A stretch of 64,000 nt of DNA, from NCBI GenBank assembly GCA_020853525.1, contig JADYYS010000030.1, forward strand, positions 62,001 to 126,000, written 5' to 3'. Below the pieces are notes generated by a model. That model was not told the DNA's origin. It did no database searches and saw only the letters and a list, made by a program, of their open reading frames with translations. This document shows, one piece after another, positions 1 through 64,000 of this stretch; the first letter of the stretch is position 1; every line of letters starts with the position of its first letter. The position numbers and the translations under genes are program-made. This stretch comes from Ardenticatenales bacterium (GTDB lineage: Bacteria > Chloroflexota > Anaerolineae > Epilineales > Epilineaceae).

Positions 1-30
1 CCCTGACCCCCGCCAGGAGCCTTGAAGCCT

Positions 31-1302
31 ATGCGCGCCGTCAACGGGATGCACATTTCGAACCATCGCCACTGGGACATCGAGCTCATGCTCAAGGCCG
101 CCAAGGTGCGCGGCGCGGTGACGATCCTGCACCACATGATGTTCGAGCACGACGCCGTGGCCCAGCAGTGGGGCGATGCCGAGAACGCGTACTGGTACAA
201 CAAGCTCCGTTGGGGCTGGCCGCCCCAGGGCATCCCGGCCGCGCCCGAGCGGCTGATCCACGTTCGGATGTTTCACCCGAACTGGCGGGCGATCGACCCG
301 AAGGTATGGGCCGAGCACAGCGTCCGGATGCTCTCGAGCTGGCGGAACGGCGCGCAGAGTGCGAACCTCTGGGAGGATCCGTTCGTCTGCGTTTCTGCGT
401 GCAACGAGCAGAACCTCGAGCCCTACCTGGCGACGACCGCCGCCGAGTACGACAAGATGGGCAAGTGGCAGATCGACTTCTGGAACGAGGTCGACCGGCT
501 CATTCCGGGCCGCAAGGCCCTCTCGTGCTTCGGCGCACTGGCCTTCGGCCACGACGCGCAGCCCGACGTGCCGGACAGCGAGTACCAGGTTCCGGCCATC
601 AGGGACGCCGTCCAGCGCGTCGAGATCATGGCCACCCACCCGTACGGCCACATGGAGTGGGGCGCCCAGGGCGACAAGACGCTGCCCGGCGGCAGCGACG
701 CGTTTTGGCACATGCTGCGTGATTTTCGGCCCAAGGGTTGGCGGGACACCGTACAGCCTGGTCGGCCGCCGGATCCGGGCGGCGTCCGCGCGCAGTTCCC
801 GACCAAGCCGCTGCTGGTCAGCGAGAGCGGAACGTTCGCACACAACGACCCGGCACGCGCGACGAAGACGATCACGGCGATGCGCGGCCTGCTCGACGCA
901 TGCGTCGCCGACGGCAAGGTGCTCGGCGTGACGTGGTTCATCTGGAACTCGGACGAAAGCCACCCGACGAACGTCATCTGGCCCAATGTCCCGCTGCGCA
1001 ATGCCATGGCCGACCTGGCCGAGGTGACGACGAACGCCGCCGTTCCCGTCCGCGGGGCGCCCGGCCCAGGCCCGGTCGACCCCGGCCCGACGCCGCCACC
1101 CGTCGAGCCGGCCGTATTCCCGGCGATCAAGGTCCTCCAGGGCGAGGGGATGTTCGCCGTCGCCCGCCGCGCGTATGGGGACGCGGATGTCGCCCGCAAC
1201 GCGCGGCGCCTCGCGGACGCCAACGGGATGGGCTGGCCGCCGGTGCTGCGCGCGGGGATGGTGCTGAAGGTGCCGGGGTTCAGGGCGGTGCGGGAGGCGT
1301 AG
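31..1302 (+). CDS. Glycosidase-like protein with C-terminal LysM domain
   Basis: A 423-residue protein with no signal peptide. The N-terminal ~330 residues look like a clan-A glycoside hydrolase barrel: an Asn-Glu-Gln (NEQN) near residue 130 and a Ser-Glu-Ser (SESG) near residue 270 are placed like the acid/base and nucleophile glutamates of such enzymes, but no family is recognised. After a Pro-rich linker (GPGPVDPGPTPPP) the last ~55 residues look like a LysM peptidoglycan-binding module. A stop codon lies in frame at 4-6, so the start is inside the window; ATG 31 is preferred over TTG 22 because AGGAG at 15-19 is 11 bases from it. A cell-wall role is inferred. Lack of an export signal leaves either a lysis-type or phage-derived enzyme, or a mis-called start, as alternatives. 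Confidence 0.6.
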   Translation: MRAVNGMHISNHRHWDIELMLKAAKVRGAVTILHHMMFEHDAVAQQWGDAENAYWYNKLRWGWPPQGIPAAPERLIHVRMFHPNWRAIDPKVWAEHSVRMLSSWRNGAQSANLWEDPFVCVSACNEQNLEPYLATTAAEYDKMGKWQIDFWNEVDRLIPGRKALSCFGALAFGHDAQPDVPDSEYQVPAIRDAVQRVEIMATHPYGHMEWGAQGDKTLPGGSDAFWHMLRDFRPKGWRDTVQPGRPPDPGGVRAQFPTKPLLVSESGTFAHNDPARATKTITAMRGLLDACVADGKVLGVTWFIWNSDESHPTNVIWPNVPLRNAMADLAEVTTNAAVPVRGAPGPGPVDPGPTPPPVEPAVFPAIKVLQGEGMFAVARRAYGDADVARNARRLADANGMGWPPVLRAGMVLKVPGFRAVREA

Positions 1303-1330
1303 GCCGGATCGGCGCCGCGATCGGCGACGC

Positions 1331-1336
1331 TATACT
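1331..1336 (+). promoter_or_regulatory. -10 box of tRNA-Ser promoter
   Basis: TATACT 18 bases before the tRNA-Ser 5' end, matching the -10 hexamer seen upstream of several other genes here. No convincing -35 box is seen 16-18 bases further upstream. Confidence 0.45.
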
Positions 1337-1353
1337 GTTGCGCACGCATGTCG

Positions 1354-1441
1354 GGAGGAGTGCCGGAGAGGCCAAACGGCGCCGCCTTGAAAGCGGATGG
1401 CCCGCAAGGGCACGGGGGTTCGAATCCCTCCTCCTCCGCCA
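1354..1441 (+). tRNA. trnS: tRNA-Ser (anticodon UGA)
   Basis: An 88-base class II tRNA. The acceptor stem GGAGGAG (1354-1360) pairs with CTCCTCC (1431-1437), followed by G and an encoded CCA. The anticodon loop CTTGAAA gives anticodon TGA. A long variable arm (GGCCCGCAAGGGC-type hairpin) and a TTCGAAT T-loop are present. It reads UCA and other UCN serine codons. Confidence 0.97.
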
Positions 1442-1492
1442 TACGCCCGCTGCGACGTTGCGGGTGGTGCGCGGCCGGGTCGCCGGTCGTGC

Positions 1493-2890
1493 TCAGGGCG
1501 CCTCGCTGCCGGCGACGGTGACACCGCCGAGCGCCCGCATGTGCCATTCCCGCCACACCTGGCCGTACAGCGCTTCCACCCGCTCCGCGATCGCCGGCCA
1601 GCCGTACGCCTCGGCCGTGGCGGTGCCGTGCTCGCCGAGCGTGTCGTGGATCTCGGGCAGCGCGAGGAGGGGCTGAAGTTTGGCGGCCAGCGCCTCTGGG
1701 TCGCCGTCCGGCACGAGAAAGCCGGTGCGGCCGTCCCGGATCAGCGTCGACAGGCCGCCGACGTCGGAGGCGATGACCGGCGTGCCGCACGCCATCGCCT
1801 CGAGCGCGACCATCCCGAAGCTCTCGTAGCGCGACGGGACGACGACGACCTCGGCGGCGTTGTAGTAGTAGCGCAGATCGTCCTGACCCAGCGAGCCGAT
1901 GAAGCGCACGAGGTGGCCGAGGCCGAGCGACTCGGCGAGGTCGTTCAGGCGGCCGAGTTCGGCGTCCGCGCGCCGCAGGTCCTCGCTCGCATCGCCGCCC
2001 ACGACGCACAGGCAGGCGTTCTCGCGCAACGACGGGTCGCGAGAGACGACGAGGCCCATCGCGCGGATGAGCGTGTCCAGACCCTTGATCGGGTCCATCC
2101 GGCCGACGAACAGGATCATCCGCTCGCACGGGTCTCGGTGCAGATGCGCCAGTGCCGCTTCGCGCGGCATCGGCCGGAAGACGTCGAGGTCGACGCCCGG
2201 CGGAATGATCTCGATCTTCGACGGGTCGGCGTCGTAGAGCTCGACCATGTGCTCCATGTCGATCGACGTCGCCGCCACGAGCGTGTCGGCGTAGCCCATG
2301 ATCGCGCGCTCCGTCGGGAACCGATCGATGTTCTCGGTCGACGGTCCGCCCCCGGCGGCGAGGTCCTTCATCGCCCCGAGCGTATGGAACATGTGGACGA
2401 TCGGCGCCGGGTGACAGCGGCGGAGCTCGGCGGCGACGTGCCCGCTCATCCAGTAGTGGCTGTGGTAGAGGTCGTAGTGCAGGCCCTCGGCTTCGATGAA
2501 GCTGCACACGCCCTCGATGAATGCCGGGACGTTGGCCCAGATCTCATCGCGCGTGACGGGCGTCTCCGGACCCGACACGATGTGGATCACGCGGACGTTC
2601 GGCCCGAGGTCGGTATCCGGCACGTGCGGGATCGCAGCGCTCTCGGAGCGGGTGAACGCATCCACCAGGAAGCCGCGGCGACCGAGCTGGCGCATGAGCT
2701 CGCGCACGTAGACGTTCATCCCGCCGGTCTGCTTGCCGCCCGGCGCCGCCAGGGGACAGGTATGGACGCTGAGCATGGCGATGCGGGGCGCCGCGTGCAG
2801 CACCGAGGCGCAGCGCGGATCCGTGCCCGCGGCCGAATGGCGCCCCGCTGCGTCGTGCGGCTGGTGGTTCGATGACGCGATCGCGCCCAT
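1493..2890 (-). CDS. GT4 glycosyltransferase, MshA/sucrose-phosphate-synthase-like
   Basis: A 465-residue GT-B fold retaining glycosyltransferase. The core begins near residue 37 with MLSVHTCPLAAPGG and GGMNVYV, the donor-site start typical of MshA (inositol-phosphate GlcNAc transferase of mycothiol synthesis) and of sucrose-phosphate synthase relatives. The C-terminal domain has FVGRMDPIKG and the GT4 E-x7-E signature in SRYESFGMVALEAM. About 36 residues precede the core. The start is supported by GGAGG six bases upstream of ATG 2890, and an extended -10 (TGCTAGTCT) lies about 100 bases upstream. It stands alone on this strand between tRNA-Ser and def. The acceptor cannot be read from the sequence; an MshC-like protein at 45.8 kb makes an MshA-type role worth testing, but generic sugar transfer is equally possible. 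Confidence 0.8.
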   Translation of the reverse strand: MGAIASSNHQPHDAAGRHSAAGTDPRCASVLHAAPRIAMLSVHTCPLAAPGGKQTGGMNVYVRELMRQLGRRGFLVDAFTRSESAAIPHVPDTDLGPNVRVIHIVSGPETPVTRDEIWANVPAFIEGVCSFIEAEGLHYDLYHSHYWMSGHVAAELRRCHPAPIVHMFHTLGAMKDLAAGGGPSTENIDRFPTERAIMGYADTLVAATSIDMEHMVELYDADPSKIEIIPPGVDLDVFRPMPREAALAHLHRDPCERMILFVGRMDPIKGLDTLIRAMGLVVSRDPSLRENACLCVVGGDASEDLRRADAELGRLNDLAESLGLGHLVRFIGSLGQDDLRYYYNAAEVVVVPSRYESFGMVALEAMACGTPVIASDVGGLSTLIRDGRTGFLVPDGDPEALAAKLQPLLALPEIHDTLGEHGTATAEAYGWPAIAERVEALYGQVWREWHMRALGGVTVAGSEAP

Positions 2891-2985
2891 GGTGCCTCCG
2901 TGGACCGTGCAGGGTCGTGCAAGTGGTCACGCGCGATGTCGACCGCGATGTCGACCGCATTGTCGCCCGCACGCGCAACCGCGCA

Positions 2986-2994
2986 AGACTAGCA
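2986..2994 (-). promoter_or_regulatory. Extended -10 of the MshA-like gene
   Basis: On the minus strand this reads TGCTAGTCT, an extended -10 (TG-N-TAGTCT) about 95 bases before ATG 2890. No clear -35 box is seen, as expected for extended -10 promoters. Confidence 0.4.
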
Positions 2995-3034
2995 CAGCGT
3001 TAACTCCGCCACGCCGCGGAACCGGCCCACAGCG

Positions 3035-3064
3035 TTGGCCCTGCCGCAGTGGCTCGCCTACCAT
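3035..3064 (+). promoter_or_regulatory. Promoter of def
   Basis: TTGGCC (3035-3040), 18-base spacer, TACCAT (3059-3064). The same TTGGCC-18-TA--AT layout appears before tRNA-Glu and the NlpC/P60 gene. Its position argues that def starts at ATG 3097 rather than at the upstream in-frame GTG 3049. Confidence 0.5.
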
Positions 3065-3096
3065 ACAGGTGGTACCGCTTCATCCCGGAGTCCCTC

Positions 3097-3657
3097 ATGG
3101 CCATTCGCCCGATCGTCACGCTCGCCGACAACAATCCCGTCCTGCGACGCCCGGCCAACCGCGTCCGCCGCATCGACAAGGCGACACGCGCGCTGATGGA
3201 CGACATGATCGACACGATGCGCGACGCGCCCGGCGTCGGCCTTGCTGCGCCGCAGATCGGCGTCGAGTTGCGCGTGATCGTCGTCGAGGTTCCGACGGAC
3301 CCCGAGGACCCGGAGTCGGCGATGCGCCTGCATGCGTTGGCCGATCCCGAGATCCTCTGGAGTTCGCCTGAGATCGAGGAGGATCAGGAGGCGTGCCTCT
3401 CGATCCCCGGCCTGTACGGCGACGTGCCGCGCAACGTCGCGATCCGCATCCGTGGCCTCGATCGCTCCGGCCGACAGGTTGAACTCGAAGTGGCGGACTA
3501 CGAGGCGCGCGTCTTCCAGCATGAGATCGACCATCTCGACGGCATCTTGTATACCCAGCGGGTGACGAGTCCGGACAAGCTCTACCGCCTGCAGCAAGAT
3601 GCCTCGGGAACGTACGTACGGACACCTCTCGGCACCGACGAAGTCCACGTGCTTTGA
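3097..3657 (+). CDS. def: Peptide deformylase
   Basis: A 186-residue zinc/iron metalloenzyme that removes the N-formyl group from nascent proteins in the cytoplasm. Motif 1 is GVGLAAPQ (residues 46-53), motif 2 is EACLSIPG with metal-binding Cys100, and motif 3 is QHEIDHLDG with His142, Glu143 and His146. Length is normal for the family. In motif 2 the usual EGCLS reads EACLS, a Gly-to-Ala change next to the cysteine ligand; the catalytic residues are intact. Start ATG 3097 has CGGAG six bases upstream and lies just downstream of a plausible promoter. The gene appears monocistronic, followed by tRNA-Glu with its own promoter; the usual partner fmt is not adjacent. Confidence 0.97.
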   Translation: MAIRPIVTLADNNPVLRRPANRVRRIDKATRALMDDMIDTMRDAPGVGLAAPQIGVELRVIVVEVPTDPEDPESAMRLHALADPEILWSSPEIEEDQEACLSIPGLYGDVPRNVAIRIRGLDRSGRQVELEVADYEARVFQHEIDHLDGILYTQRVTSPDKLYRLQQDASGTYVRTPLGTDEVHVL

Positions 3658-3698
3658 CGACGCCGGACGCGGCCGCTGAACGTACCGAACCGGTATGC

Positions 3699-3728
3699 TT
3701 GGCCCCAGAGGGGTCAGCCTGCTAGAAT
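3699..3728 (+). promoter_or_regulatory. Promoter of tRNA-Glu
   Basis: TTGGCC (3699-3704), 18-base spacer, TAGAAT (3723-3728), placing transcription start a few bases before the tRNA 5' end. The 10-mer around the -10 (GCTAGAATCG) recurs exactly upstream of acnA. Confidence 0.6.
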
Positions 3729-3740
3729 CGACCGCCCTGC

Positions 3741-3813
3741 GCCCCCATCGTCTAGGGGACTAGGACACCACCCTTTCAAGGTGGTAACCGGGGTTCGAAT
3801 CCCCGTGGGGGTA
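3741..3813 (+). tRNA. trnE: tRNA-Glu (anticodon UUC)
   Basis: A 73-base tRNA. The acceptor stem GCCCCCA pairs with TGGGGGT (one G-U at the first pair) and the discriminator is A; CCA is not encoded directly after it (CACCA follows). The anticodon loop CTTTCAA gives TTC, and the T-loop is TTCGAAT. The ammonia-lyase gene begins about 10 bases after its 3' end, so the two may share a transcript. Confidence 0.97.
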
Positions 3814-3823
3814 CACCAAGGCC

Positions 3824-5659
3824 GTGGCGCCGCGCATGCACGATCCCCTCGACCTGGCCGCGGCCGATGGCCATCCGAGGCAGCTCACGACCGGCGACGT
3901 CGTCGCCGTCGCGCGTGGGCTGCACGCGGTGGCCCCGCTCCGCGAGGACCCGGCGATCCAACGCCCGATCGAAGCGGCCATGGAAGCGTCGGCAGCGTGG
4001 GTCGCATCGATCGTCGACCGGATCGAGGATCCGGCGACGCCGACGGTGTACGGCATCAACACCGGCTTCGGCGCGCTGGCGGGACGCCGGACGCTGCGCA
4101 GCGCGTACGAGGCCGACGTGCTGCAGCGCAACCTCCTGGTCAGCCACGCCGTCGGCGGCGGCCGGCTGTTGGGCGAGGACGAGGTGCGCGCGGCGGCGTT
4201 CGTGCGCGCCGGCCAGCTCGCGCGCGGCCGCAGCGGGATCCGCATCGCCGTTGTGAACCGCCTGATCGCGCTCCTGAACGGCCGCGTCCTGCCGACGGTC
4301 CACGCGATGGGCTCGCTCGGCGCCAGCGGCGATCTGGCGCCGCTGGCCTACCTGGCCCTGGCGATCAGCGCCCCGCCTGAGCCGCCGACGGGCACAACGG
4401 CTTTGCCGGTCGACGGATTCGATATGCCGGCATGGGTCTTGGCGGACGACACGCCGGGACAACCTTGGTCCTGGTCGCCCGACGACCTGCGCATCGTGCC
4501 CGACCCGCGCGACGGCCGTCCGCGCTTCTGGCGCCGGGTTCCCGCCGCCGCGGCGATGGCGCCGTTCGGCGGACAGATCCGGCTGCGCGCCAAGGAGGGC
4601 TTGGCGCTGACGAACGGCGCCACCCTGACCGCCGCACTGGCCGCGCTGGCGGTGCACGACGCACAGCGCGTGCTCGAGCATGCCGTGCTGGCGCTGGCGA
4701 TGACGCTCGAGGCGGCCCGCGGCTTTCGCGACGCATTCCTGGCGCCGCTGCAGGCGGTGCGCGGCTCGCCGGGCCAGGCGTCAGCGGCTGCGCGCGTCCT
4801 CGATCTGACACACGGTTCGACGCTCCTCGATCCCGGCGACGACGACCGCGATCCCGAGCGCGTGCCGCCACAGGATCCGTACTCGATCCGGTGCGGCCCG
4901 CAAGTCATCGGTGCGGCCCGCGACGCGCTCGATTTCATCGGCGGCATCGTGGAGCGTGAGCTGAACGCCGCGGTGGACAACCCGCTGATCTTCACCGAGT
5001 TGCGCCGCCCGACGAAGGCCGTCAGCGGCGGGAACTTCCACGGCGCGCCGCTCGGCTACGGCCTCGACCTGCTGAAGATCGTCGTCACCGACGTCGCCAG
5101 TCAGTCCGAACGGCGAACGTACAAGCTGACGGATTATCGGTTCGACGATCCGGGGCGCCGCGCCTACTCGCTGCCCTTCTTCCTCGTGCCGCCCGACAGC
5201 GGTCCGGAAGGCCTGAACAGCGGCCTCATGATCCCGCAGTATGTAGCCGCCGCCCACGTCTCGGCGTGCAAGACGCTCGCCCATCCCGACAGCGTCGACT
5301 CGATTCCTTCCTCGGCCGGCCAGGAAGATCACGTCGCGATGAGCTTGAACGCCGCGCTGCATGCCCGGATGATCCTGGACCACGCGGCGGACGTCGTGGC
5401 GATCGAGCTCCTGACCGCGGCACAGGCGCTTCGGCTGCGGCTCGCCGAAGGTGTGGGCACGCCGGGCGGGCCTGTCGGTCGGGTGATCGAGCGCGTGGCG
5501 ATGGACATCGGCGCGCCGGGCTTCGATCGGGCGCTGCACGTCGACCTGTCGGCGATGCGGCGGCTCGTTCACACGGGCGAGCTCCTGGCGGCCGCAGACG
5601 AGGCGATCGACGCGGATCGACGGTTGCGCGGCGGCGGCGCGGCGGTGAACGGGGCTTGA
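3824..5659 (+). CDS. Histidine/aromatic amino acid ammonia-lyase
   Basis: A 611-residue member of the HAL/PAL family, which eliminates ammonia from histidine (to urocanate) or an aromatic amino acid using the self-formed MIO cofactor. The Ala-Ser-Gly triad is residues 167-169 in GSLGASGDLAPLA; the catalytic-Tyr loop YGINTGFG is at 76-83; QDPYSIRC, GLNSGLMI and SAGQEDHVAM are the usual HutH blocks. It is about 100 residues longer than typical HutH, mostly from an insert after residue 180 and longer loops near residue 340. No hutU, hutI or hutG lies nearby, so histidine degradation is not supported by context. The start is uncertain: GTG 3824 or ATG 3836, both just after tRNA-Glu. Substrate is not deducible by eye. 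Confidence 0.9.
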   Translation: MAPRMHDPLDLAAADGHPRQLTTGDVVAVARGLHAVAPLREDPAIQRPIEAAMEASAAWVASIVDRIEDPATPTVYGINTGFGALAGRRTLRSAYEADVLQRNLLVSHAVGGGRLLGEDEVRAAAFVRAGQLARGRSGIRIAVVNRLIALLNGRVLPTVHAMGSLGASGDLAPLAYLALAISAPPEPPTGTTALPVDGFDMPAWVLADDTPGQPWSWSPDDLRIVPDPRDGRPRFWRRVPAAAAMAPFGGQIRLRAKEGLALTNGATLTAALAALAVHDAQRVLEHAVLALAMTLEAARGFRDAFLAPLQAVRGSPGQASAAARVLDLTHGSTLLDPGDDDRDPERVPPQDPYSIRCGPQVIGAARDALDFIGGIVERELNAAVDNPLIFTELRRPTKAVSGGNFHGAPLGYGLDLLKIVVTDVASQSERRTYKLTDYRFDDPGRRAYSLPFFLVPPDSGPEGLNSGLMIPQYVAAAHVSACKTLAHPDSVDSIPSSAGQEDHVAMSLNAALHARMILDHAADVVAIELLTAAQALRLRLAEGVGTPGGPVGRVIERVAMDIGAPGFDRALHVDLSAMRRLVHTGELLAAADEAIDADRRLRGGGAAVNGA

Positions 5660-5665
5660 TTGGGC

Positions 5666-5694
5666 TTGCGGTGCGGCGGACCGGCCCGTAGACT
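5666..5694 (+). promoter_or_regulatory. Promoter of the vanW-like gene
   Basis: TTGCGG (5666-5671), exactly 17 bases, then TAGACT (5689-5694), about 120 bases before ATG 5817. Confidence 0.55.
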
Positions 5695-5816
5695 AGTACC
5701 CTGCCGCCGCAAAGCCTCCGGGCTTCGCGATCACCACTCCGAACGTCCTGGTGTCGGTCGCACATCGTACGGATCGCACATCGCCCACTTGCCATGATCC
5801 ACGACGAGGCACGTTC

Positions 5817-7664
5817 ATGACCCGCGAACTTGGCCACGCGCCGCAAAGCCGATCGACGCCGGCCGCCCGCCGCATCACCCGGCGCGGCGCATGGCCCGTC
5901 TTCCTGCTCGCCGGCGTCCTTGCCCTCGTGTTGATCCCAAGCGCCTACCGCTGGCGGTGGGCGGACCGCGTGCTGCCGGGCGTGCGCGTGGCGGCGGTGC
6001 ACGTCGGCGGGCTCGACCGAGACGCCGCAGCGCAGCGATTGCAGGCGGCGGGTCTCGACACCGCGGTCGAAGCAAGTGTCCGCGCCGATGACTTCCGCAC
6101 GGTGATCGAATCCGACACGATCGGACTCGACCTCGAGGCGACGCTGGACGCCGCGTTCGCGGTCGGGCGCACGGGTTCGCGGCCGGCGCAGCTCTCCGAT
6201 CTCGCGCGCACGCGCTTCGGCGGTCGGACCGTCGTGCCGGTCATCCGCGTGGACCGGGATCGACTGGACGCGGCGCTGCACGCCTTCGCCGCCGACATCG
6301 ACGCGCCGGCCCAGGATGCGCGACTCGTGCTCGAGACAAGCGGCGTGACGGCCACCGAGGCGCGCCCCGGGCGGGCGCTGGACGTCGTGTCGGCCGCGAC
6401 GACGCTGCAGACCTTGGCGGAAATCGGCACGTGGCCGCTGGCCGACGTCCAGCTGCCGGTGAACGTGCTCGAGCCGGGTGTGACGGACGTCGGTCCGGCG
6501 CTGGAGCGGGCGCGCGTGTTGGCGGCCGGCACGGTCGAGCTGTCCCACGGCGATCTGCGGTGGACGCTCGAGCCGGGGCAGCTCGTCGGTGCGATGACCG
6601 TCGTGACGGACGCCGAGCGCGTGCGGCTGGCCATGGCGCCGGCGGAGTGGTCGGCGTTGCTGGCCCCGGTCACGTCGGCCGTCTCACGGACGGCACAGAC
6701 ACCGCGGTTCGATTTCGATCCCGAGACGGGCCATCTGGCCGTCGTCCGACCGGCGGAGGACGCCCTCGTCGTGAACGTCGAGCGCACCGCCGAGCGCGTG
6801 CTGGCGCTCGGCGCGGGCGCTGCACGCGTCGTCGCCGTCGCGGTGGACCGTTCGCCGCCGCCGATCACGAACACGGTCTCCGCGGACGAGCTCGGGATCC
6901 GCGAGCTCGTCGCCGAGAACACCAGCTATTATGTCGGGTCCGCGCCGGGCCGGGTCACGAACGTCCGGCTCGCCGCCTTGCGCTACGACGGCCTCGTCAT
7001 CCCCAAGGACGCCGTCTTCTCGTTCAACGAGTTCCTGGGCGATGTCTCCGCCGCCGAGGGCTACCAGAAGACGCTGATCATCCTCGACGGCGCCACGGCC
7101 GACGGCATCGGCGGCGGCGTGTGCCAGGTTTCCACGACGCTCTTCCGAGCCGCCTTCTGGGCGGGCCTGCCGATCGTCGAGCGCTGGGCGCACGGCTACC
7201 GCGTCGGCTACTACGAGCAGCACTCAGGTCCCGGCCTCGACGCGACGGTGTACAGTCCCATCGTGGATCTCAAGTTCAGGAACGACACCGGCGCTGCGCT
7301 GCTCATCGAAGCCGAACCCAACCCGCGCGCGATGACGCTCACGTTCCGGCTGTACGGCACGAAACCGTCCCGCGAGGTCGCGATGGAAGGGCCGTTCACC
7401 ACCAACATCACGCCACCGCCCGCGCCGCGCATCGAGGTCGATCCGTCGCTGCCGCCGGGCGCGAGCGAGAGCAAGGAGCTCGCCCGCAACGGGGCATCGG
7501 TTTCCGTTCGGCGAATCGTTCGCGTTCCCGGCCAACCGGACCGGGTGGATACGTTCCACAGCCGCTATGTCCCGACCGGTGCGCTTACGCTCATCGGCCC
7601 CCCAGCCGCGCCGGCCGCCGAGTTCCAGGCAAGCGCGCCGGCGCAGGCGCCGGTCACCCCCTGA
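5817..7664 (+). CDS. VanW family cell-wall protein (YoaR-like)
   Basis: A 615-residue single-pass membrane protein. An N-terminal cytoplasmic tail is followed by one membrane helix (about residues 27-43), then two PG-binding-4/YoaR-type repeats (GLDRDAAAQRLQAAGL and VFPV-like segments), the VanW domain around residues 380-500 (GGGVCQVSTTLFRAAFWAGL and RWAHGYRVGYYE), and a C-terminal G5-like strand region. The VanW core binds or remodels peptidoglycan in related proteins; the exact reaction is unknown. ATG 5817 has GAGG seven bases upstream, and a good promoter lies at 5666-5694. It precedes, by 53 bases, a trio of glycan genes on the same strand and may be read with them. Confidence 0.9.
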   Translation: MTRELGHAPQSRSTPAARRITRRGAWPVFLLAGVLALVLIPSAYRWRWADRVLPGVRVAAVHVGGLDRDAAAQRLQAAGLDTAVEASVRADDFRTVIESDTIGLDLEATLDAAFAVGRTGSRPAQLSDLARTRFGGRTVVPVIRVDRDRLDAALHAFAADIDAPAQDARLVLETSGVTATEARPGRALDVVSAATTLQTLAEIGTWPLADVQLPVNVLEPGVTDVGPALERARVLAAGTVELSHGDLRWTLEPGQLVGAMTVVTDAERVRLAMAPAEWSALLAPVTSAVSRTAQTPRFDFDPETGHLAVVRPAEDALVVNVERTAERVLALGAGAARVVAVAVDRSPPPITNTVSADELGIRELVAENTSYYVGSAPGRVTNVRLAALRYDGLVIPKDAVFSFNEFLGDVSAAEGYQKTLIILDGATADGIGGGVCQVSTTLFRAAFWAGLPIVERWAHGYRVGYYEQHSGPGLDATVYSPIVDLKFRNDTGAALLIEAEPNPRAMTLTFRLYGTKPSREVAMEGPFTTNITPPPAPRIEVDPSLPPGASESKELARNGASVSVRRIVRVPGQPDRVDTFHSRYVPTGALTLIGPPAAPAAEFQASAPAQAPVTP

Positions 7665-7717
7665 CGGTCGCCGGCCCTCCTGGTCGCGCCCAGGCCGACG
7701 TCGATACGCGACCGCGA

Positions 7718-8926
7718 ATGCGGATCGCGATCGTGACGGCCGCCTTTCACGCATCGGACGACGATCCGTTCGTGCCGGTATGGCGCGACATGGTCAAGGC
7801 GTTGGGCGTCCGCGCCGACGTCGTCGTGTTCCCGCTGCGCTTGCCGGCGGCGGGACCGCCGTACGCGTTGGACGGCGCGCGCGTCGTGCCGCTCGGCCAC
7901 GGCATGGTGCGCCTGCGGCGCAGTCCGGCCATGTGGCGTTCGGCCGTGCGTGCCGTCGCGGCGGACCACCGCCGGCGGCCGTTCGACGCCGTCCTCGCGC
8001 TCCAGGCAGGAGAGCCCGGCTTCGTCGCGGCCATCGTCGCCCGGCGCATCGAGCGGCCGCTCCAGGTGCACGTCGCCGGGGGCGAGCTCGTCTGCCATCG
8101 CGCCCTGGGCTACGGATTGGGCTACGGATTGGGCTACGGGTCGCGCTGCCGCTGGATCGAGCGCGCTCAGGTGGCGGTCGCGCTGCGGCGGGCCGACGTC
8201 GTCACGACAGGCTGCCGCGCGATGGCGCAGCGTGCCCGGTCAGGCTTGCCGGCGGGCCGCGCGCACCGGGTCCGGTTGGCGCCGCTGGGTATCGATCCGC
8301 GGGCTTGGGAGGCGAACGAGCCGCTCGTCCTGACCAAGCCCCTCGCCGCGCGGGACACGACCGTTGCACGCCTGCTCTCCGTGGCCGACCTCCGGCCGAT
8401 CAAGGACCATCGCCTCTTGATCCACGCGTTCGCACGCGTCGCCGCGCAGCGGCCGGTGACGCTCGACATCGTCGGTGCGGGCGAGACGCTGGCCGAGACG
8501 CGCGCCCTCGGCCGGCAACTTGGCGTCGCCGATCGGATTCGGTACTGGGGCCGCGTTCCGCCTGTGGTGCGGCACATCCCGTTCGCCCAGGCACACGCCT
8601 TCGTCCACGCGAGCCGTCACGAGGCGCAAGGCATCGCGCTGATCGAAGCGGCGATGCTCGGGCTGCCGATCGCCAGCACGCGGGTCGGCGTCGCCGAGGC
8701 GCTGCCGGAAGGCGGACGCGCGCTCGCCGACGTGGGCGACGAGGACGCCCTCGTGCGCGCGATCTGGCGGGCCCTGGACGGTGCGACGGCGCCCCTGGAA
8801 CGGCGGGCGAAGGGACGCGCGCTGGTGTCCGCCACCTATGACCGGGCGACCTGTGCTGTCCGCTGGCTCACCCTCCTGGCGGCGGTGTGCGGGCGGCCGT
8901 CCGTAGTCGAGGACGGCGAAGCGTGA
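7718..8926 (+). CDS. GT4 glycosyltransferase
   Basis: A 402-residue GT-B glycosyltransferase. The N-terminal acceptor domain begins MRIAIVTAAF; the C-terminal domain contains LLSVADLRPIKDH and the GT4 E-x7-E signature in SRHEAQGIALIEAAMLGLP. It probably transfers a sugar from a nucleotide donor to a lipid or glycan acceptor at the cytoplasmic membrane face. The first gene of a coupled trio: its TGA overlaps the GTG of the HPr-kinase-like gene (GTGA, 8923-8926). A threefold 12-base tandem repeat codes for a GLGY-type tetrapeptide repeat near residues 131-142. Donor and acceptor are not identifiable. Confidence 0.85.
   Translation: MRIAIVTAAFHASDDDPFVPVWRDMVKALGVRADVVVFPLRLPAAGPPYALDGARVVPLGHGMVRLRRSPAMWRSAVRAVAADHRRRPFDAVLALQAGEPGFVAAIVARRIERPLQVHVAGGELVCHRALGYGLGYGLGYGSRCRWIERAQVAVALRRADVVTTGCRAMAQRARSGLPAGRAHRVRLAPLGIDPRAWEANEPLVLTKPLAARDTTVARLLSVADLRPIKDHRLLIHAFARVAAQRPVTLDIVGAGETLAETRALGRQLGVADRIRYWGRVPPVVRHIPFAQAHAFVHASRHEAQGIALIEAAMLGLPIASTRVGVAEALPEGGRALADVGDEDALVRAIWRALDGATAPLERRAKGRALVSATYDRATCAVRWLTLLAAVCGRPSVVEDGEA
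8106..8141 (+). repeat. In-frame 12-base tandem repeat (x3)
   Basis: Three copies of tgggctacggat (the third differs by one base) inside the GT4 gene, giving three GYGL-type tetrapeptides. It is a multiple of three, so copy-number change keeps the frame. Confidence 0.9.
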
Positions 8927-10041
8927 CGGATTGTCCCAGGGCCACATCGGCCGCCGGGTGGCAGGAAGGCGCGCCCGACCCGCTGTGGTCGCGCCCCGCA
9001 CCGACGATGCGCGCCCGAATCCACCGACTCGGCTTGGCGATCGAGGTGCAGGCGAACGCCCGGCAACTGCTCGAGCTGGCGCTGGACGCCTTCGGCCCGC
9101 CGGAGCCGGGGGCGATGCCCGCCGATGCCCCCGACCTGCGACTCAGCCTCATCGAGGGTCCGCCGCCGGGCGGTGACGGCTGGCCGGTCGAGTGGCGCGA
9201 CGACGCGCCGGCGCGCCCGATCTTCCGCGAGCATGACGGCGTGTTCGCGGCCTTCGATGGCGCCGGCAGCTGCGTGACGGCCGACCTGCACGCCGGCGTG
9301 GCGGTCGCTTGGGTCCGCGCCGGGGCCGAACCGGATCGCATCCGTGCGCTGTTGATCGAATCGCCCCTGTGGCGGCTGGCCACGCACCGCGGGCTGCTGG
9401 CCCTGCATGGGGCGGCGGTCGCCGTCGACGGCCTGGCGATCGTCGTGCGCGGCGCGGCGGGGGCGGGCAAGTCGTCCGTCGCGCTGGCAGCGGATGCGGC
9501 CGGTTGGCCGGTGCTGGCCGAGGAGGTCGTCTGGATCGATCCGGATCGATGGGCGATCTGGCCGATCGCGCGTCGTATCCACTTCGACGACGATGCGGCG
9601 CTGCGATTGGCCGGCGGGCGCGCGGTGCCATCCACGGATCGATCGTCGACGCGTTCGATGGCCAGTCCGCGCAGCGGCAAGACGGCCGTGCCGCTTGCCA
9701 CTGCGCCGCCGTCAGCGGCCACGCCGATCGGTCCGCTCGTGCTGCTCGAGCCCGTTCCCGGATCGTCCGGGCCGGAGGCGGCGTGGCACACCGTCGACCC
9801 GGTGGAGGCGCGCGCTCGTTGCGAGGGGGAACGGATCGTCGGCGAGCACGCCCAGCCGGAGTCCGGGTGGGATGCGGTCGTCGGGCGGCTGTGCCGCGGC
9901 GGTGCGTACGCGGTGCGGGGCGGCGACCCTGCGGCGCGTTTCGTCGCCCTTGGCGAGATCGTCCGACACTGGCAAAGGAGCCGGCCGACGGCGTCGGAGG
10001 ACCGACACCTGCCGCCACGCCGCGGTCCGGGAAACGGGTGA
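8923..10041 (+). CDS. HPr kinase/phosphorylase-like ATPase in a glycan operon
   Basis: A 372-residue cytoplasmic protein. The C-terminal half has the HprK-type P-loop GAAGAGKSS (about residues 187-195) after LLALHGAAVA and before EEVVWID, the layout of HPr-kinase-related proteins. The N-terminal ~170 residues have no recognised domain and replace the normal HprK N-terminal domain. HprK homologues of this kind are found in polysaccharide and peptide-modification clusters, where the target is not HPr; no ptsH lies in this window. Start GTG 8923 overlaps the upstream TGA, and its own TGA overlaps the GTG of the next glycosyltransferase (10038-10041), so all three are translationally coupled. Kinase substrate unknown; a small molecule, sugar or glycosyltransferase partner are all possible. 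Confidence 0.75.
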   Translation: MTDCPRATSAAGWQEGAPDPLWSRPAPTMRARIHRLGLAIEVQANARQLLELALDAFGPPEPGAMPADAPDLRLSLIEGPPPGGDGWPVEWRDDAPARPIFREHDGVFAAFDGAGSCVTADLHAGVAVAWVRAGAEPDRIRALLIESPLWRLATHRGLLALHGAAVAVDGLAIVVRGAAGAGKSSVALAADAAGWPVLAEEVVWIDPDRWAIWPIARRIHFDDDAALRLAGGRAVPSTDRSSTRSMASPRSGKTAVPLATAPPSAATPIGPLVLLEPVPGSSGPEAAWHTVDPVEARARCEGERIVGEHAQPESGWDAVVGRLCRGGAYAVRGGDPAARFVALGEIVRHWQRSRPTASEDRHLPPRRGPGNG

Positions 10042-11300
10042 CGCCCCGTCGGCTGCGCGTGGCCTTGGTCATGCCGTACTACGATCCGCGGGTCGAAGGC
10101 GATCCGGCGGTTCGCCTCGCCCGATTCCCGACCGTGCCGGAGCTGGCGGCCGAGCTCGCGCGTCTCGGACTCGATGTGCGGGCGTATCATCTCTCCGATC
10201 GGGACGCGGCGGCGCGCTGGTCGGGCGTCGAGCACCGCTTCGTAGCCACCGGGTGGACGCGTCGTGCGGCGGCGCGGCTGTTGTGGCGGCTCGCGCCGCG
10301 GTTCAGGACACCCTACTACGAGCCGGCGTTCGGGCTCGTGCGGCGCGTGCTCCGGAGTCGGCCGGATATCGTCCATGTCTTTGGGCTGAACATGGACGTG
10401 AACGTGTGGCTCCTCGCACGTGCCGCCGCTCGCCGCGGCATACCCATCGTCGCGCACTTCCACGGCGGCGAGCCGGCCGAAGATCCTTTGACCCGCGGCC
10501 TGCAGCGCGCCTCGCTTCACCGGATGGCACGCGTGCTCTTCACGCACCCTTCGCAGGCGCAACCCTGGTTGACGGCGGGCCTGCGACAGGAACAGGTCAG
10601 GGTCGTGATCGAGACCTCCACGCGCATTCCGCGCCCCTGTCGGCCGCGCGTTGCGGATCGAATCTTGTCCGGCGACCCGGCGTGTGTCCTCGTCGGACGG
10701 CTGCACCCGGTCAAGGATCCACTGACCGCACTGACCGCGTTCGCACTGCTCGCAGAGGCTGTGCCCTCGGCGCGCCTGCATGTGTTCAGCAGCTCGGATG
10801 CGTTCGGTGGCCGGCTCCCTGCCCTGGTGTGTTCTGTGCCCGTCTTGGCCGGGCGTGTAGTCTTTCATGACTACACGAAGTCGCGTCGCCTGGCTGTGTT
10901 TCTGTCGAACGCCGACCTCCTGCTGCAGGCGAGCCGGCGGGAGTGGTCGAGCTTGAGCGTGCTCGAGGCGTTGGCGACGGGCGTCGTGCCGGTCGTCACG
11001 GACATCCCCGCCCTGCGCGCGCTGACCGACGACGGTCACGTCGGTCGCCTGGTGCCGGTCGGTGACGCGCGGGCGATGGCCGACGCGGCGATCGCGTTGG
11101 CGGTGCATCGCGCCGAGCTCGAGCGTCTGAGCCTGGCCGGCCGGGCGGCGTTCGACGCGCGCCTGTCGTTTCGCGCGCTGGCGCGGGACGTTGCGTCCGT
11201 CTACGGCGAGGTCGTCGCCGATTCGGCGTCGTCCACGTCGTTGCCGAGCGGGAATCGAACGCGGCGGCCTTCCGCGTCGACGTCGCCGCCGGCGGCCTGA
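10038..11300 (+). CDS. GT4 glycosyltransferase
   Basis: A 420-residue GT-B glycosyltransferase, third gene of the coupled trio. The N-terminus begins LRVALVMPYYDPR; VHVFGLNMDVN and AHFHGGEP lie in the acceptor domain; the donor domain has VLVGRLHPVKDP and the E-x7-E signature in SRREWSSLSVLEALATGVVP. Start GTG 10038 overlaps the preceding stop. The last ~33 codons (11201-11300) overlap the 3' end of the convergent DUF2723 gene; that tail is Ser/Pro/Arg-rich and looks like a run-on rather than a folded domain. Acceptor and donor unknown; probably acts with the other GT4 on one surface glycan or glycolipid. Confidence 0.85.
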   Translation: MTPRRLRVALVMPYYDPRVEGDPAVRLARFPTVPELAAELARLGLDVRAYHLSDRDAAARWSGVEHRFVATGWTRRAAARLLWRLAPRFRTPYYEPAFGLVRRVLRSRPDIVHVFGLNMDVNVWLLARAAARRGIPIVAHFHGGEPAEDPLTRGLQRASLHRMARVLFTHPSQAQPWLTAGLRQEQVRVVIETSTRIPRPCRPRVADRILSGDPACVLVGRLHPVKDPLTALTAFALLAEAVPSARLHVFSSSDAFGGRLPALVCSVPVLAGRVVFHDYTKSRRLAVFLSNADLLLQASRREWSSLSVLEALATGVVPVVTDIPALRALTDDGHVGRLVPVGDARAMADAAIALAVHRAELERLSLAGRAAFDARLSFRALARDVASVYGEVVADSASSTSLPSGNRTRRPSASTSPPAA

Positions 11301-14300
11301 CCGCGGACGAGAGCGCGTTCGAGGGTCGTCACGTCATATAGGCCGAGCGCGAGCATCCAGTGAGTGGTGACGGTCCCGTCCGGCAGGTCATCGGGCCACG
11401 TCAACACGTGCGTGCTCTCGAGCGTCGCCCCCCGCGGCCAGAGGTGCGTCGGGAAGTGCGGACCGAGCGGCGACCCGTCCGCCTGTGCGGCGGGCGCGGT
11501 GGCGGACGGGTCGCGCAGCACGTGAAGGAAGACCGTCCAATCGCGGGCGATCGGTTCCTCGACATGCCAGCGGAGTGTGACGGTGACTGCGTCGCCCGGG
11601 TCGAGCCCGCCGGCGGTCGGCGCATGGATGCCCGTGAGGCGCGGTCCGCCGTCAAACGCGATGTCGGTGGTTGTGAACGCGGCCGGGAACCCCGGCGCAC
11701 GGGTCCCGGGGACCGTGTACAGCCCGGTCAGCACCCGATCGTCGCCCTTCGAGCCGTCCGCACCGACGACCGCCCGGCGCGCGCGCGACTCGCGGTCGTA
11801 CAGCCCGAGCTGCAGGATCGCGGGTCCGGACGGCATGTCGGGCGGCACGCGCAGGTAGAACGTGTCGGCATGGACATCACCCGAGCGCCACGCATCCATC
11901 GGTTCGGCGCCGTAGAGGATCTCGCGGTCGGAACCGGCGCGAAGTGCCTGTTCGGCGTCGAGGAGCTGCACGAATGCCTTGTCCCGGTGGGACGGCGCGC
12001 GGTCCGCTGTCCACTTCGTCTCCACCGCCAGCCAATCTCCCGGTCGGATGAGCCGTCGTCGCGGCAAGAAGCCGACCAGCGAGACGCCACCCTCGAATTC
12101 CAGTGGCCCGTCAAGCCCGGGCGTCTCCCGCCGCAGCGCTACGTGCGGCAGCCGCCATGCGCGGCCGAACGGCGCTCCGGCGGTGGTACGTTCCACTCGG
12201 CGGACGAGCCGCGGCGCGAACACGGGTGAGCCGAGCGCACATCGCACGCCCCGAAGCGTCGCGAACCCGGCGCACGCATCGTCCACTGCGACGACCAGCG
12301 AGTGCCGCGTCACAAGGACGGCATCCGTCCCGCCCGGCCACGAGCCGCTCGGCAGGTCCGCCGCTTCGCTCGGGTCATCACCGGAACGCGCATCCGTCAG
12401 GCGGACCGTGCCGCCCCCGGCGGGCACCGCCGACGGGTGCGCCCAGTACGCCCGCACGTCCAATGACGCGCCGATGCCGACCGTGGCCGGCGCTTCGATG
12501 CCGACAAGCATGGTGCCGTCGGGCCATGCGCGCCGGACGGGCACGACGTCGCCGAAGGCCGGGTCAACCGCGAGGTCGCGGCGCGTGATCGACGCGACCG
12601 TCAAGGTGCCGATCTCGCGCCACGCGGCGCCTTCGGCCGTCGCCCTCGCCGCATCCGCGCTGGCCAATCGTTTGTCGGCGACAGCGGGGCCGTCCCCGCC
12701 CGAGCCGTCCCCGCCCGCGCCCGCTTCGTCCGCCCGTCGGTCGAGAGCGCCCTCCAGTACGTACGCGCCCGGCGCCACCTCGCGTGCGAGCCCGAGGCGG
12801 ACTTCGCCGGTCGCGATGCGCGCGTCCCGGTCCGGCAACAGCGTCGTCTGACCGTCCGCCACCGTCCGGCCCGTCGCGTCCGCGACCAGCCGGACGCGGA
12901 CGCTTCCGCCACCGGTCGGCACGCCACTGCCCTGCAGAACCAGCTGGACGATCACGTCGTCACCGGGCAACGTCCGCGCGGTTCCGGCACGGGCGGGCGC
13001 CGACACCGCGCGCCAGCCGACCACCTGCAGCGCATCGTCGGCGGTGGCGAGCGCCTGCCGCGGAGCGGCCATGCCGGCAGGCTCCCCCACGTCCGATGAC
13101 GGGACGAGCGCATAGGACGGGCCGATCGGCACGGCGCGTATGCCGGTCGATGACAGCGCTTCGCGCGCGAACCCGTAGGCGACGACCGGCCGATCCTCCG
13201 CCCGTGGGTCGGCCAGCGCGCGCCTGCCGGCCGGCCAGTCGGCGTACACGACGTCGAGATCCGGTCGGACGCCCTTAAGGTGTCGCGCGTACAGGAACCC
13301 GGCCCCGACGGACGGGTGGACGACGAGGCGCGCGCCCTGCGGGATCGGCTCCGCAAGGGCCGCGTCGGCGGCGGCTTGACCGGGCCAGCCCCGCGAGGCG
13401 TCCACACGCGGCCACGTGCGGGCGAGCGACACGGTCACCGCGCCCGCACACACGGCGGCGACGGCGGCGCGCCGAAGGGTGGACCGGCGCGACGTCGGCC
13501 CATGCGCGTTCGCCGCGGAGGCGGCGCCGATGCCCGCGGCGATCGCCACGGCGGCCAGCGCCGGGAGGAGCACCACCCAGCCGTCCCAGGCGAAGTAGCC
13601 AAGATAGAAAACGGCGTACGCGCCCGCGATCGCCGCCAGGGCGACCGCCCAGTCGAAGCGCCGCCGTGCGACCAGGGCGGCGAGGCCCACGGCGGCGAAC
13701 ACGACCATCAGCGGCCCGAAAGCCGTGTCGATCGCGTGCCGCAGCAGCTCCCAGCGGGCGGGTTCGTCGGGCAGTCGGCTCAGGTCGAACAGCCCGGGAT
13801 AGTTGCGGCCGGTGACGTAACCGAACAGCGTGGGCACATCCAATGCGGTACCGTTCACGCCCTGCCAACGCCACGGGAAGTAGAGGAGCGGCGCCAGGCC
13901 GACGATGAAGGCGAGCGCCGAACGCGCGACGTCGCCGGGGCGCGTGAGAAGCCTCGGATCGCGGGCAAGGACAAGCCATGCGACGACCGGGTAAAGGAAC
14001 ACGGTCGTCAGGTGGTGGGTGAAGCCGAGTCCGGCCAAGGTCAGCGCGGCTAGGCGCCACGCCGCGTCGGCGCGACCGCCGCCGTCCGGCACCGCCGACA
14101 CACCCGGCCGAACAGGCCGGCCGCGGGTCGCCTGGCGCGGCAAGCGCTGCGGATCGCGGCGCAGGTGCGCGAGGCACGCCAGCACACCGAGCACCAGGAC
14201 GACATTCAGCGTATAGACCTCGGTGATCACCGCCTGTGACCACAACTGCGGCGTGAACGCCAACGCCAACGCCGCCACGACGCCGGCCAGCGGATCATTC

Positions 14301-14815
14301 GCCAGGCGGCGTGCGAGCGCGAACGCGAGCGCGGCGGCGACCGTACCGCACGCGGCGGACAGCACGTTCATCCGCCACGCCACGTCCGCGACGGGCAACT
14401 GCGTGAACACGTGGCCCAGCATCGTGTAGAGCGCATAGCCCGGAGCGTGCGCGATGCGGAGCGTCGCCGCCACGAGCTGGAACTCGATACTGTCCGTGGC
14501 GTTCGTCGTCGGCGAGAGCGTGCCGAAGTACGCGGCGCCCACGGCCAGGACGACGAGCGCACCAGCCAGGTGGCCGCGCGGGCGCGCGCGGCGAACCCGG
14601 CCTTCGCGGGTCGGCGCACGCGGCGGTACGGCATCGGCCGCGGAAGGCGTCGCCGATGCCGCCGACGCCGCCGCCGCGAACGCGAGGCCGACCAGGACGG
14701 CAACCAGGGCTTGGAGCGGACGGTATGCCGCCTGCACGCCGACGGCTGCAACGGTGACGCCTACGGGCAGCATGAGCGCAGCGCCGTCGACCGCGGCCGA
14801 CCGCGACACCTTCAT
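11201..14815 (-). CDS. DUF2723 GT-C type membrane glycosyltransferase with large ectodomain
   Basis: A 1204-residue protein. The first ~500 residues contain about ten hydrophobic helices and the DUF2723 (protein O-mannosyltransferase/TMTC-like) signature: TNATDSIEFQLVAATL with an acidic pair, followed by IAHAPGYALYTMLGHVF. Such enzymes use a polyprenyl-phosphate sugar to glycosylate outside the membrane. The remaining ~700 residues are extracytoplasmic and rich in beta-strand segments (several repeats of YVLEGALDRR- and LQLGLYDRES-like strands), much larger than usual for this family. Start ATG 14815 overlaps the GT2 stop (ATGA). Pairing with a polyprenol-phosphate mannosyltransferase-like GT2 directly upstream fits donor supply plus transfer. 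The 3' end overlaps the convergent GT4 gene by 100 bases. Confidence 0.82.
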   Translation of the reverse strand: MKVSRSAAVDGAALMLPVGVTVAAVGVQAAYRPLQALVAVLVGLAFAAAASAASATPSAADAVPPRAPTREGRVRRARPRGHLAGALVVLAVGAAYFGTLSPTTNATDSIEFQLVAATLRIAHAPGYALYTMLGHVFTQLPVADVAWRMNVLSAACGTVAAALAFALARRLANDPLAGVVAALALAFTPQLWSQAVITEVYTLNVVLVLGVLACLAHLRRDPQRLPRQATRGRPVRPGVSAVPDGGGRADAAWRLAALTLAGLGFTHHLTTVFLYPVVAWLVLARDPRLLTRPGDVARSALAFIVGLAPLLYFPWRWQGVNGTALDVPTLFGYVTGRNYPGLFDLSRLPDEPARWELLRHAIDTAFGPLMVVFAAVGLAALVARRRFDWAVALAAIAGAYAVFYLGYFAWDGWVVLLPALAAVAIAAGIGAASAANAHGPTSRRSTLRRAAVAAVCAGAVTVSLARTWPRVDASRGWPGQAAADAALAEPIPQGARLVVHPSVGAGFLYARHLKGVRPDLDVVYADWPAGRRALADPRAEDRPVVAYGFAREALSSTGIRAVPIGPSYALVPSSDVGEPAGMAAPRQALATADDALQVVGWRAVSAPARAGTARTLPGDDVIVQLVLQGSGVPTGGGSVRVRLVADATGRTVADGQTTLLPDRDARIATGEVRLGLAREVAPGAYVLEGALDRRADEAGAGGDGSGGDGPAVADKRLASADAARATAEGAAWREIGTLTVASITRRDLAVDPAFGDVVPVRRAWPDGTMLVGIEAPATVGIGASLDVRAYWAHPSAVPAGGGTVRLTDARSGDDPSEAADLPSGSWPGGTDAVLVTRHSLVVAVDDACAGFATLRGVRCALGSPVFAPRLVRRVERTTAGAPFGRAWRLPHVALRRETPGLDGPLEFEGGVSLVGFLPRRRLIRPGDWLAVETKWTADRAPSHRDKAFVQLLDAEQALRAGSDREILYGAEPMDAWRSGDVHADTFYLRVPPDMPSGPAILQLGLYDRESRARRAVVGADGSKGDDRVLTGLYTVPGTRAPGFPAAFTTTDIAFDGGPRLTGIHAPTAGGLDPGDAVTVTLRWHVEEPIARDWTVFLHVLRDPSATAPAAQADGSPLGPHFPTHLWPRGATLESTHVLTWPDDLPDGTVTTHWMLALGLYDVTTLERALVRGQAAGGDVDAEGRRVRFPLGNDVDDAESATTSP

Positions 14816-15642
14816 CCGGCGCCCTGCCCGCGCGGCGGTCGCTTCGGCAGCCGGAGACGGCGCCGCGCGTACCAACGCCGCCAAGCGAGGCGCACCACGG
14901 TCTCGGCGGCGCGGCCGATCTCGGCCCGCGAGATCTTGGAGGCTCCGTGGCGGCGATCTGTGAACCGGATCGGGACTTCGGCCACGCGGGCGCCGGCGCG
15001 CTGGCAGCGAAAGAGCATCTCGATGAGGTAGCTGTAGCCGCTGGACCGGATGCCCGCCAGGTCGACCTCGCCGAGCAGGCTGGCGCGGTAGCATCGAAAA
15101 CCCGAGGTGCAGTCGTCGGCCGAGAGGCCGATGACGCGGCGGGACAGCGCGTTGGCGCCGGCGCTCAGGAAGCGGCGATGCCAGCCCCAGTCGCCGTCGA
15201 TCGAGCCGCCGGTGGTGTAGCGGCTGCCGATGACCAGATCCGCATCGGCGGCAGCGGCCAGCAGCAGCGGGAGGACGGCCGGGTCGTGCGAGAAATCGGC
15301 ATCCATCGTGCACACGAGCGCGGCGCCCATCTGGATCGCCTCGCGGAAGCCGGCGCCGTACGCCGTGCCGAGCCCGAGCTTGCGGCCGCGGTGGAGCACG
15401 ACCACCCGCCGGCCGTGTCGCATGGCCAACGCGTCGGCCGCCCGACCGGTGCCGTCCGGCGATCCGTCATCGACGACGACGACCGCGCGGATGCCGCCCT
15501 GGGCCAGAATCGACTCGACGAGCGGCGTGATGTTGTCCACCTCGTTGTACGTCGGCAGGACGACGACGGCGCCGGCCAGCTCCGCCGCCAAAGCCCCAAC
15601 GGGGTGCCGCGGCTCGACGCCGATCCCCGGCTCGGTGTTCAT
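14812..15642 (-). CDS. Polyprenol-phosphate mannosyltransferase-like GT2
   Basis: A 276-residue soluble GT-A enzyme of the DPM1/Ppm1 type, which charges polyprenyl phosphate with a sugar from GDP-mannose or a similar donor. AVVVLPTYNEVDNI and VVDDGSPDGTG start the nucleotide-binding fold; the metal-binding DxD is CTMDADFSHDP; DWGWHRRFLSAGAN and CTSGFRCYR are the conserved DPM1 blocks. There are no C-terminal membrane helices, as in actinobacterial/archaeal DPM1. Start ATG 15642 overlaps the ATP-grasp stop (ATGA), and its stop overlaps the DUF2723 start. It most likely supplies the lipid-linked sugar to that GT-C enzyme. Confidence 0.9.
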   Translation of the reverse strand: MNTEPGIGVEPRHPVGALAAELAGAVVVLPTYNEVDNITPLVESILAQGGIRAVVVVDDGSPDGTGRAADALAMRHGRRVVVLHRGRKLGLGTAYGAGFREAIQMGAALVCTMDADFSHDPAVLPLLLAAAADADLVIGSRYTTGGSIDGDWGWHRRFLSAGANALSRRVIGLSADDCTSGFRCYRASLLGEVDLAGIRSSGYSYLIEMLFRCQRAGARVAEVPIRFTDRRHGASKISRAEIGRAAETVVRLAWRRWYARRRLRLPKRPPRGQGAG

Positions 15643-17138
15643 TGCGCCGCGCCGCCTGACCCCGCGGCCGTGGCCGCCGGCAGGGTTGCGCCGACCGCTT
15701 CGCAGACGGTGCGCACGAGCGTTCGGATGTCGTCCGACAGACTGCCGTCCCGCTCCGCCACGCCGTGCTCCCGCCGCAGCAGCCGCGCGTGGGCACCTCC
15801 GTGCTCGATCGACCGACGCGGCGCCGGCATGAGCACGAGAACTTCGTCGGGCGAGAGGCCATCCGTCCGCACGGCCGGCCGCGCCGGTCCGACGCCGCCG
15901 GCGGTCATGGCGCGCCCACGGACGGGCCATGCGCCGGTCCGCACGTCGTCGGCCACGACGAACGGCGCGTGGCCGACGTTGTGCAGGACGACCTGCCCGC
16001 CGCGCAGCGGCGCCTCGTTGGCGTCCAACGGCGCCTGATCGGCACCGGGATCGAGGTGGGCGATGAGGTGACGCGCCAGGAGCGGGAGGCGGCCGTCCGC
16101 CAGCTCGAGCTGCGTGCAGAGAGCGATGGAAGCGATGAGTCGGGCGTTCACCTCGATCACGTAGATGCGGCCGTCGTCACCCTGCACGAAGTCAACCCCG
16201 TAGACACCGAGAAACCCGTCGGCAGCGAGCGCGCGCCCGATCGTCCGCGCCGCGTCGGCGAGCTCTGCCGTGGCGACGTCCAGGTGCGCCATGATCGCCC
16301 AGTCCTGGCCGCACGAGCCGAGGCGATAGGGGGTGATGCGCTCGAGGCCGGTCAGCTGCAGGAAGGGCGCGCCGACGGCAATCCCCCGCGCCGTGACGCA
16401 CGCGTTGACCGACAGCGGCGTGCCGGCGACGAGTCCCGTGACGCGCCACTCGGGACTGCGTGCGCTCGCCAGCGCGTGCGCGAGCTCCGACGACGAAGTG
16501 ACGACGTGGCTCTGCATGCCCGCATAGCCGTACGGCGCCTGGACGACGAGCGTCGGGCCGAGGGAGGCGGCGAGAACGTCGTAGTTCATCGCGGCGCGCG
16601 CGACGACGGCTCCGGGGGGCTGGAGCAGGCCGAGGGAGGCGGCGATCCTTCGGAAGGCGACCTTGTTCTCCCACCGCCGCGCCAGCGCGGCCGACGCACA
16701 GAGAAGTCGCCAGCCTTCGGCGCGCGCGATCTGTTCGAGCTGGTGGGACGGCTTGAAGACGAGGAGCGGCAAGCTACCCCCTGCGCGCAGGCTGCGGTCT
16801 CGCAGCCAGGCCAGCGCGCGGGGGGCTCGGACGAGCGCAGGCGTGCCGCGCGGATCGCCTCGCGCCGCCGTGGCGTGGTCGTTGTCGACGGCGTCATCGC
16901 CATGCGCGCGGCCGTCGTCGTGCGACGACGCGCCGAGCGCGAGGACGTCGACGGCCTCGTCCCTCAGCAGGGCGGCGGCGGGCGTTTCGTCAAAGCACAG
17001 GATGCCGAAGTCGGACAGGACGCGGTCGAGGCCGATCCCGTAGTGCGGGTCCGGGCCGGCGAACGTGACGGCGCGCGCCGCATGCGCCGCCCAGCCCTCG
17101 AGATCGGCGGCCGTCCGCACCCGCTCGGTGGCGCTCAT
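15639..17138 (-). CDS. ATP-grasp ligase of unknown substrate
   Basis: A 499-residue cytoplasmic protein. An N-terminal pre-ATP-grasp region (about 1-150) with a His/Asp-rich loop is followed by the ATP-grasp fold: ENKVAFRRIAASLGL (helix preceding the lid), VVQAPYGYAGMQSH as the nucleotide loop, and DGRIYVIEVNARL with the metal-binding Glu-Val-Asn. ATP-grasp enzymes form C-N or C-S bonds through acyl-phosphates. The LysX signature loop is not seen, so it is not plainly LysX or ArgX. It is coupled by ATGA overlaps to the PLP enzyme upstream and GT2 downstream, and a LysW-like carrier lies two genes upstream. A ligase that loads an amino acid onto that carrier is a reasonable hypothesis, not a demonstration. 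Confidence 0.75.
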   Translation of the reverse strand: MSATERVRTAADLEGWAAHAARAVTFAGPDPHYGIGLDRVLSDFGILCFDETPAAALLRDEAVDVLALGASSHDDGRAHGDDAVDNDHATAARGDPRGTPALVRAPRALAWLRDRSLRAGGSLPLLVFKPSHQLEQIARAEGWRLLCASAALARRWENKVAFRRIAASLGLLQPPGAVVARAAMNYDVLAASLGPTLVVQAPYGYAGMQSHVVTSSSELAHALASARSPEWRVTGLVAGTPLSVNACVTARGIAVGAPFLQLTGLERITPYRLGSCGQDWAIMAHLDVATAELADAARTIGRALAADGFLGVYGVDFVQGDDGRIYVIEVNARLIASIALCTQLELADGRLPLLARHLIAHLDPGADQAPLDANEAPLRGGQVVLHNVGHAPFVVADDVRTGAWPVRGRAMTAGGVGPARPAVRTDGLSPDEVLVLMPAPRRSIEHGGAHARLLRREHGVAERDGSLSDDIRTLVRTVCEAVGATLPAATAAGSGGAAQ

Positions 17139-18295
17139 CGGCGGCCGCCGGTCAACGGCGGCGGGCCGAGCGCGTGTCGGACGATCCGGTCGACGTCCTC
17201 GATCGTCCGCGCCTCCGGGTCCGATCGTGTCGGAGCGTCGGTCGAACGGGCCGCCGACGTGATGTGCATCGCCCCACCGGCGCGATCGGCGCCGGTGACG
17301 ATGACGATCGCGGTTCGGATGCCCGACTCGGCCGCCGCCCGGCGCGCCGCCGCCAGTGCGGCTGCCGCCTCGAGCGCCGCGTGGACCCCATGCGCGCGCA
17401 GGAGCTCGTCCGCCGCCTCGGCTTCGTCGTCCGTGATCCACCAGCCGCCGCCATGCGTGCCGCGGATGAATCGCTGCGCCTCGCCGAGCCGTCGCGTCTT
17501 TCGCGCACCGAGTGCGCCGACGCGGCCGGGCTGCAATGCGGACGCGGCCGGCCGCGAATCAAATGGCGCCGCCACCGATCCGCCGACGCCCTGTACGGCG
17601 TGCAGGCACGGCGTGGGCACCGCACGTTCGAATCCGGCGACCTCTCGCCGGTCGAAGGCACGGCCGATGCCGACGAACGACGCAGCGCTGGAGACGAACG
17701 TGAACAGCGCCTCGGGCATGGTTGCCGGCGCAACGGCCTGATCACGCAAGTCGGACAGGATCTCCCAGCCGAGGGTCAGAAAGCCCTCCACCGCCGCAGG
17801 GTCGGTCGACGGCCTCAGGTTCGGGACGCTCCGCGCAACGCACCATGCCTCGCACAGCGTGAGGGCGTTCGGACTCATGACCACCACCGCGCCGTTCGCA
17901 CGCACGGCTCGCACTTTGCCGGGGTCCGTGCCGGGCGCCACGAAGGCGACGACGCCGAGTCCCGCCGCCCGCCCGTACGCCGCCGCGGCGATCGCCGCGT
18001 TGCCCGACGACGAGAGCGCCACGTGGCGGAGCGCACACCCGCCGGCGGCTGCAGCGGCGATGGCAGCCGACACCTGGAATGCCATGCCGCGGTCCTTGTG
18101 CGAGCCCGTCGGGTTCCGGTCCTCGCGTTTGAGCCAGAGGCTCGTCAGACCGAGCGCAACGGCAAGTTGCGGCGCCGGCTCCAGCGGGGTATCCCCCTCG
18201 CCGAGCGAGATGCGGTACGGTGGATCGATCCGCGGCTCGAAGGCGTCGGCATAGCGCCAGATGCCGGCAGCCGGCGCCTCGGAGCGCACCGTCAT
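17135..18295 (-). CDS. Threonine-synthase-like PLP enzyme (fold type II)
   Basis: A 386-residue protein. LGEGDTPLEP, LWLKREDRNPTGSHKDRGM with the PLP lysine, and SSSGNAAIAAAAYG are the threonine synthase blocks. The later phosphate-binding turn, usually Gly-rich, reads VSSAASFVGIGRAF and is degenerate, so the reaction may differ from threonine formation from O-phosphohomoserine. No hom or thrB is nearby. The start at ATG 18295 is 35 bases after the LysW-like stop; its stop overlaps the ATP-grasp start (ATGA). Context (LysW-like, ATP-grasp) suggests a PLP beta/gamma-replacement or elimination step on an amino acid, possibly carrier-bound. Ordinary threonine synthase in a mixed operon is the alternative. 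Confidence 0.75.
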   Translation of the reverse strand: MTVRSEAPAAGIWRYADAFEPRIDPPYRISLGEGDTPLEPAPQLAVALGLTSLWLKREDRNPTGSHKDRGMAFQVSAAIAAAAAGGCALRHVALSSSGNAAIAAAAYGRAAGLGVVAFVAPGTDPGKVRAVRANGAVVVMSPNALTLCEAWCVARSVPNLRPSTDPAAVEGFLTLGWEILSDLRDQAVAPATMPEALFTFVSSAASFVGIGRAFDRREVAGFERAVPTPCLHAVQGVGGSVAAPFDSRPAASALQPGRVGALGARKTRRLGEAQRFIRGTHGGGWWITDDEAEAADELLRAHGVHAALEAAAALAAARRAAAESGIRTAIVIVTGADRAGGAMHITSAARSTDAPTRSDPEARTIEDVDRIVRHALGPPPLTGGRR

Positions 18296-18330
18296 CGCGT
18301 CCACGCTGCGCTGCGCGACCGGCGGCGAGC

Positions 18331-18492
18331 CTACTTCTCTTCCTCTTCGAAGAACTCGAGGAGGATCGGGGCGAGGCTGATCACCTCGATCTCCGCTCCG
18401 CAATGCGCGCAAACGAGGATCTCGCCGACGACGACCCCTTCCGGCGTCGGCACATCGATTCCACAGGCGGGGCAGGCTGCGACTTCATCCAT
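18331..18492 (-). CDS. LysW-like amino-group carrier protein
   Basis: A 53-residue acidic protein matching LysW in length and layout: a CPACG pair near residue 8, EGVVVGEILVC, a second CAHCG pair, then EIEVISL. LysW (AmCP) protects the amino group of aminoadipate or glutamate on its C-terminal glutamate in lysine/arginine and some natural-product pathways. True LysW ends in EDWGE or EDWGF; this protein ends FFEEEEK, so the terminal acceptor glutamate is not last. It could still carry a substrate on a nearby glutamate, could be trimmed, or could simply be a zinc-ribbon partner. ATG 18492 has a GGAG about 11 bases upstream. No lysX, lysZ, lysY or lysJ homologue is visible in this window apart from the ATP-grasp gene at 15.6-17.1 kb. 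Confidence 0.7.
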   Translation of the reverse strand: MDEVAACPACGIDVPTPEGVVVGEILVCAHCGAEIEVISLAPILLEFFEEEEK

Positions 18493-18621
18493 CGGAAGGT
18501 AGCTCCAGGCTTGGCGGGTGCGATCGACCGGCATGATAGCCGGGTCGCGTTCGTTCGGCGGAACGCGGACTCTCAACCGGTCCTCACAGCGGGTCTCTCA
18601 GGCGGCCTCGCATGCGACATC

Positions 18622-20220
18622 TCAACCGGCCTCTCCATCGGCTTCCTCTGTCGTGTGCTCGAAGGACGGATCGGCCGCGGTCACGGTCCTGAGCAACTGG
18701 CGGAAGCCGACCTCGGCACCGCCGTCGACGTAGTGGCGGCGGAAGAAGTACGGGCAGGCTGGCGATAGCAGCACGATGTCGCCCGCCACGGCACCTGCTG
18801 CCGCGGCGGCAACGGCGTCCGGGAGCCGGTCGAAGCGGTCGACGACCGGGCCGTCGCCTGCCGTCCCGGACCCAGCCTCGCCGGCCCTTTCGACCTCAGA
18901 GGCGATCCGCTCGCCGCCGGGTCCCGGCAGGACGATCAAGCGACGGACGCGGCGTCGGATCCATGCGACGAGCGGTTGCACGTCGAGGCCTTTGTCGTCG
19001 CCGCCGATGAGGAGCACGACCGGCGGCGGGTCCGGCGACGCCTCGTCCGCGCCGTGTGTCAGGGCCTCGAGCGCGGCGATCGTGGCCTGGGGCGTCGTCG
19101 CGTTCAGGTCGTCGTAGTAGCGTACTCCGCCCGCGCTCCAGACGAGCTGCGTGCGATGCCGCAGTCCGCGGAACGTCGCGAGCGCCGCGTCGATGTCGTC
19201 CGGGCTGGCCCCGGCCAGAAGCGCGGCGGCGGATGCAGCGAGGGCATTCTCGACATTGTGTGCGCCTGGGAGCGTGAACGAGGCGAGCGTGGCCACGCGC
19301 TCCGTGGGCCCGCCGGACGTTCGACGCACGTGGATCAGCCCGCCCGCACTCCAGACGCCCAGGTCCACCGGACCGCGGCGGCTGTACCAGAAGACAGGCG
19401 CTGCGAGCCCGTCCCCCATCGCGGACGTGAGCGCATTGTCGGCGTTTAGCACCGCCCAGCCGCGGCGGTCGATACCGGCGACGAGCTTGCGCTTCGTGCG
19501 GGCGTAGGCAGCCAGGTCGCCGCCATGTTCGTCGAGGTGATTGGGCAGGACGTTCGTGACGACGCCGATCCACGGATGGGGTTCGAGGTCGATCAGGTGG
19601 CGGTTGCTGACCTCGAGCACGAGCCGATCCGACGGCTGCATGTCCGCGAGCACATCGAGCACCTGGACGCTGCGGCGCTCGTTGCCGGCGTAGAACACCC
19701 GTCCGGGCATCTGGCGGAGGATGTGTTCGATCAGGCGGCTCGTCGTCGACTTGCCGTTGCTGCCCGTCACGGCGATGATGCGCGCTTTGGACAGCCCGAA
19801 GTAGAGGTCCATCAGGCCATAGAACGGAACGCCGCGGGCGCGAAGCGCACCAAGCGCCGACAGGTTGCGCGCGTACAGGTACCAGGCCTGCGGCGCGAAC
19901 ACCACGTCCGCGTCGGCAACGTCCGCCAAATAGTCGTCCGCCAGATGCCACCGGGCATCGATCGACCGGAGCGCAAGCCATGCGGCAGCGCGCGCCGGTG
20001 CCGCATGGCCCACGTGTTGGCGCTTGAACTCGGCCTCGATCGCGCCCTCGCCGGCCAGGTCGTGAAGCGTCAGCCGTCCGACGCCGGCCGCGGCCAGAAA
20101 GCGGGCGATCGCCGCGCCTTCCGTTCCGGCGACGCCGACGACGTGCACGCGCTTGGTCCGCCATGCGTCGACTTGATGCCAATCGACGGCGGGGCGCGTC
20201 CGCTCGGCCGGAGGGGTCAC
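18622..20220 (-). CDS. MurD-like Mur ligase family protein
   Basis: A 532-residue Mur ligase. The N-terminal Rossmann-like region (VHVVGVAGTEGAAIARFLAAAGV) resembles MurD; the ATP-binding loop is AVTGSNGKSTTSRLI, followed by VLEVSNRHL, NVLPNHLDEHG and a C-terminal domain with YYDDLNATTPQATIAAL, LLIGGDDKGLD and LLSPACPYFF. MurD adds D-Glu to UDP-MurNAc-L-Ala; here the usual SPACASFD ending is replaced by SPACPYFF and the gene is outside any division/cell-wall (dcw) cluster, so a paralogous role is possible. GTG 20220 overlaps the NlpC/P60 stop (GTGA). A 129-base gap then precedes the LysW-like gene. Confidence 0.8.
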   Translation of the reverse strand: MTPPAERTRPAVDWHQVDAWRTKRVHVVGVAGTEGAAIARFLAAAGVGRLTLHDLAGEGAIEAEFKRQHVGHAAPARAAAWLALRSIDARWHLADDYLADVADADVVFAPQAWYLYARNLSALGALRARGVPFYGLMDLYFGLSKARIIAVTGSNGKSTTSRLIEHILRQMPGRVFYAGNERRSVQVLDVLADMQPSDRLVLEVSNRHLIDLEPHPWIGVVTNVLPNHLDEHGGDLAAYARTKRKLVAGIDRRGWAVLNADNALTSAMGDGLAAPVFWYSRRGPVDLGVWSAGGLIHVRRTSGGPTERVATLASFTLPGAHNVENALAASAAALLAGASPDDIDAALATFRGLRHRTQLVWSAGGVRYYDDLNATTPQATIAALEALTHGADEASPDPPPVVLLIGGDDKGLDVQPLVAWIRRRVRRLIVLPGPGGERIASEVERAGEAGSGTAGDGPVVDRFDRLPDAVAAAAAGAVAGDIVLLSPACPYFFRRHYVDGGAEVGFRQLLRTVTAADPSFEHTTEEADGEAG

Positions 20221-21197
20221 GCGCCGCCTCGATAGCCGGGCGGAAACCGGCGCGCCGCGCGGAACGCATAGCGCGTCAGGAGGCCGGCCAACGTCTCGAC
20301 GGTCACGACGCCGTGGTCGAGACAGGCGTGCGCCACGGCGGCGGCACCCGACGGTCCCAGCACGAGCACGACATGACTCGTTCCCCGCTCGATGTGGGTC
20401 ACGTGGACGACGTCGCCCGCCCCGACATCGTCCAGCGCCACCCGGACGCCGAAGCGGGCCTGGTCGGTCGAGTGGCGTGGCAGTCCGAGGCCGGTCGCCG
20501 CCTTGACGACGTGCTGCACGAACGCCGAACAGTCGATTCCGCTCGTCGACCGGCCGCCGAGGACGTACGGCACGCCGAGCCAGGGACGAACCGCCTCGGA
20601 CCATGCGCCCGGCGACACCGCTTGCGCCGTCCCGGCCCAGCCCGCCCGCCATGCCGTCACCGACGCGGGCGCATGCTGCGGGACCAGCGCTGCGACGTCC
20701 GCCGTCGCAACCCAGCCGACGGTCCGGTCGGCCAGCTCGACCACGCTGTGATCGCCGACCTGCGTCAACCGGCGAGCCGGCGGATCACTCGGGAGAAGTT
20801 CGGAAGATAACGCGCCGGCGGCGGTAGCGCGCACGGCGACCGGTCGGCTCGTCACGCCGCGCAGCCAGCCGTCGCTCTCGGCGCGTTCGGTCAGGGCGAT
20901 GACGGCGTTCGACAGCCGAGCCGGGTCAAGCCCGGCCGCGGTCAGCTGCCCGCCGACGCTTCGCACGAGCGCGTCTCGCTGTGCCGGCACGAGGACCGTG
21001 CCCGCGAGCACCGGGGTTCCGTCCGCCTGCCGGGCAACGCGCACGTCGGCAACGACGTGGCCGTAGCGGGCGCGCCATGCCTCGAGCACGGCGACGAGCG
21101 CCCGCTCGGCGGCGGCGGTCACGGCGGCGACCATCGCGGCGTCGCTCGATGGGCCATCGTCGGGCGGACGCGGGTCCGTCAGCGTTGTTTCGGGCAC
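20217..21197 (-). CDS. NlpC/P60 family hydrolase with SH3-like domain
   Basis: About 326 residues. The middle region has an SH3b-like beta segment ([16 protein letters not shown]), and the C-terminal ~130 residues are NlpC/P60: [18 protein letters not shown] with the catalytic cysteine and a histidine in [10 protein letters not shown]. Such enzymes cut peptide stems of peptidoglycan, usually outside the cell; no clear signal peptide is seen, so location is uncertain. The start is chosen at GTG 21197 because the promoter at 21222-21251 covers the upstream in-frame TTG; ATG 21134 is an alternative. It is the first gene of the minus-strand run and overlaps the MurD-like gene by GTGA. Confidence 0.82.
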
Positions 21198-21221
21198 GGG
21201 GATGCTGCAGGCATGGTAAGG

Positions 21222-21251
21222 ATCGTATCCGAACGGGCGGCGATCGGCCAA
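21222..21251 (-). promoter_or_regulatory. Promoter of the NlpC-to-DUF2723 run
   Basis: On the minus strand, TTGGCC (21251-21246), 18-base spacer, TACGAT (21227-21222). It matches the TTGGCC-18 arrangement before tRNA-Glu and def, and is back to back with the acnA -10. Confidence 0.5.
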
Positions 21252-21273
21252 GCAGCAAGTGGCATAAGCGGCA

Positions 21274-21282
21274 TGCTAGAAT
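21274..21282 (+). promoter_or_regulatory. Extended -10 of acnA
   Basis: TGCTAGAAT: an extended -10 (TG-N-TAGAAT) about 75 bases before ATG 21356. The 10-mer GCTAGAATCG is identical to that before tRNA-Glu. A run of eight C follows at 21291-21298 in the leader. Confidence 0.5.
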
Positions 21283-21355
21283 CGCTGGCACCCCCCCCGT
21301 CGTGTGTGATGCCGGCGGGTACGACAGGTCCGCGAGACCGCCAGGAGTGGCCGCC

Positions 21356-24151
21356 ATGTCCGTCAGAGACGCCTTCGGCACCCGTGATGTCCTTCAGACG
21401 GCCGACGGCCCGGTTGGCTACCACCGCCTGGCGGCGCTCGTCGATCGGGGCCTGCCCGATCCGTCGCGGCTGCCCCTGTCCATCCGGGTCATGCTCGAGG
21501 CGGCGCTGCGCAACCTGGACGACTTCGCCGTCACGGAAGCGCACGTCGCGTCCATCGCCGGCTGGCGGGCCGACGCCCAGTCGCCGGACGAGGTGCCGTT
21601 CGTCCCGGCTCGCGTGATCCTGCAGGACTTCACGGGCGTACCGGCCGTCGTCGACCTGGCGGCGATGCGGGATGCCGTGGCGCGGCTGGGCGGCGACCCG
21701 CAGCAGATCAACCCCCGGGTGAACGTCGACCTTGTCATCGACCACTCCGTCCAGGTCGACGCGTTCGGTTCGCTGGCGTCGCTCCTGATCAATGCCGACC
21801 TCGAGTTCGAACGGAACAAGGAACGCTACGCCTTTCTGCGCTGGGGACAGCAAGCGTTCGAGCGCTTCAAGGTGGTGCCGCCGGCCAGCGGGATCGTCCA
21901 CCAGGTGAACCTTGAGTTCCTGGCGACCGTCGTGGCGCGATCCGCGGCGGACGGCGCCGCGATGGCGTACCCGGACACGCTCGTCGGCACGGACTCGCAC
22001 ACGACGATGATCAACGGCCTCGGCGTGCTCGGCTGGGGCGTCGGCGGGATCGAAGCCGAGGCCGTCATGCTCGGACAGCCGCTGTACATGGTTCTGCCGG
22101 AGGTCGTCGGATTCGAGCTGCAGGGCGCCCTGCCGGAGGGCGCGACCGCGACCGACCTCGTGCTGCGCGTCACGGAGATGCTCCGCGCGCACGGCGTCGT
22201 CGGGAAGTTCGTGGAGTACTTCGGCGACGGCCTTTCGCGGCTCTCGCTGCCCGACCGCGCGACGCTGGCGAACATGGCGCCCGAATACGGCGCCACGTGC
22301 GGCTTCTTCCCCGTCGATGCCGAGTGTCTGGACTTTCTGCGCCGCACGAACCGGGCCGCGTCGGTCGACCTCGTGGAGCGCTACACCAAGGCACAGGGAC
22401 TGTTTCGCGAGGACGGAATGCCGCCGCCGGCGTTCAGCGCGTCGTTGCGGCTGGACATGGGCACCGTCGAGCCGAGTCTTGCCGGGCCGAAGCGGCCGCA
22501 AGACCGCGTGAGCCTGGCAAATGCCAAGCGGGCATTCTGGCGCGCGATGGACACGTCGTACGGCAAGCCGCCGCCGTCCGCAGCCACGGTCGGCGAGCCC
22601 GTGGCGCGGTGGCTGGACGAGGGCGGCGCGCTGCGCGAGCCGGTGCGGACGGCGGAACGCCTCGACTTGTTCGCCGGATCGCGGGCCGGCATCGCCCTCG
22701 CCGATGCGGCGTGCTCCCTGACGCACGGCTCCGTCGTCATCGCCGCGATCACGTCCTGTACGAACACCTCGAACCCGTCCGTCATGGTCGGCGCCGGCCT
22801 CGTGGCGCGCAAGGCCGTCGAGCGGGGGCTCACGCGGCGGCCGTGGGTGAAGACGAGCATGGCGCCCGGCTCGAAGGTGGTGACGCGCTACCTGGACGCC
22901 TCCGGCCTGACGCCCTACCTCGAAGCGCTCGGCTTTCACACCGTCGGTTACGGTTGCACTTCATGCATCGGCAACAGCGGGCCGTTGCCGGCGCCGGTCG
23001 AGGCCGCGATCCGTGAGAACGACCTCGTGGCGGTGGCCGTGCTGAGCGGCAACCGGAACTTCGAAGGTCGTGTCCACCCGCTGACCCGAGCGAACTACCT
23101 CGCCAGCCCGCCGCTCGTCGTGGCGTACGCCATCGCCGGCACGATGGACATCGATTTCGCCAGCGAGCCGATCGGCTTCGACCCGGGCGGCACGCCTGTG
23201 TATCTTTCCGACATCTGGCCGACCCAGGCCGAGATCGCCGCCGCCGTGCGCCGCAGCCTGACACCGGCGATGTTCGCCGAGGAGTACGGCCACATCTACG
23301 ACGGCAACCCGCAATGGAACGCCGTGCCGGTGGGCAGCGGCGCGCGATACGCCTGGGACGAAAGCTCCACCTACATTCGCGAACCGAGCTTCTTCCAGGG
23401 CCTGTCGATCGAGCCCCCGCCCGTCCAGCCGATTCGCGGCGCGCGCGCCCTGGCCGCGCTCGGCGACTCGATCACGACCGATCACATCTCGCCCGCCGGG
23501 AGCATCCCGCCGAGCACGCCGGCCGGCGCCTACCTCATGGACTGGGACATCGAGCCGCGCGACTTCAACAGCTACGGCAGCCGGCGCGGCAACCACGAGG
23601 TGATGGTCCGCGGTACATTCGCCAACATTCGGCTGCGCAACGAGATGGCGCCGGGTACCGAGGGCGGTTTCACGACCCACCAGCCGTCCGGAGACGCGAT
23701 GTCCATTTTCGACGCCAGCCAGCGCTACCAGGCCGACGGCGTGCCGCTGCTCATTCTGGCCGGCGCCGAGTACGGCACGGGCTCGAGTCGTGACTGGGCC
23801 GCCAAGGGCACGCTGCTGCTGGGTGTGCGCGCCGTGATCGCCAAGAGTTACGAGCGGATCCATCGCTCGAACCTGGTGGGGATGGGCATTCTGCCGCTGC
23901 AATTCACCGCCGGACAGGGCTGGACGGAGCTCGGCCTGACCGGCCGCGAGACGTTCGACGTGCCGCTGCCGGCCGACGTCGTGCCGGGTCAGCCGATCGA
24001 CGTCACGGCGGTGGACGCGGACGGACGGACGGTGCGGTTCACGGTGCACGCGCGCCTCGACAGCCCGGTCGACATCCGGTACTGGCGCAACGGCGGGATC
24101 CTGCAGACGGTGCTGCGGGACATGCTGACGGCGGAGCGCGCGTCGTCGTAG
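21356..24151 (+). CDS. acnA: Aconitate hydratase A
   Basis: A 931-residue IRP1/AcnA-type aconitase converting citrate to isocitrate through cis-aconitate in the TCA cycle. The [4Fe-4S] ligands are Cys468 ([11 protein letters not shown]) and Cys534/Cys537 ([13 protein letters not shown]), with the same spacing as E. coli Acn[21 protein letters not shown] and the C-terminal swivel domain ([19 protein letters not shown]) are present. Length is slightly above the family norm. ATG 21356 has AGGAG eight bases upstream and an extended -10 promoter. It is divergent from the NlpC/P60 run and is followed after 31 bases by a secreted glycosidase gene that may be cotranscribed. Confidence 0.97.
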
Positions 24152-24182
24152 GCGATGCCGCAGGACAGCGAGGACGTGCCGT

Positions 24183-27100
24183 GTGATCGGGAAGACAGGG
24201 TGGCCGGGCCTTGCGGCGTGGGCGGCGGCCATCGGCGGCGCCCTCGTGGTCGGTGCCGCCGGCCATCGGGATCGCCTGCCGTTGGATCCGCGGGCGAACG
24301 CCCAGGCGCCGGCGGCGGCGGCGAGCATCTGGATCGAGGGTGAGGCGGCGGAGTCGACGTCGTTCAACGGGCATCCCTGGTACTGCTGCGACGGCGTGCG
24401 CGCCGACCTCCTCTCGCCGGGCGTGCCGGGCACCGCAGCAGGCGCGTGGCTGTCGCATTACGTGAACGACGACGACCGCGAAGTCACGGCGACGTATCGG
24501 TTCGAGGCCGCCGCCGGCGGACGGCGCGTGCTGTGGCTGCGCGCGAGCGTCTATCAGGTTCGAAGCTGGTGGCGGTTGGACAACGGACCGGCGCTGGAGG
24601 TCGACCTGGCAGCCGAGGCGCGCGAGCGACTCAACCTCGTCGCGCCGGCGATCGATATCCGCTTCCTGGCGTGGGTTCGTGCCGGCGTGGTCGACATGGC
24701 GGCCGGAGAGCACCGCCTGACGGTCGGCCTGGCCGGCCACCCGGCCCGGCGGGGCGGGCGCGAGGTGCACGGCGGGCTCGATGCCCTCGTTCTCGTGCCG
24801 GAGGGCGAGGCTTGGGCGCCGACCGGCGCGCTTCGTCCGCCCGATCCGGGCCGGCCGGAACCGGTGCCCGCGGCCGGCGACTGGTTCCCGCTCGTTCCGA
24901 TCGAAGACCCGTTCTCGGCCGAGAGCGAGACGGACCTGTCGTCCATGCTCGACCGCCCGGCGGGCGCACACGGGCCGGTGCGCGCCGTCGGCGACGATCT
25001 GGTGTTCGCCGACGGCACCCCGGTCCGCTTCTGGGGCGTCAACGCACTGCCGCTGGCGACGGCGGACAAGATGGCGCGCCAGGCGCGTTACTATGCCAAG
25101 CACGGCGTGAATCTGGTGCGGATCCATCCCGTCGAGAGCATCATCGGCGTGCTGCGCCGCGCCCCGGACGGCCGGCGCTTCCTCGACCCGGCCGGTCTTG
25201 AGCGGCTGGACCGGTGGTTCGCCGCCCTCAAGGACGCCGGCATCTACGTCAGCTGGTCGCCCTTCTACCCCCACGTGATCACGAGCGACGACGGTTACCC
25301 GGCCGAGTCGTACGCAGAGCTGCCCGACGCGAACGCATGGAACCTCCCGCCAGGCACGTCGGGCAAGAGCTCCAGTGGTTATGTCAACTACATCCCTGCC
25401 CTTCAGGAAGCCGAATGGACGTGGCTGGCGTCGTTGCTGGAGCATCGGAACCCGTACACCGGCCTTCGTTATGTCGAAGACCCGGCCCTGGCGATCATCG
25501 AGGTCCACAACGAGGACAGCATCTTCTGGCACGCCCCCTTGAACGATCTCGAGGCCGGCCGCGCCGGGCCGCGCCATACGGCGGAACTGCAACGGCAGTG
25601 GCAGTCGTGGGTCCGCACGCACTATGCCAGCGACAGCGCGCTGCGCGCCGCGTGGGGACCGGTCGGCCGGGGCAGCAGGGCGGACGACGCGCGGGACAAC
25701 CCTCGTCTGGGTATCTACGGTGCCTGGGAGATGCAGGCGAACGGTCCGTCCCGCAACAGTGCCGAGTCGAAGCGGATGGGCGACTTCATCCGCTTCCTCG
25801 CCGAGACGCAGCGCGGCTACTTCGAACGCCGCCGCGATGCGCTGCGCGCGCACGGTTATGAAGGACTGACGATCTCGACCGCCTGGCAGGCCGGCGGCCC
25901 GGCCGCCCATCTGGCCAACCTCTGGACGGACGACGCGATGGACGTCATCGACCGCCACGCCTACTTCGGCGGGGGCGAGGGCGGGCATCAGGTCCGCACC
26001 GGCGATGTGAACGCCGCCTCCCACCTCGGCACGCTCGACGGCGGCATCCTGGCGCGCGGCTACGAGCAGGTCGAGGGCAAGCCGTTCATGCTCAGCGAGT
26101 GGACGCAGTCGCCGCCGAACGAGTGGAAGGCCGAAATCGCGCCCCTCGTGGCATTCTACGGCTTCGGCCTCGGCGGCTGGGATGCCAGCACGCACTTCTC
26201 GGCCGGCCGCGCCGACCTGGGAGGAGGCTGGCCGGACGAGGACAGCTATGTCACCGAGACGCCGAGCTACATCGGCCAGTTCCCGGCCCTCGCCCGCGCC
26301 GTGCACCGGGGCGACTTCACGAAGGGACCGCTGATCGCGGCCCGCCGCGTGGCGACGGACGACGCGTTCCTCGGACTCGACGCCCTGTCGCAAGGCGCGC
26401 CGAGCGGCGGCTGGGGCGGCGGCGGCGGACCGCTCGCGCTGCCGATGGGGGCACAGCTGATGGGCCGCGTGACGGTGAAGGTCGGCGACGGCCACGCTCC
26501 GAGCACGCTCGGCGACGTCACTGCCCTCGTCGACCCGGTGCGCGAGATCGTCCATAGCGCCACGGGTGAGTTGGCGTGGCACGTCGCGGACAGCGTCGTC
26601 GTGGCGGACAGCGAGCGGACGCAGGCCGTCATCGGGTTCGCGGCGAACACGGCATACACGACGGGCGCGTTCGAGGTCGCAATCGGCGAGACGCCGTTCG
26701 CCAGCCTCATTTTGACGAGCCTGGACGATGCGCCGCTCGCGGTCAGCCGCCGCGTGCTGGTGACCGCCCTGGCGCGGGATCGCCAGACCGGGGCGCGATA
26801 CAGCGCGAATCGGCGGTTTCTCGAGGCCGTCGGCGGTCCGCCGCTGCTCATGGAGCCCGTGCAGGCGCGCATCCGGCTCCGGTCCGGCACGATCCGGTCG
26901 GCGCGCGCGCTGCGGCCGGATGGCGTGCCTGTCGGCGGGCAGGTCGACCACGACGCGCAGTCCGTCCGGATCGACGGGCGAAGCGCGACCTACCTCTACG
27001 TGCTCGAGATCGAGCGGGACGGCGTCGTTGCGCCCAGTCCGACAGCGACGGCCAGAGGCGAGGCGACCTCTTCGGCGACGCCGTCGCCCGCCGCGCCGTC

Positions 27101-27233
27101 GCCGGAGCGCACGCGGGGAGCGACCGCAGGGGTGCCGGGGACACCGGCCGCACCGACGGCCGCTCCACCGACGGCGGCCGCACGAACGCGCCTGTGGCTG
27201 CCGTTGTGCACGGCGGCGTGGCCGATGCGCTAG
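24183..27233 (+). CDS. Secreted glycoside hydrolase-like protein with PT-rich tail and LPL motif
   Basis: A 1016-residue exported protein. A signal peptide or anchor helix (WPGLAAWAAAIGGALVVGAA) starts it; a beta-sandwich region (about 45-200) follows, then a clan-A GH barrel (about 270-700) beginning FWGVNALPLATADKMARQ and containing IIEVHNEDS (likely acid/base Glu) and PFMLSEWTQSP (likely nucleophile Glu). A further beta domain lies at 760-920. The tail is Ser/Thr/Pro/Ala-rich and ends RTRLWLPLCTAAWPMR, like two other secreted proteins here. The substrate is not identifiable; a role in extracellular polysaccharide breakdown is inferred. The start is GTG 24183, 31 bases after acnA. Confidence 0.78.
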   Translation: MIGKTGWPGLAAWAAAIGGALVVGAAGHRDRLPLDPRANAQAPAAAASIWIEGEAAESTSFNGHPWYCCDGVRADLLSPGVPGTAAGAWLSHYVNDDDREVTATYRFEAAAGGRRVLWLRASVYQVRSWWRLDNGPALEVDLAAEARERLNLVAPAIDIRFLAWVRAGVVDMAAGEHRLTVGLAGHPARRGGREVHGGLDALVLVPEGEAWAPTGALRPPDPGRPEPVPAAGDWFPLVPIEDPFSAESETDLSSMLDRPAGAHGPVRAVGDDLVFADGTPVRFWGVNALPLATADKMARQARYYAKHGVNLVRIHPVESIIGVLRRAPDGRRFLDPAGLERLDRWFAALKDAGIYVSWSPFYPHVITSDDGYPAESYAELPDANAWNLPPGTSGKSSSGYVNYIPALQEAEWTWLASLLEHRNPYTGLRYVEDPALAIIEVHNEDSIFWHAPLNDLEAGRAGPRHTAELQRQWQSWVRTHYASDSALRAAWGPVGRGSRADDARDNPRLGIYGAWEMQANGPSRNSAESKRMGDFIRFLAETQRGYFERRRDALRAHGYEGLTISTAWQAGGPAAHLANLWTDDAMDVIDRHAYFGGGEGGHQVRTGDVNAASHLGTLDGGILARGYEQVEGKPFMLSEWTQSPPNEWKAEIAPLVAFYGFGLGGWDASTHFSAGRADLGGGWPDEDSYVTETPSYIGQFPALARAVHRGDFTKGPLIAARRVATDDAFLGLDALSQGAPSGGWGGGGGPLALPMGAQLMGRVTVKVGDGHAPSTLGDVTALVDPVREIVHSATGELAWHVADSVVVADSERTQAVIGFAANTAYTTGAFEVAIGETPFASLILTSLDDAPLAVSRRVLVTALARDRQTGARYSANRRFLEAVGGPPLLMEPVQARIRLRSGTIRSARALRPDGVPVGGQVDHDAQSVRIDGRSATYLYVLEIERDGVVAPSPTATARGEATSSATPSPAAPSPERTRGATAGVPGTPAAPTAAPPTAAARTRLWLPLCTAAWPMR

Positions 27234-27293
27234 AACGGCCCTCGCCGCGGCCGGTGGGTCAGGTGCCGGCGCCGCCGGGCCACGGTCGGGCTG

Positions 27294-27302
27294 TGCTAGA
27301 CT
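27294..27302 (+). promoter_or_regulatory. Extended -10 before the TPR membrane gene
   Basis: TGCTAGACT, an extended -10 (TG-N-TAGACT) 64 bases before ATG 27367; no -35 box is visible. Confidence 0.45.
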
Positions 27303-27366
27303 GTCGGCCCGGCCCGACCCCGCCTGATCGCCCCGTCGGATCCTCCGCCCACCATTGAGGCAAGAC

Positions 27367-28101
27367 ATGTACAGCATCTACGTTTCGCTCGGCATCGCGG
27401 TGGCGGCCTACCTGGCCGCATGGCAGCTGAGCGGTCGGTGGTGGGTTGGGCTCATCGCGGGGCTCATCGGTGCCGTCGGCGGGTTCGCCGGGATGGCACT
27501 CTGGATGCGGCGCACGCTCCAGCAGCGGATGCCGGCCATCGAAACCGCGGTGCAGGCGCAGCGGATCGATGCGGCGCTGAAGCTCCTCGAGGAGATGCGC
27601 TCGCTCGCCAAGTGGCAGCCGGGCCTCGACGCGATCGTCGACGGCCAGATCGGCGTGCTCACGTACGCCACGAAGATGGACTTCGACAAGGCGCAGCCCT
27701 ACCTCGAACGATCCGTCGTCAAGAACTGGCACGCCAAGGCGATGCTCGCGGCATTGCACTACAAGGCGCGGCGGTTCGACGACATGGCGCGCGTGTTCGA
27801 GGAAGCCGTGAAGTACAACAAGAAGGAACCGATGCTCTGGGCGGCGTACGCCTGGTGTGAGGCGCGACGCCAGAACCGCGGCAAGGCCGTCGAGATCTTG
27901 CAGCGCGCGCTCAAGGCGCTGCCGGACGACGGCGACCTCAAGGAGAACCTGGCGGCCGTCCAACAGGACAAGAAGATGAAGATGAACGCGTTCACCCCGG
28001 AGTGGTGGGCGCTGCACCTGGAACGGCCGCCGGCCAAAGTGCTGATGGAAGACCCGCGCCAGCAGCTCCGGATGCGGCAGATGCGACGCATGCGCCCGTA
28101 A
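27367..28101 (+). CDS. Membrane-anchored TPR protein
   Basis: A 244-residue protein. Two hydrophobic helices at the N-terminus (about 4-21 and 28-46) anchor it, followed by helical repeats of tetratricopeptide type (AALKLLEEMRSLAKWQPGLD, AKAMLAALHYKARRFDDMAR and NRGKAVEILQRALKALPDDG). The basic, Met/Arg-rich tail (QQLRMRQMRRMRP) is probably cytoplasmic. ATG 27367 has GAGG six bases upstream. Family not recognised; probably a scaffold for a membrane complex. It has its own extended -10 promoter and is followed by a repeat-bearing intergenic region. Confidence 0.75.
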   Translation: MYSIYVSLGIAVAAYLAAWQLSGRWWVGLIAGLIGAVGGFAGMALWMRRTLQQRMPAIETAVQAQRIDAALKLLEEMRSLAKWQPGLDAIVDGQIGVLTYATKMDFDKAQPYLERSVVKNWHAKAMLAALHYKARRFDDMARVFEEAVKYNKKEPMLWAAYAWCEARRQNRGKAVEILQRALKALPDDGDLKENLAAVQQDKKMKMNAFTPEWWALHLERPPAKVLMEDPRQQLRMRQMRRMRP

Positions 28102-28130
28102 GACGGCCGCACCGCCCTACGCTTCGCCCC

Positions 28131-28170
28131 GTGTCGATCCGTGTCGATCCGTGTCGATCCGTGTCGATTC
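28131..28170. repeat. 10-base tandem repeat (x4), intergenic
   Basis: Four copies of GTGTCGATCC (the last with one change) in the 143-base gap between the TPR gene and the LVIVD/VWA gene. The period is close to one helical turn. No coding function is seen; it could be a slippage-prone spacer or a protein-binding array. Confidence 0.9.
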
Positions 28171-28244
28171 GAGCGTAACACCGTTCGGACCGCACCGTTA
28201 GTGTACGCCGGGAGCCCCTGCCAGACGCCCCGTCGGAGCTTGCG

Positions 28245-31200
28245 ATGCGTGCAGCAGTCGTCTGGCCTGTCCTTTGGACGAGGTTCCCCCGCCCGGCGCT
28301 GATGCGCGCCGCGCTCGCCGTGGCAGCGGCCCTCCTTTACGCGAGCGCGCTGAAGGATCCGCGGTGCCCTGCCGCCGACGCCGCGCCATGCCGTCCCCCC
28401 GCCGTGCATGCCGACGACGGCGGAACAGCGGTCCCGCGCTGGGAGCGGCTCGGACAGGTCGGCGGCGCGCCGACGGCCATCGCCGTCGAGGGGCGATTGG
28501 CGGTGCTCGGCGTCGCCGAGGTCGCCTGGATCGTGGACTTGACGGTCGACAATCGGCCGCGCGTCATCGGGCGCACGGGGCTGCTTGGCTCCACCGTGGT
28601 CGATCTGGCGATCATCGGCCGCACGGCCGTCGCGGCCCTCGCCGACGGCGGGCTTGTGTTCATCGACATCGCCGAACCGACGGCGCCGTCCGTGACGGCG
28701 CGCCTCGAAGGGTCGGCACGCACGCTGGCGGTCGCCGGTGACCGGCTTGTCGCGTGCGGCGGCCGCGCGTGCCGCATCGTGCGCGTCGCATCGGGCGAGC
28801 CGCCGGATGTCGTCGGCACGGTGGCCTTCGGCGAACCGGTCGGGCCCGTGGCGGCGGAAGGGCAGCGTGCGTACGTGGCCGTCGAACCCGCCGGCGAGGC
28901 CGGCGGACCGATGCTGCACATCGTCGACATCGCCGATCCTGCGGGCCCGCAGACGCTGCTGACGAAGGCGCTCGTGCCGAGCGCCGTGCGGGGTCTCGGT
29001 GTGACGGGCAGCTGGCTGTACGTCGTACAGGAGTCCGGCGTCCTGCGCGCCTACGACCTGAGCACCGAGGGGCCGCCTGTTCCACGCGGCGGCGTGCTCC
29101 TGCCGTCGGGCGTGTCGTCGACCGGCGTCCGCCCGATGGCCGTTGCCGGCGAGCGGGTATACGTGGCGTCCGGACTCGAGGTCAGTGCGGTCGACATCTC
29201 TCAGCCCACGGCACCGCGGTTCCTCGGCGCAACGCCGGTCGACGGCCTCGTGGCGGCCGTCGGCGCCTCGCCGGGTCGCGTGTACGTCGCCAATCATGCC
29301 GACCTGCTCGGGGGTCGCCGCGCATTCCACGGCCTCGAGATCCTGGCAGCGGCGATCGATGGCGGGGCGCAGCCTCTGGGCAGCTTGGACGAGGCGTGGC
29401 ATGCCTACGGGGTCGCGCTGCACCGCGAGCGATATGCCGTCGTTGCCGCCGGTCGGAGCGGACTTCGCGTGGTCGATGTCGAAGCCGTCGGCGGGCCGCG
29501 CGAGATCGCCGCCTGGATCGGTGCGGCCGAGCTCGTCGATGTCGTGCTGGCGGGCGACGTCGCGTTTGCCGCCGATGCCTCGACCGGTGCGATGCTCCAG
29601 CTCATCGACCTCGCGGATCCGGCGCAGCCGCGCGCGATCGGCGCGCTGCGCGAGCCGGCACCGCGTGCCAGCGCCGTCGTGCGGATCGGTCGATTCGTGG
29701 CGGTGGGACTCGAGCCGCGCCAGCTCGTCGTACTGGACGCCTCCGACCCGCGCGCGCCGCGCCACGTCATGCAGTTGGACCTGCCGGGCGCCACGCTGGC
29801 CCTCGCGACCCACGGCTCACGACTCTATGTGCTCACCGGGCGACCGGCCCGCACACCGTCCCTGCTCGTGCTGGACGTCGGTGCCGACGGCCACGTTGCG
29901 GTGCGCACGCAGGCCGTCCTCGACCTGCCGTTGCTCGATCGATCTCTGTTCGGACTGGCCGCCGGCGCCGACGCCCTCGTCGTGAGCACCGAGGGACTCG
30001 TCGTCACGCTCGACGCCGACGGCCTGCCGCCTCAGACGCACGGCCGGCTGAGCCTGCCGCATGCGGCCGTCGCGGTGGCCGGCAGCGGCAGCCGCAGGAT
30101 CGCCGTCGGGGGCGGGTTGTCGTTGATCGACGTCGTCGACGTCGACGAGCCGCGCCTGATCGCATCCGTGCCCTGGAGCGCGGCCTGGCCGGAGGTTCGC
30201 AATGCCGTCGCGTTCGGCGGCGAGGTCGTCGCGGCGGCGCAATGGGACGCCGGGCTTGCGATCGCCCGACTCTCGCCCGCCGGATGGCTGCCGGACGCGC
30301 CGGCCGAGCCGCCGACGGCGCCGGCCCTGCCGACGGACGAGCCCACCGCCACGCCGAGCGCCGCTGCGTCCGCCGAGCCGCCGACGGCCGAGCCGACGCC
30401 GGCGACCGAACCGACCGCCGAGGCCACGTCATCCCGCGCCCCCCAGCCTTCGTCGACGCCGAACGCCCCCGTCGATCCGACGCGGCCCGCCGTGCCGACC
30501 GACACGCCGCCCGCGATCCCGGTCCCGCCGTCCGCAACACCGTCCACGGCGCCCGCCACCACGACGTCGCGCGCCGCGACCGCCACGCGCCGCCCGAGCG
30601 CCACGGCGCGCCCGACGTCCGACCCGCTGCAGGCGAGAACGATCTATCTGCCGCTGCTCGTGACGGAGGCGTGCCCGCCCAAGGACGTCTTCAGCGACAT
30701 CGTCCTCGTGATCGACGCCTCGACGAGCATGGCCCTTTTGACGCCCGGCGGGCAGCAGAAGATCGATGCCGCGCTGGACGCGGTCTGGACGTTCCTCGAC
30801 GGCCTGCGGTTGCAGGGCGGCGGAGATCGGGCGGCGATCGTCACGTTCAACCACACGGCATCGACGCTGCAGGCGTTGACGGGTGAGCGCCGACGGCTCG
30901 TTTCCGCCTTGCGGCGGGTCTCGCTGGCCGCCAACTCGCGGGTCGATGCCGGGATCCTCGCAGCAGCTGCCGAACTCCGTGCGAACGGACGCGATACCGC
31001 CACGAAGGCGATGATCGTCCTGTCCGACGGCAAGGCGAACCCTGTCTCGTCCGCCACGGTCGTCAGCGCCGCCCAGTCGGCACGGCGGATGGGCTTCGGC
31101 CTGTTCGTCGTCGGCATCGGGCCGGACATGGATGCTCCGACGCTGCGGGCGATGGCCGGCGTGGCCACCCGCTTCTTCCCGGCGCCCGATCCGGACCAGC

Positions 31201-31271
31201 TCCGTCCGATCTACGCCCATCTGGTGCGCACGGTGCCCTGCCCGGCATCGGGCTACTGGGGCCGCCGGTGA
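28245..31271 (+). CDS. Secreted LVIVD-repeat beta-propeller protein with VWA domain
   Basis: A 1008-residue exported protein. A signal peptide (about 15-38) leads into a long stretch of LVIVD-type repeats (HIVDIADPAGPQTL, VVDVEAVGGPREI and LIDVVDVDEPRLI) expected to form a beta-propeller (about 60-690). A Pro/Thr/Ala/Ser-rich linker (about 690-790) ends in RTIYLPLLV, then a von Willebrand A domain (about 815-990) has an intact MIDAS start DASTS and further metal-loop residues in VRLSDGK-like positions (VLSDGKANP). VWA domains bind proteins through a divalent cation. ATG 28245 has GGAG seven bases upstream. It probably mediates surface adhesion or complex assembly; partner unknown. Confidence 0.85.
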   Translation: MRAAVVWPVLWTRFPRPALMRAALAVAAALLYASALKDPRCPAADAAPCRPPAVHADDGGTAVPRWERLGQVGGAPTAIAVEGRLAVLGVAEVAWIVDLTVDNRPRVIGRTGLLGSTVVDLAIIGRTAVAALADGGLVFIDIAEPTAPSVTARLEGSARTLAVAGDRLVACGGRACRIVRVASGEPPDVVGTVAFGEPVGPVAAEGQRAYVAVEPAGEAGGPMLHIVDIADPAGPQTLLTKALVPSAVRGLGVTGSWLYVVQESGVLRAYDLSTEGPPVPRGGVLLPSGVSSTGVRPMAVAGERVYVASGLEVSAVDISQPTAPRFLGATPVDGLVAAVGASPGRVYVANHADLLGGRRAFHGLEILAAAIDGGAQPLGSLDEAWHAYGVALHRERYAVVAAGRSGLRVVDVEAVGGPREIAAWIGAAELVDVVLAGDVAFAADASTGAMLQLIDLADPAQPRAIGALREPAPRASAVVRIGRFVAVGLEPRQLVVLDASDPRAPRHVMQLDLPGATLALATHGSRLYVLTGRPARTPSLLVLDVGADGHVAVRTQAVLDLPLLDRSLFGLAAGADALVVSTEGLVVTLDADGLPPQTHGRLSLPHAAVAVAGSGSRRIAVGGGLSLIDVVDVDEPRLIASVPWSAAWPEVRNAVAFGGEVVAAAQWDAGLAIARLSPAGWLPDAPAEPPTAPALPTDEPTATPSAAASAEPPTAEPTPATEPTAEATSSRAPQPSSTPNAPVDPTRPAVPTDTPPAIPVPPSATPSTAPATTTSRAATATRRPSATARPTSDPLQARTIYLPLLVTEACPPKDVFSDIVLVIDASTSMALLTPGGQQKIDAALDAVWTFLDGLRLQGGGDRAAIVTFNHTASTLQALTGERRRLVSALRRVSLAANSRVDAGILAAAAELRANGRDTATKAMIVLSDGKANPVSSATVVSAAQSARRMGFGLFVVGIGPDMDAPTLRAMAGVATRFFPAPDPDQLRPIYAHLVRTVPCPASGYWGRR

Positions 31272-31308
31272 CCCGACGCCGTCTCCGCCCGGACGGTGGT
31301 GTGTGCCG

Positions 31309-32346
31309 TCACGCAGGGCTGTCCGCCGCGGCGGTCCCGACGCGTGGCGGCCGAAACGCGGCCGCGACGGCCCGCGCCACCGGATCGACCGCCAGCCAGT
31401 CCATCGCCGACGGTGACGGCGGGGCGAACACCTTGGTTCTGGGCCCGATCGGCCGCCACACGTGCGGCATCGTCGGGCCGAACAGCGCAACGGTGGGCAC
31501 GCCCATCTCGGCCGCCAGGTGGGTTGGACCACTGTCGTTGCCGACGTAGGCGCCTGCTTCGCCCAGGAGCGCCTCGAGGTCGACGAGCGAGTCGGGCAGT
31601 CGGACGTCGAACGCTGCGCGCCACCGCCGGATCTCGGCCTCGTGCCAGCGGGCCCGCTCCGCCTCCCCGAGCACGACCTGAACCCGTCGGCCCTCGCCCC
31701 GCAGCGCATGGGCCAGCGACCAGAAGCGGTCCGCCGGCCAGCACTTGGCCACCGCACCGCTGCCCGGATGGAGGACGACGGCGCCGTCGACGGACCCGGC
31801 TACGCCTCCGGCGTCCGAATCGCCGGGCAGGTCGGCGCTTCGGGCAGCGGCGCGCGCCGCCGCGTGCGCACGCGCGATCCCTGCCGGCCAGCCGGCGTCG
31901 ACCAGCCGCGCGTCGAACCACTCCGTCGCGTGCCCCGGCCAGTCGTCGGGCGGCCGCGGGGGCACGAACGCGAGCCGTGCGCGCGGCGCGAGCGCGGCGA
32001 CATTGACCGCCCAAAAGTCGGACGGGCCGGCGACGAACGAGACGATTCGTTGCGCGGTCGCCAACCGCTCAGCCAGCGCGGGATCGACGGGCGGCTGCGG
32101 GCCGAAGAGCCGCGCCCAACGCGGCTGGTCCCCATCGACGGCTACGACGCCGGCTACCCTGCGGGCAGCCAGGCGAGCGGCCGCCCAGCCGGTGACCGCC
32201 CAGACCGGGCCGCGGTCCGCGAGCGCGCGCAGGAGGGGAAACGTCAGCACGTGGTCGCCGAGCGTGCCGGTATGGACGACGATCGAAAGGCCGGGCGGCA
32301 GGCCGTCGAGGGAACCGGGCCGGCGCTCGCTCGGGTCAGAAACCAT
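31309..32346 (-). CDS. GT9 (heptosyltransferase-family) glycosyltransferase
   Basis: A 345-residue GT-B enzyme of family 9. The N-terminus has IVVHTGTLGDHVLTFPLLRAL; the C-terminal domain has VLHPGSGAVAKCWP and GNDSGPTHLAAEMGVPTVALFGPT, the classic GT9 blocks. LPS is not expected in this lineage and no LPS genes are present, so ADP-heptose transfer to lipid A core is unlikely; a different surface glycan is inferred. ATG 32346 overlaps the end of the upstream dockerin gene by 11 bases, so it is translationally linked. Convergent with the VWA gene with a 37-base gap in which no convincing terminator is seen. Confidence 0.85.
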   Translation of the reverse strand: MVSDPSERRPGSLDGLPPGLSIVVHTGTLGDHVLTFPLLRALADRGPVWAVTGWAAARLAARRVAGVVAVDGDQPRWARLFGPQPPVDPALAERLATAQRIVSFVAGPSDFWAVNVAALAPRARLAFVPPRPPDDWPGHATEWFDARLVDAGWPAGIARAHAAARAAARSADLPGDSDAGGVAGSVDGAVVLHPGSGAVAKCWPADRFWSLAHALRGEGRRVQVVLGEAERARWHEAEIRRWRAAFDVRLPDSLVDLEALLGEAGAYVGNDSGPTHLAAEMGVPTVALFGPTMPHVWRPIGPRTKVFAPPSPSAMDWLAVDPVARAVAAAFRPPRVGTAAADSPA

Positions 32347-34336
32347 CGAAAACCTCCAAGCCGGGTGGCACGGCTGCCGGCGGCATCGGCGTGGGCGACC
32401 ATGTCTGCGGACAACGCAGGCCCATCCGCTGGCGGATGAGCTCGAGGTCGACGACATTCACCGCACCGTCACGGTTCACGTCGCTGCAAGCGTTCGTGTC
32501 GTCGGGCGGCTGGCGGACATCCCAGGCCGCTCGGGCCAGATCGCGCACGTCGATGACGCAGTCGGGCACCACGTCCCCGCTGAGGAAGGCCGCCGTGCCG
32601 AGGTCGAGCCGCTGCCGCGGCTGCAGATCGACCGTCCCGGCCGACAGCGCGAGGGCGCACGGCGCCGTCGCGGTGATGCTCAGCGTGGCCGGCGCGACGC
32701 CGGTCATCGAGAACCGCCCGGACCGGCCGCTGAGGGCAACTTGCTGCCCCACAACAATCCGCGCGCCCGGCAACGGACGGCCGTCCTGCAGCGCGCCGCC
32801 GAACACCGAAGCCGCGCTCCGCGCGCACGGCGGGGTTCGCAGCGTAAAAGTGTCGGCCACCACCCGTCTGCAACCCGGTTCGTCGATCACCTCACCCTCG
32901 ACGGCGATGTAGGCGCCGGCGACACGGGCCAGCGCAGGTGCGTCGGACAGCACGATGATCTGCGACGTGCCGTCGCACGCCACGATCCGGTAGCCGTCCC
33001 GCTGGCAGCCGAACACGACGGACTCGGGCTCGAGGTAGCCCTCGAACGACTGCTGTGCGCGCTCCGGTTCCGGAAGGCGCCCGCCGCTGAAGGCGATGGC
33101 CGGCCGCCCGCGGGCAGCCGGCTGGTTCCACGCCAGCATCGCTTGCCACGTACCGCCGGCCGCGAGGACCGGATGGCGTGCGGTCCCGTCGCGAACGGTG
33201 CCGTCGACGCGCCGCGTATCGACGAGTTGGCCGGCGGCGTCCAGACGGCCGGCATACAGTCGGGAACGTCCGGCCGCGCGGGACTCGGTCCACGCCAGCC
33301 CGAGATCGGCGTTCGGCGCCGCGGCAGCGGCCACGTCGAGAACGGTGCCGTGCTCGCCCTCGTACAACCGGCGGGACGGCTCCCAGTACGGCCCGGCAGC
33401 CGTGAGGCGAGCGAGCATCATCCGCGCCGCTTCGCTCCCGTCCGTCGCCACCCAGACCGCGCGAACGACGCCGTCGGCCGTCGCGGCGATCGCCGGCGGA
33501 CCTGCCACGCCGTCGCCGATACGCGAGAGGACCGCGTCCGGCCACCAGACGAAGCTCCGCTCCGGCAGCTGACTCGTCCAGACCGCGAGCTGGCCGTCGC
33601 GGCCATCCCGCCACACCGCGTGGACCGTCCCGTTCGCAGCAAGTGTCAGGGCGGGCGACGACTGAGCGCCGTTCGTCGGGTCGTGGACCGCGGACACTTC
33701 CCTCCACTGGCCGTCGGGCAGGCGCTGGCGATAGAGGACGTCGCCGCCGCCGGTGCCGTCCGTCCACACCACATGCACGTGGCCGATACGGTCCGCGAGA
33801 ATCGCCGGATCGAGCCGGCGCACGCCGTTTGCGCCGGCGCTGACGCGCTCGGCATCCGACCACCGGACCGTGCCCGGAACGCGCTGCCGATGCCGGATCT
33901 CGGCGCCGTCGGACAGCACGGCGACATAGGCGAGATGGACGATCCCGAGCGCGTCGACGGCCACCGCGGGATCGCTGCACGCGACGACGAAGCGGCCGCA
34001 CGGCACGCGTTCGGGCGGCGTCCAACCGCTTGCCGCGTGGGCGGCATAGCCGATGGACGTCGCGTTGCCGTCCCAGTCGTCCCCGTGCATCGCTTGGCCG
34101 GACACGAGATCCACCGCGGTGAAGGCCACGTGGACGACGCCGGCGACGTCGAGCGCCACGGCCACGTCGCTGTGCCATCCGTCGGCGAACGGCCATACGG
34201 GTGCGGTCCAGTCGCCGACGGCCGATTGCGCCGCGCCGGGCCGGGAGGTGCCGAGTCCGAGCGCCAGTACCCCGGCCGTCACGCGCGCCAGGAGTGCCGG
34301 ATGACGACGGGGCGCGCGCCCGACGAGACGGCTCAT
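32336..34336 (-). CDS. Secreted protein with C-terminal dockerin-type repeats
   Basis: A 666-residue protein with a signal peptide (ARVTAGVLALGLGTSRPGAAQ). The body is a series of repeats ending in WR-, HVVWTDG- and HAVWRDG-type strands (about 40-400), suggesting a beta-propeller of the kind seen in sialidase- or BNR-like secreted proteins. A beta-sandwich segment (about 490-590) follows, then two Ca-binding dockerin-type half-repeats (DCVIDVRDLARAA and DVNRDGAVNVVDLELIRQRMG). A short Pro-rich tail ends it. ATG 34336 overlaps the upstream stop (ATGA); ATG 34342 is two codons earlier. No cohesin is visible in the window, so the dockerin may act as a stand-alone Ca-binding fold. Confidence 0.75.
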   Translation of the reverse strand: MSRLVGRAPRRHPALLARVTAGVLALGLGTSRPGAAQSAVGDWTAPVWPFADGWHSDVAVALDVAGVVHVAFTAVDLVSGQAMHGDDWDGNATSIGYAAHAASGWTPPERVPCGRFVVACSDPAVAVDALGIVHLAYVAVLSDGAEIRHRQRVPGTVRWSDAERVSAGANGVRRLDPAILADRIGHVHVVWTDGTGGGDVLYRQRLPDGQWREVSAVHDPTNGAQSSPALTLAANGTVHAVWRDGRDGQLAVWTSQLPERSFVWWPDAVLSRIGDGVAGPPAIAATADGVVRAVWVATDGSEAARMMLARLTAAGPYWEPSRRLYEGEHGTVLDVAAAAAPNADLGLAWTESRAAGRSRLYAGRLDAAGQLVDTRRVDGTVRDGTARHPVLAAGGTWQAMLAWNQPAARGRPAIAFSGGRLPEPERAQQSFEGYLEPESVVFGCQRDGYRIVACDGTSQIIVLSDAPALARVAGAYIAVEGEVIDEPGCRRVVADTFTLRTPPCARSAASVFGGALQDGRPLPGARIVVGQQVALSGRSGRFSMTGVAPATLSITATAPCALALSAGTVDLQPRQRLDLGTAAFLSGDVVPDCVIDVRDLARAAWDVRQPPDDTNACSDVNRDGAVNVVDLELIRQRMGLRCPQTWSPTPMPPAAVPPGLEVFDGF

Positions 34337-35547
34337 GGACATCGGCCCATCGACGGCAGCGCACGACGCACATCGGCCGAGCCGCTGCCGGCCGCCCGCG
34401 CCGTGCGAACGCTGTCGGCAAGCAGGGCGTCGTAGCGGGGCGCCATGACCGGCCACGCCAGCGGTGCGATCGCCTCGCGCAGAGCACCGTGCGCCTGGCG
34501 TCGCAGCGCGCGGTTGCGCGGGGTCGCAGCGGCCTGCAGTGCGCGAACGGTCAGTGCCAGAAGCGCATCGGCATCGTGGTGGACGACCTCCGGGCGCAGC
34601 GATGCGGGCAGCCATTCGCCGTACCCGAGTCCGTGCGGCAGCACGGGCCACGCGCCCGCCCACACCGCCTCGCATACGCTCGCACCGAAGAACTCGTGGC
34701 GGGCGGTGGACACGATGACGTCGGCGCGCGCAAGTTCGGCGCGGTAGGCTTGGACGTCGACCACGAACCCGTCGTGGGCCAGACGGTCGCCGAGGATGTT
34801 GACCGCCAGGCGACGGGCAGGATGGGCACGGCCGAACGTTTCACCCAGGAGGGCGACATCGAACGGAAGGTCGAGGGCGACGAGGCGCGACAGCAAGGCC
34901 ACGAACGCTTCCGGATCCTTGTCGTGCTCCCATCGGTGATTCCAGACCAGGCGCGGCGGACGCACCGCGTCGTCGTGGCTCCGCGGTGCCGTCGGCCAGA
35001 GGTCGAGGCCGAGCGGCAGCACCGTGCTCTTGGCGGCGATGGTGTGCGGCACGTGATCGGGCACGGCGTCCGGGAACTGGCGGAGGAATGCGGGCACGGC
35101 GTCCAGGAACGTGTCGCGGTTGTGGGCGGAGTTCCATGCCACGGCATCCGCGGCCAGCGCAGCGGTGAGGTTCAACCAGGCGTAGTGGACGTCCGGGCGT
35201 GCCGCCCGCCGCTGCCGCGACGGCGTCCAGTCGGCATCGATCGCCGCCGTGGGATAGGCGAGCTGGTTCTCGTGCATGTAGAGCACGAGCGGCGGATGCG
35301 CCGGCCACGGCGCCAGACCGCGCCACGTGGCCACATCCAACATGTCCGTCGTCAGGACGACGTCCGGCGTCTCACCGTCGGCGTCCACGCGCTCGGCGAA
35401 CGTGACGGCGGCGCCGTGCATCCGCCACTTCCAAAATCGACCCGGCAAGCGCAGGACGCGCCAGTCGACCTCGGAGTGGTGCACGTAGCCGTCCGCCCAA
35501 GCGCGATGGGAGCCGGCGTCGTATGGCTGCAGGAGCAGACCGCGCAT
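34333..35547 (-). CDS. tRNA-queuosine alpha-mannosyltransferase (DUF3524 family)
   Basis: A 404-residue GT-B protein. LLLQPYDAGSHRAWADGY at residues 4-21 and MHENQLAYP and NSAHNRDTFLD are hallmarks of the DUF3524/GTDC1 family, shown in animals to mannosylate queuosine in tRNA-Asp. WNHRWEHDKDPEAF and the E-x7-E in RHEFFGASVCEA complete the GT4-like donor site. A queuosine role in this bacterium is inferred from family membership; no queuosine-synthesis gene is in the window. ATG 35547 lies four bases after the CdaR stop, and its stop overlaps the dockerin gene start, so it is embedded in a signalling/envelope operon. Confidence 0.8.
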   Translation of the reverse strand: MRGLLLQPYDAGSHRAWADGYVHHSEVDWRVLRLPGRFWKWRMHGAAVTFAERVDADGETPDVVLTTDMLDVATWRGLAPWPAHPPLVLYMHENQLAYPTAAIDADWTPSRQRRAARPDVHYAWLNLTAALAADAVAWNSAHNRDTFLDAVPAFLRQFPDAVPDHVPHTIAAKSTVLPLGLDLWPTAPRSHDDAVRPPRLVWNHRWEHDKDPEAFVALLSRLVALDLPFDVALLGETFGRAHPARRLAVNILGDRLAHDGFVVDVQAYRAELARADVIVSTARHEFFGASVCEAVWAGAWPVLPHGLGYGEWLPASLRPEVVHHDADALLALTVRALQAAATPRNRALRRQAHGALREAIAPLAWPVMAPRYDALLADSVRTARAAGSGSADVRRALPSMGRCP

Positions 35548-35551
35548 GTAC

Positions 35552-36847
35552 TCAGCCGCCGGGACGGCCGTCGCCGGCCTCGAGCTGAAGCTCGACCGTC
35601 TCGGGCGAAACACTGACGCGTTCGATCCCCGGCGGCAGGCGCAGGTCGACCGCAACGCGGTGGACGCCCGCCGACAGCCGCCGGGCGCTGACGACGGCCT
35701 GAATGTCCTCCGCGTTCAACAGATCCAGCACTGGCCGATCGCCTCGCAGCACGACGAGCACGGTCAGCGGGCTGAGTGTCGACCGAAGTCCGGGCGGGAC
35801 ACCCTCAGTTTCGACGTCGACCGTGTACTGCTGCGAGCCGGGAAGGACGTCGACTTGCACCGTCACGGTGATCAGACCGTCCTTCAACCCGACGGCCTGA
35901 ATGCCGGGCGGCAGCTGCAGCGGTGAGCGGATGCGCACGGTTCGCGTGATCGGGCCGAGATCGATCGGGCGGGCGCTGACCTTGCCTGACGTGAGAAGCT
36001 GCTGGATCCCCGCGTCCGGGCCGAAGACGTGGACCTCCTTGGGTTCGTAGGTCAGGCCCCGCCAGTCGTAGCCCGCCGGCACGTTGCCGCGCGGCTCGAC
36101 GACGACCGGCAGGCGATAGCCGAATGACGCCGGATCGACGGTCACCGCCACGGTGCCGGGCGCGAGAACGACGCCGTCCACCAGACTGCCGGCCGCGTCC
36201 ATCGCCACCAGCGGCACATCCGAAATCCGCGGGGCGGATGCGCCGGCCAGCATCGTGCTGTCGACCATTGCGACGGCGCGCGTGATGCGGGTGAGCGCGG
36301 CACGCGGGCCGGTCACCTGCACTTTGGCCGGCGTCGCCGTGCTCTCGCCGAGTTCAAACCCACCCGTGTTGGACGGTGTGAGCTCGACGTCGACGCGCAG
36401 CGTGCTCGTCACGATCGGGTCGAGGCGTACCATGACGTGCGTCGGCTCGGTACCGATCGCGCGCAGCCCGAGCCGTCGGCGGTCGGCCCAACCGACGCCT
36501 TCGCGCCAGTGCCAAGCGACGGGCAGGCGCAGCGGCGTCTCGACGGCGGCGGCCGCCTGAACGGCGCTCAGGCCGGCCAGATCGACGGCGAGCCGGAAGT
36601 CCGCGGCGTCGAGCGCCTCGAACGCATCCTCAAAGCCCCGCAGGACGACCCGAACCTTGCCGTCGTCCGGGGAGAGCGCGACATAGCCATCCGGGACATG
36701 CTCGAACTGCAGCGCCAGGCCGCCGTTCGGCGGCACGGTGTCGGTCTGCATCGGGCGATCGCGATCACTGATCAACAGCCAGATCATGAGCGACAGGAAG
36801 AGCGCCAACATGAGAGAACCCATGCTGTCGAGCCAGCCGCGCACCAT
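35552..36847 (-). CDS. cdaR: CdaR/YbbR-domain regulator of the diadenylate cyclase
   Basis: A 431-residue protein with one N-terminal membrane helix (LMLALFLSLMIWLLI) and about four YbbR repeats outside the membrane (ending in VRVVLRGFEDAF, VMVRLDPIVTSTLR, VHVFGPDAGIQ and VLVVLRGDRPV). In Firmicutes CdaR binds and regulates CdaA. It is encoded one base after the cdaA stop (TAA-C-ATG), so it is tightly coupled. Downstream partner glmM, often third in this operon, is not present; a DUF3524 gene follows instead. Confidence 0.9.
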   Translation of the reverse strand: MVRGWLDSMGSLMLALFLSLMIWLLISDRDRPMQTDTVPPNGGLALQFEHVPDGYVALSPDDGKVRVVLRGFEDAFEALDAADFRLAVDLAGLSAVQAAAAVETPLRLPVAWHWREGVGWADRRRLGLRAIGTEPTHVMVRLDPIVTSTLRVDVELTPSNTGGFELGESTATPAKVQVTGPRAALTRITRAVAMVDSTMLAGASAPRISDVPLVAMDAAGSLVDGVVLAPGTVAVTVDPASFGYRLPVVVEPRGNVPAGYDWRGLTYEPKEVHVFGPDAGIQQLLTSGKVSARPIDLGPITRTVRIRSPLQLPPGIQAVGLKDGLITVTVQVDVLPGSQQYTVDVETEGVPPGLRSTLSPLTVLVVLRGDRPVLDLLNAEDIQAVVSARRLSAGVHRVAVDLRLPPGIERVSVSPETVELQLEAGDGRPGG

Positions 36848-36848
36848 G

Positions 36849-37826
36849 TTAGTGCCGCTCCGTGGCAGGGGATGAGCGTTGGCGCCAGCTCCGTCGAACC
36901 GCGCGCGGCACCACTTTGCGCATCCGTCGTCGCGCCACCACCCATCGGGACGGTGCGCCGCGACCGACGAGCCCGGTGGTCAACAGGCTGGCCAAGCTGC
37001 TCTCTTCGAGATGCCTGGTCAGTCGCCCGTCGCTGGCCAGGGAGATCGTCGAAGTCTCTTCCGAGACGGCGACGACGAGCGCATCCGAACGTTCGCTGAT
37101 CGCCATCGCCGCCACGTGGCGCGTGCCGAGCGTCTCGTCGGACGGCGGGAGGTCGCCGATCGGGATGACGACACGCGCCGCGGCGATCCGATCCCCGCGC
37201 ACGATGATCGCCCCGTCGTGCAGCGGTGTGTGGGGATGAAAGATCTGCAGGATCAAGTCGACCGACACCTTGGCGTCCAGCTGCAGGCCGTGCGCGACGA
37301 GTTCGTCGAGACCGACCGAGCGCTCGAGTACGATCAGTGCCCCGTGCCCGCGCTCCGACAGGCTGCGAGCCGCCTGGGTAACCGTCTGGACGACCATCGG
37401 CGCGCCGACGAGCTCGGCGTGTCTGCCCGTCAGCAGGCGCGTCCCGCCGAGTCGATCGATCGCGCGACGCAGCTCAGGTTGGAAGACGACCGGCACGGCG
37501 ACGATCACGCCCTCGAGAAAGACCCGGGTGACGGTCTCGAACGCCTTCAGCTCCAGCGACGCCGCGTTGCGCAGCACGAAGTAGATCAACGCCAGCATGA
37601 GCGTGCCGCGCAACAGGCGTACCGCCCGGGTGCCCCGGACGACATACAACAGCGCATAGACGAGCGCGGCGACCAGAAGGATGTCGAGCACGTCGCCGGC
37701 GCGCATGGCCAACAGGCGCGCCGAGATGTCGCCGAGGGTTTCGCTCAAGATCCTCGCCTGGTCACGACGTGCGGTCTCGGCGCCGACCGGGCAAGCAAGC
37801 GCGCCGCAGGGCGGTGGATGGGCCAC
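36849..37826 (-). CDS. cdaA: Diadenylate cyclase CdaA
   Basis: A membrane-bound cyclase making the second messenger c-di-AMP from two ATP. Numbered from GTG 37826 (325 residues), three hydrophobic helices (about 46-110) precede the DAC domain. The DGA motif is Asp204-Gly205-Ala206 in PLHDGAIIV, and SEET follows at 255-258. The second signature, normally GTRHR, reads GTRHV (Val238), a change in the RHR motif that contacts ATP. The start is uncertain: GTG 37826 lacks a Shine-Dalgarno sequence, and TTG 37748 or ATG 37706 just before the first helix are possible. A strong promoter lies at 37880-37908. c-di-AMP controls potassium and osmotic balance and cell-wall homeostasis in related bacteria. 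Confidence 0.92.
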   Translation of the reverse strand: MAHPPPCGALACPVGAETARRDQARILSETLGDISARLLAMRAGDVLDILLVAALVYALLYVVRGTRAVRLLRGTLMLALIYFVLRNAASLELKAFETVTRVFLEGVIVAVPVVFQPELRRAIDRLGGTRLLTGRHAELVGAPMVVQTVTQAARSLSERGHGALIVLERSVGLDELVAHGLQLDAKVSVDLILQIFHPHTPLHDGAIIVRGDRIAAARVVIPIGDLPPSDETLGTRHVAAMAISERSDALVVAVSEETSTISLASDGRLTRHLEESSLASLLTTGLVGRGAPSRWVVARRRMRKVVPRAVRRSWRQRSSPATERH

Positions 37827-37879
37827 CCGGCGAGGTCAGCTGCCGATTCCCACCTGCGCGCTCGTTCACCATGCCCGGT

Positions 37880-37908
37880 AGTATACGGAGCTGCGGCGAC
37901 GGCGACAA
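37880..37908 (-). promoter_or_regulatory. Promoter of cdaA-cdaR operon
   Basis: On the minus strand, TTGTCG (37908-37903), exactly 17 bases, TATACT (37885-37880). The expected start of transcription is near 37873. Confidence 0.6.
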
Positions 37909-37955
37909 CGGGCGGCCTGCCGCACTCGGCGACGGATCGTCGCGTCCGCGTGCGC

Positions 37956-38804
37956 TCAAGGAAGGAGGCGATCGACGATGCAGGCGGCGCCCAGCGCGAG
38001 CGGCAGCCACGCGGGCCCCGGCGCAGCGGCATCGACCCAGCTCGATCGCGATCGGCTGGGCCAGAGTGCGGCGGCACACAGCGCCGCCAACCACAAGCCG
38101 CCCGGCCGGTCGGCGACGATGAAGCCGATCGCAAGCAGCACGAATGCCGCAAGGTGCACCGCTCCCGTCCGCGGACGCGCCGCGCTCGGCCCCGCCCCGT
38201 CGGACACCGCCCCGCCGACCGCAAGGGCGCAGCCGGCCAGGATCAGGGCGACGGCGAGACCGTTCGCCTGCAGCACGTGCAGCCAGGCGATCGACGCTGG
38301 TGCGCCGGGTTCGACCAACCGTGCCCCGCGGGCGGCGGCCATTCCATGGAGGCTGAGCCACGCGCCCAGCGCGCCGATCCACAGACGAAGCGGTCCGGTC
38401 GCCGCGCCCCATCGCGCCCCGGGTCGAAGGCGCCGAACGCCAACGGCCAGCCAGGCCGCGGCAGCGACGAGCGGGCCGGCGCCCAGCCCCGCAGCCACGG
38501 CCAGCGCAGCTGCGGCGAGCGCACCGCGGCCGCCGGGGATCGTCGCGGTCACCGGACGCCGGGCGGGATCCTCGAGGTCGCGCCCCCAGGTGAGCAGCCA
38601 GACGATGACGCCGACCGCGGCAACCCGTGACCACGTCCCACCGATCGACAGGTCCGGCCGGGCCAGCACCACTCCCCAGACGGCCGCCCAGCCGTCCAGC
38701 CACGCCGGCCGCGCAGCTGCGGCGGCGAAGGCATCGGCGGCACGGGACAGCCGAACCTTGGGGGCATCACCGGACCGGCGCATCGCCTCCGGGCGCGGCG
38801 ACAC
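37956..38804 (-). CDS. Polytopic membrane protein of unknown function
   Basis: A 282-residue Ala-rich hydrophobic protein with about seven predicted membrane segments (for example AALAVAAGLGAGPLVAAAAW, AVHLAAFVLLAIGFIVA and LWLAALCAAALW). No family motif is recognised. The start is uncertain between GTG 38804 and ATG 38783, three bases after the bactofilin-like gene stops, so it is probably the last gene of the sigma factor operon. It is separated by about 130 bases from cdaA, which has its own promoter. A role with the envelope-facing genes upstream is inferred only from position. Confidence 0.6.
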   Translation of the reverse strand: MSPRPEAMRRSGDAPKVRLSRAADAFAAAAARPAWLDGWAAVWGVVLARPDLSIGGTWSRVAAVGVIVWLLTWGRDLEDPARRPVTATIPGGRGALAAAALAVAAGLGAGPLVAAAAWLAVGVRRLRPGARWGAATGPLRLWIGALGAWLSLHGMAAARGARLVEPGAPASIAWLHVLQANGLAVALILAGCALAVGGAVSDGAGPSAARPRTGAVHLAAFVLLAIGFIVADRPGGLWLAALCAAALWPSRSRSSWVDAAAPGPAWLPLALGAACIVDRLLP

Positions 38805-38807
38805 GCC

Positions 38808-40319
38808 TCAGCGCCCGAGACGCCGGCGGGCCATCGCCACCCAAAGCTCGGCCGTGGCGCGGTCGATCCCGAGCACGCCCGGCACGGCCAGGCTGGCCAC
38901 GATGTCGTCCGGATCGCGCTCGGCCAGCTCCACGAGGCTCGTGACGCCGGCGGCTCGCAGCACATGGGCGTAGATCGGCGAGATGCCCGGGATGCGGCGC
39001 AGGTCGAGCGCTGGCGCCGGACCTGCATCCATCGGCAACGGCGCCGCGTCGGCCGAGCCGCCCGCCGGGGCGCGCGCTTCGGTCGTCCCTTCCGGCGGTG
39101 CGGTGCGGTCGCTCGCGGGCGCCGTCGGAGCTTCGGAGACGTGCGCCGCCTCGGGTTCCGAAGCCGGATCGGGCGATTGGGCCCCGCGGGGTGTCCGAGA
39201 CACGATGGGGGCCGCTGGCACTTCGAGCGCCGCCGGCTCTCCGGGCGCCGCTGGCCTGCCGAGCGCCGCCGGCTCTCCGGGCGCCGCTGGCCCGCCGGGC
39301 GCCGCCGGCTCTTCGGGCGTCTCAGCGCCACCCGGCGGCGCGGCCGGCAGCGGCACGGGGGCGTCCGCCGATCGACGGTCCGCGCGGCGTCCGATCAGCG
39401 CCAGCGCAACGACGCCGATCGACCAAGCGCCGACGAGCACGAACACCAGGCCGCCCGTGCAGAAGATCGCCCAGTGGCCGAGCTGCAGGACGGCCGTTGC
39501 CATCGCCGCGACGAGCGAGAAGCCGAGTGCTGTCTGAAGGACCGATCGGCGCTGCGGCAACAACCGTGCGCCGAGCCGGCCTCCGACCCCCAGCGCGCCA
39601 ACCAGCACCAGCATCGCCGGCAGGGCGATGACGGCACCGACGGACACATGTTGCCGGAGCGCAAACACGATAGCCGCCGTGCCGGCCAGCACGGCGAGGC
39701 CGATGCCCACGGCGACGACGACCGCACCGGGACCGCGGCTTGCCGCCCAGCGCAGCCGGCCGACAAACGCCGGCGCAGCAAGCGTGGCGAGCGCGCCGAA
39801 GATGCCGGCCAGCAACAGCGTCACGACCACCTTGAAGAGCAGTAGTGAGGCATCGGACAGCCACGGTCGTCGGCCGCGGGGCAGGCCCGCCCAGCCGCGT
39901 CCGAGCTCGGTGGCAGCGCCGTCCACCTGCGCACCCGCGGCCGATCGTATGTCGCCGCCGGTTACGTTGCCCTGCACGCGCGCCCCGGCGGACAGGCGCA
40001 CGACGCCGGATGCGTACACGTCGCCGCGCACCCGACCGGAGACCGCGGCATCGCCGCCGAGCACGTTGACGGAACCCTTGATCTCGCCGTCGATGGCTGC
40101 ACGACCAAATGCGACGATCACACCGCCGTCGACCGAACCCGCGCGCGCCACCGTCACGTCATGCCCGACGACGACGATCCCACACGGTCGAAGCTCCCCC
40201 GGCTCGACGACGATGCTCTCGTCGAGCGACACGTTGCACGATGTCTGCGGGCCGACGGTCTGCGGCAGTGCGAGCCCGAGGACAAGCGCCGCAAGGGGGA
40301 TGCCGACGCCGGGACTCAT
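38808..40319 (-). CDS. Bactofilin-like membrane protein fused to HhH (DUF4332-like) domain
   Basis: A 503-residue protein. A signal peptide or anchor (VGIPLAALVLGLALPQTVG) is followed by short beta-helical repeats of the polymer-forming cytoskeletal type (about 55-130: GSVDGGVIVAFG, GSVNVLGGDAAVSG and GDVYASGVVRLSAG). Four membrane helices (about 155-300) come next, then a Pro/Ala-rich spacer containing 12-residue tandem repeats, and a C-terminal helix-hairpin-helix pair (RRIPGISPIYAHVLRAAGV and VPGVLGIDRATAELWV). Such HhH pairs in related proteins bind nucleic acid or other proteins. ATG 40319 overlaps the anti-sigma stop (ATGA). The combination is unusual. It is probably regulated by, or a target of, the ECF factor upstream. 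Confidence 0.75.
   Translation of the reverse strand: MSPGVGIPLAALVLGLALPQTVGPQTSCNVSLDESIVVEPGELRPCGIVVVGHDVTVARAGSVDGGVIVAFGRAAIDGEIKGSVNVLGGDAAVSGRVRGDVYASGVVRLSAGARVQGNVTGGDIRSAAGAQVDGAATELGRGWAGLPRGRRPWLSDASLLLFKVVVTLLLAGIFGALATLAAPAFVGRLRWAASRGPGAVVVAVGIGLAVLAGTAAIVFALRQHVSVGAVIALPAMLVLVGALGVGGRLGARLLPQRRSVLQTALGFSLVAAMATAVLQLGHWAIFCTGGLVFVLVGAWSIGVVALALIGRRADRRSADAPVPLPAAPPGGAETPEEPAAPGGPAAPGEPAALGRPAAPGEPAALEVPAAPIVSRTPRGAQSPDPASEPEAAHVSEAPTAPASDRTAPPEGTTEARAPAGGSADAAPLPMDAGPAPALDLRRIPGISPIYAHVLRAAGVTSLVELAERDPDDIVASLAVPGVLGIDRATAELWVAMARRRLGR
39225..39320. repeat. 36-base in-frame tandem repeat (x2.7)
   Basis: Two almost identical 36-base units at 39225-39260 and 39261-39296, plus a diverged partial third, within the Pro/Ala-rich linker of the bactofilin-like gene. 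Each encodes 12 residues, so copy change keeps the frame and alters linker length. Confidence 0.85.
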
Positions 40320-40792
40320 GGGCGCCGACGCAGCATCGCGCGCTGGGCGAGACCCCGCGGTGCGACCGTCACGCCAAACCAGAGCACGGCAACCGCCGCG
40401 GCCGCCAAGCCGTACAGGGCGGTTCGGCCGCCGAACCAAGCGGGCGGCGGAGTGATGGCCAGGAGGGCGACGGCGACGCCGCTGACCACATCCAGGAACA
40501 CCGCGGCCATCGGGGTCGACTGCATCGTCTGGTGCCAGTCCAGGAACAGCTGGGACGCGGTCCAGGCGATCAGAACGCCGCCACTGAGCAGGGCGCCGAT
40601 GACCATGAGCGCCCTGCGCCACGGCGGTACGCGCCGCAGCTCGGCATCGACGTAGGCGATGACGCGCGAGGAATAGCCCGCCGGCGGATCGACGTCGAGG
40701 TCGGCTTTCAGCCAGCGATCCAGGCCGGCGAGGTGCTCATCGCTGAGCTCATGATCCTCGTCAGCTCCGGGCCAGGCGGTGAGCATGTTCAT
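40316..40792 (-). CDS. Probable anti-sigma factor
   Basis: A 158-residue membrane protein. The N-terminal ~60 residues are soluble and acidic (DEDHELSDEHLAGLDRWLKADL), followed by three membrane helices (about 60-80, 95-113, 123-140) and a basic tail. The layout and the position 63 bases after an ECF sigma gene fit a transmembrane anti-sigma factor; no classic zinc-binding HxxxCxxC motif is present, so the assignment rests on context. Its stop overlaps the bactofilin-like gene start by ATGA. Confidence 0.6.
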   Translation of the reverse strand: MNMLTAWPGADEDHELSDEHLAGLDRWLKADLDVDPPAGYSSRVIAYVDAELRRVPPWRRALMVIGALLSGGVLIAWTASQLFLDWHQTMQSTPMAAVFLDVVSGVAVALLAITPPPAWFGGRTALYGLAAAAVAVLWFGVTVAPRGLAQRAMLRRRP

Positions 40793-40855
40793 CGATCTGT
40801 CCTTCCATCCACTGCGCCCGCGCGTGCCGAGCGTGCTTCGCTTGAAGTGCGCACC

Positions 40856-41512
40856 TTAGGAACGTGCCATCGCCGCGCCCGCCGCGGCAACCGGCTCCGA
40901 CGCGCCGGCCGTCGGAACTGCCACGCTTTCGACGCCGTCAATGGCGCCCGGCATGCCCGGTACACCGGAGGTCATGTGCTCCGCCAACTGTCGCCGGGCG
41001 CGGTGCAGGCGGCTCTTGATCGCGGACTCGCTCTCGCCGGTCAGCGCCGCGATCTCGGCGTAGCCGAAGTCATGCCAGTAGCGCAGCACGACGACGAGAC
41101 GGTAGTCCTCGGGCAGAAGCTGAAGGTATTGCCTGACGCGACTCGAATGATCCTGGTAGACCGCCACGTCCTCCGGATCCGGGGTCTGTGCGGCCAACTG
41201 ACGCCACGGCGGGAGGGCATCCAGCGAAACCTCGTGCATGCGCCGGCGCCGGATCCGATCAATGCAGTGGTGCGCCGCGATCGACAACAGCCACGTCGAA
41301 AAGGGCCGGCTCGTGTCGTAGGCGGACAGCGCGCGGTATGCCTTCAGGAACACCTCCTGGCCTGCATCCTCGGCATCCTCGGAGCGGCCGAGCATCCGCA
41401 GCGACAGGTTGTACACCGGTCGCTCATAGCGCGTGATGAGCGCCTCGAACGCCCGACGGTCCCCCGACCGGGCGGCGTGGACGCACGCCTGTTCATCCAG
41501 CCCTTCGACCAT
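40856..41512 (-). CDS. RNA polymerase ECF sigma factor
   Basis: A 218-residue sigma-70 family regulator. Region 2 (about 8-80: AFEALITRYERPVYNLSLRMLG and DAEDAGQEVFLKAY with the DAED motif, SRPFSTWLLSIAAHHCIDRIRRRR) binds the -10 region; region 4 (about 120-175: LPEDYRLVVVLRYWHDFGYAEIA and SESAIKSRLHRARRQL) binds -35. A ~35-residue disordered tail follows. ATG 41512 has GGAGG nine bases upstream. It heads an operon with a likely anti-sigma factor and the bactofilin-like gene, and is divergent from a small acidic-protein gene. Confidence 0.95.
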   Translation of the reverse strand: MVEGLDEQACVHAARSGDRRAFEALITRYERPVYNLSLRMLGRSEDAEDAGQEVFLKAYRALSAYDTSRPFSTWLLSIAAHHCIDRIRRRRMHEVSLDALPPWRQLAAQTPDPEDVAVYQDHSSRVRQYLQLLPEDYRLVVVLRYWHDFGYAEIAALTGESESAIKSRLHRARRQLAEHMTSGVPGMPGAIDGVESVAVPTAGASEPVAAAGAAMARS

Positions 41513-41619
41513 GTTCGTTGCCTCCAGCCCGAGCCGTGTCGACGTGTACGTCACGCGTGGCCGCTCGGTTGCACAGACGTCATCGGTCGGTCCAAACTCT
41601 GTCGAGAGGAGAACAAGCA

Positions 41620-41808
41620 GTGGCAGACGGCACCTTGATCGATCACCCCGGAACGTACGGCGGACCGCGGTCCCGCGACGAGATCATCCGGCTTCTAAAA
41701 GAGGCCCTTGCGCTCGTCGAGTATACCGCGGGCGACGCGCGACTGGAATGCAGCGGCCTGCGCATCCGTGTGACGGACGCCGGCACACCCCCGCGTGACG
41801 CGCCTTGA
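41620..41808 (+). CDS. Small protein of unknown function
   Basis: A 62-residue protein with a strong ribosome site (AGGAG, eight bases before GTG 41620). The central helix RDEIIRLLKEALALVEYTAG is followed by a beta-like segment ARLECSGLRIRVTD. It is divergent from the ECF sigma gene and could be controlled by it. No family recognised; the good ribosome site and amphipathic helix make a real gene likely. Confidence 0.55.
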   Translation: MADGTLIDHPGTYGGPRSRDEIIRLLKEALALVEYTAGDARLECSGLRIRVTDAGTPPRDAP

Positions 41809-41844
41809 ACGCCCGGGAGTGCCGGGGACCCGCGTCGCCGCCCC

Positions 41845-42618
41845 TTATGGAGCGGACGTAGGCAACGGCCGGCCTTGGCCGAGTTCCTGTTCGAAGAGCC
41901 GCAGCAGCTCAACCCACTCGTCGAGCGGGATGGCGCCCTCCAGCTTGCGGCCGTTGATCAGGTAGACCGGCGTGCCGCTGAAGCCTTGCGCCTTGGCCGA
42001 AGCCGTGGTCGCATCGACACGACCGCGGTTTCGGCCGGAGGCGGCGCATGCCTGGAATGCCTGCGTGTCGAGGTCGAGCGTGCGGGCCAAGCCCAGGAGG
42101 TGGCCGGTGTCAAGCGTCTCGCCGGACGCGCGGAGCGAATAGAGTCCGTCCGCGTAACGCCAGTACCGGCCGAGTTCGCCCGCACAGTGGGCCGCCTCGG
42201 CCGCGCGCTGCGCTTCGGGTCCGAACACGATGAAGTCGCGCCGCACGATGCGAACGAAGCCGGTGCGGATCCAGCGGTCCTTGATGGCGGGCAGGACTTC
42301 GCGGGCGAACTGGCGACAGTTGGGACAGAGGTAGTCAGCGTACTCGATGATCTCCACCGGCGCAGTGGGCAGTCCAAGCTGCGGCTCGCCGGCGGCTGTC
42401 AGGCCATTGAGCGCATCGTACGGGATGGCCGCCGTCGGCGCACCCGACGGCGGCGGGTCGGCCGTCTTGGGCGCCGAGGTGCGCCCCGTGCGCCACCACA
42501 CCACGCCCGCGATCAGCACGCCGCCGACGACGAGGACGCCGACGAACGCCGCGACGAAGCCGCTGACCTCGATCGATCCGGAACCCGTCGAACGGACCTT
42601 GTCCTTGCGCTCGGCCAT
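41845..42618 (-). CDS. DsbA-family thiol-disulfide oxidoreductase, membrane-anchored
   Basis: A 257-residue protein with one N-terminal membrane helix (FVAAFVGVLVVGGVLIAGVV), a Pro-rich linker and a DsbA/thioredoxin-4 domain. The redox motif is Cys98-Pro-Asn-Cys101 in YADYLCPNCRQF, and the cis-Pro loop is FSGTPVYLINGRKL. It should oxidise or isomerise disulfides in exported proteins. The start, ATG 42618, immediately follows the TAG of the beta-helix gene with no spacing, so the two are translated together and the beta-helix protein is a possible client (it contains several cysteines). Confidence 0.9.
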   Translation of the reverse strand: MAERKDKVRSTGSGSIEVSGFVAAFVGVLVVGGVLIAGVVWWRTGRTSAPKTADPPPSGAPTAAIPYDALNGLTAAGEPQLGLPTAPVEIIEYADYLCPNCRQFAREVLPAIKDRWIRTGFVRIVRRDFIVFGPEAQRAAEAAHCAGELGRYWRYADGLYSLRASGETLDTGHLLGLARTLDLDTQAFQACAASGRNRGRVDATTASAKAQGFSGTPVYLINGRKLEGAIPLDEWVELLRLFEQELGQGRPLPTSAP

Positions 42619-44253
42619 CTAGCGGAACGCGCCGCGCGCCGACCAAGGCAAGTAGAGCATCGACGCGAAGAGCGTGTCGGACGGCGTCGGGCCAGGCGTC
42701 GGAGATGGGCCGTCGGGCGTTCGGGTCGGCGGGATCTGCACCGATCGGAAGTTCGACAACTCGCTCGTGATCCGGCCATTCGTCGCCGTCACGCTGATCG
42801 TGTGGAAACGGAACGACGTCGGATGCTCGAAGCGGAACGTCGCGTCCGTTCCATCGGCGACCGTCCGGCCCTCGAAGTGCTGCGCTTCGCCGGACGGATC
42901 GGAGAAGACCTCGATCGTGCAGCCGCCGCACGCTCGACCGGCGATGAAGTTCGGACCGGCGTCCGTGACGACCGGCTTGGCGATCCGTCCCTGCGCGCCC
43001 TGCGAGAACACGATCGGCTTCTGGTTCGTCTCGCCGATGCTGTTCTCGGAGAGGTGGTTGTTCGTCGAGGCCGCGCCGCTGATCGTGATGCCGCCTCCGC
43101 GCGTGCATCGGATGCGATTGTGACGAACGACGGTCTGCTTCGGGCCGAAGTTCAAGCTGACGCCGGCGCCCTTCAAGGCAATGCACTTCGTGCCGGTGGC
43201 ATCGAACCCGAGGAGGTTGTCCTCGATGACGGTCTCGAGGCTGTCCTCGAAGACGCCGATCGCATCGCTGTCCACGCCGCCGACGACGTTGCCGACCACC
43301 CGCGTGCGGACCGCGCCGTGGACGATGAGCACACCGCCCGGCAGGTCGCCCTTGGCGGCGCCCGTCCGGTCGATGCCGATCCAATTGCCGACAACGGCGT
43401 TGTCGGCGCTGCCCGGTCCCTCGATCTTCACCCCGACGCCGAGTGCGCTTGCTGCAAAGATGTTGCGATCGGCGGCCGAGTCCCCGCCGATCGTGTTGCC
43501 GCTCGTGCCCTTGTCCAGGACGAAGCAGTCCTCCGCCACCGGGTCGATCTCGCCGTCGCCTCGCATGCCGCACCAGCTGCCGATGATCCGGTTGTTGACC
43601 GAGGATGGATCGCTGATCCGGACGCCGTTGCCGCTGCTCAGGCCGGCGAACGTGATGCCCGGTCCGAGGACATTGTTCGCCGATCCGTCGCCGGCGAGAC
43701 TGGCCTTGAGGAGCAGCGCCGAGTCCTGGTACGTCCCGGTGAAGTCCAGCGCCGAGAGCACGTTGCCGTTGCTCTCGATCCGAAAGGCGACCTGCTGGTT
43801 CCCGTCGGCGCTCGCGATCTGCAGCCGGTTGTCCGCCGGTCCGGCGTAGCCGTCGATGAATCGCCCGAACTCGATCCGCGTGCCGCCCTTGCTCATCACG
43901 AAGTTCTGGCTGCCGCTGGCGAGCGTAATCCGCCACTTCCCGATGGCCGCGTCGAATCCGGGGTCGTCGGCGAGCAGCGGCTGGAATCCGAGCTGGCACT
44001 TCTTGGCGTTCGGCACGACGGTCGGGTCGAAGCACGCGGTGATGATCGCACCGCTCGACACGCTCTCGGCCTTCTCAATCGCCGCCCGCAGCGTGCATAC
44101 CTTGCCCGGCAAGCACTGGTCGCTCGCCACCGGCAGGTCGGCCGTGGTGTTGACGAAGAGCTGGGCCTGCGCTGCGACGGGACGCCCGTCGGCGAGCGCG
44201 GCGAGGACGGCCACACAGACGATGGCCGATGGAATGCGCATGCGGCGCGGCAT
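42619..44253 (-). CDS. Secreted parallel beta-helix protein with YLPW tail
   Basis: A 544-residue exported protein. The signal peptide is PSAIVCVAVLAALADGRPVAAQA. An N-terminal segment (TADLPVASDQCLPGKVCTLRAAIEKAE) is typical of right-handed beta-helix proteins with a CSLRAAI-like start, followed by helix coils with repeated N-x-I and G-N motifs (NNVLGPGITFAGL, NTIGGDSAADRN and NAVVGNWIGID). A Pro/Thr linker leads to MLYLPWSARGAFR at the end. ATG 44253 has GGAGG six bases upstream, and a TATACT -10 lies about 100 bases upstream. No catalytic residues of pectate lyases are evident; probably a surface or binding protein. Confidence 0.8.
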   Translation of the reverse strand: MPRRMRIPSAIVCVAVLAALADGRPVAAQAQLFVNTTADLPVASDQCLPGKVCTLRAAIEKAESVSSGAIITACFDPTVVPNAKKCQLGFQPLLADDPGFDAAIGKWRITLASGSQNFVMSKGGTRIEFGRFIDGYAGPADNRLQIASADGNQQVAFRIESNGNVLSALDFTGTYQDSALLLKASLAGDGSANNVLGPGITFAGLSSGNGVRISDPSSVNNRIIGSWCGMRGDGEIDPVAEDCFVLDKGTSGNTIGGDSAADRNIFAASALGVGVKIEGPGSADNAVVGNWIGIDRTGAAKGDLPGGVLIVHGAVRTRVVGNVVGGVDSDAIGVFEDSLETVIEDNLLGFDATGTKCIALKGAGVSLNFGPKQTVVRHNRIRCTRGGGITISGAASTNNHLSENSIGETNQKPIVFSQGAQGRIAKPVVTDAGPNFIAGRACGGCTIEVFSDPSGEAQHFEGRTVADGTDATFRFEHPTSFRFHTISVTATNGRITSELSNFRSVQIPPTRTPDGPSPTPGPTPSDTLFASMLYLPWSARGAFR

Positions 44254-44351
44254 GGACAGCCTCCAAGGACGATAGCGGTCAGGGGTGCGACGTTCGGCGC
44301 GACGGCTCGCAGCTGTGCTCGCGGCCGCGAGGAACGCGTGGGCGCCCGACA

Positions 44352-44357
44352 AGTATA
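44352..44357 (-). promoter_or_regulatory. -10 of the beta-helix gene
   Basis: TATACT on the minus strand, about 100 bases before ATG 44253; a weak TGTGCC lies 17 bases further upstream as a possible -35. Confidence 0.4.
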
Positions 44358-44408
44358 CCGTCGATGTCGTCGGCGGCACACGGCCGGCGGCGGAGGACGA
44401 TCACCGTG

Positions 44409-45689
44409 CTACAGCGGCGGCGTGGGTGTGGCGTTCGGCGAGTAGAAGAGGCGGAAAACGCGCATGCCGGCATCGTCCGCCACGAGCAGCGCACCGTCCG
44501 CACCGACGACGATGTCCGCCGGGCGTCCCCACAGGCGCGTGTCGGGCTTCATCCAGCCGGTCGCGAAATCGCGCACCTGTCCGGTCGGCGCGCCGTCTGC
44601 GAACGGTACGAACAGGATCTTGTACGCCTGCAGCATGATCTGCACGTCCGACCCGTGGCTGGCGACGAAGAGTCCGCCGTCATATTCGGACGGGAACGCG
44701 CCGCCGTCGTAGAACGCGGCGCCCATCAACCCGGTGTGTGCGGCAAACGCGATGACCGGCGGCTGCGTCGCAGCACAAAGATCTGCGCCGGCGCCAAGCT
44801 GCGGATCGGGGCGTCGGTCCCCGACGCAAAACGGCCAGCCGAACTCGGCACCGGGGCCGATCCGGTTCAGCTCGTCCGGCGGAGAAGCCTCGCCGAGGTC
44901 GTCGCGCGCCCGGTCGGTCACCCAGACCTCGCCGCTGCGCGAATCGATGGCGATGCCGCTCGGCGCACGCATGCCCGAGCTGTAGCGCGACGTGCGCGAA
45001 CCGTCTGCCAGGATCCGCAGCACGGACGCCCGTCGCACGTCGTCCTCGACGCAGGCGTTGCAGCTGGCGCCCACCCCCATGAACAGGTGGCCAAGGCGGT
45101 TGACGGCCAGTGGACGGCCGCGCACCCGCCCGCCCGCCGGCAGCGGGACGACGGGTTCGGGCGCCGCCACGGCCGCCAGGTCCCCCGAGCGGTACGGGAA
45201 GCGCACGAGACCGTCCTCGTTGGCGACCCAGAGGTGGTCGCCCCAGAAAGCGAGGCCGTCCGGCGCATTGAGACCGGGGCCCTCCCACCACACCAGCATG
45301 CGGTCTGCGAACCCGTCGCCGTTGCGATCCGGCAGGACGACGATTCGGTTATCGCGGGCGAGTGAGCCGAAGATGTCCCCGTTCGGAGCACGGGCAAGGC
45401 GAGCGATCGGACCGACCGCGTCCGCATACACGCTCGCCCGGAAGCCGGGCGCCAACTGGAGCGGCTCGGGCGGCTCGACGACGACGGTCGCCGCGACGGA
45501 CGGCGTCGGCGACGGGCCGGGAGTCGGCGTGGCGGTGAAGATGACGCCGCCCTTGCCCGATGGGGGCGTGTCCTCGATCCCGTGCGGGGACCGCGCCATC
45601 ATCGAGGGCCGCTGCGTGCACGCCGCTCCCGACGCGAGGATCGTGAGGACGACGGCCGATGCGGCCGCGCGGCGGATGGGGCGCTTCAT
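44409..45689 (-). CDS. PQQ-type sugar dehydrogenase (GDH/sorbosone family)
   Basis: A 426-residue exported protein. The signal region VVLTILASGAACTQ resembles a lipoprotein signal but the lipobox is imperfect. After a Pro/Thr linker, a six-bladed soluble-glucose-dehydrogenase-like propeller begins LAPGFRASVYADAVG and contains GDIFGSLARDNRI, LNAPDGLAFWGDHLWV, GMRAPSGIAIDSRSGEVWVTD and LWGRPADIVVGADGALLVADD. Related proteins oxidise sugars using PQQ; no PQQ-synthesis gene is present here. ATG 45689 was chosen because the promoter -10 at 45714-45719 is too close to ATG 45704. The first ~70 residues are low in structure. Confidence 0.85.
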   Translation of the reverse strand: MKRPIRRAAASAVVLTILASGAACTQRPSMMARSPHGIEDTPPSGKGGVIFTATPTPGPSPTPSVAATVVVEPPEPLQLAPGFRASVYADAVGPIARLARAPNGDIFGSLARDNRIVVLPDRNGDGFADRMLVWWEGPGLNAPDGLAFWGDHLWVANEDGLVRFPYRSGDLAAVAAPEPVVPLPAGGRVRGRPLAVNRLGHLFMGVGASCNACVEDDVRRASVLRILADGSRTSRYSSGMRAPSGIAIDSRSGEVWVTDRARDDLGEASPPDELNRIGPGAEFGWPFCVGDRRPDPQLGAGADLCAATQPPVIAFAAHTGLMGAAFYDGGAFPSEYDGGLFVASHGSDVQIMLQAYKILFVPFADGAPTGQVRDFATGWMKPDTRLWGRPADIVVGADGALLVADDAGMRVFRLFYSPNATPTPPL

Positions 45690-45713
45690 GTCCTTCCACG
45701 TCATCGGTCGACG

Positions 45714-45742
45714 ATTGTACCGGGGTGCGGACGACTTCCGAA
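45714..45742 (-). promoter_or_regulatory. Promoter of the PQQ dehydrogenase gene
   Basis: On the minus strand, TTCGGA (45742-45737), 17 bases, TACAAT (45719-45714). Its -35 overlaps the -35 of the divergent CysRS/MshC-like promoter. Confidence 0.5.
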
Positions 45743-45764
45743 ACCGCGCCCGCCCCCGTATACT
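45736..45764 (+). promoter_or_regulatory. Promoter of the CysRS/MshC-like gene
   Basis: TTCCGA (45736-45741), 17 bases, TATACT (45759-45764), about 55 bases before ATG 45821. The two divergent -35 boxes share the TTCCGAA core. Confidence 0.55.
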
Positions 45765-45820
45765 CGCGGCCCGCCCGCCGGCCCGTCCGCCGGCCCGGAA
45801 TTCGAGCAAGGACCGTTCGG

Positions 45821-47113
45821 ATGCGCCTCTTCAACAGCGCGGCCAACGCCGTCGAGAGATTCCGGCCGCGGCCGGGACTGCCGGTCAGCCTGTACGTCTG
45901 CGGGATCACACCGTACGACACGACCCATCTGGGCCATGCGTTCACGTACGTGACCTTCGACGTCCTACAGCGGCACATGCAGGTCGTTCACCGGTGGCCG
46001 ACCCGTTATGTCCAGAACTTGACGGACATCGACGACGACGTGTTGCGCAAGGCCGCCGCCACCGGAGAGGACTGGCGGGCGCTCGGCCTGCGCTGGACGG
46101 ACATCCTGCGCGCCGACCTCGGACGCCTCGGGCTCTTGCCGCCCGAGGTCTTCCCCGGTGCCACGAGCAGCATGCCGGCGATCATCGACGACGTCGCGCG
46201 CCTGCTCGGCCTTGGCCGCGCGTACGAGCGCGGGGGTTCGGTCTACTTCCGGACCGCCGCCGACGGCGCCTTCGGCGAGCTGGCCGGCCTGCCCCGGCCG
46301 GATCTGTTGGCGCTGGCCAACGAGCGGGGCAACGACCCCGCCGATCCGAACAAGGAAGATCCGCTCGACTTCGTGCTCTGGCAGGCCGGTCGACCGGGTG
46401 AGCCGGCATGGCGCAGCCCTTGGTCCGTCGGCAGGCCCGGCTGGCACATCGAGTGCTCAACCCTGGCGACCCACCACCTCGGTGCCCCGGTCGACGTGCA
46501 CGGCGGCGGCGGCGACCTGATCTTTCCGCACCATGCCTGTGAGATTGCGCAGTCCGAACCCCTGACGGGCATCCGGCCCTGGGTGCGGTTCTGGATGCAT
46601 GTGGCGATGGTTCGCATGGACGGCGAAAAGATGAGCAAGAGCCTCGGCAACCTCGTGCTCGTGCGGGACCTGCTCGCCTCGCACGAAGCGGACACCGTCC
46701 GGCTCTACCTGCTCAGCCACCATTGGCGCACCGCTTGGGAGTGGTCTCGCGATCGGTTCGAGGCCTGCGATGCATCGCGCCAGGCGCTCCATGCGGCCAT
46801 GCGGCGTGCGAGCGGCAGCGGTCGCGAGCTGGACGTCACGAGCTTCGGGCCCCGCGCCACCGCCGCGCTCGACAACGATCTCGACACGCCGACCGCCGTG
46901 GCCGCGCTGCGCGACTTGGCCGATGCGATCCTCGACGCGCCTGCGGGCGCCGACGTACGCGGCGCGCAGGACGTCCTCGAGGCCGTCGGCCACCGGATCC
47001 TCGGCCTCTGGCTGCGCCCGCTCGACGACGTGCCACCCGCCGAGAAGGCGCCGTGGCCCGAACCGATTGTCGCCCCGCCTGACGTCGTGCTGCCCGGCGA
47101 GCTGGCGCGCTAG
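45821..47113 (+). CDS. Cysteinyl-tRNA synthetase family ligase, MshC-like
   Basis: A 430-residue class I ligase. [16 protein letters not shown] (25-40) with zinc-binding Cys27 and the HIGH motif, WHIECS (Cys212), FPHH with Glu241, and the KMSKS loop at 270-274 form a complete cysteine-activating core. Several blocks are closer to MshC (cysteine:GlcN-inositol ligase of mycothiol synthesis) than to Cys[29 protein letters not shown] and GRPGWH. The CysRS C-terminal anticodon-recognition segment (about 60-70 residues) is absent, as in MshC. Against this, [12 protein letters not shown] is CysRS-like. It is either a truncated CysRS or an amine-cysteine ligase. ATG 45821 has AAGGA eight bases upstream, with a divergent promoter; its TAG stop shares a CTAG with the convergent DUF255 gene. 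Confidence 0.8.
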
Positions 47114-49164
47114 CGGGCCCCGGACGCGCCCCCGTCCGTCGCCGCGAGATCCGACGCGAGCTCGGCCGGTTCGTCGACGGGCCGCAGGCAGCGACCGCGG
47201 ACGCAGACTTCAGCGGTCATGCGCCGTCCCGCGGACAGCGGCACCGCCGCATCGGCACGTACACGGATCACCGTCCCGACGTTGAACCGCCCATTGACGA
47301 CGCGGGGCAACGGATCGTCGGCGGAGGGCGGCCGATCGAATGTGACCGTGCGCATACCCGCGACGTGCAAGTCGAGCGCGACGAGCGTGTCGCCGAACGC
47401 GAGCGGCGTCGCACGGACCGCCGGCGCCACCGCTGCGAGGGCTGCGGCGGCGCGATCGGCGAGGTCCCCGTCGTCCACGAGCGCGGCGACGCGCAGGAGC
47501 GCCATTGACGCCGCCGCGTTGCCGGAGGGCGTCGCGCCGTCCACGACGTCGCGGACCCGCACGGCCAGCGCCTCGTGGTACGCCGCGGTTCGGTAGAACG
47601 CACCATCCGCGGAACCGGCGAAGTCGGCGACGAGCGAGCGGGCGAGCGCATCGGCTTCGTCCCGCCAGCGCGGATCGAACGTCGCCCCGTACAGGCTCAC
47701 GCAGGCGTTCGCCAGGCACGCGACGTCATCGCAGAACGCCGGAACCCCGACGGCGCCCGAGGCGATGTGATGGGCAAGGCGGCCGGCAGTCGCCGACGAC
47801 CGGACGTGTTCGAAGAGAAACGACGCGGCACTCTCGGCCGCGCGGATCCAATCGGGTTCGCCCAGCGCGGTGCCCGCGCGCGCCAGCGCATCGATCGCCA
47901 GCGCATTCCAACCCACGATGATCTTGGTGTCCGTCGCCGGCGCGGGACGCTGCTCCCGGGCCGCCAACAGTGCCGCACGGATCGTTGCGACGCGGGCGCT
48001 CAGCACGTCGACGCTACAGCCCAGCGCCGCCGCGGTGGCGGCCGGGTCGCGGCGCGCCGTGAGCACCGAGCGGCCGTCATCCGTGTTGCCCGCCGCGAGG
48101 ATGCCGTACCATGTCGCCGCCAGATCGCGGTCGGCGGGCTCGAGCACATCGCTCAGCTCGGCCCGCGTCCAGGTATGGTACGCCCCTTCGCCTTCGGTCG
48201 TGTCGGCGTCCTGCGCACTGAAGAAGCCGCCGTCAGGGCTGCGGAGCGCCTTCAGCACGTAGGTCGCCGTCCGATGCGCGCCTTCGGCGTACCGCGGCGC
48301 CCCCGTCAGCTGGTGGAGCTCGGCCAGCAGCGCGAGCAGCTGGGCGTTGTCGTAGAGCATCTTCTCGTAGTGTGGAACGGTCCAGGTGGCGTCGACGCAG
48401 TAACGATGGAAGCCCCCGGCCAGCTGATCGTGCAGTCCGCCCGCGAGCATGGAGTCCATCGCCGCGGCCACGGCTTCGAGCGGCGCGGCCGCTCCCGTCC
48501 GGGCGTGACGGCGCAGCAGAAACGCCAACGCGCCGGCCTGCGGGAACTTGGGCGCACCGCCGAATCCGCCGCCGACCGGATCGATCATCGCCAGGAGCCG
48601 CTCGGTGGCCCCGGCCAGCAACGCGTCGTCCGGCGCGTCGAGCGCGACGTCGGCGCTCGGCGGTGACGCGTCGCTGAGCGCTGCGACGAGCGCGTCGGCA
48701 TGGGACTCGATGTCCGACCGCCGCGTCCGCCACGCGTCGGCGACGGACGTGACGACATCGCGCCAGGCGGGCAGGCCATGGCGGGCCGTCGGCGGAAAGT
48801 ACGTACCGGCATAGAACGGGCGGCCATCGGGAGAGGCGAACACGCTGAGCGGCCAGCCCCCGCGGCCGGTCAGCGCCTGCAACGCGTCCATGTACACGGC
48901 ATCGACGTCCGGGCGCTCCTCCTGGTCCACCTTGACGTTCACGAACGCGGCGTTCATCAGCGCCGCGACTGCTGGGTCGTCGAACGATTCGTGGGCCATG
49001 ACGTGGCACCAGTGGCAGCTGGAGTAGCCGATCGAAATGAAGAGCGGGCGATCGAGGCGAGCGGCCTCGGCCAGCGCAGCCGTGCCCCACGGCCACCAGT
49101 CGACCGGGTTCGAACCGTGCTGCAACAGATAGGGCGACGTTGCGCTCGACAGACGTTCGGCCAT
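47110..49164 (-). CDS. DUF255 thioredoxin-domain protein (YyaL/SSP411-like)
   Basis: A 684-residue cytoplasmic protein. The N-terminal thioredoxin-like DUF255 domain has [10 protein letters not shown] and the redox-type Cys50-His-Trp-Cys53 motif in [15 protein letters not shown], followed by an (alpha/alpha)6 barrel (about 200-600) with [27 protein letters not shown], the family signature. Function is unknown; relatives are linked to N-acyl-glucosamine or sugar handling by fold. ATG 49164 lies after GGAGGG. It is convergent with the CysRS/MshC-like gene (4-base overlap, CTAG) and lies downstream of the terminator that ends the BTAD regulator gene. Confidence 0.92.
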
Positions 49165-49200
49165 CTCCAGCCCTCCCATGCGCCCGGTCACATGTTCACA

Positions 49201-49239
49201 AGAAAACAAACGGGCGAGCCCCCCCGCTCGCCCGTTTGT
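49201..49239 (-). terminator. Rho-independent terminator of the BTAD regulator gene
   Basis: A perfect 14-base-pair GC-rich stem (5' arm 49239-49226, 3' arm 49219-49206) with a six-base loop, followed on the minus strand by TTTTCT (49205-49200). It is 60 bases after the regulator stop and would end that transcript before the DUF255 gene. Confidence 0.92.
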
Positions 49240-49297
49240 CAACCATGGCCCCCATCTTGCGACGGGGCCCCCCATGGGGAGAGAGTCTTCTCGTCGG

Positions 49298-52200
49298 CTA
49301 GGCGCGCGTTTCCAGGAGCCGCGCGACGTGCGCCGCCCGGCCGTGCGCACCGGCACGGTTGAACGTCTCCAACGCGCTCTGAAGGTGGTCGACGGCGTCG
49401 TCGCCGCGGCCCATATGGAGCAAGGCGGCGCCGAACGCCGCCTCGGTCTTCGCGCGCTCGTGCCGGTCGGACAGCATCTCGAATACGGCGAGGCTGGTCT
49501 GGAAGTGCTCCTCTGCCGCGCTGGCGTTCGGCTCGCTGACGGCCTTCACCTGACCGAGCACCCGGTGCGCCACGCCGATGAACGCCGGCACGCCCAGTTG
49601 CTCCGCCGCATGGAGCGCTTCCGCCGCCCGCTCCGCCGCGGCAGCGACCTCGCCGGCCGCGAGATCGCGCTGCGCCATGACCCGCCGGATCTCCGGCACG
49701 AGCCACGATGCGCCGACGCTCTGCGCCGCGACATCCGCCTCTGAAAGCCGCTCCGCCGCCGCCGCGTGCCGGCCGAGGTGCGTTTCGATGAGCGCCAGGT
49801 TCGTCAGCGCGATCGCGCGGCCGTAGTGATCGGCGATCGCCTCCTTGATCAACAGGCTTTCGCTGTAGCGCGCCAAAGCCGCTTCGTCGTCACCGGCATG
49901 GTAGTGGACGACGCCCAGGTTGTTGAGGACCGTCGCCTCGCCGAGCCGGTCGCCCAACTGCCGCTTAAGCGCCAGGCTGCGCGTTAGGTTGTCCAGCGCC
50001 AGGGCGTACGCATCCCCGTGCAGGTGGGCCATACCGACCGTGTTCCGCAGCCACGCCTCGGCTTGCAGGCGCTCCGCGTCCGTCAGCGCGTTGCTCACGG
50101 CAAGCACCGTCAACGCGTCCTTGCCGAGCGACAACGCCTCGCTCACCCGGCCGAGACGCACATAGACCGTCGCCAAGCCATCGGCCGTGCGCAGCGCGGC
50201 CAGCGTGGCCGGGTGGCTGCGCAGGTGATCGCGGGCGCGGAGGTAAGCGGCGATCGCAGCGTCGAACTCGCCGCGGCGCTCGTACGCGCGGCCGATGCAG
50301 CGCTCGAGCTCGGCCCTGGCGCCATCGTCCGGCGCGTGCTGCAGCGCCTCGGTGTACGTGAGCACGGCCTCGCGTGCGCGGCCGAGGGCCACAAACGCGT
50401 GGCCCGCGCCCGACAGCGCCGCGTACTGCTCCGGCGCGGTCGCCGCCAGCTGGCGCGCCGAACGGAAGTGCAGCAGCGCGTTCTCGGCGGCGTACACGGC
50501 CAGTGCCGCGTCGCCCGCGCGCAACGACCACGCGCAAGCGCGGTCGCGCACGCCCCCGCGCAGGTAGTGATAGGCGATTCGGTCGGGCTCCGCCACCGTG
50601 GCGGTCTCGAGCTGTCCGGCTACCTGGCGGTGAAGGTACTGGCGCCGCGCCGATGACAATCGGCCGTAGATCCGGTCGCGCACGAGCGCGTGCGCAAAGT
50701 CGTAATGGGCCGTCAGGCCGTCGTTGTCCGCCTCCCGCCAGAGGCCGGCCACGAGGAGCTCGTCGAGCCCGTCGAGCGCCGCAGGCGCCGGCAGGCCGCT
50801 GATGCGCTGCACGACATCGAACTCGATGTCGCGGCGCAGGACGGACGCGGCGTCGGCCAACGTGCGCGCGTCGTCGGACAGCCGATCGAGGCGGGCATCG
50901 ACGATCTGCCCGACGCTGACGGGCACGGGCAGTTCGGCGTAGCCGCCCTCGGCCGTGCCGGCCGTCGTCGTCCACCCCTGCCCGTCCGCCTCGACGCTCA
51001 GCGTGCCCTGCTCGAAGAGGGCGCGCAGCGTTTCGACGACGAAGAACGGATTGCCGCCCGTGCGCTGCACGAGCTGAGCGCCGAATTCGGTCGGCGGCAC
51101 GTCGGCGCCGGACAGCGCCTGAACGAGCGAGGCCGTCTCGGCGGTGGAAAGCGGGCTGAGCACGTGCTTGGTGCCCGCCTGCTCGATCGAGCGGTGCAGC
51201 GCGCGCCGGTCCGCGGCGACGTCGGCGTCGCGCGCGGTTACGACGAGCAGGCAGCGCGTCGCGGCCACGGAGCGGGCGAGCGAAGCGAACAACGACAGCG
51301 ATGACTCGTCGGCCCAGTGGAGATCCTCGACGACGAACAGGACCGGGGCATCCTCCGCGGCAGCAGCCACCACGGCGCACACCGCCTCGAACAGTCGGTC
51401 CCGGTCGCGCAGCCCGTCGAGCGGGGCGTTGCGCCCATCCTCGACCGAGCTCTCGATCTCGGGCAGCAGGCGCGCGATCTCGCGGAGCCAAACCCGCGGC
51501 ACGGGCAATGCCAGGAGCTCGTCGGGCGCCAGTCCGTCGCGCAGCGCCTGGATGAGCGGGGCATACGGCGCCTGGGCCGTCGCCTCGTGGCACCGTCCGT
51601 ACCACACGCGATCGTGCGCCGCCACGGCATCGGCCAGATCGGCCACGAGCCGTGACTTGCCGATGCCGGCCTCTCCCGCCAGCACGACCACCCCGCCGCG
51701 GCCCTCGACCGCGGCCGCCCACGCCTCGGACAGCGAACGGCGTTCGTGCGCCCGGCCGACGAGCGGACCCATCTGCTCGGCCAGCGGCCCCGGCAGGCCG
51801 CCCGGGACGCGCGCCTGACGCGCACGATCGGCGGCCGCACGCGCCACCGCTGCCGGGGGGGCGGACTGCGCCTCGCCGAGCGGAGCGTCGGACTTGATCG
51901 CCTCGAACAACCGTGTCGTGCTCTCGAGCGGCCGGATGCCGAGCTCGGCATCGAGCAGCGCCTCACAGAGCTTGAACTGCGACAGCGCTGCGGCCCGCTG
52001 GCCGCTGCGCGCCAGATAGAGCATCAGCGCCTGGTGCACTTCCTCTCGCAGCGGGTCGACGGCCAGCACGCGGCGCGCGAACGCCGCGGCCCGATCGAAT
52101 CGCTCGACCGACGCGTTGTGTCGCCCGAGGCGCCAAGCCGCCCGCACGTACAGGTTGAGGTACCGCTCGCGCTCGACGACGAGCCAGTCATCGAATTCCG

Positions 52201-52618
52201 GCGCATCCGGCACGGCCACGCCTTCGAGGAACGTGCCGTTGTAGGCGGCGACGGCTGCCTCGGCGGCCGCCTCATCGAAGCCGTCGCCGTCCGCCGCACC
52301 GGCCTCGAGCGTTGCCAAGTCCAATCGGACGATCTTCTCGGGGCGAAGCCCGACACGGGTTCGCTCGACGAAGAGCACGTCGCTCGCGTCGCCGAGGGCG
52401 CGCCGGACGTCGTACAGCGCCGTGCGAAGCGATGCGAGCGCGTTCCGTTCAGGGACGTCCGGCCAGAACAACCCGCTGAGCCGCTCTCGGGCGTGCATCT
52501 GTCGGGTGGCCACCAGGTATCCGAGCAGCGCCGGAACGCGTCCGCTGCCCATGGGCAGCAGACGGCCGTCGACTTCGAACACCGGCGCTCCCAAGAGCCG
52601 GGCCTGAACGTCCGGCAC
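49298..52618 (-). CDS. BTAD/SARP-type transcriptional regulator with ATPase and TPR domains
   Basis: A ~1106-residue regulator. The N-terminal winged-helix ([20 protein letters not shown]...) and BTAD domain (about 90-240, [11 protein letters not shown] at its end) are of SARP type. An AAA/STAND ATPase follows (about 270-620) with Walker [10 protein letters not shown], Walker [13 protein letters not shown] and RTGGNPFF. The C-terminal half is tetratricopeptide repeats ([19 protein letters not shown] and similar). Such proteins are signal-responsive activators, often of secondary metabolism, with ATP-controlled oligomerisation. GTG 52618 is preferred because GAGGAG is six bases before it; ATG 52624 and GTG 52666 are alternatives. 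It ends at a strong terminator; likely promoter at 52719-52746. Confidence 0.9.
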
Positions 52619-52718
52619 GCACATCTCCTCGCAGCGGCGGCGCTTCCAACCCTGAGGTCGAACCACCTGGGGGGCCAGGGCAGGCCGCGCGACGCCTCTC
52701 GACGCCCAGCCGAACCCG

Positions 52719-52746
52719 CATATAGAACGCTTGAACGAAACGCCAA
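52719..52746 (-). promoter_or_regulatory. Promoter of the BTAD regulator
   Basis: On the minus strand, TTGGCG (52746-52741), 16 bases, TATATG (52724-52719), about 100 bases before the start codon, in the gap after the HyuA stop. Confidence 0.4.
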
Positions 52747-52778
52747 GATACGGGCGTTATGTTGGCTTCGCGAAGGAC

Positions 52779-54821
52779 TCACAAACGATCCAGGCGCATG
52801 TCGAAGGCCGGACCTACCCTTCCGCGCCAACCGGCCGCCACCCACGTCGTCGCGTCCTGCTGGACGAGGATCGCCGGCCCGACGAGGTCCGCGCCGATGG
52901 CGAGGCTGGCGCGCTCCACGATCGGGACGCGCGCGTCGGTCCCATCGTCGAGCACGGCGTCCCATGTGCGCGGCCATGCCCCGCCGGCGCTGCCGGCCGG
53001 TGCCGGCACCGGCCGCTGCGCCTCCGAACCGATCGCCCGTACGCGCAGCGTGACGACGGCCACGGGTTCCGCCGCGACGAATCCGAACCGCGCACGATGA
53101 GCGGCCGTGAACGCGCGCTCGATCCGGCCGTCCGCCGGCCACGGCACCGTCAGCGACCACGATTGGCTGGCGTATCGGACATCGGCCGAGCGCTCGACAC
53201 GGGCTGCCGGCGCCCCGCTCAGGCGAGCCAGCGCGGTGCCGGCCTCGCGCCCGAGCGAACCGAAGACGCCGCGCCACTCCGCCGGGCGACCGCCCGCGAC
53301 GACCGAGCGGCTGACCGAGACCGCCGGCACGGCGACCGCCAGCCCGAGCGCGGACAACGCACCGGCCTGGGCCGGAATGCAGATGCGTCGGATGCCCAAC
53401 CGTTCGGCCAAACGACATGCGTGCAGCCCGCCCGCCCCACCGAACGCCACGAGCGTGAGCGTGGCCGGATCGACGCCGCGCCGTACCGAGACCGTCCGCA
53501 GCGCATGCTCCATCGTTGCGTCGGCCACATCCAACGCCGTCCGAGCGGCGTCGGCCGCCGACAGTCCGGCCGCGTCCGCCAGCCGCCCGATCGCACGCCG
53601 GGCCGCGGCGACGTCGAGCATCGCGCGGCCGCCGAGTGCGACGGCGCCGGGCAGCCGGCCCAGCACGACGTGGGCATCCGTGATCGTCGCCAGTGTGCCG
53701 CCGCGGCCGTACGCTGCCGGACCCGGCGATGCGCCGGCGCTCCGCGGGCCGACACGCAGCGCCCCGCCGGCGTCCACGTGCAACAGCGAGCCCCCGCCGG
53801 CCCCAACGGTATGGACATCGACGATCTGGCGTTGGATCGGCAGGCCGTCGAGGACGGCGTCCTGCGTCAGCGGCAGCTTCTCGCCGGCGACGCTGACATC
53901 CGTCGATGTGCCCCCCATGTCGAACGTGAGGATGCCGCCCAGCCCGGCGCGGCGCGCCACCGCCAGCGCGCCCGTCACTCCGGCGGCCGGGCCGGACAGG
54001 ATCATCGTCAGCGGCAGGCGGGCTGCGACCTCCGGCGCGAGCGTCCCGCCATGCGACCCCATCACCGCCAGACGCCGGCCGTCCAGACCGGTGTGAAGCC
54101 GATGGAGGTAGCGCGATGTGCGGGGCCCGACATAGGCGTTCACCACCGTCGCGGTCGCCCGCTCGTACTCGCGGAACTCCGGCAGGACGTCGACGGACAG
54201 GCTGGTAAAGCACGTCGGAGCGCGGCGGGCGAGCGCACCGCCGACGGCGCGCTCGTGGTCCGGGTGCAGATAGGAGAACAGGCAGCACACCGCCGCCGCT
54301 TCCGCGCCCCGCGTGCGCACCTTGCCGGCTGCGACCGCCGCGGCGCGTGGCGTCAGTGGGCGCAGGCAACTGCCGTCTGCGACGACCCGCTCCGGCAGCT
54401 CGACGACGTCGCCGTCGGCCACGAGATTCGGCAGCGGGTCGGGCGCAAGGTCGTAGAGGGCGGTTCGCGCGCCACGACCGAGCGTCAGCAGATCGCCGAA
54501 GCCGGCCGTCGTGAGGAACACCGTTCGCGCGCCGCGCCGTTCGAGGAGCGCGTTCGTGGCGACGGTCGAGCCGTGGACCACCGCCGCCTCGCCGGCCGGG
54601 TCGAGCGACCGGACGGCGGCGAGGACGGCGGCAGCCGGATCATCGGCGGTCGTCGGGAGCTTGAGGAGCTCCAACCGGTCGCCGTCGAGGACCACGCAAT
54701 CCGTGAACGTGCCGCCGACGTCGACGCCGATCACGCGCGGCGGCGCAGCGGGCGTCCCGTCACGCGGCCGCAACGCGATCGCTTCCTCGCCCGGGCGCGG
54801 ATCCGCCGAACCGTCGCGCAC
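52779..54821 (-). CDS. Hydantoinase A / N-methylhydantoinase A family protein (HyuA)
   Basis: A 680-residue protein of the HyuA/OplA family. The N-terminal ATP-binding fold has VIGVDVGGTFTDCVVLDG, and LTMILSGPAAGV, ILTFDMGGTSTDVSV and LTLVAFGGAGGLHAC are the family blocks. ATP-dependent hydrolysis of 5-oxoproline, hydantoins or related ring amides usually needs a HyuB subunit, which is absent nearby, so the activity may differ. Start GTG 54821 is 39 bases after the ACP stop; probably part of the ACP transcript. Substrate unknown. Confidence 0.88.
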   Translation of the reverse strand: MRDGSADPRPGEEAIALRPRDGTPAAPPRVIGVDVGGTFTDCVVLDGDRLELLKLPTTADDPAAAVLAAVRSLDPAGEAAVVHGSTVATNALLERRGARTVFLTTAGFGDLLTLGRGARTALYDLAPDPLPNLVADGDVVELPERVVADGSCLRPLTPRAAAVAAGKVRTRGAEAAAVCCLFSYLHPDHERAVGGALARRAPTCFTSLSVDVLPEFREYERATATVVNAYVGPRTSRYLHRLHTGLDGRRLAVMGSHGGTLAPEVAARLPLTMILSGPAAGVTGALAVARRAGLGGILTFDMGGTSTDVSVAGEKLPLTQDAVLDGLPIQRQIVDVHTVGAGGGSLLHVDAGGALRVGPRSAGASPGPAAYGRGGTLATITDAHVVLGRLPGAVALGGRAMLDVAAARRAIGRLADAAGLSAADAARTALDVADATMEHALRTVSVRRGVDPATLTLVAFGGAGGLHACRLAERLGIRRICIPAQAGALSALGLAVAVPAVSVSRSVVAGGRPAEWRGVFGSLGREAGTALARLSGAPAARVERSADVRYASQSWSLTVPWPADGRIERAFTAAHRARFGFVAAEPVAVVTLRVRAIGSEAQRPVPAPAGSAGGAWPRTWDAVLDDGTDARVPIVERASLAIGADLVGPAILVQQDATTWVAAGWRGRVGPAFDMRLDRL

Positions 54822-54860
54822 GGTGCGGGCCGCAGCCGGATGCCGCGTGCCCGCCGGCCA

Positions 54861-55115
54861 TCACGCGTTGTCGAGGGCGTTCGTTAGGTAGTTCACCGCG
54901 TCGCCGACGGTCTGGATCTTCATCGCATCGTCTTCGCTGATGTCGCCGACGTTGAACTGCTCCTCGAACTCCATGATCAGCTCGGCCAGGTCGAGCGAAT
55001 CAGCGTCGAGGTCGTCCCTGAAATGGGTGTCCATCGTGATCTGCGCGGCATCAACGCCCAGGTTCTCGACGATGATGTCGCTCACCCGCGCGAACGTGTC
55101 CTCTGCGGTAGACAT
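54861..55115 (-). CDS. acpP: Acyl carrier protein
   Basis: An 84-residue acidic four-helix carrier. Ser40 in DLDADSLDLAEL is the phosphopantetheine attachment site; LIMEFEEQFN and AVNYLTNALDNA complete it. It shuttles acyl chains for fatty acid or related synthesis. ATG 55115 is preceded by a GGAGG about eight bases upstream, and a near-consensus promoter lies at 55187-55215. No fab genes are adjacent; HyuA follows after 39 bases. Divergent from fni. Confidence 0.96.
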   Translation of the reverse strand: MSTAEDTFARVSDIIVENLGVDAAQITMDTHFRDDLDADSLDLAELIMEFEEQFNVGDISEDDAMKIQTVGDAVNYLTNALDNA

Positions 55116-55186
55116 GCCAACTTCCTCCTGCCAGCGGCGCTCGGCGGCCATGGCCGAGTCGCGCGCCCGATCGGGCGCGGCGCGAC

Positions 55187-55215
55187 ACTATACGCACGGC
55201 ACCTGAGGTGGTCAA
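55187..55215 (-). promoter_or_regulatory. Promoter of acpP
   Basis: On the minus strand, TTGACC (55215-55210), exactly 17 bases, TATAGT (55192-55187): the closest to the general sigma-70 consensus in this window. The expected start is about 70 bases before ATG 55115. Confidence 0.7.
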
Positions 55216-55360
55216 TCACCTGCGCGACGCCGGTGGCAGCCGACCTTGACCGTGCCGCACGCCGACCGCACCATTCCCTCCCGTGCGACGCCTTCCCCGC
55301 CACGACCCTTCTCCCCGTTCGGCCGTCGCCCAGCCCTTCGACCGCAGAGGCTCGCGCACG

Positions 55361-56392
55361 ATGAGCGATGTGTCGCCCACTCAGCAGCGGAAACGCGACC
55401 ACGTGGCGATCAACCTTGGCGAGGACGTCGCCGGGTCGGTCGCCAGCGGCTTCGAGCGCTACGCGTTCGTGCCTGAAGCCCTGCCAGATCTGGATCTCGA
55501 CGATGTGCGCAGCGACGGATCGTTCCTCGGCCGAGGGTACCGGCTGCCGATCCTCATCTCGTCGATGACGGGCGGCGCGGCCGATCTCGCCCGCATCAAC
55601 CGCACGCTGGCCGAGGCGGCGCAGGCAACGGGCGCGGCGATGGGCGTCGGCTCGCAGCGCGCGGCGCTCGAGGATCCGGCCCTGGCGGCGAGCTTCAAGG
55701 TGCGCGACGTCGCCCCGGGAATTCTGCTTCTCGCCAACCTGGGCGCAGCGCAGCTCAACACCGGCTACGGGGTCGACGCGTGCCGGCGCGCCGTGGACAT
55801 GATCGAGGCCGACGGCCTGATCCTGCACCTGAACGCGCTGCAGGAGGCCGTCCAACCGGAAGGCGACACGCGCTGGGCCGGGCTGCTCGGTCGGATCGAG
55901 GCCGTCGCGCGCGCCCTCGACGTCCCGCTCGTCGCCAAGGAAGTCGGCTGGGGGATCTCAGGCCCGACGGCTCGACGCCTCGTCGACGCGGGCGTGCAGG
56001 CGATCGATGTCGCGGGCGCCGGCGGGACGAGCTGGAGCCAGGTCGAGATGCACCGCGCGCCATCAGATGCCGCCCGCGCCGTGGCGGCCGCATTCGCCGG
56101 ATGGGGCCTCCCGACGGCCGAGAGCTTGGTGGAGGTGCGCGCCGCCGTGCCGGGTGTGCCGCTCATCGCGAGCGGAGGCATCCGCGACGGCGTCGACATC
56201 GCCAAGGCCGTCGCGCTCGGCGCATCGCTCGTCGGTCTGGCGGGGCCGCTCCTCAAGGCGGCTCAGACGGACACCGTCGTCGAGGCGCTGACGACGCTCG
56301 GCCGGACGCTGCGCATCGCCCAATTCGCCGTCGGCGCGGGCCATCTCGAAGAGTTGTGCGATACGCCGGCGCTGCGACGACGCCCCACATGA
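55361..56392 (+). CDS. fni: Isopentenyl-diphosphate delta-isomerase type 2
   Basis: A 343-residue FMN- and NADPH-dependent enzyme that interconverts IPP and [89 protein letters not shown] and [11 protein letters not shown] are the Fni blocks that hold FMN and the diphosphate. Start ATG 55361 fits the family N-terminus; AGAGG is about 11 bases upstream. It is coupled to the polyprenyl synthase (ATGA, 56389-56392), giving substrate for prenyl chain growth. Divergent from acpP; a TTGACC at 55246-55251 may be its -35. Confidence 0.95.
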
Positions 56393-57528
56393 CGGACGAC
56401 ATGTCGAACGACGTAGCGAACGACACGACGAAAGATACGACGAACGAGACACCGACCGCCGACAGCAAGCCGTCACGCGGCGCGATGCCCGGCACCGTGC
56501 CGGGCGGGTTGACGCTGGCCGACGTGACGCTGGAAGCCGTGCACGCCCGGATGCGGCGCGCCGTCACGCCCGCAGAGCCGACGGCCACGCCTCTCTTCGG
56601 CTGGCTGCGCGGGCACCTCGGCTGGCCGGACGGCGGAGTCGATGCCCGTGCCGCGAGCGCCAAAGGCATGCGGCCGCGTGTCGCCCTGGTGGCGTGGGCG
56701 GGCGCGGGCGGCACGGTGACGGACACAGCGGCCGTCGATGTGGCTGCGGCCATCGAGCTGACGCACGAGTTCTCGCTGGTACACGACGACATCGAGGACG
56801 GGGACCGGTTGCGTCGCGGGCGTCCGACGCTCTGGACGGTCGTCGGCGTGCCGCAGGCGATCAACGCCGGCGATGCGCTGTTCGGGATCGCCCGTCAGGT
56901 CCTCATGAACGCGCCGGTGGCGCCGGCGGCACTGGTGGCCATGGCCCGGCGCTACGACGAGGCGTGCGTTCGGCTCGCCGTCGGGCAGAGTCTCGACCTT
57001 GCCTTCGAAGCCGCGGACGTCGGACAGGTGACGCCCTTGGACTACCTCGGCATGGTGCGAGCCAAGACGGGCGCGCTCCTGGGGGCGGCCGCCGCGCTGG
57101 GCGCCCTCGGCGCTGGCGGGGACGACGGGATGGCCACCGCCCTCGCCGCGTGGGGCGAGCACGTCGGCACGGCGTTCCAGATTCAGGACGATGTCCTCGG
57201 TCTGTGGGGCGATCCGGCCGTGACGGGCAAGCCGGTGGGGCATGATCTGCTGCGACGGAAGAAGGGGTTGCCTCTTCTTCTCGGCGCGGTCGATCCCACG
57301 ACGGCCGATCGCGTCCAACGCGCTCTGAAGGACGATGATCTGGATGCAGCGCAGGCCGCGGAGCTTGCGCGCGCGCTCGAGAGTGCCGGCATCCGGGACG
57401 CCTGTCGGCGCTGGGCGGAGCGCCGCGCCGCCGACGCCGAAACGGCGCTCGATCGCCTCGCCATCACGCCCAACGCACGCGAGGCGCTGCGCTCGCTGTC
57501 GCAGATGGCCGTCCACCGCGACCGCTGA
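56389..57528 (+). CDS. Polyprenyl (trans-isoprenyl) diphosphate synthase
   Basis: A 379-residue prenyltransferase condensing IPP with an allylic diphosphate. The first aspartate-rich motif is [20 protein letters not shown]; the second is [13 protein letters not shown], the common DDxxG-WGD variant. [11 protein letters not shown] and [16 protein letters not shown] are also family-typical. The first ~40 residues ([19 protein letters not shown]) are Asp/Thr/Asn-rich and probably disordered, an unusual start for this family. Start ATG 56389 overlaps the Fni stop. Product length (C15-C20 or longer) cannot be told from the sequence; a role in lipid carriers for the glycan genes or in membrane lipids/quinones is likely. 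Confidence 0.92.
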
Positions 57529-57555
57529 TCAAGCGATCCCGGTCGATCTCAGCCC

Positions 57556-57909
57556 TCAGATCAGGCCCCACTCCCCCCAGTCGCCGCCCTCCATCAGATC
57601 GGGCGACCACGGCGGCGTGTCGAGCAGCGTGACGCGGACGTCGTTGCCGGCGACATTGCGCGTCACGTCCTTGATCTGCTGGATGATCGAACCGGCGTAC
57701 GGGCAGAACGGGGTCGTCAGGATCATCTGGACCTCGGTCTCGGCGCTGTGAAACACGATCTCGCGGATCAGGCCGAGGGTCACGACGTCGATGTTGATCT
57801 CGGGATCCACGACGGTGCGCAGCGCCTCGCGGATCTCCGATTCGAGGGCTGCCTGCTCGGCCGGGTCGAGGGCAAGCACGACCGGCGGCAGTGGGGTCGC
57901 ATCGTTCAT
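57556..57909 (-). CDS. MIP18/DUF59 family Fe-S assembly protein
   Basis: A 117-residue protein of the SufT/PaaD/MIP18 family. LRTVVDPEINIDVVTLGLI carries the conserved DPE, and ILTTPFCPYAGSI the conserved cysteine; the tail ends DWGEWGLI. Relatives help mature Fe-S proteins. ATG 57909 has AGGAG nine bases upstream. It is convergent with the prenyl synthase with a 27-base gap and is separate from the SerK-like gene (99-base gap). No suf cluster is adjacent. Confidence 0.9.
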   Translation of the reverse strand: MNDATPLPPVVLALDPAEQAALESEIREALRTVVDPEINIDVVTLGLIREIVFHSAETEVQMILTTPFCPYAGSIIQQIKDVTRNVAGNDVRVTLLDTPPWSPDLMEGGDWGEWGLI

Positions 57910-58008
57910 TTCCGTCGCTCCTGGTCTTTCGACGCAGGCGTCCGGCCGATCCGGCGCCGGCGCGCGGTACATTCCAAAGGCCACGACGCATCGCGGTCCG
58001 TCATCCGT

Positions 58009-58842
58009 TCACTCATCATAGAGCACCGTCGGCTCATCGTATGCACGGATCTGGTTCGCCTGGCGCTTGCGCCGGATCCAATCGATCAGGTGCCGGTTCT
58101 TCTCGTCGCGCGGCGCTTCATCCGCCAGGATGGCCATGCTGAAGTGCAGGCGCAGCGCCCGCCCCGGGATCACGTGGCGCGAGATTCCGCTCGGCAGCAC
58201 GCCGCCCTCGCGGACGAGCGACAGGATGTCGGCGGGCGTGAACGCCGGAAAGACGACCAGGCCGCCGACGTCGTCGTAGTGCGCATCGATCGCTCCGAGA
58301 TCGACGGCGCGGACGCGGTGGATGTCGGCGCGCCCGTTGTAGACCGAGACGACGCTTCGGAGCATCTCGCACCGGCCGACGAGATCCGTGCCGCCGCTGA
58401 GCGTTACCGTGGCGCCGCCGTCGTACACCACGTACGCCGCCGCATCGTTCGCTCTGAGCATCGCCTTGGCCTCCGGCAGCGAGGCATCGTCCGTGGCCAG
58501 GCCGGGAATGGCGGACAGGCCGGCGGCAAGCGCCTGGGCGCTCAGGCCGACGACGAGGTGATGCCAGGTCGACAGTGCGACCGCACCGTAGTCGACCACC
58601 TGGACGAGCGCATCCCGGTAGCCGAGGTGCTTCAGGGCGCTTGTGCGGTTCGCCCCGTCGAGCACGACGAACCGGCCGTCGCCGAGCGGCGCCACGATCG
58701 GCGGATCCTTCAGCACCTCCTCGCGCACCAGTCGTTCCGCCAGCGCCAGGATCCGCCGTTCGTCGAAGTCCTCGTGCGGAACGACGCGCGCAAGCTCGAC
58801 GATCCGAAGGTCGGGCAGGTCGTGGGCGCCCTCGTCGCTCAT
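58009..58842 (-). CDS. SerK/SbnI-like ParB-fold free serine kinase
   Basis: A 277-residue protein with a ParB/sulfiredoxin-like fold. Glu24 in VVPHEDFDERR corresponds to the catalytic Glu of the archaeal ADP-dependent serine kinase SerK, VLDGANR (61-66) to its VDGHHR loop, and SGISRHVIPGRAL (218-230) to its RHVLP block near the C-terminus. SerK makes O-phospho-L-serine from free serine; SbnI does the same for staphyloferrin synthesis. ATG 58842 overlaps the stop of a CBS-type cysteine synthase (ATGA), so O-phosphoserine made here could be used directly for cysteine synthesis. The double His of VDGHHR is replaced by Ala-Asn, so donor choice or activity may differ. Confidence 0.75.
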   Translation of the reverse strand: MSDEGAHDLPDLRIVELARVVPHEDFDERRILALAERLVREEVLKDPPIVAPLGDGRFVVLDGANRTSALKHLGYRDALVQVVDYGAVALSTWHHLVVGLSAQALAAGLSAIPGLATDDASLPEAKAMLRANDAAAYVVYDGGATVTLSGGTDLVGRCEMLRSVVSVYNGRADIHRVRAVDLGAIDAHYDDVGGLVVFPAFTPADILSLVREGGVLPSGISRHVIPGRALRLHFSMAILADEAPRDEKNRHLIDWIRRKRQANQIRAYDEPTVLYDE

Positions 58843-60266
58843 GCGCCGTCCCTCCCGACCCCCGGCTCGCCGTCCCGGCCGGCGCTGTCCGTGAGAAACG
58901 CGATCAGGTCGATCTTCGTGAGTACGCCGAGCAGCGCGTCGCCGCTGCGGACGACGGCGAGGTCCGTGTCGGCGAAGATGCGGCCGAGAACGGAAAGCGT
59001 CGTGCCCGGCTCGACGACCGCGATTCGGTTCGTGACGAGGGCGGCCACGGTCTCATCCGCCGCCCGCCCTTCACGGACGGGGTCGAACATCGCCGCCAGC
59101 ACGTCGCGTTCACCCAGGACGCCGACGATATCGCCGGCGGCATCGACGACCGGCAGCTGCGAGATGCCGTGGCGCCGCATGAGCGCGACGGCCTCGCCGA
59201 CGGCGGCATCCGGGCGGACGGTTACGACGGGCGAAGGACCGCGGCGGGCGAGGACGTCCGTCACGTAGCCGCGGATCCGCTCACCCATGTGGAAGCCGTT
59301 CTCGCGCAGCCAGTCATCGTTGAAGAGTTTGGATAGGTAGCGCGCGCCGCTGTCGGGCAGCAGGACGACCACGACGGCCCCCGCGCCGAGGGCGCGGTCG
59401 CGCACGTAAGCCAGCGCTCCGGCGACCGCGCTGCCGCACGAGCCGCCGACGAACATCCCCTCCTCGCGCACGAGCCGCCGCGCCATCCGAAACGACTCAC
59501 CGTCCGTCACCTGGACGATGTCGTCGATCACGTCGAAGTCGTAGACGCTCGGGATGAAGTCCTCGCCGATGCCCTCGACGGCGTAGCTGTGCGCCGGGGG
59601 CATGACGCCAGTGTAGAAGTAGTCGTGGAGGATCGATCCGACGGGGTCGACGCCGACGACCTGAATGGCGGCGTTCCGCTCCTTCAGGTAGCGGCCCGTG
59701 CCGGTGATCGTGCCGCCCGTACCGATCGTGCAGATGAAGTGCGTGATCCGGCCGCCGGTCTGATCCCAGATCTCCGGTCCGGTGCTCAGATAGTGAGCCA
59801 TCGGATTCGCCGGATTGCTGTACTGATCGACGAGCACCGCGCCCGGCGTCTCGGCCGCGATCCGGCGCGCCACCGAGTAGTACGACCGCGGGTCCTCGGG
59901 CTCGACGGCGGTCGGGGTGACGATGACCTGCGCGCCGTACGCGCGCAGCACCCGGATCTTCTCGTCGCTCATCTTGTCGGGCATCGTAAAGATCGCGTGG
60001 TAGCCCTTGAGCGCCGCCGCAATCGCCAGGCCGACGCCGGTGTTGCCGGACGTGCACTCGACGATCGTGCCGCCGGGCTTGAGCCGCCCGTCGCGTTCCG
60101 CGGCCTCGATCATCCCGAGGCCGATCCGGTCCTTCACGGACCCTCCCGGGTTGAAGAACTCGACCTTGGCCAGGATGTCTGGTGCCGCCCCGTCCGTGAC
60201 GTGGTGCAGCCGCACGATCGGCGTGTGGCCGACGGTTTCGAGGATGCTGTCGAGGACGCCCGGCAT
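58839..60266 (-). CDS. Cystathionine beta-synthase/cysteine synthase with CBS domains
   Basis: A 475-residue fold-type-II PLP enzyme. Lys45 in NPGGSVKDRIG binds PLP; SGNTG starts at residue 73; GTGGTITGTGRYL holds the phosphate. Two CBS domains fill residues ~345-465 (RHGISQLPVVDAAGDIVGVLGERDVL and LAVVRSGDALLGVLTKIDL), which can sense nucleotides. It either condenses serine with homocysteine or makes cysteine from an activated serine. The coupled SerK-like gene points to O-phosphoserine as the activated serine. ATG 60266 has GAGGG about nine bases upstream; promoter at 60342-60371, whose spacer contains an inverted repeat. Confidence 0.9.
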   Translation of the reverse strand: MPGVLDSILETVGHTPIVRLHHVTDGAAPDILAKVEFFNPGGSVKDRIGLGMIEAAERDGRLKPGGTIVECTSGNTGVGLAIAAALKGYHAIFTMPDKMSDEKIRVLRAYGAQVIVTPTAVEPEDPRSYYSVARRIAAETPGAVLVDQYSNPANPMAHYLSTGPEIWDQTGGRITHFICTIGTGGTITGTGRYLKERNAAIQVVGVDPVGSILHDYFYTGVMPPAHSYAVEGIGEDFIPSVYDFDVIDDIVQVTDGESFRMARRLVREEGMFVGGSCGSAVAGALAYVRDRALGAGAVVVVLLPDSGARYLSKLFNDDWLRENGFHMGERIRGYVTDVLARRGPSPVVTVRPDAAVGEAVALMRRHGISQLPVVDAAGDIVGVLGERDVLAAMFDPVREGRAADETVAALVTNRIAVVEPGTTLSVLGRIFADTDLAVVRSGDALLGVLTKIDLIAFLTDSAGRDGEPGVGRDGA

Positions 60267-60341
60267 CGCGGCGTCCCTCGGATGATGCGGCGCCGAAGCG
60301 GAGCTGGGATCCACGGCTGACTCCTGAGCAAAGAGGCGGTG

Positions 60342-60371
60342 ACGGTAGCATCCGGGCTTTGGCCCGGTCAA
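60342..60371 (-). promoter_or_regulatory. Promoter of the CBS-type synthase / SerK-like operon
   Basis: On the minus strand, TTGACC (60371-60366), 18 bases, TACCGT (60347-60342). The spacer holds the inverted repeat CCGGGC-TTTG-GCCCGG (60352-60367), which may be an operator. Confidence 0.55.
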
Positions 60372-60423
60372 GACGCCGACCGGGATGCGGATGTCCTCGG
60401 CGGCGATTCATCCGAGGCACGGT

Positions 60424-60459
60424 ATCATGGCGCCGCGATGGATCATGGCGCCGTGATGG
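60424..60459. repeat. 18-base tandem duplication at the murJ 5' end
   Basis: Two 18-base units (atcatggcgccgcgatgg and a copy differing by one base) contain the upstream ATG candidates of murJ at 60438 and 60456. In the murJ frame this duplicates an HGA-M hexapeptide. Confidence 0.85.
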
Positions 60460-60470
60460 AGCCGCACGAA

Positions 60471-62138
60471 ATGCCCGCCGAGCTGCCGACGCCCGCCCCG
60501 CCCGACTCGACCGCCCCGCCGCCGGACGACACCCGACGCACCGCCGGGCGCCGGATCGCCCGCGCCTCGGCGCTCATCGGCTTCCTGTTCCTGGCCGCCA
60601 AGGTCGTCGGCCTGCTTCGCGAGCGGGCGATCAGCCATGCGTTCGGCCTGTCCGCCGAGTACGAAGCCTACGTCGCTGCGTTCCGCGTGCCCGACCTGCT
60701 CTTCACACTCTTTGCCGGCGGTGCGCTCGTCAGCGCGTTCCTGCCCGTGTTCAGCCAGGCGCTGACGGAAGAGGACCGCGACGGCGCCTGGCGCCTCGCG
60801 AGCGGCGTGACGAATGTGGTGGCCGTCGCGACGGCCGTCGCCGCGGCCGGGGCGTTCACACTGGCCGTGCCGCTCACGCACTGGATCACGCCCGACGTCC
60901 CACCGGCGCAGCAGCTTCTGACCGCGCACCTCATGCGGATCATCCTGGCATCGACGCTCGTCTTCGCCGTCTCGGGCCTGCAGTTCGGCATCCTGAACGC
61001 GTTCCAGCACTTCCTGACGCCGGCGCTCGCCACCGTCGCCTACAACGTCGGGATCATCGCCGGTGCGGTCTGGCTTGCGCCGCACTTCGCCGTGCCGATC
61101 GAAGGGTTGGCGTGGGGTGTCGTCGTCGGCGCGTTCGGCCACCTCGTCATCAAGGTGCCGGCCCTGGTCCAGCGCGGCTTCCGATGGCAGCCGACATTCG
61201 GACTCCACGATCCGCGGGTGCGGCGGGTCCTGTCCCTACTCTGGCCGCGGATGCTCGCGCTCGGCGCCGTGCAGGCGGTCTTCATCGCCAACACCCGTCT
61301 GGCATCCGGTGCCGGGGTCGGGGCGCTGGCCAGCCTCAACTACGCCTGGGTGATCAGCCAGATGCCGCAGTCCATCCTCGGAACGGCCGTCGGCACCGCG
61401 GCGTTCCCGACGCTGGCCGAGCTTGCCGCCCGCGGCCGCCGCGCCGATCTGCGCCGCACCGCCGCCGACGCCCTCGCGGCGATGACCGTGCTGTCCGTGC
61501 CGGCTGCCGTCGGGCTGGCGACACTGGCCGGCCCGGCCGTGCAAGTCCTTCTCCAGACCGGCCGTTTCGACGCCGATGCCGCCGCGCTCACCGCCGCCGC
61601 GCTCCGGATGTTCGCCCTCGGTCTCGTGGGCCACGTCACGCTCGAGGTCGCGGCGCGGCTTTTCTACGCCCAACAGGACACCCGCACGCCGCTCTACATC
61701 GCCGTCGGCACGATGGTCGCGAACATCGCCCTGGCGGTGCTCTTCACGGCGCTCGCGGCGGCGCGCGGCTGGGGCCTGACGGCGACGGTCGGCGGCATCG
61801 CCCTCGCGAACTCGATCGCCGTGAGCGGTGAGGTTGCCGTCGCGCTCTGGCTCGTGCGGCGCCGGCTGGACGGCATCGAGGGGCGCCGGCTCGGGTCGGT
61901 GCTGGGACGCACCATCGCCGCGGGCATCGGTATGGCCGTCGTGATCCTCGCCGTCGCGCGCGCCCTGCCCGCCGGCCTCGCGTTCGGGCCGCTCGACGGC
62001 CCGCTCGGCGACGGGCTGCTCCGCCTGGCGATCGCCGGCACGGCGGGCGGCGCCGTCTACGTCGCGCTCGCGCTGGCGTTCGGCGTCGTTCCGCGCTCGG
62101 CGGTCGCGGGTGTGCTGCGACGCGGGATCCGGCGCTAA
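60471..62138 (+). CDS. murJ: Lipid II flippase MurJ
   Basis: A ~555-residue, 14-helix MOP-superfamily transporter that moves lipid II to the outer membrane face for peptidoglycan synthesis. SALIGFLFLAAKVVGLLRERAISHAFG (helix 1), RVPDLLFTLFAGGALVSAFLPVF (helix 2) and AARLFYAQQDTRTPLYIAV are MurJ-typical. The first ~30 residues are Pro-rich and cytoplasmic. ATG 60471 is chosen because TGGAG is nine bases upstream; ATG 60438 and 60456 in the tandem repeat are alternatives. It is divergent from the CBS-type gene and overlaps the convergent trmB stop by four bases (CTAA). Confidence 0.94.
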   Translation: MPAELPTPAPPDSTAPPPDDTRRTAGRRIARASALIGFLFLAAKVVGLLRERAISHAFGLSAEYEAYVAAFRVPDLLFTLFAGGALVSAFLPVFSQALTEEDRDGAWRLASGVTNVVAVATAVAAAGAFTLAVPLTHWITPDVPPAQQLLTAHLMRIILASTLVFAVSGLQFGILNAFQHFLTPALATVAYNVGIIAGAVWLAPHFAVPIEGLAWGVVVGAFGHLVIKVPALVQRGFRWQPTFGLHDPRVRRVLSLLWPRMLALGAVQAVFIANTRLASGAGVGALASLNYAWVISQMPQSILGTAVGTAAFPTLAELAARGRRADLRRTAADALAAMTVLSVPAAVGLATLAGPAVQVLLQTGRFDADAAALTAAALRMFALGLVGHVTLEVAARLFYAQQDTRTPLYIAVGTMVANIALAVLFTALAAARGWGLTATVGGIALANSIAVSGEVAVALWLVRRRLDGIEGRRLGSVLGRTIAAGIGMAVVILAVARALPAGLAFGPLDGPLGDGLLRLAIAGTAGGAVYVALALAFGVVPRSAVAGVLRRGIRR

Positions 62139-63253
62139 GCGACCTCCGCATCCATCGCCACTGCCTCGCTGTCCCTCACCCCGCTGCCCTCGGCGAGCAC
62201 CGCCCGCGCCGCCGGATCGAGGCTGAGCGCCTCGGCGACGACTTCGGCGCCGGGCAGCACCGCCAGCAGCCAGCGAGCGACGACCGCGACCGCGACGTGG
62301 CAGCCGAGCGTCGGCCGCGGCTGGCCGATGGTCGCCAGGCCGACGACCCACGCACCGTCCGCCCGGGGATGGACGGCCACCGCGATGTGCTGCTCGATCG
62401 TCGGGTCGACGACGACGGTGTCGATGAGCAGCCCGGCCGGTCCGACGTAGACGGCGAGCGGGTGGACGTGGCACCCGGCCGCGTGGACCGGGCGGGACGC
62501 GAACGTCGTCGCAGCAGTCGACGGGTCGGCGCCGGTCGAGCGAAGGGCGACGTGCGGCATCGGGCGCTCCGTGAGGACGGGGGTCGGCGCGGCGGTGGTG
62601 GCGATACGCACGTACTTGAAGTAGGCGCACGGCCGGCCGGCGGCGATCGCGAGGGACTCGTACTTCGTGACGACCCCGTCGAGCCGCGTGGGGGACGAGC
62701 GTACGCCGGCGGCAAGCGCGCTCGCCAGGGCGGGCTCGCCCGCCAGCGCCCGGTCGATCTCGACGGCGTACGCGGCGACGTCCGTGGCGCAGTGCACGGT
62801 CCCACCGACCTCGAGGCAGGATGCGATCCGTGCGACGGTCTTGGGCGCGAGAAGCCGGCGGTGGGCGTGGCGCGTCTTGAACCACGGGTCCGGGAAGTTC
62901 ACGTGCACCTCGCCGACCGTGCCGGGCGCGAAGAGGTGGGCCAGGGCGGCCTGGCCGGTGGCATGGACGACGCGCACGTTGTGGAGTCCCTCTCGGGCGG
63001 CGGCGCGTTCGACGGCGACGAGGCTTCGATTGGAGATCTCGATGCCGACGACGTTGGCCTCGGGCCGGCGCCGCGCCAGGTCGAGGAGGAATGCGCCGCG
63101 CCCGAAGCCGATCTCGACGCACACCGGACCGTCCCGCCCGAAGAATTCCGTCCACGGCGTCGGCCAGGGCAGGCGGTGAATCGACAATGCCGGTCCCGGA
63201 CCCGACGGCCGACCATGCGGCGAACGATCGGGTCCGTCGGCGCTGCGGTTCAC
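62135..63253 (-). CDS. trmB: tRNA (guanine-N7-)-methyltransferase with C-terminal extension
   Basis: A 372-residue protein. Residues ~25-215 are TrmB: VCVEIGFGRGAFLLDLA is the SAM site, VVGIEISNRSLVAVERAA the motif after it, HVNFPDPWFKTRHAHRRL the catalytic block, and VTKYESLA near the end. It makes m7G46 in tRNA. The last ~150 residues (after LTERPMP) are an Ala/Val-rich mixed alpha/beta region absent from standard TrmB (about 210-240 residues) and not recognised. GTG 63253 overlaps the stop of the C39/TPR gene (GTGA). Confidence 0.9.
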   Translation of the reverse strand: MNRSADGPDRSPHGRPSGPGPALSIHRLPWPTPWTEFFGRDGPVCVEIGFGRGAFLLDLARRRPEANVVGIEISNRSLVAVERAAAREGLHNVRVVHATGQAALAHLFAPGTVGEVHVNFPDPWFKTRHAHRRLLAPKTVARIASCLEVGGTVHCATDVAAYAVEIDRALAGEPALASALAAGVRSSPTRLDGVVTKYESLAIAAGRPCAYFKYVRIATTAAPTPVLTERPMPHVALRSTGADPSTAATTFASRPVHAAGCHVHPLAVYVGPAGLLIDTVVVDPTIEQHIAVAVHPRADGAWVVGLATIGQPRPTLGCHVAVAVVARWLLAVLPGAEVVAEALSLDPAARAVLAEGSGVRDSEAVAMDAEVA

Positions 63254-64000
63254 GGCAGGCGCTCGAGCTCGGCGGCGGCCGGCGCGAACCCGGGATGGAA
63301 CGTCAGCGCACGCTCGAACGCCGCGCGCGCCTCTTGGGGGCGCGCGAGCGCCGCGAGCGCGCGGCCACGCCAGACGTGCCACTCCTCCAGGTTCTCGCCT
63401 TTCATCGTGTCGATCGTCGCATCGGCATGGGCAACAAGCGCCTCGTACGCACCGCGATCGAACAGCGCACGGGCATAGCCGAACTGGTACCAGAACGCGC
63501 GGAACGGCAGCCCGATCGCGCGCGCCTGGTCGAACGCGGCCACCGCGCCATCGGCGATGCCTTGCCGGGCACGCCACTCCCCGAGCGCGAAGTGCGCCCA
63601 TGCGTCGGCGGCGTTGGCTGCGGCGTACGACGCGACGTCCGCCCCGACGCGCGCCCACATGACGCCATCCGCGCTGTCGCCTGCCAGCGCGGCGTCGACG
63701 GCGGCGGCCTGCTCGGGGCGGAAGACGACGACGTAGGCGCCGAGGAACGGACGGCCCATCGCATCGACGGCGTCGTAGCCGTAACGCCGATTCGCGCCGT
63801 AGTAGGAGTCGACCGCGATGAACTCGGCGGTCCCGTCGTCGTAGCCGACGAGGACGCGGTAGTGCCCCATCTCGCCGCGCCCCTCGACGCTGACCCAGTG
63901 CTCGACGATCACCGGCACGCCGGCCCGCAACAAAGCCCGCAGTCGACCCCGCTCGGCGCCGTACCGGACGTGCGCCCGCAGCCCGTGCTGCGCCGCGTAT
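63250..64000 (-). CDS. C39-like peptidase with TPR region (5' truncated by window edge)
   Basis: The reading frame is open to the window edge with no stop, so the start lies outside. The visible part has the end of a C39-like papain-fold domain: LLRAGVPVIVEHW, GHYRVLVGYDD with the catalytic His, and IAVDSYYG; the active-site Cys would be upstream. About 150 residues of tetratricopeptide-like helices follow (DAWAHFALGEWRARQG and EEWHVWRGRALAALARPQEA). Its stop overlaps trmB (GTGA). An in-frame TTG at 63933 lies inside the domain and is not a plausible start. Confidence 0.75.
   Translation of the reverse strand, partial: YAAQHGLRAHVRYGAERGRLRALLRAGVPVIVEHWVSVEGRGEMGHYRVLVGYDDGTAEFIAVDSYYGANRRYGYDAVDAMGRPFLGAYVVVFRPEQAAAVDAALAGDSADGVMWARVGADVASYAAANAADAWAHFALGEWRARQGIADGAVAAFDQARAIGLPFRAFWYQFGYARALFDRGAYEALVAHADATIDTMKGENLEEWHVWRGRALAALARPQEARAAFERALTFHPGFAPAAAELERLP

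Follow-up and report, generated by a model that had tools for sequence, protein, structure and literature searches.

A five-gene module with a LysW-like carrier protein in two lineages of Chloroflexota and its probable role in the D-glutamate step of cell-wall precursor synthesis

Introduction

A gene for a LysW-like carrier protein that lies between a Mur ligase gene and genes for a PLP enzyme and an ATP-grasp ligase raises the question of whether these genes form one pathway and, if so, what it makes. The locus belongs to a window of 64,000 nucleotides (the whole stretch analyzed, G000:C30:62001-126000) from a Chloroflexota genome that is 97% complete with 0.2% contamination. It was compared with other genomes in the form of assemblies, mostly metagenome-assembled genomes (MAGs); the evidence is comparative throughout.

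The gene run and its conserved core

The original prediction described a seven-gene run on one strand joined by ATGA or GTGA overlaps, and the genes are indeed all on the minus strand at the positions it gave:

21197..20217, minus strand: NlpC/P60 cysteine peptidase (PF00877, NLPC_P60, 4e-15), with a GTG start and an alternative ATG at 21134
20220..18622, minus strand: MurD-like ligase (Mur_ligase_M, 2e-27; TIGR01087 murD, 215 bits, positions 81-420)
18534 (or 18492)..18331, minus strand: LysW-like zinc-ribbon carrier (PF21344, Zn_ribbon_LysW, 1e-10); the ATG at 18492 gives 53 aa
18295..17135, minus strand: PLP fold-type II enzyme, threonine-synthase-like (PF00291, PALP, 1e-42)
17138..15639, minus strand: ATP-grasp ligase (ATP-grasp_3, 5e-6; PRK06524, 1e-27)
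15642..14812, minus strand: GT2, dolichol-phosphate-mannose-synthase-like (PF00535, Glycos_transf_2, 1e-27)
14815..11201, minus strand: DUF2723/TMEM260-like GT-C protein (PF11028, 3e-29), whose end falls outside the originally delimited interval 14812-21197

Four-base GTGA/ATGA overlaps occur at the four junctions NlpC-MurD, PLP-ATP-grasp, ATP-grasp-GT2 and GT2-DUF2723, and the MurD-LysW and LysW-PLP gaps measure 87 and 35 nt, respectively.

A sister genus (G001), represented by the MAG Anaerolineae bacterium OFTM155, the closest relative with a name that was found, has the first five genes (NlpC/P60, MurD-like, LysW-like, PLP, ATP-grasp) in unchanged order and with 43-55% identity. There the PLP enzyme and the ATP-grasp ligase are fused in a single ORF of 905 aa (L012:7985-10702), a natural fusion that would be useful for structural work. 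A scan of a genome collection by peptide patterns recovered the sister MAG only, and nothing was found in the viral contigs scanned for the module. A profile built from two ATP-grasp sequences and run over 400 Chloroflexota genomes identified 12 additional genomes, all from a single family (f87) of another class, in which the peptide patterns are not conserved. The f87 loci harbor the same five genes in the order of the window with the LysW gene inverted, convergent with MurD and divergent from PLP, indicating that the module genes are not always a single transcript. In eight of these loci (L041, L043-L046 and L048-L050) the convergent carrier and MurD genes overlap at their 3' ends, with the codons for the carrier's C-terminus antisense to the end of MurD. 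In two f87 loci (L043:1040-5308 and L045:1744-6009) the module is preceded by genes for an AAA (MoxR-like) ATPase, a VWA protein and a protein of about 292 aa without Pfam match, and is followed by a DnaJ-like gene.

The checks proposed with the original prediction were the gene order in other Chloroflexota and the co-occurrence of the carrier, PLP and ATP-grasp genes beyond close relatives. The five genes recur in the sister genus and in a family of another class, and when the 400 genomes were searched with a profile built on the LysW variant, exactly the 13 genomes that bear the ATP-grasp gene scored 84-104 bits, with at most 59 bits elsewhere. Within the class of f87 (110 genomes) the ATP-grasp gene was detected in 17 of 18 f87 genomes and in none of the 92 others. 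True absence from the eighteenth (G471) was rejected, since its module contig is only 3 kb long and ends inside the PLP gene. As only two families are known to carry the module, the co-occurrence represents roughly two independent events, or a single one plus transfer.

Neither GT2 nor DUF2723 was matched at the module loci of the relatives (G001 and f87), for which reason they were rejected as pathway members. Since five genes recur across classes and these two do not, the module consists of five genes with GT2 and DUF2723 as passengers, sharing its transcript here yet separate from the conserved set. The original grouping thus stands for the carrier, PLP enzyme, ATP-grasp ligase and Mur ligase, and fails for GT2 and DUF2723, which make up a separate module; conversely, the NlpC/P60 peptidase, left outside the carrier set at first, is a member of it.

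Loss of MurI and canonical MurD

The Mur-ligase proteins of the window's genome comprise MurE, MurF-Alr, MurC-MurB, a cyanophycin synthetase plus a relative, FolC and the module protein, which is therefore its sole MurD. The module MurDs form one clade. They match the TIGR01087 model over positions ~75-422 only, with 178-215 bits, and so fall short of the full-length match of a canonical MurD (1-440 and 312-410 bits in relatives lacking the module). The alignment shows that the catalytic residues are kept (P-loop, carbamylated Lys, Lys348 and the SPA (SPAC) motif), while the clade has GN(E/D)R in place of GNIG and DL in place of DS. Two further positions were dropped as signatures, the loss of E. 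coli Lys319, because canonical Chloroflexota MurDs vary there too, and Asn at the Asp182 site, because canonical relatives also have Asn.

Canonical MurD was absent from all module genomes searched with the murD model (the window's genome, G001 and 12 f87 genomes), as well as from 18/18 f87 genomes in the class-wide set, and was present in 84 of the 92 non-f87 genomes of that class. The glutamate racemase gene murI shows a comparable distribution: it was not found in G000 (the window's genome), G001, G002 or any of the 12 f87 genomes tested, and was present in 8/9 other relatives, in 37/42 sampled non-f87 genomes of the f87 class, and in 272 of the 400 Chloroflexota genomes, with none among the 13 that carry the module. 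Additionally, no D-amino-acid transaminase scored over the curated cut-off among 24 genomes. Incompleteness of the MAGs was rejected as the cause of the missing MurI and MurD, given 14 genomes at 84-97% completeness. Other wall genes are kept: MurC and a canonical MurE (417 and 446 bits) in both the window's genome and the f87 genome G197, together with MurF, Ddl, MurG and FtsZ wherever these were looked for. Since the module genomes retain such wall genes but have neither MurI nor canonical MurD, the module very probably substitutes for these two.

A known substitution of this kind is that of MurD2 and MurL, and it could be supposed that the MurD-like ligase adds L-Glu, that MurL or another epimerase inverts it and that the carrier, PLP and ATP-grasp genes serve elsewhere. 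Apart from the missing MurI, this explanation has a precedent in two genomes of the f87 class that lack both MurI and the module (G120 and G384, family f52). In both, a MurL-family protein adjoins MurD, with 350 and 465 bits, below the model cut-off of 700, which was set for Xanthomonadales:

L136 (G120:C46), 5673-8464: MurL homologue and MurD2-type MurD
L137 (G384:C18), about 2991-5802: MurL homologue and MurD2-type MurD

An Arg at the E. coli Lys348 position marks MurD2 (PMC8788868), and it was found only in the MurL-linked MurDs of these two genomes; the MurD2/MurL route thus appears to exist in Chloroflexota, a phylum unlisted in that review. The module MurDs, on the contrary, keep Lys at this position (10/10), as does D-Glu-specific MurD, and might take free D-Glu of some other origin, which counts against the carrier route proposed below. 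No MurL lies near the MurD-like gene at the module locus, and none was found in 1.69 Mb (~73%) of G197, a stretch that did yield MurC, MurE, MurF-Alr, Ddl, MurG and FtsZ; the MurL search covered ~3% of the window's own genome. The N-acylated Glu of the ligation product, moreover, would not be epimerizable by a PLP enzyme, and the perfect co-occurrence with the ATP-grasp and carrier genes would be left unexplained. A MurD2-like route in the module genomes is consequently very improbable. The two f52 genomes serve instead as a control from within the class: genomes that have lost MurI carry a substitute next to MurD, which is MurL in G120 and G384 and the carrier module in f87 and the window.

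The LysW-like carrier

The four zinc-ribbon Cys residues of the LysW domain are invariant in 11 members of the carrier family, and the window's genome contains one PF21344 match only. In LysW, the substrate is attached by its amino group to the terminal Glu of the EDWGE ending (PMC10433800), and EDWGE ends 17/17 of the next-best other Chloroflexota LysW proteins checked. The module carriers have neither this motif nor a terminal Glu; all 11 aligned members end in [DE]EEK (EEEEK in the window). The acceptor carboxylate of LysW would thus be replaced by a lysine in the module carrier, although this residue might serve some function other than that of acceptor. Tandem LysW-like genes, two or three in number, were observed in another family, f59 (G109:C141:6489-7000; G174:C1:423214-423562; also G256, G287, G322 and G189).

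The original prediction noted that LysW-type carriers protect amino groups, a role that is unlikely here, where the terminal Glu is missing and all members end in Lys. A version of this idea would place the amine of the substrate on the C-terminal or penultimate carboxylate, for instance after trimming of the terminal Lys, and the clear LysW homology and the three acidic residues before the Lys speak for it. However, the terminal Lys is invariant (11/11), the ATP-grasp ligase is not of the LysX/ArgX kind, and an amino acid N-acylated in this way would not react with PLP and would offer no amine to MurD; amino-group carriage is accordingly judged improbable.

Secondary-metabolite pathways based on AmCP exist, and it could also be argued that two unrelated modules meet at this locus, one consisting of a substitute MurD and a recycling NlpC/P60 and the other being a carrier/PLP/ATP-grasp pathway to a metabolite, e.g., a non-protein amino acid. 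The inversion of the f87 LysW gene between MurD and PLP is in line with such a division. The order is nevertheless kept across two classes, exclusively with the loss of MurI and canonical MurD, and the EEK terminus of the carrier is strictly conserved, which leaves this alternative with a similarly low probability.

The PLP enzyme and the ATP-grasp ligase

In the PLP enzyme, Lys67 of the SHK motif and the SSGN motif are invariant, which is not diagnostic for a racemase; its function as a racemase is assumed, as no signature separates racemase from lyase or replacement chemistry. Its closest family is that of the threonine synthases. It nonetheless scores far under the ThrC cut-offs (51 bits versus 167 for TIGR00260 and 107 versus 303 for PRK08197) and does not contain the ThrC motif NPxRxxGQKT, and G197 has a separate ThrC (265 bits). 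Lysine or threonine biosynthesis was rejected on the basis of that separate ThrC and of the single LysW-like match in the window's genome; the outcome named as a refutation of the original prediction, that these are standard lysine or threonine genes, is thus not what was found.

The ATP-grasp ligase is related to ATP-grasp_3, PRK06524 and carbamoyl-phosphate synthetase (CPSase) rather than to LysX/ArgX-type ligases, with distant profile matches to the CPSase large chain (8e-10) and to the gamma-glutamyl ligase BesA (1e-7). Its AlphaFold model, of moderate confidence, has a generic ATP-grasp fold that does not reveal the substrate.

The NlpC/P60 peptidase

The peptidase comprises an N-domain of unassigned type and an SH3b-like region, with no signal peptide apparent when the sequence was read by eye. 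Its PDB matches are MepS, DPP VI and YkfC, and its AlphaFold/Foldseek comparison indicates the generic fold only. The Cys223-His275-His290 triad is invariant in 9 orthologues, and so are Tyr211, Asp222, Ser224 and Ser243, the residues of the gamma-D-Glu S1 pocket that correspond to Tyr226, Asp237, Ser239 and Ser257 of BcYkfC (PMC2954226). Asp256 of BcYkfC marks enzymes that need the free amine of L-Ala (PMC2954226); the module enzymes have His or Asn at this site and do not show that marker. A Chlamydia enzyme spares UDP-MurNAc-type precursors because it requires the free amine (PMC9928106). A cytosolic gamma-D-Glu peptidase free of that restriction, as predicted here, could act on UDP-MurNAc-bound peptides.

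The S1 pocket also bears on whether position 2 of the stem holds D-Glu at all. The PLP enzyme might make an unusual amino acid on the carrier by a ThrC-like beta- or gamma-substitution, which the MurD-like ligase would then add, as could be suggested by the kinship with threonine synthases, the altered substrate-loop motifs of the MurD clade (GN(E/D)R and DL) and the missing MurI. The invariant gamma-D-Glu pocket and the canonical MurE argue against another residue, which we consider unlikely, if somewhat less so than the alternatives above.

A carrier-based D-Glu step

The preferred reading is that the five genes replace the D-Glu step of peptidoglycan precursor synthesis (MurI plus MurD), and this is very probable from the comparison of genomes. 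The module owes its likely meaning to two facts, namely that the genome has no MurD besides the MurD-like protein and that it has no MurI, and the original hypothesis of a carrier-bound amino acid joined to a cell-wall product is borne out to the extent that the cell-wall link is the best reading. Regarding the chemistry, both PLP catalysis and MurD need a free alpha-amine, so that Glu has to be attached through a carboxyl group to any carrier that acts ahead of these enzymes; the side chain of a lysine can hold a carboxyl and a terminal Glu cannot, which leads to a gamma-Glu-Lys carrier scheme.

In this scheme, the ATP-grasp ligase would activate the gamma-carboxyl of Glu and couple it to the carrier through the epsilon-amine of the carrier's invariant C-terminal Lys. 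The gamma-linkage would leave the alpha-amine free, making it possible for the fold-type II PLP enzyme to form an aldimine and to invert the alpha-carbon of the carrier-bound Glu. The MurD-like ligase would then ligate the amine of the carrier-bound D-Glu to UDP-MurNAc-L-Ala, and the cytosolic NlpC/P60 would cut the gamma-D-Glu-Lys bond and remove the carrier; the last two steps may be reversed, with NlpC freeing D-Glu first. We infer every chemical step, and the specific carrier chemistry is put forward tentatively. More doubtful still is the full sequence of gamma-carboxyl attachment, inversion, ligation on the carrier and NlpC/P60 cleavage, with the polarity of LysW reversed. Taken whole, replacement and specific chemistry together stand at about even chances. 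The module nevertheless suggests that these uncultured Chloroflexota build their cell wall in a way not described before.

Significance

The supply of D-Glu and the MurD reaction are essential and nearly universal, and both are targets for antibiotics. The D-Glu routes described in the literature surveyed are racemase, D-amino-acid transaminase and MurD2/MurL, to which a carrier route, if true, would add a further solution. Peptidoglycan precursors would then be made on a carrier protein, and the range of LysW-type carriers would extend beyond amino-acid pathways to include the cell wall. It also follows that a genome without MurI or canonical MurD need not lack a wall or D-Glu. The carrier-protein route is directly testable by complementation of a murI mutant.

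Comparison with known systems

One close parallel is MurD2/MurL of Xanthomonas (PMC8788868), where linked genes including a divergent MurD also substitute for MurI and canonical MurD. That system has no carrier, PLP enzyme, ATP-grasp ligase or peptidase, and MurL epimerizes after ligation using ATP; MurD2 has Arg358 and Glu197, whereas the module MurD keeps Lys at the former site and has Asn at the latter. The BesA/PRK06524 ligases, of which BesA makes a gamma-glutamyl amide, are distant relatives of the module ATP-grasp, for which the best identity, ~22-30%, was seen in Rhizobium plasmids. The YkfC/DPP VI endopeptidases (PMC2954226) share with the module peptidase the catalytic triad, the gamma-D-Glu S1 residues, an upstream SH3b-like region and, in the case of B. 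subtilis YkfC, a cytosolic location, but differ in Asp256 (His or Asn in the module), in the N-terminal domain and in their link to recycling genes instead of MurD. Finally, the LysW/ArgW pathways of Thermus, Sulfolobus and haloarchaea (PMC10433800) have in common with the module the LysW zinc-ribbon fold, a carrier that adjoins an ATP-grasp ligase and a peptidase that could free the product. Their carriers end in EDWGE and are served by LysX, whereas the module combines an EEK ending with a CPSase/PRK06524-like ATP-grasp, does without the kinase, reductase and aminotransferase set, and has NlpC/P60 as release enzyme in place of a LysK-type peptidase.
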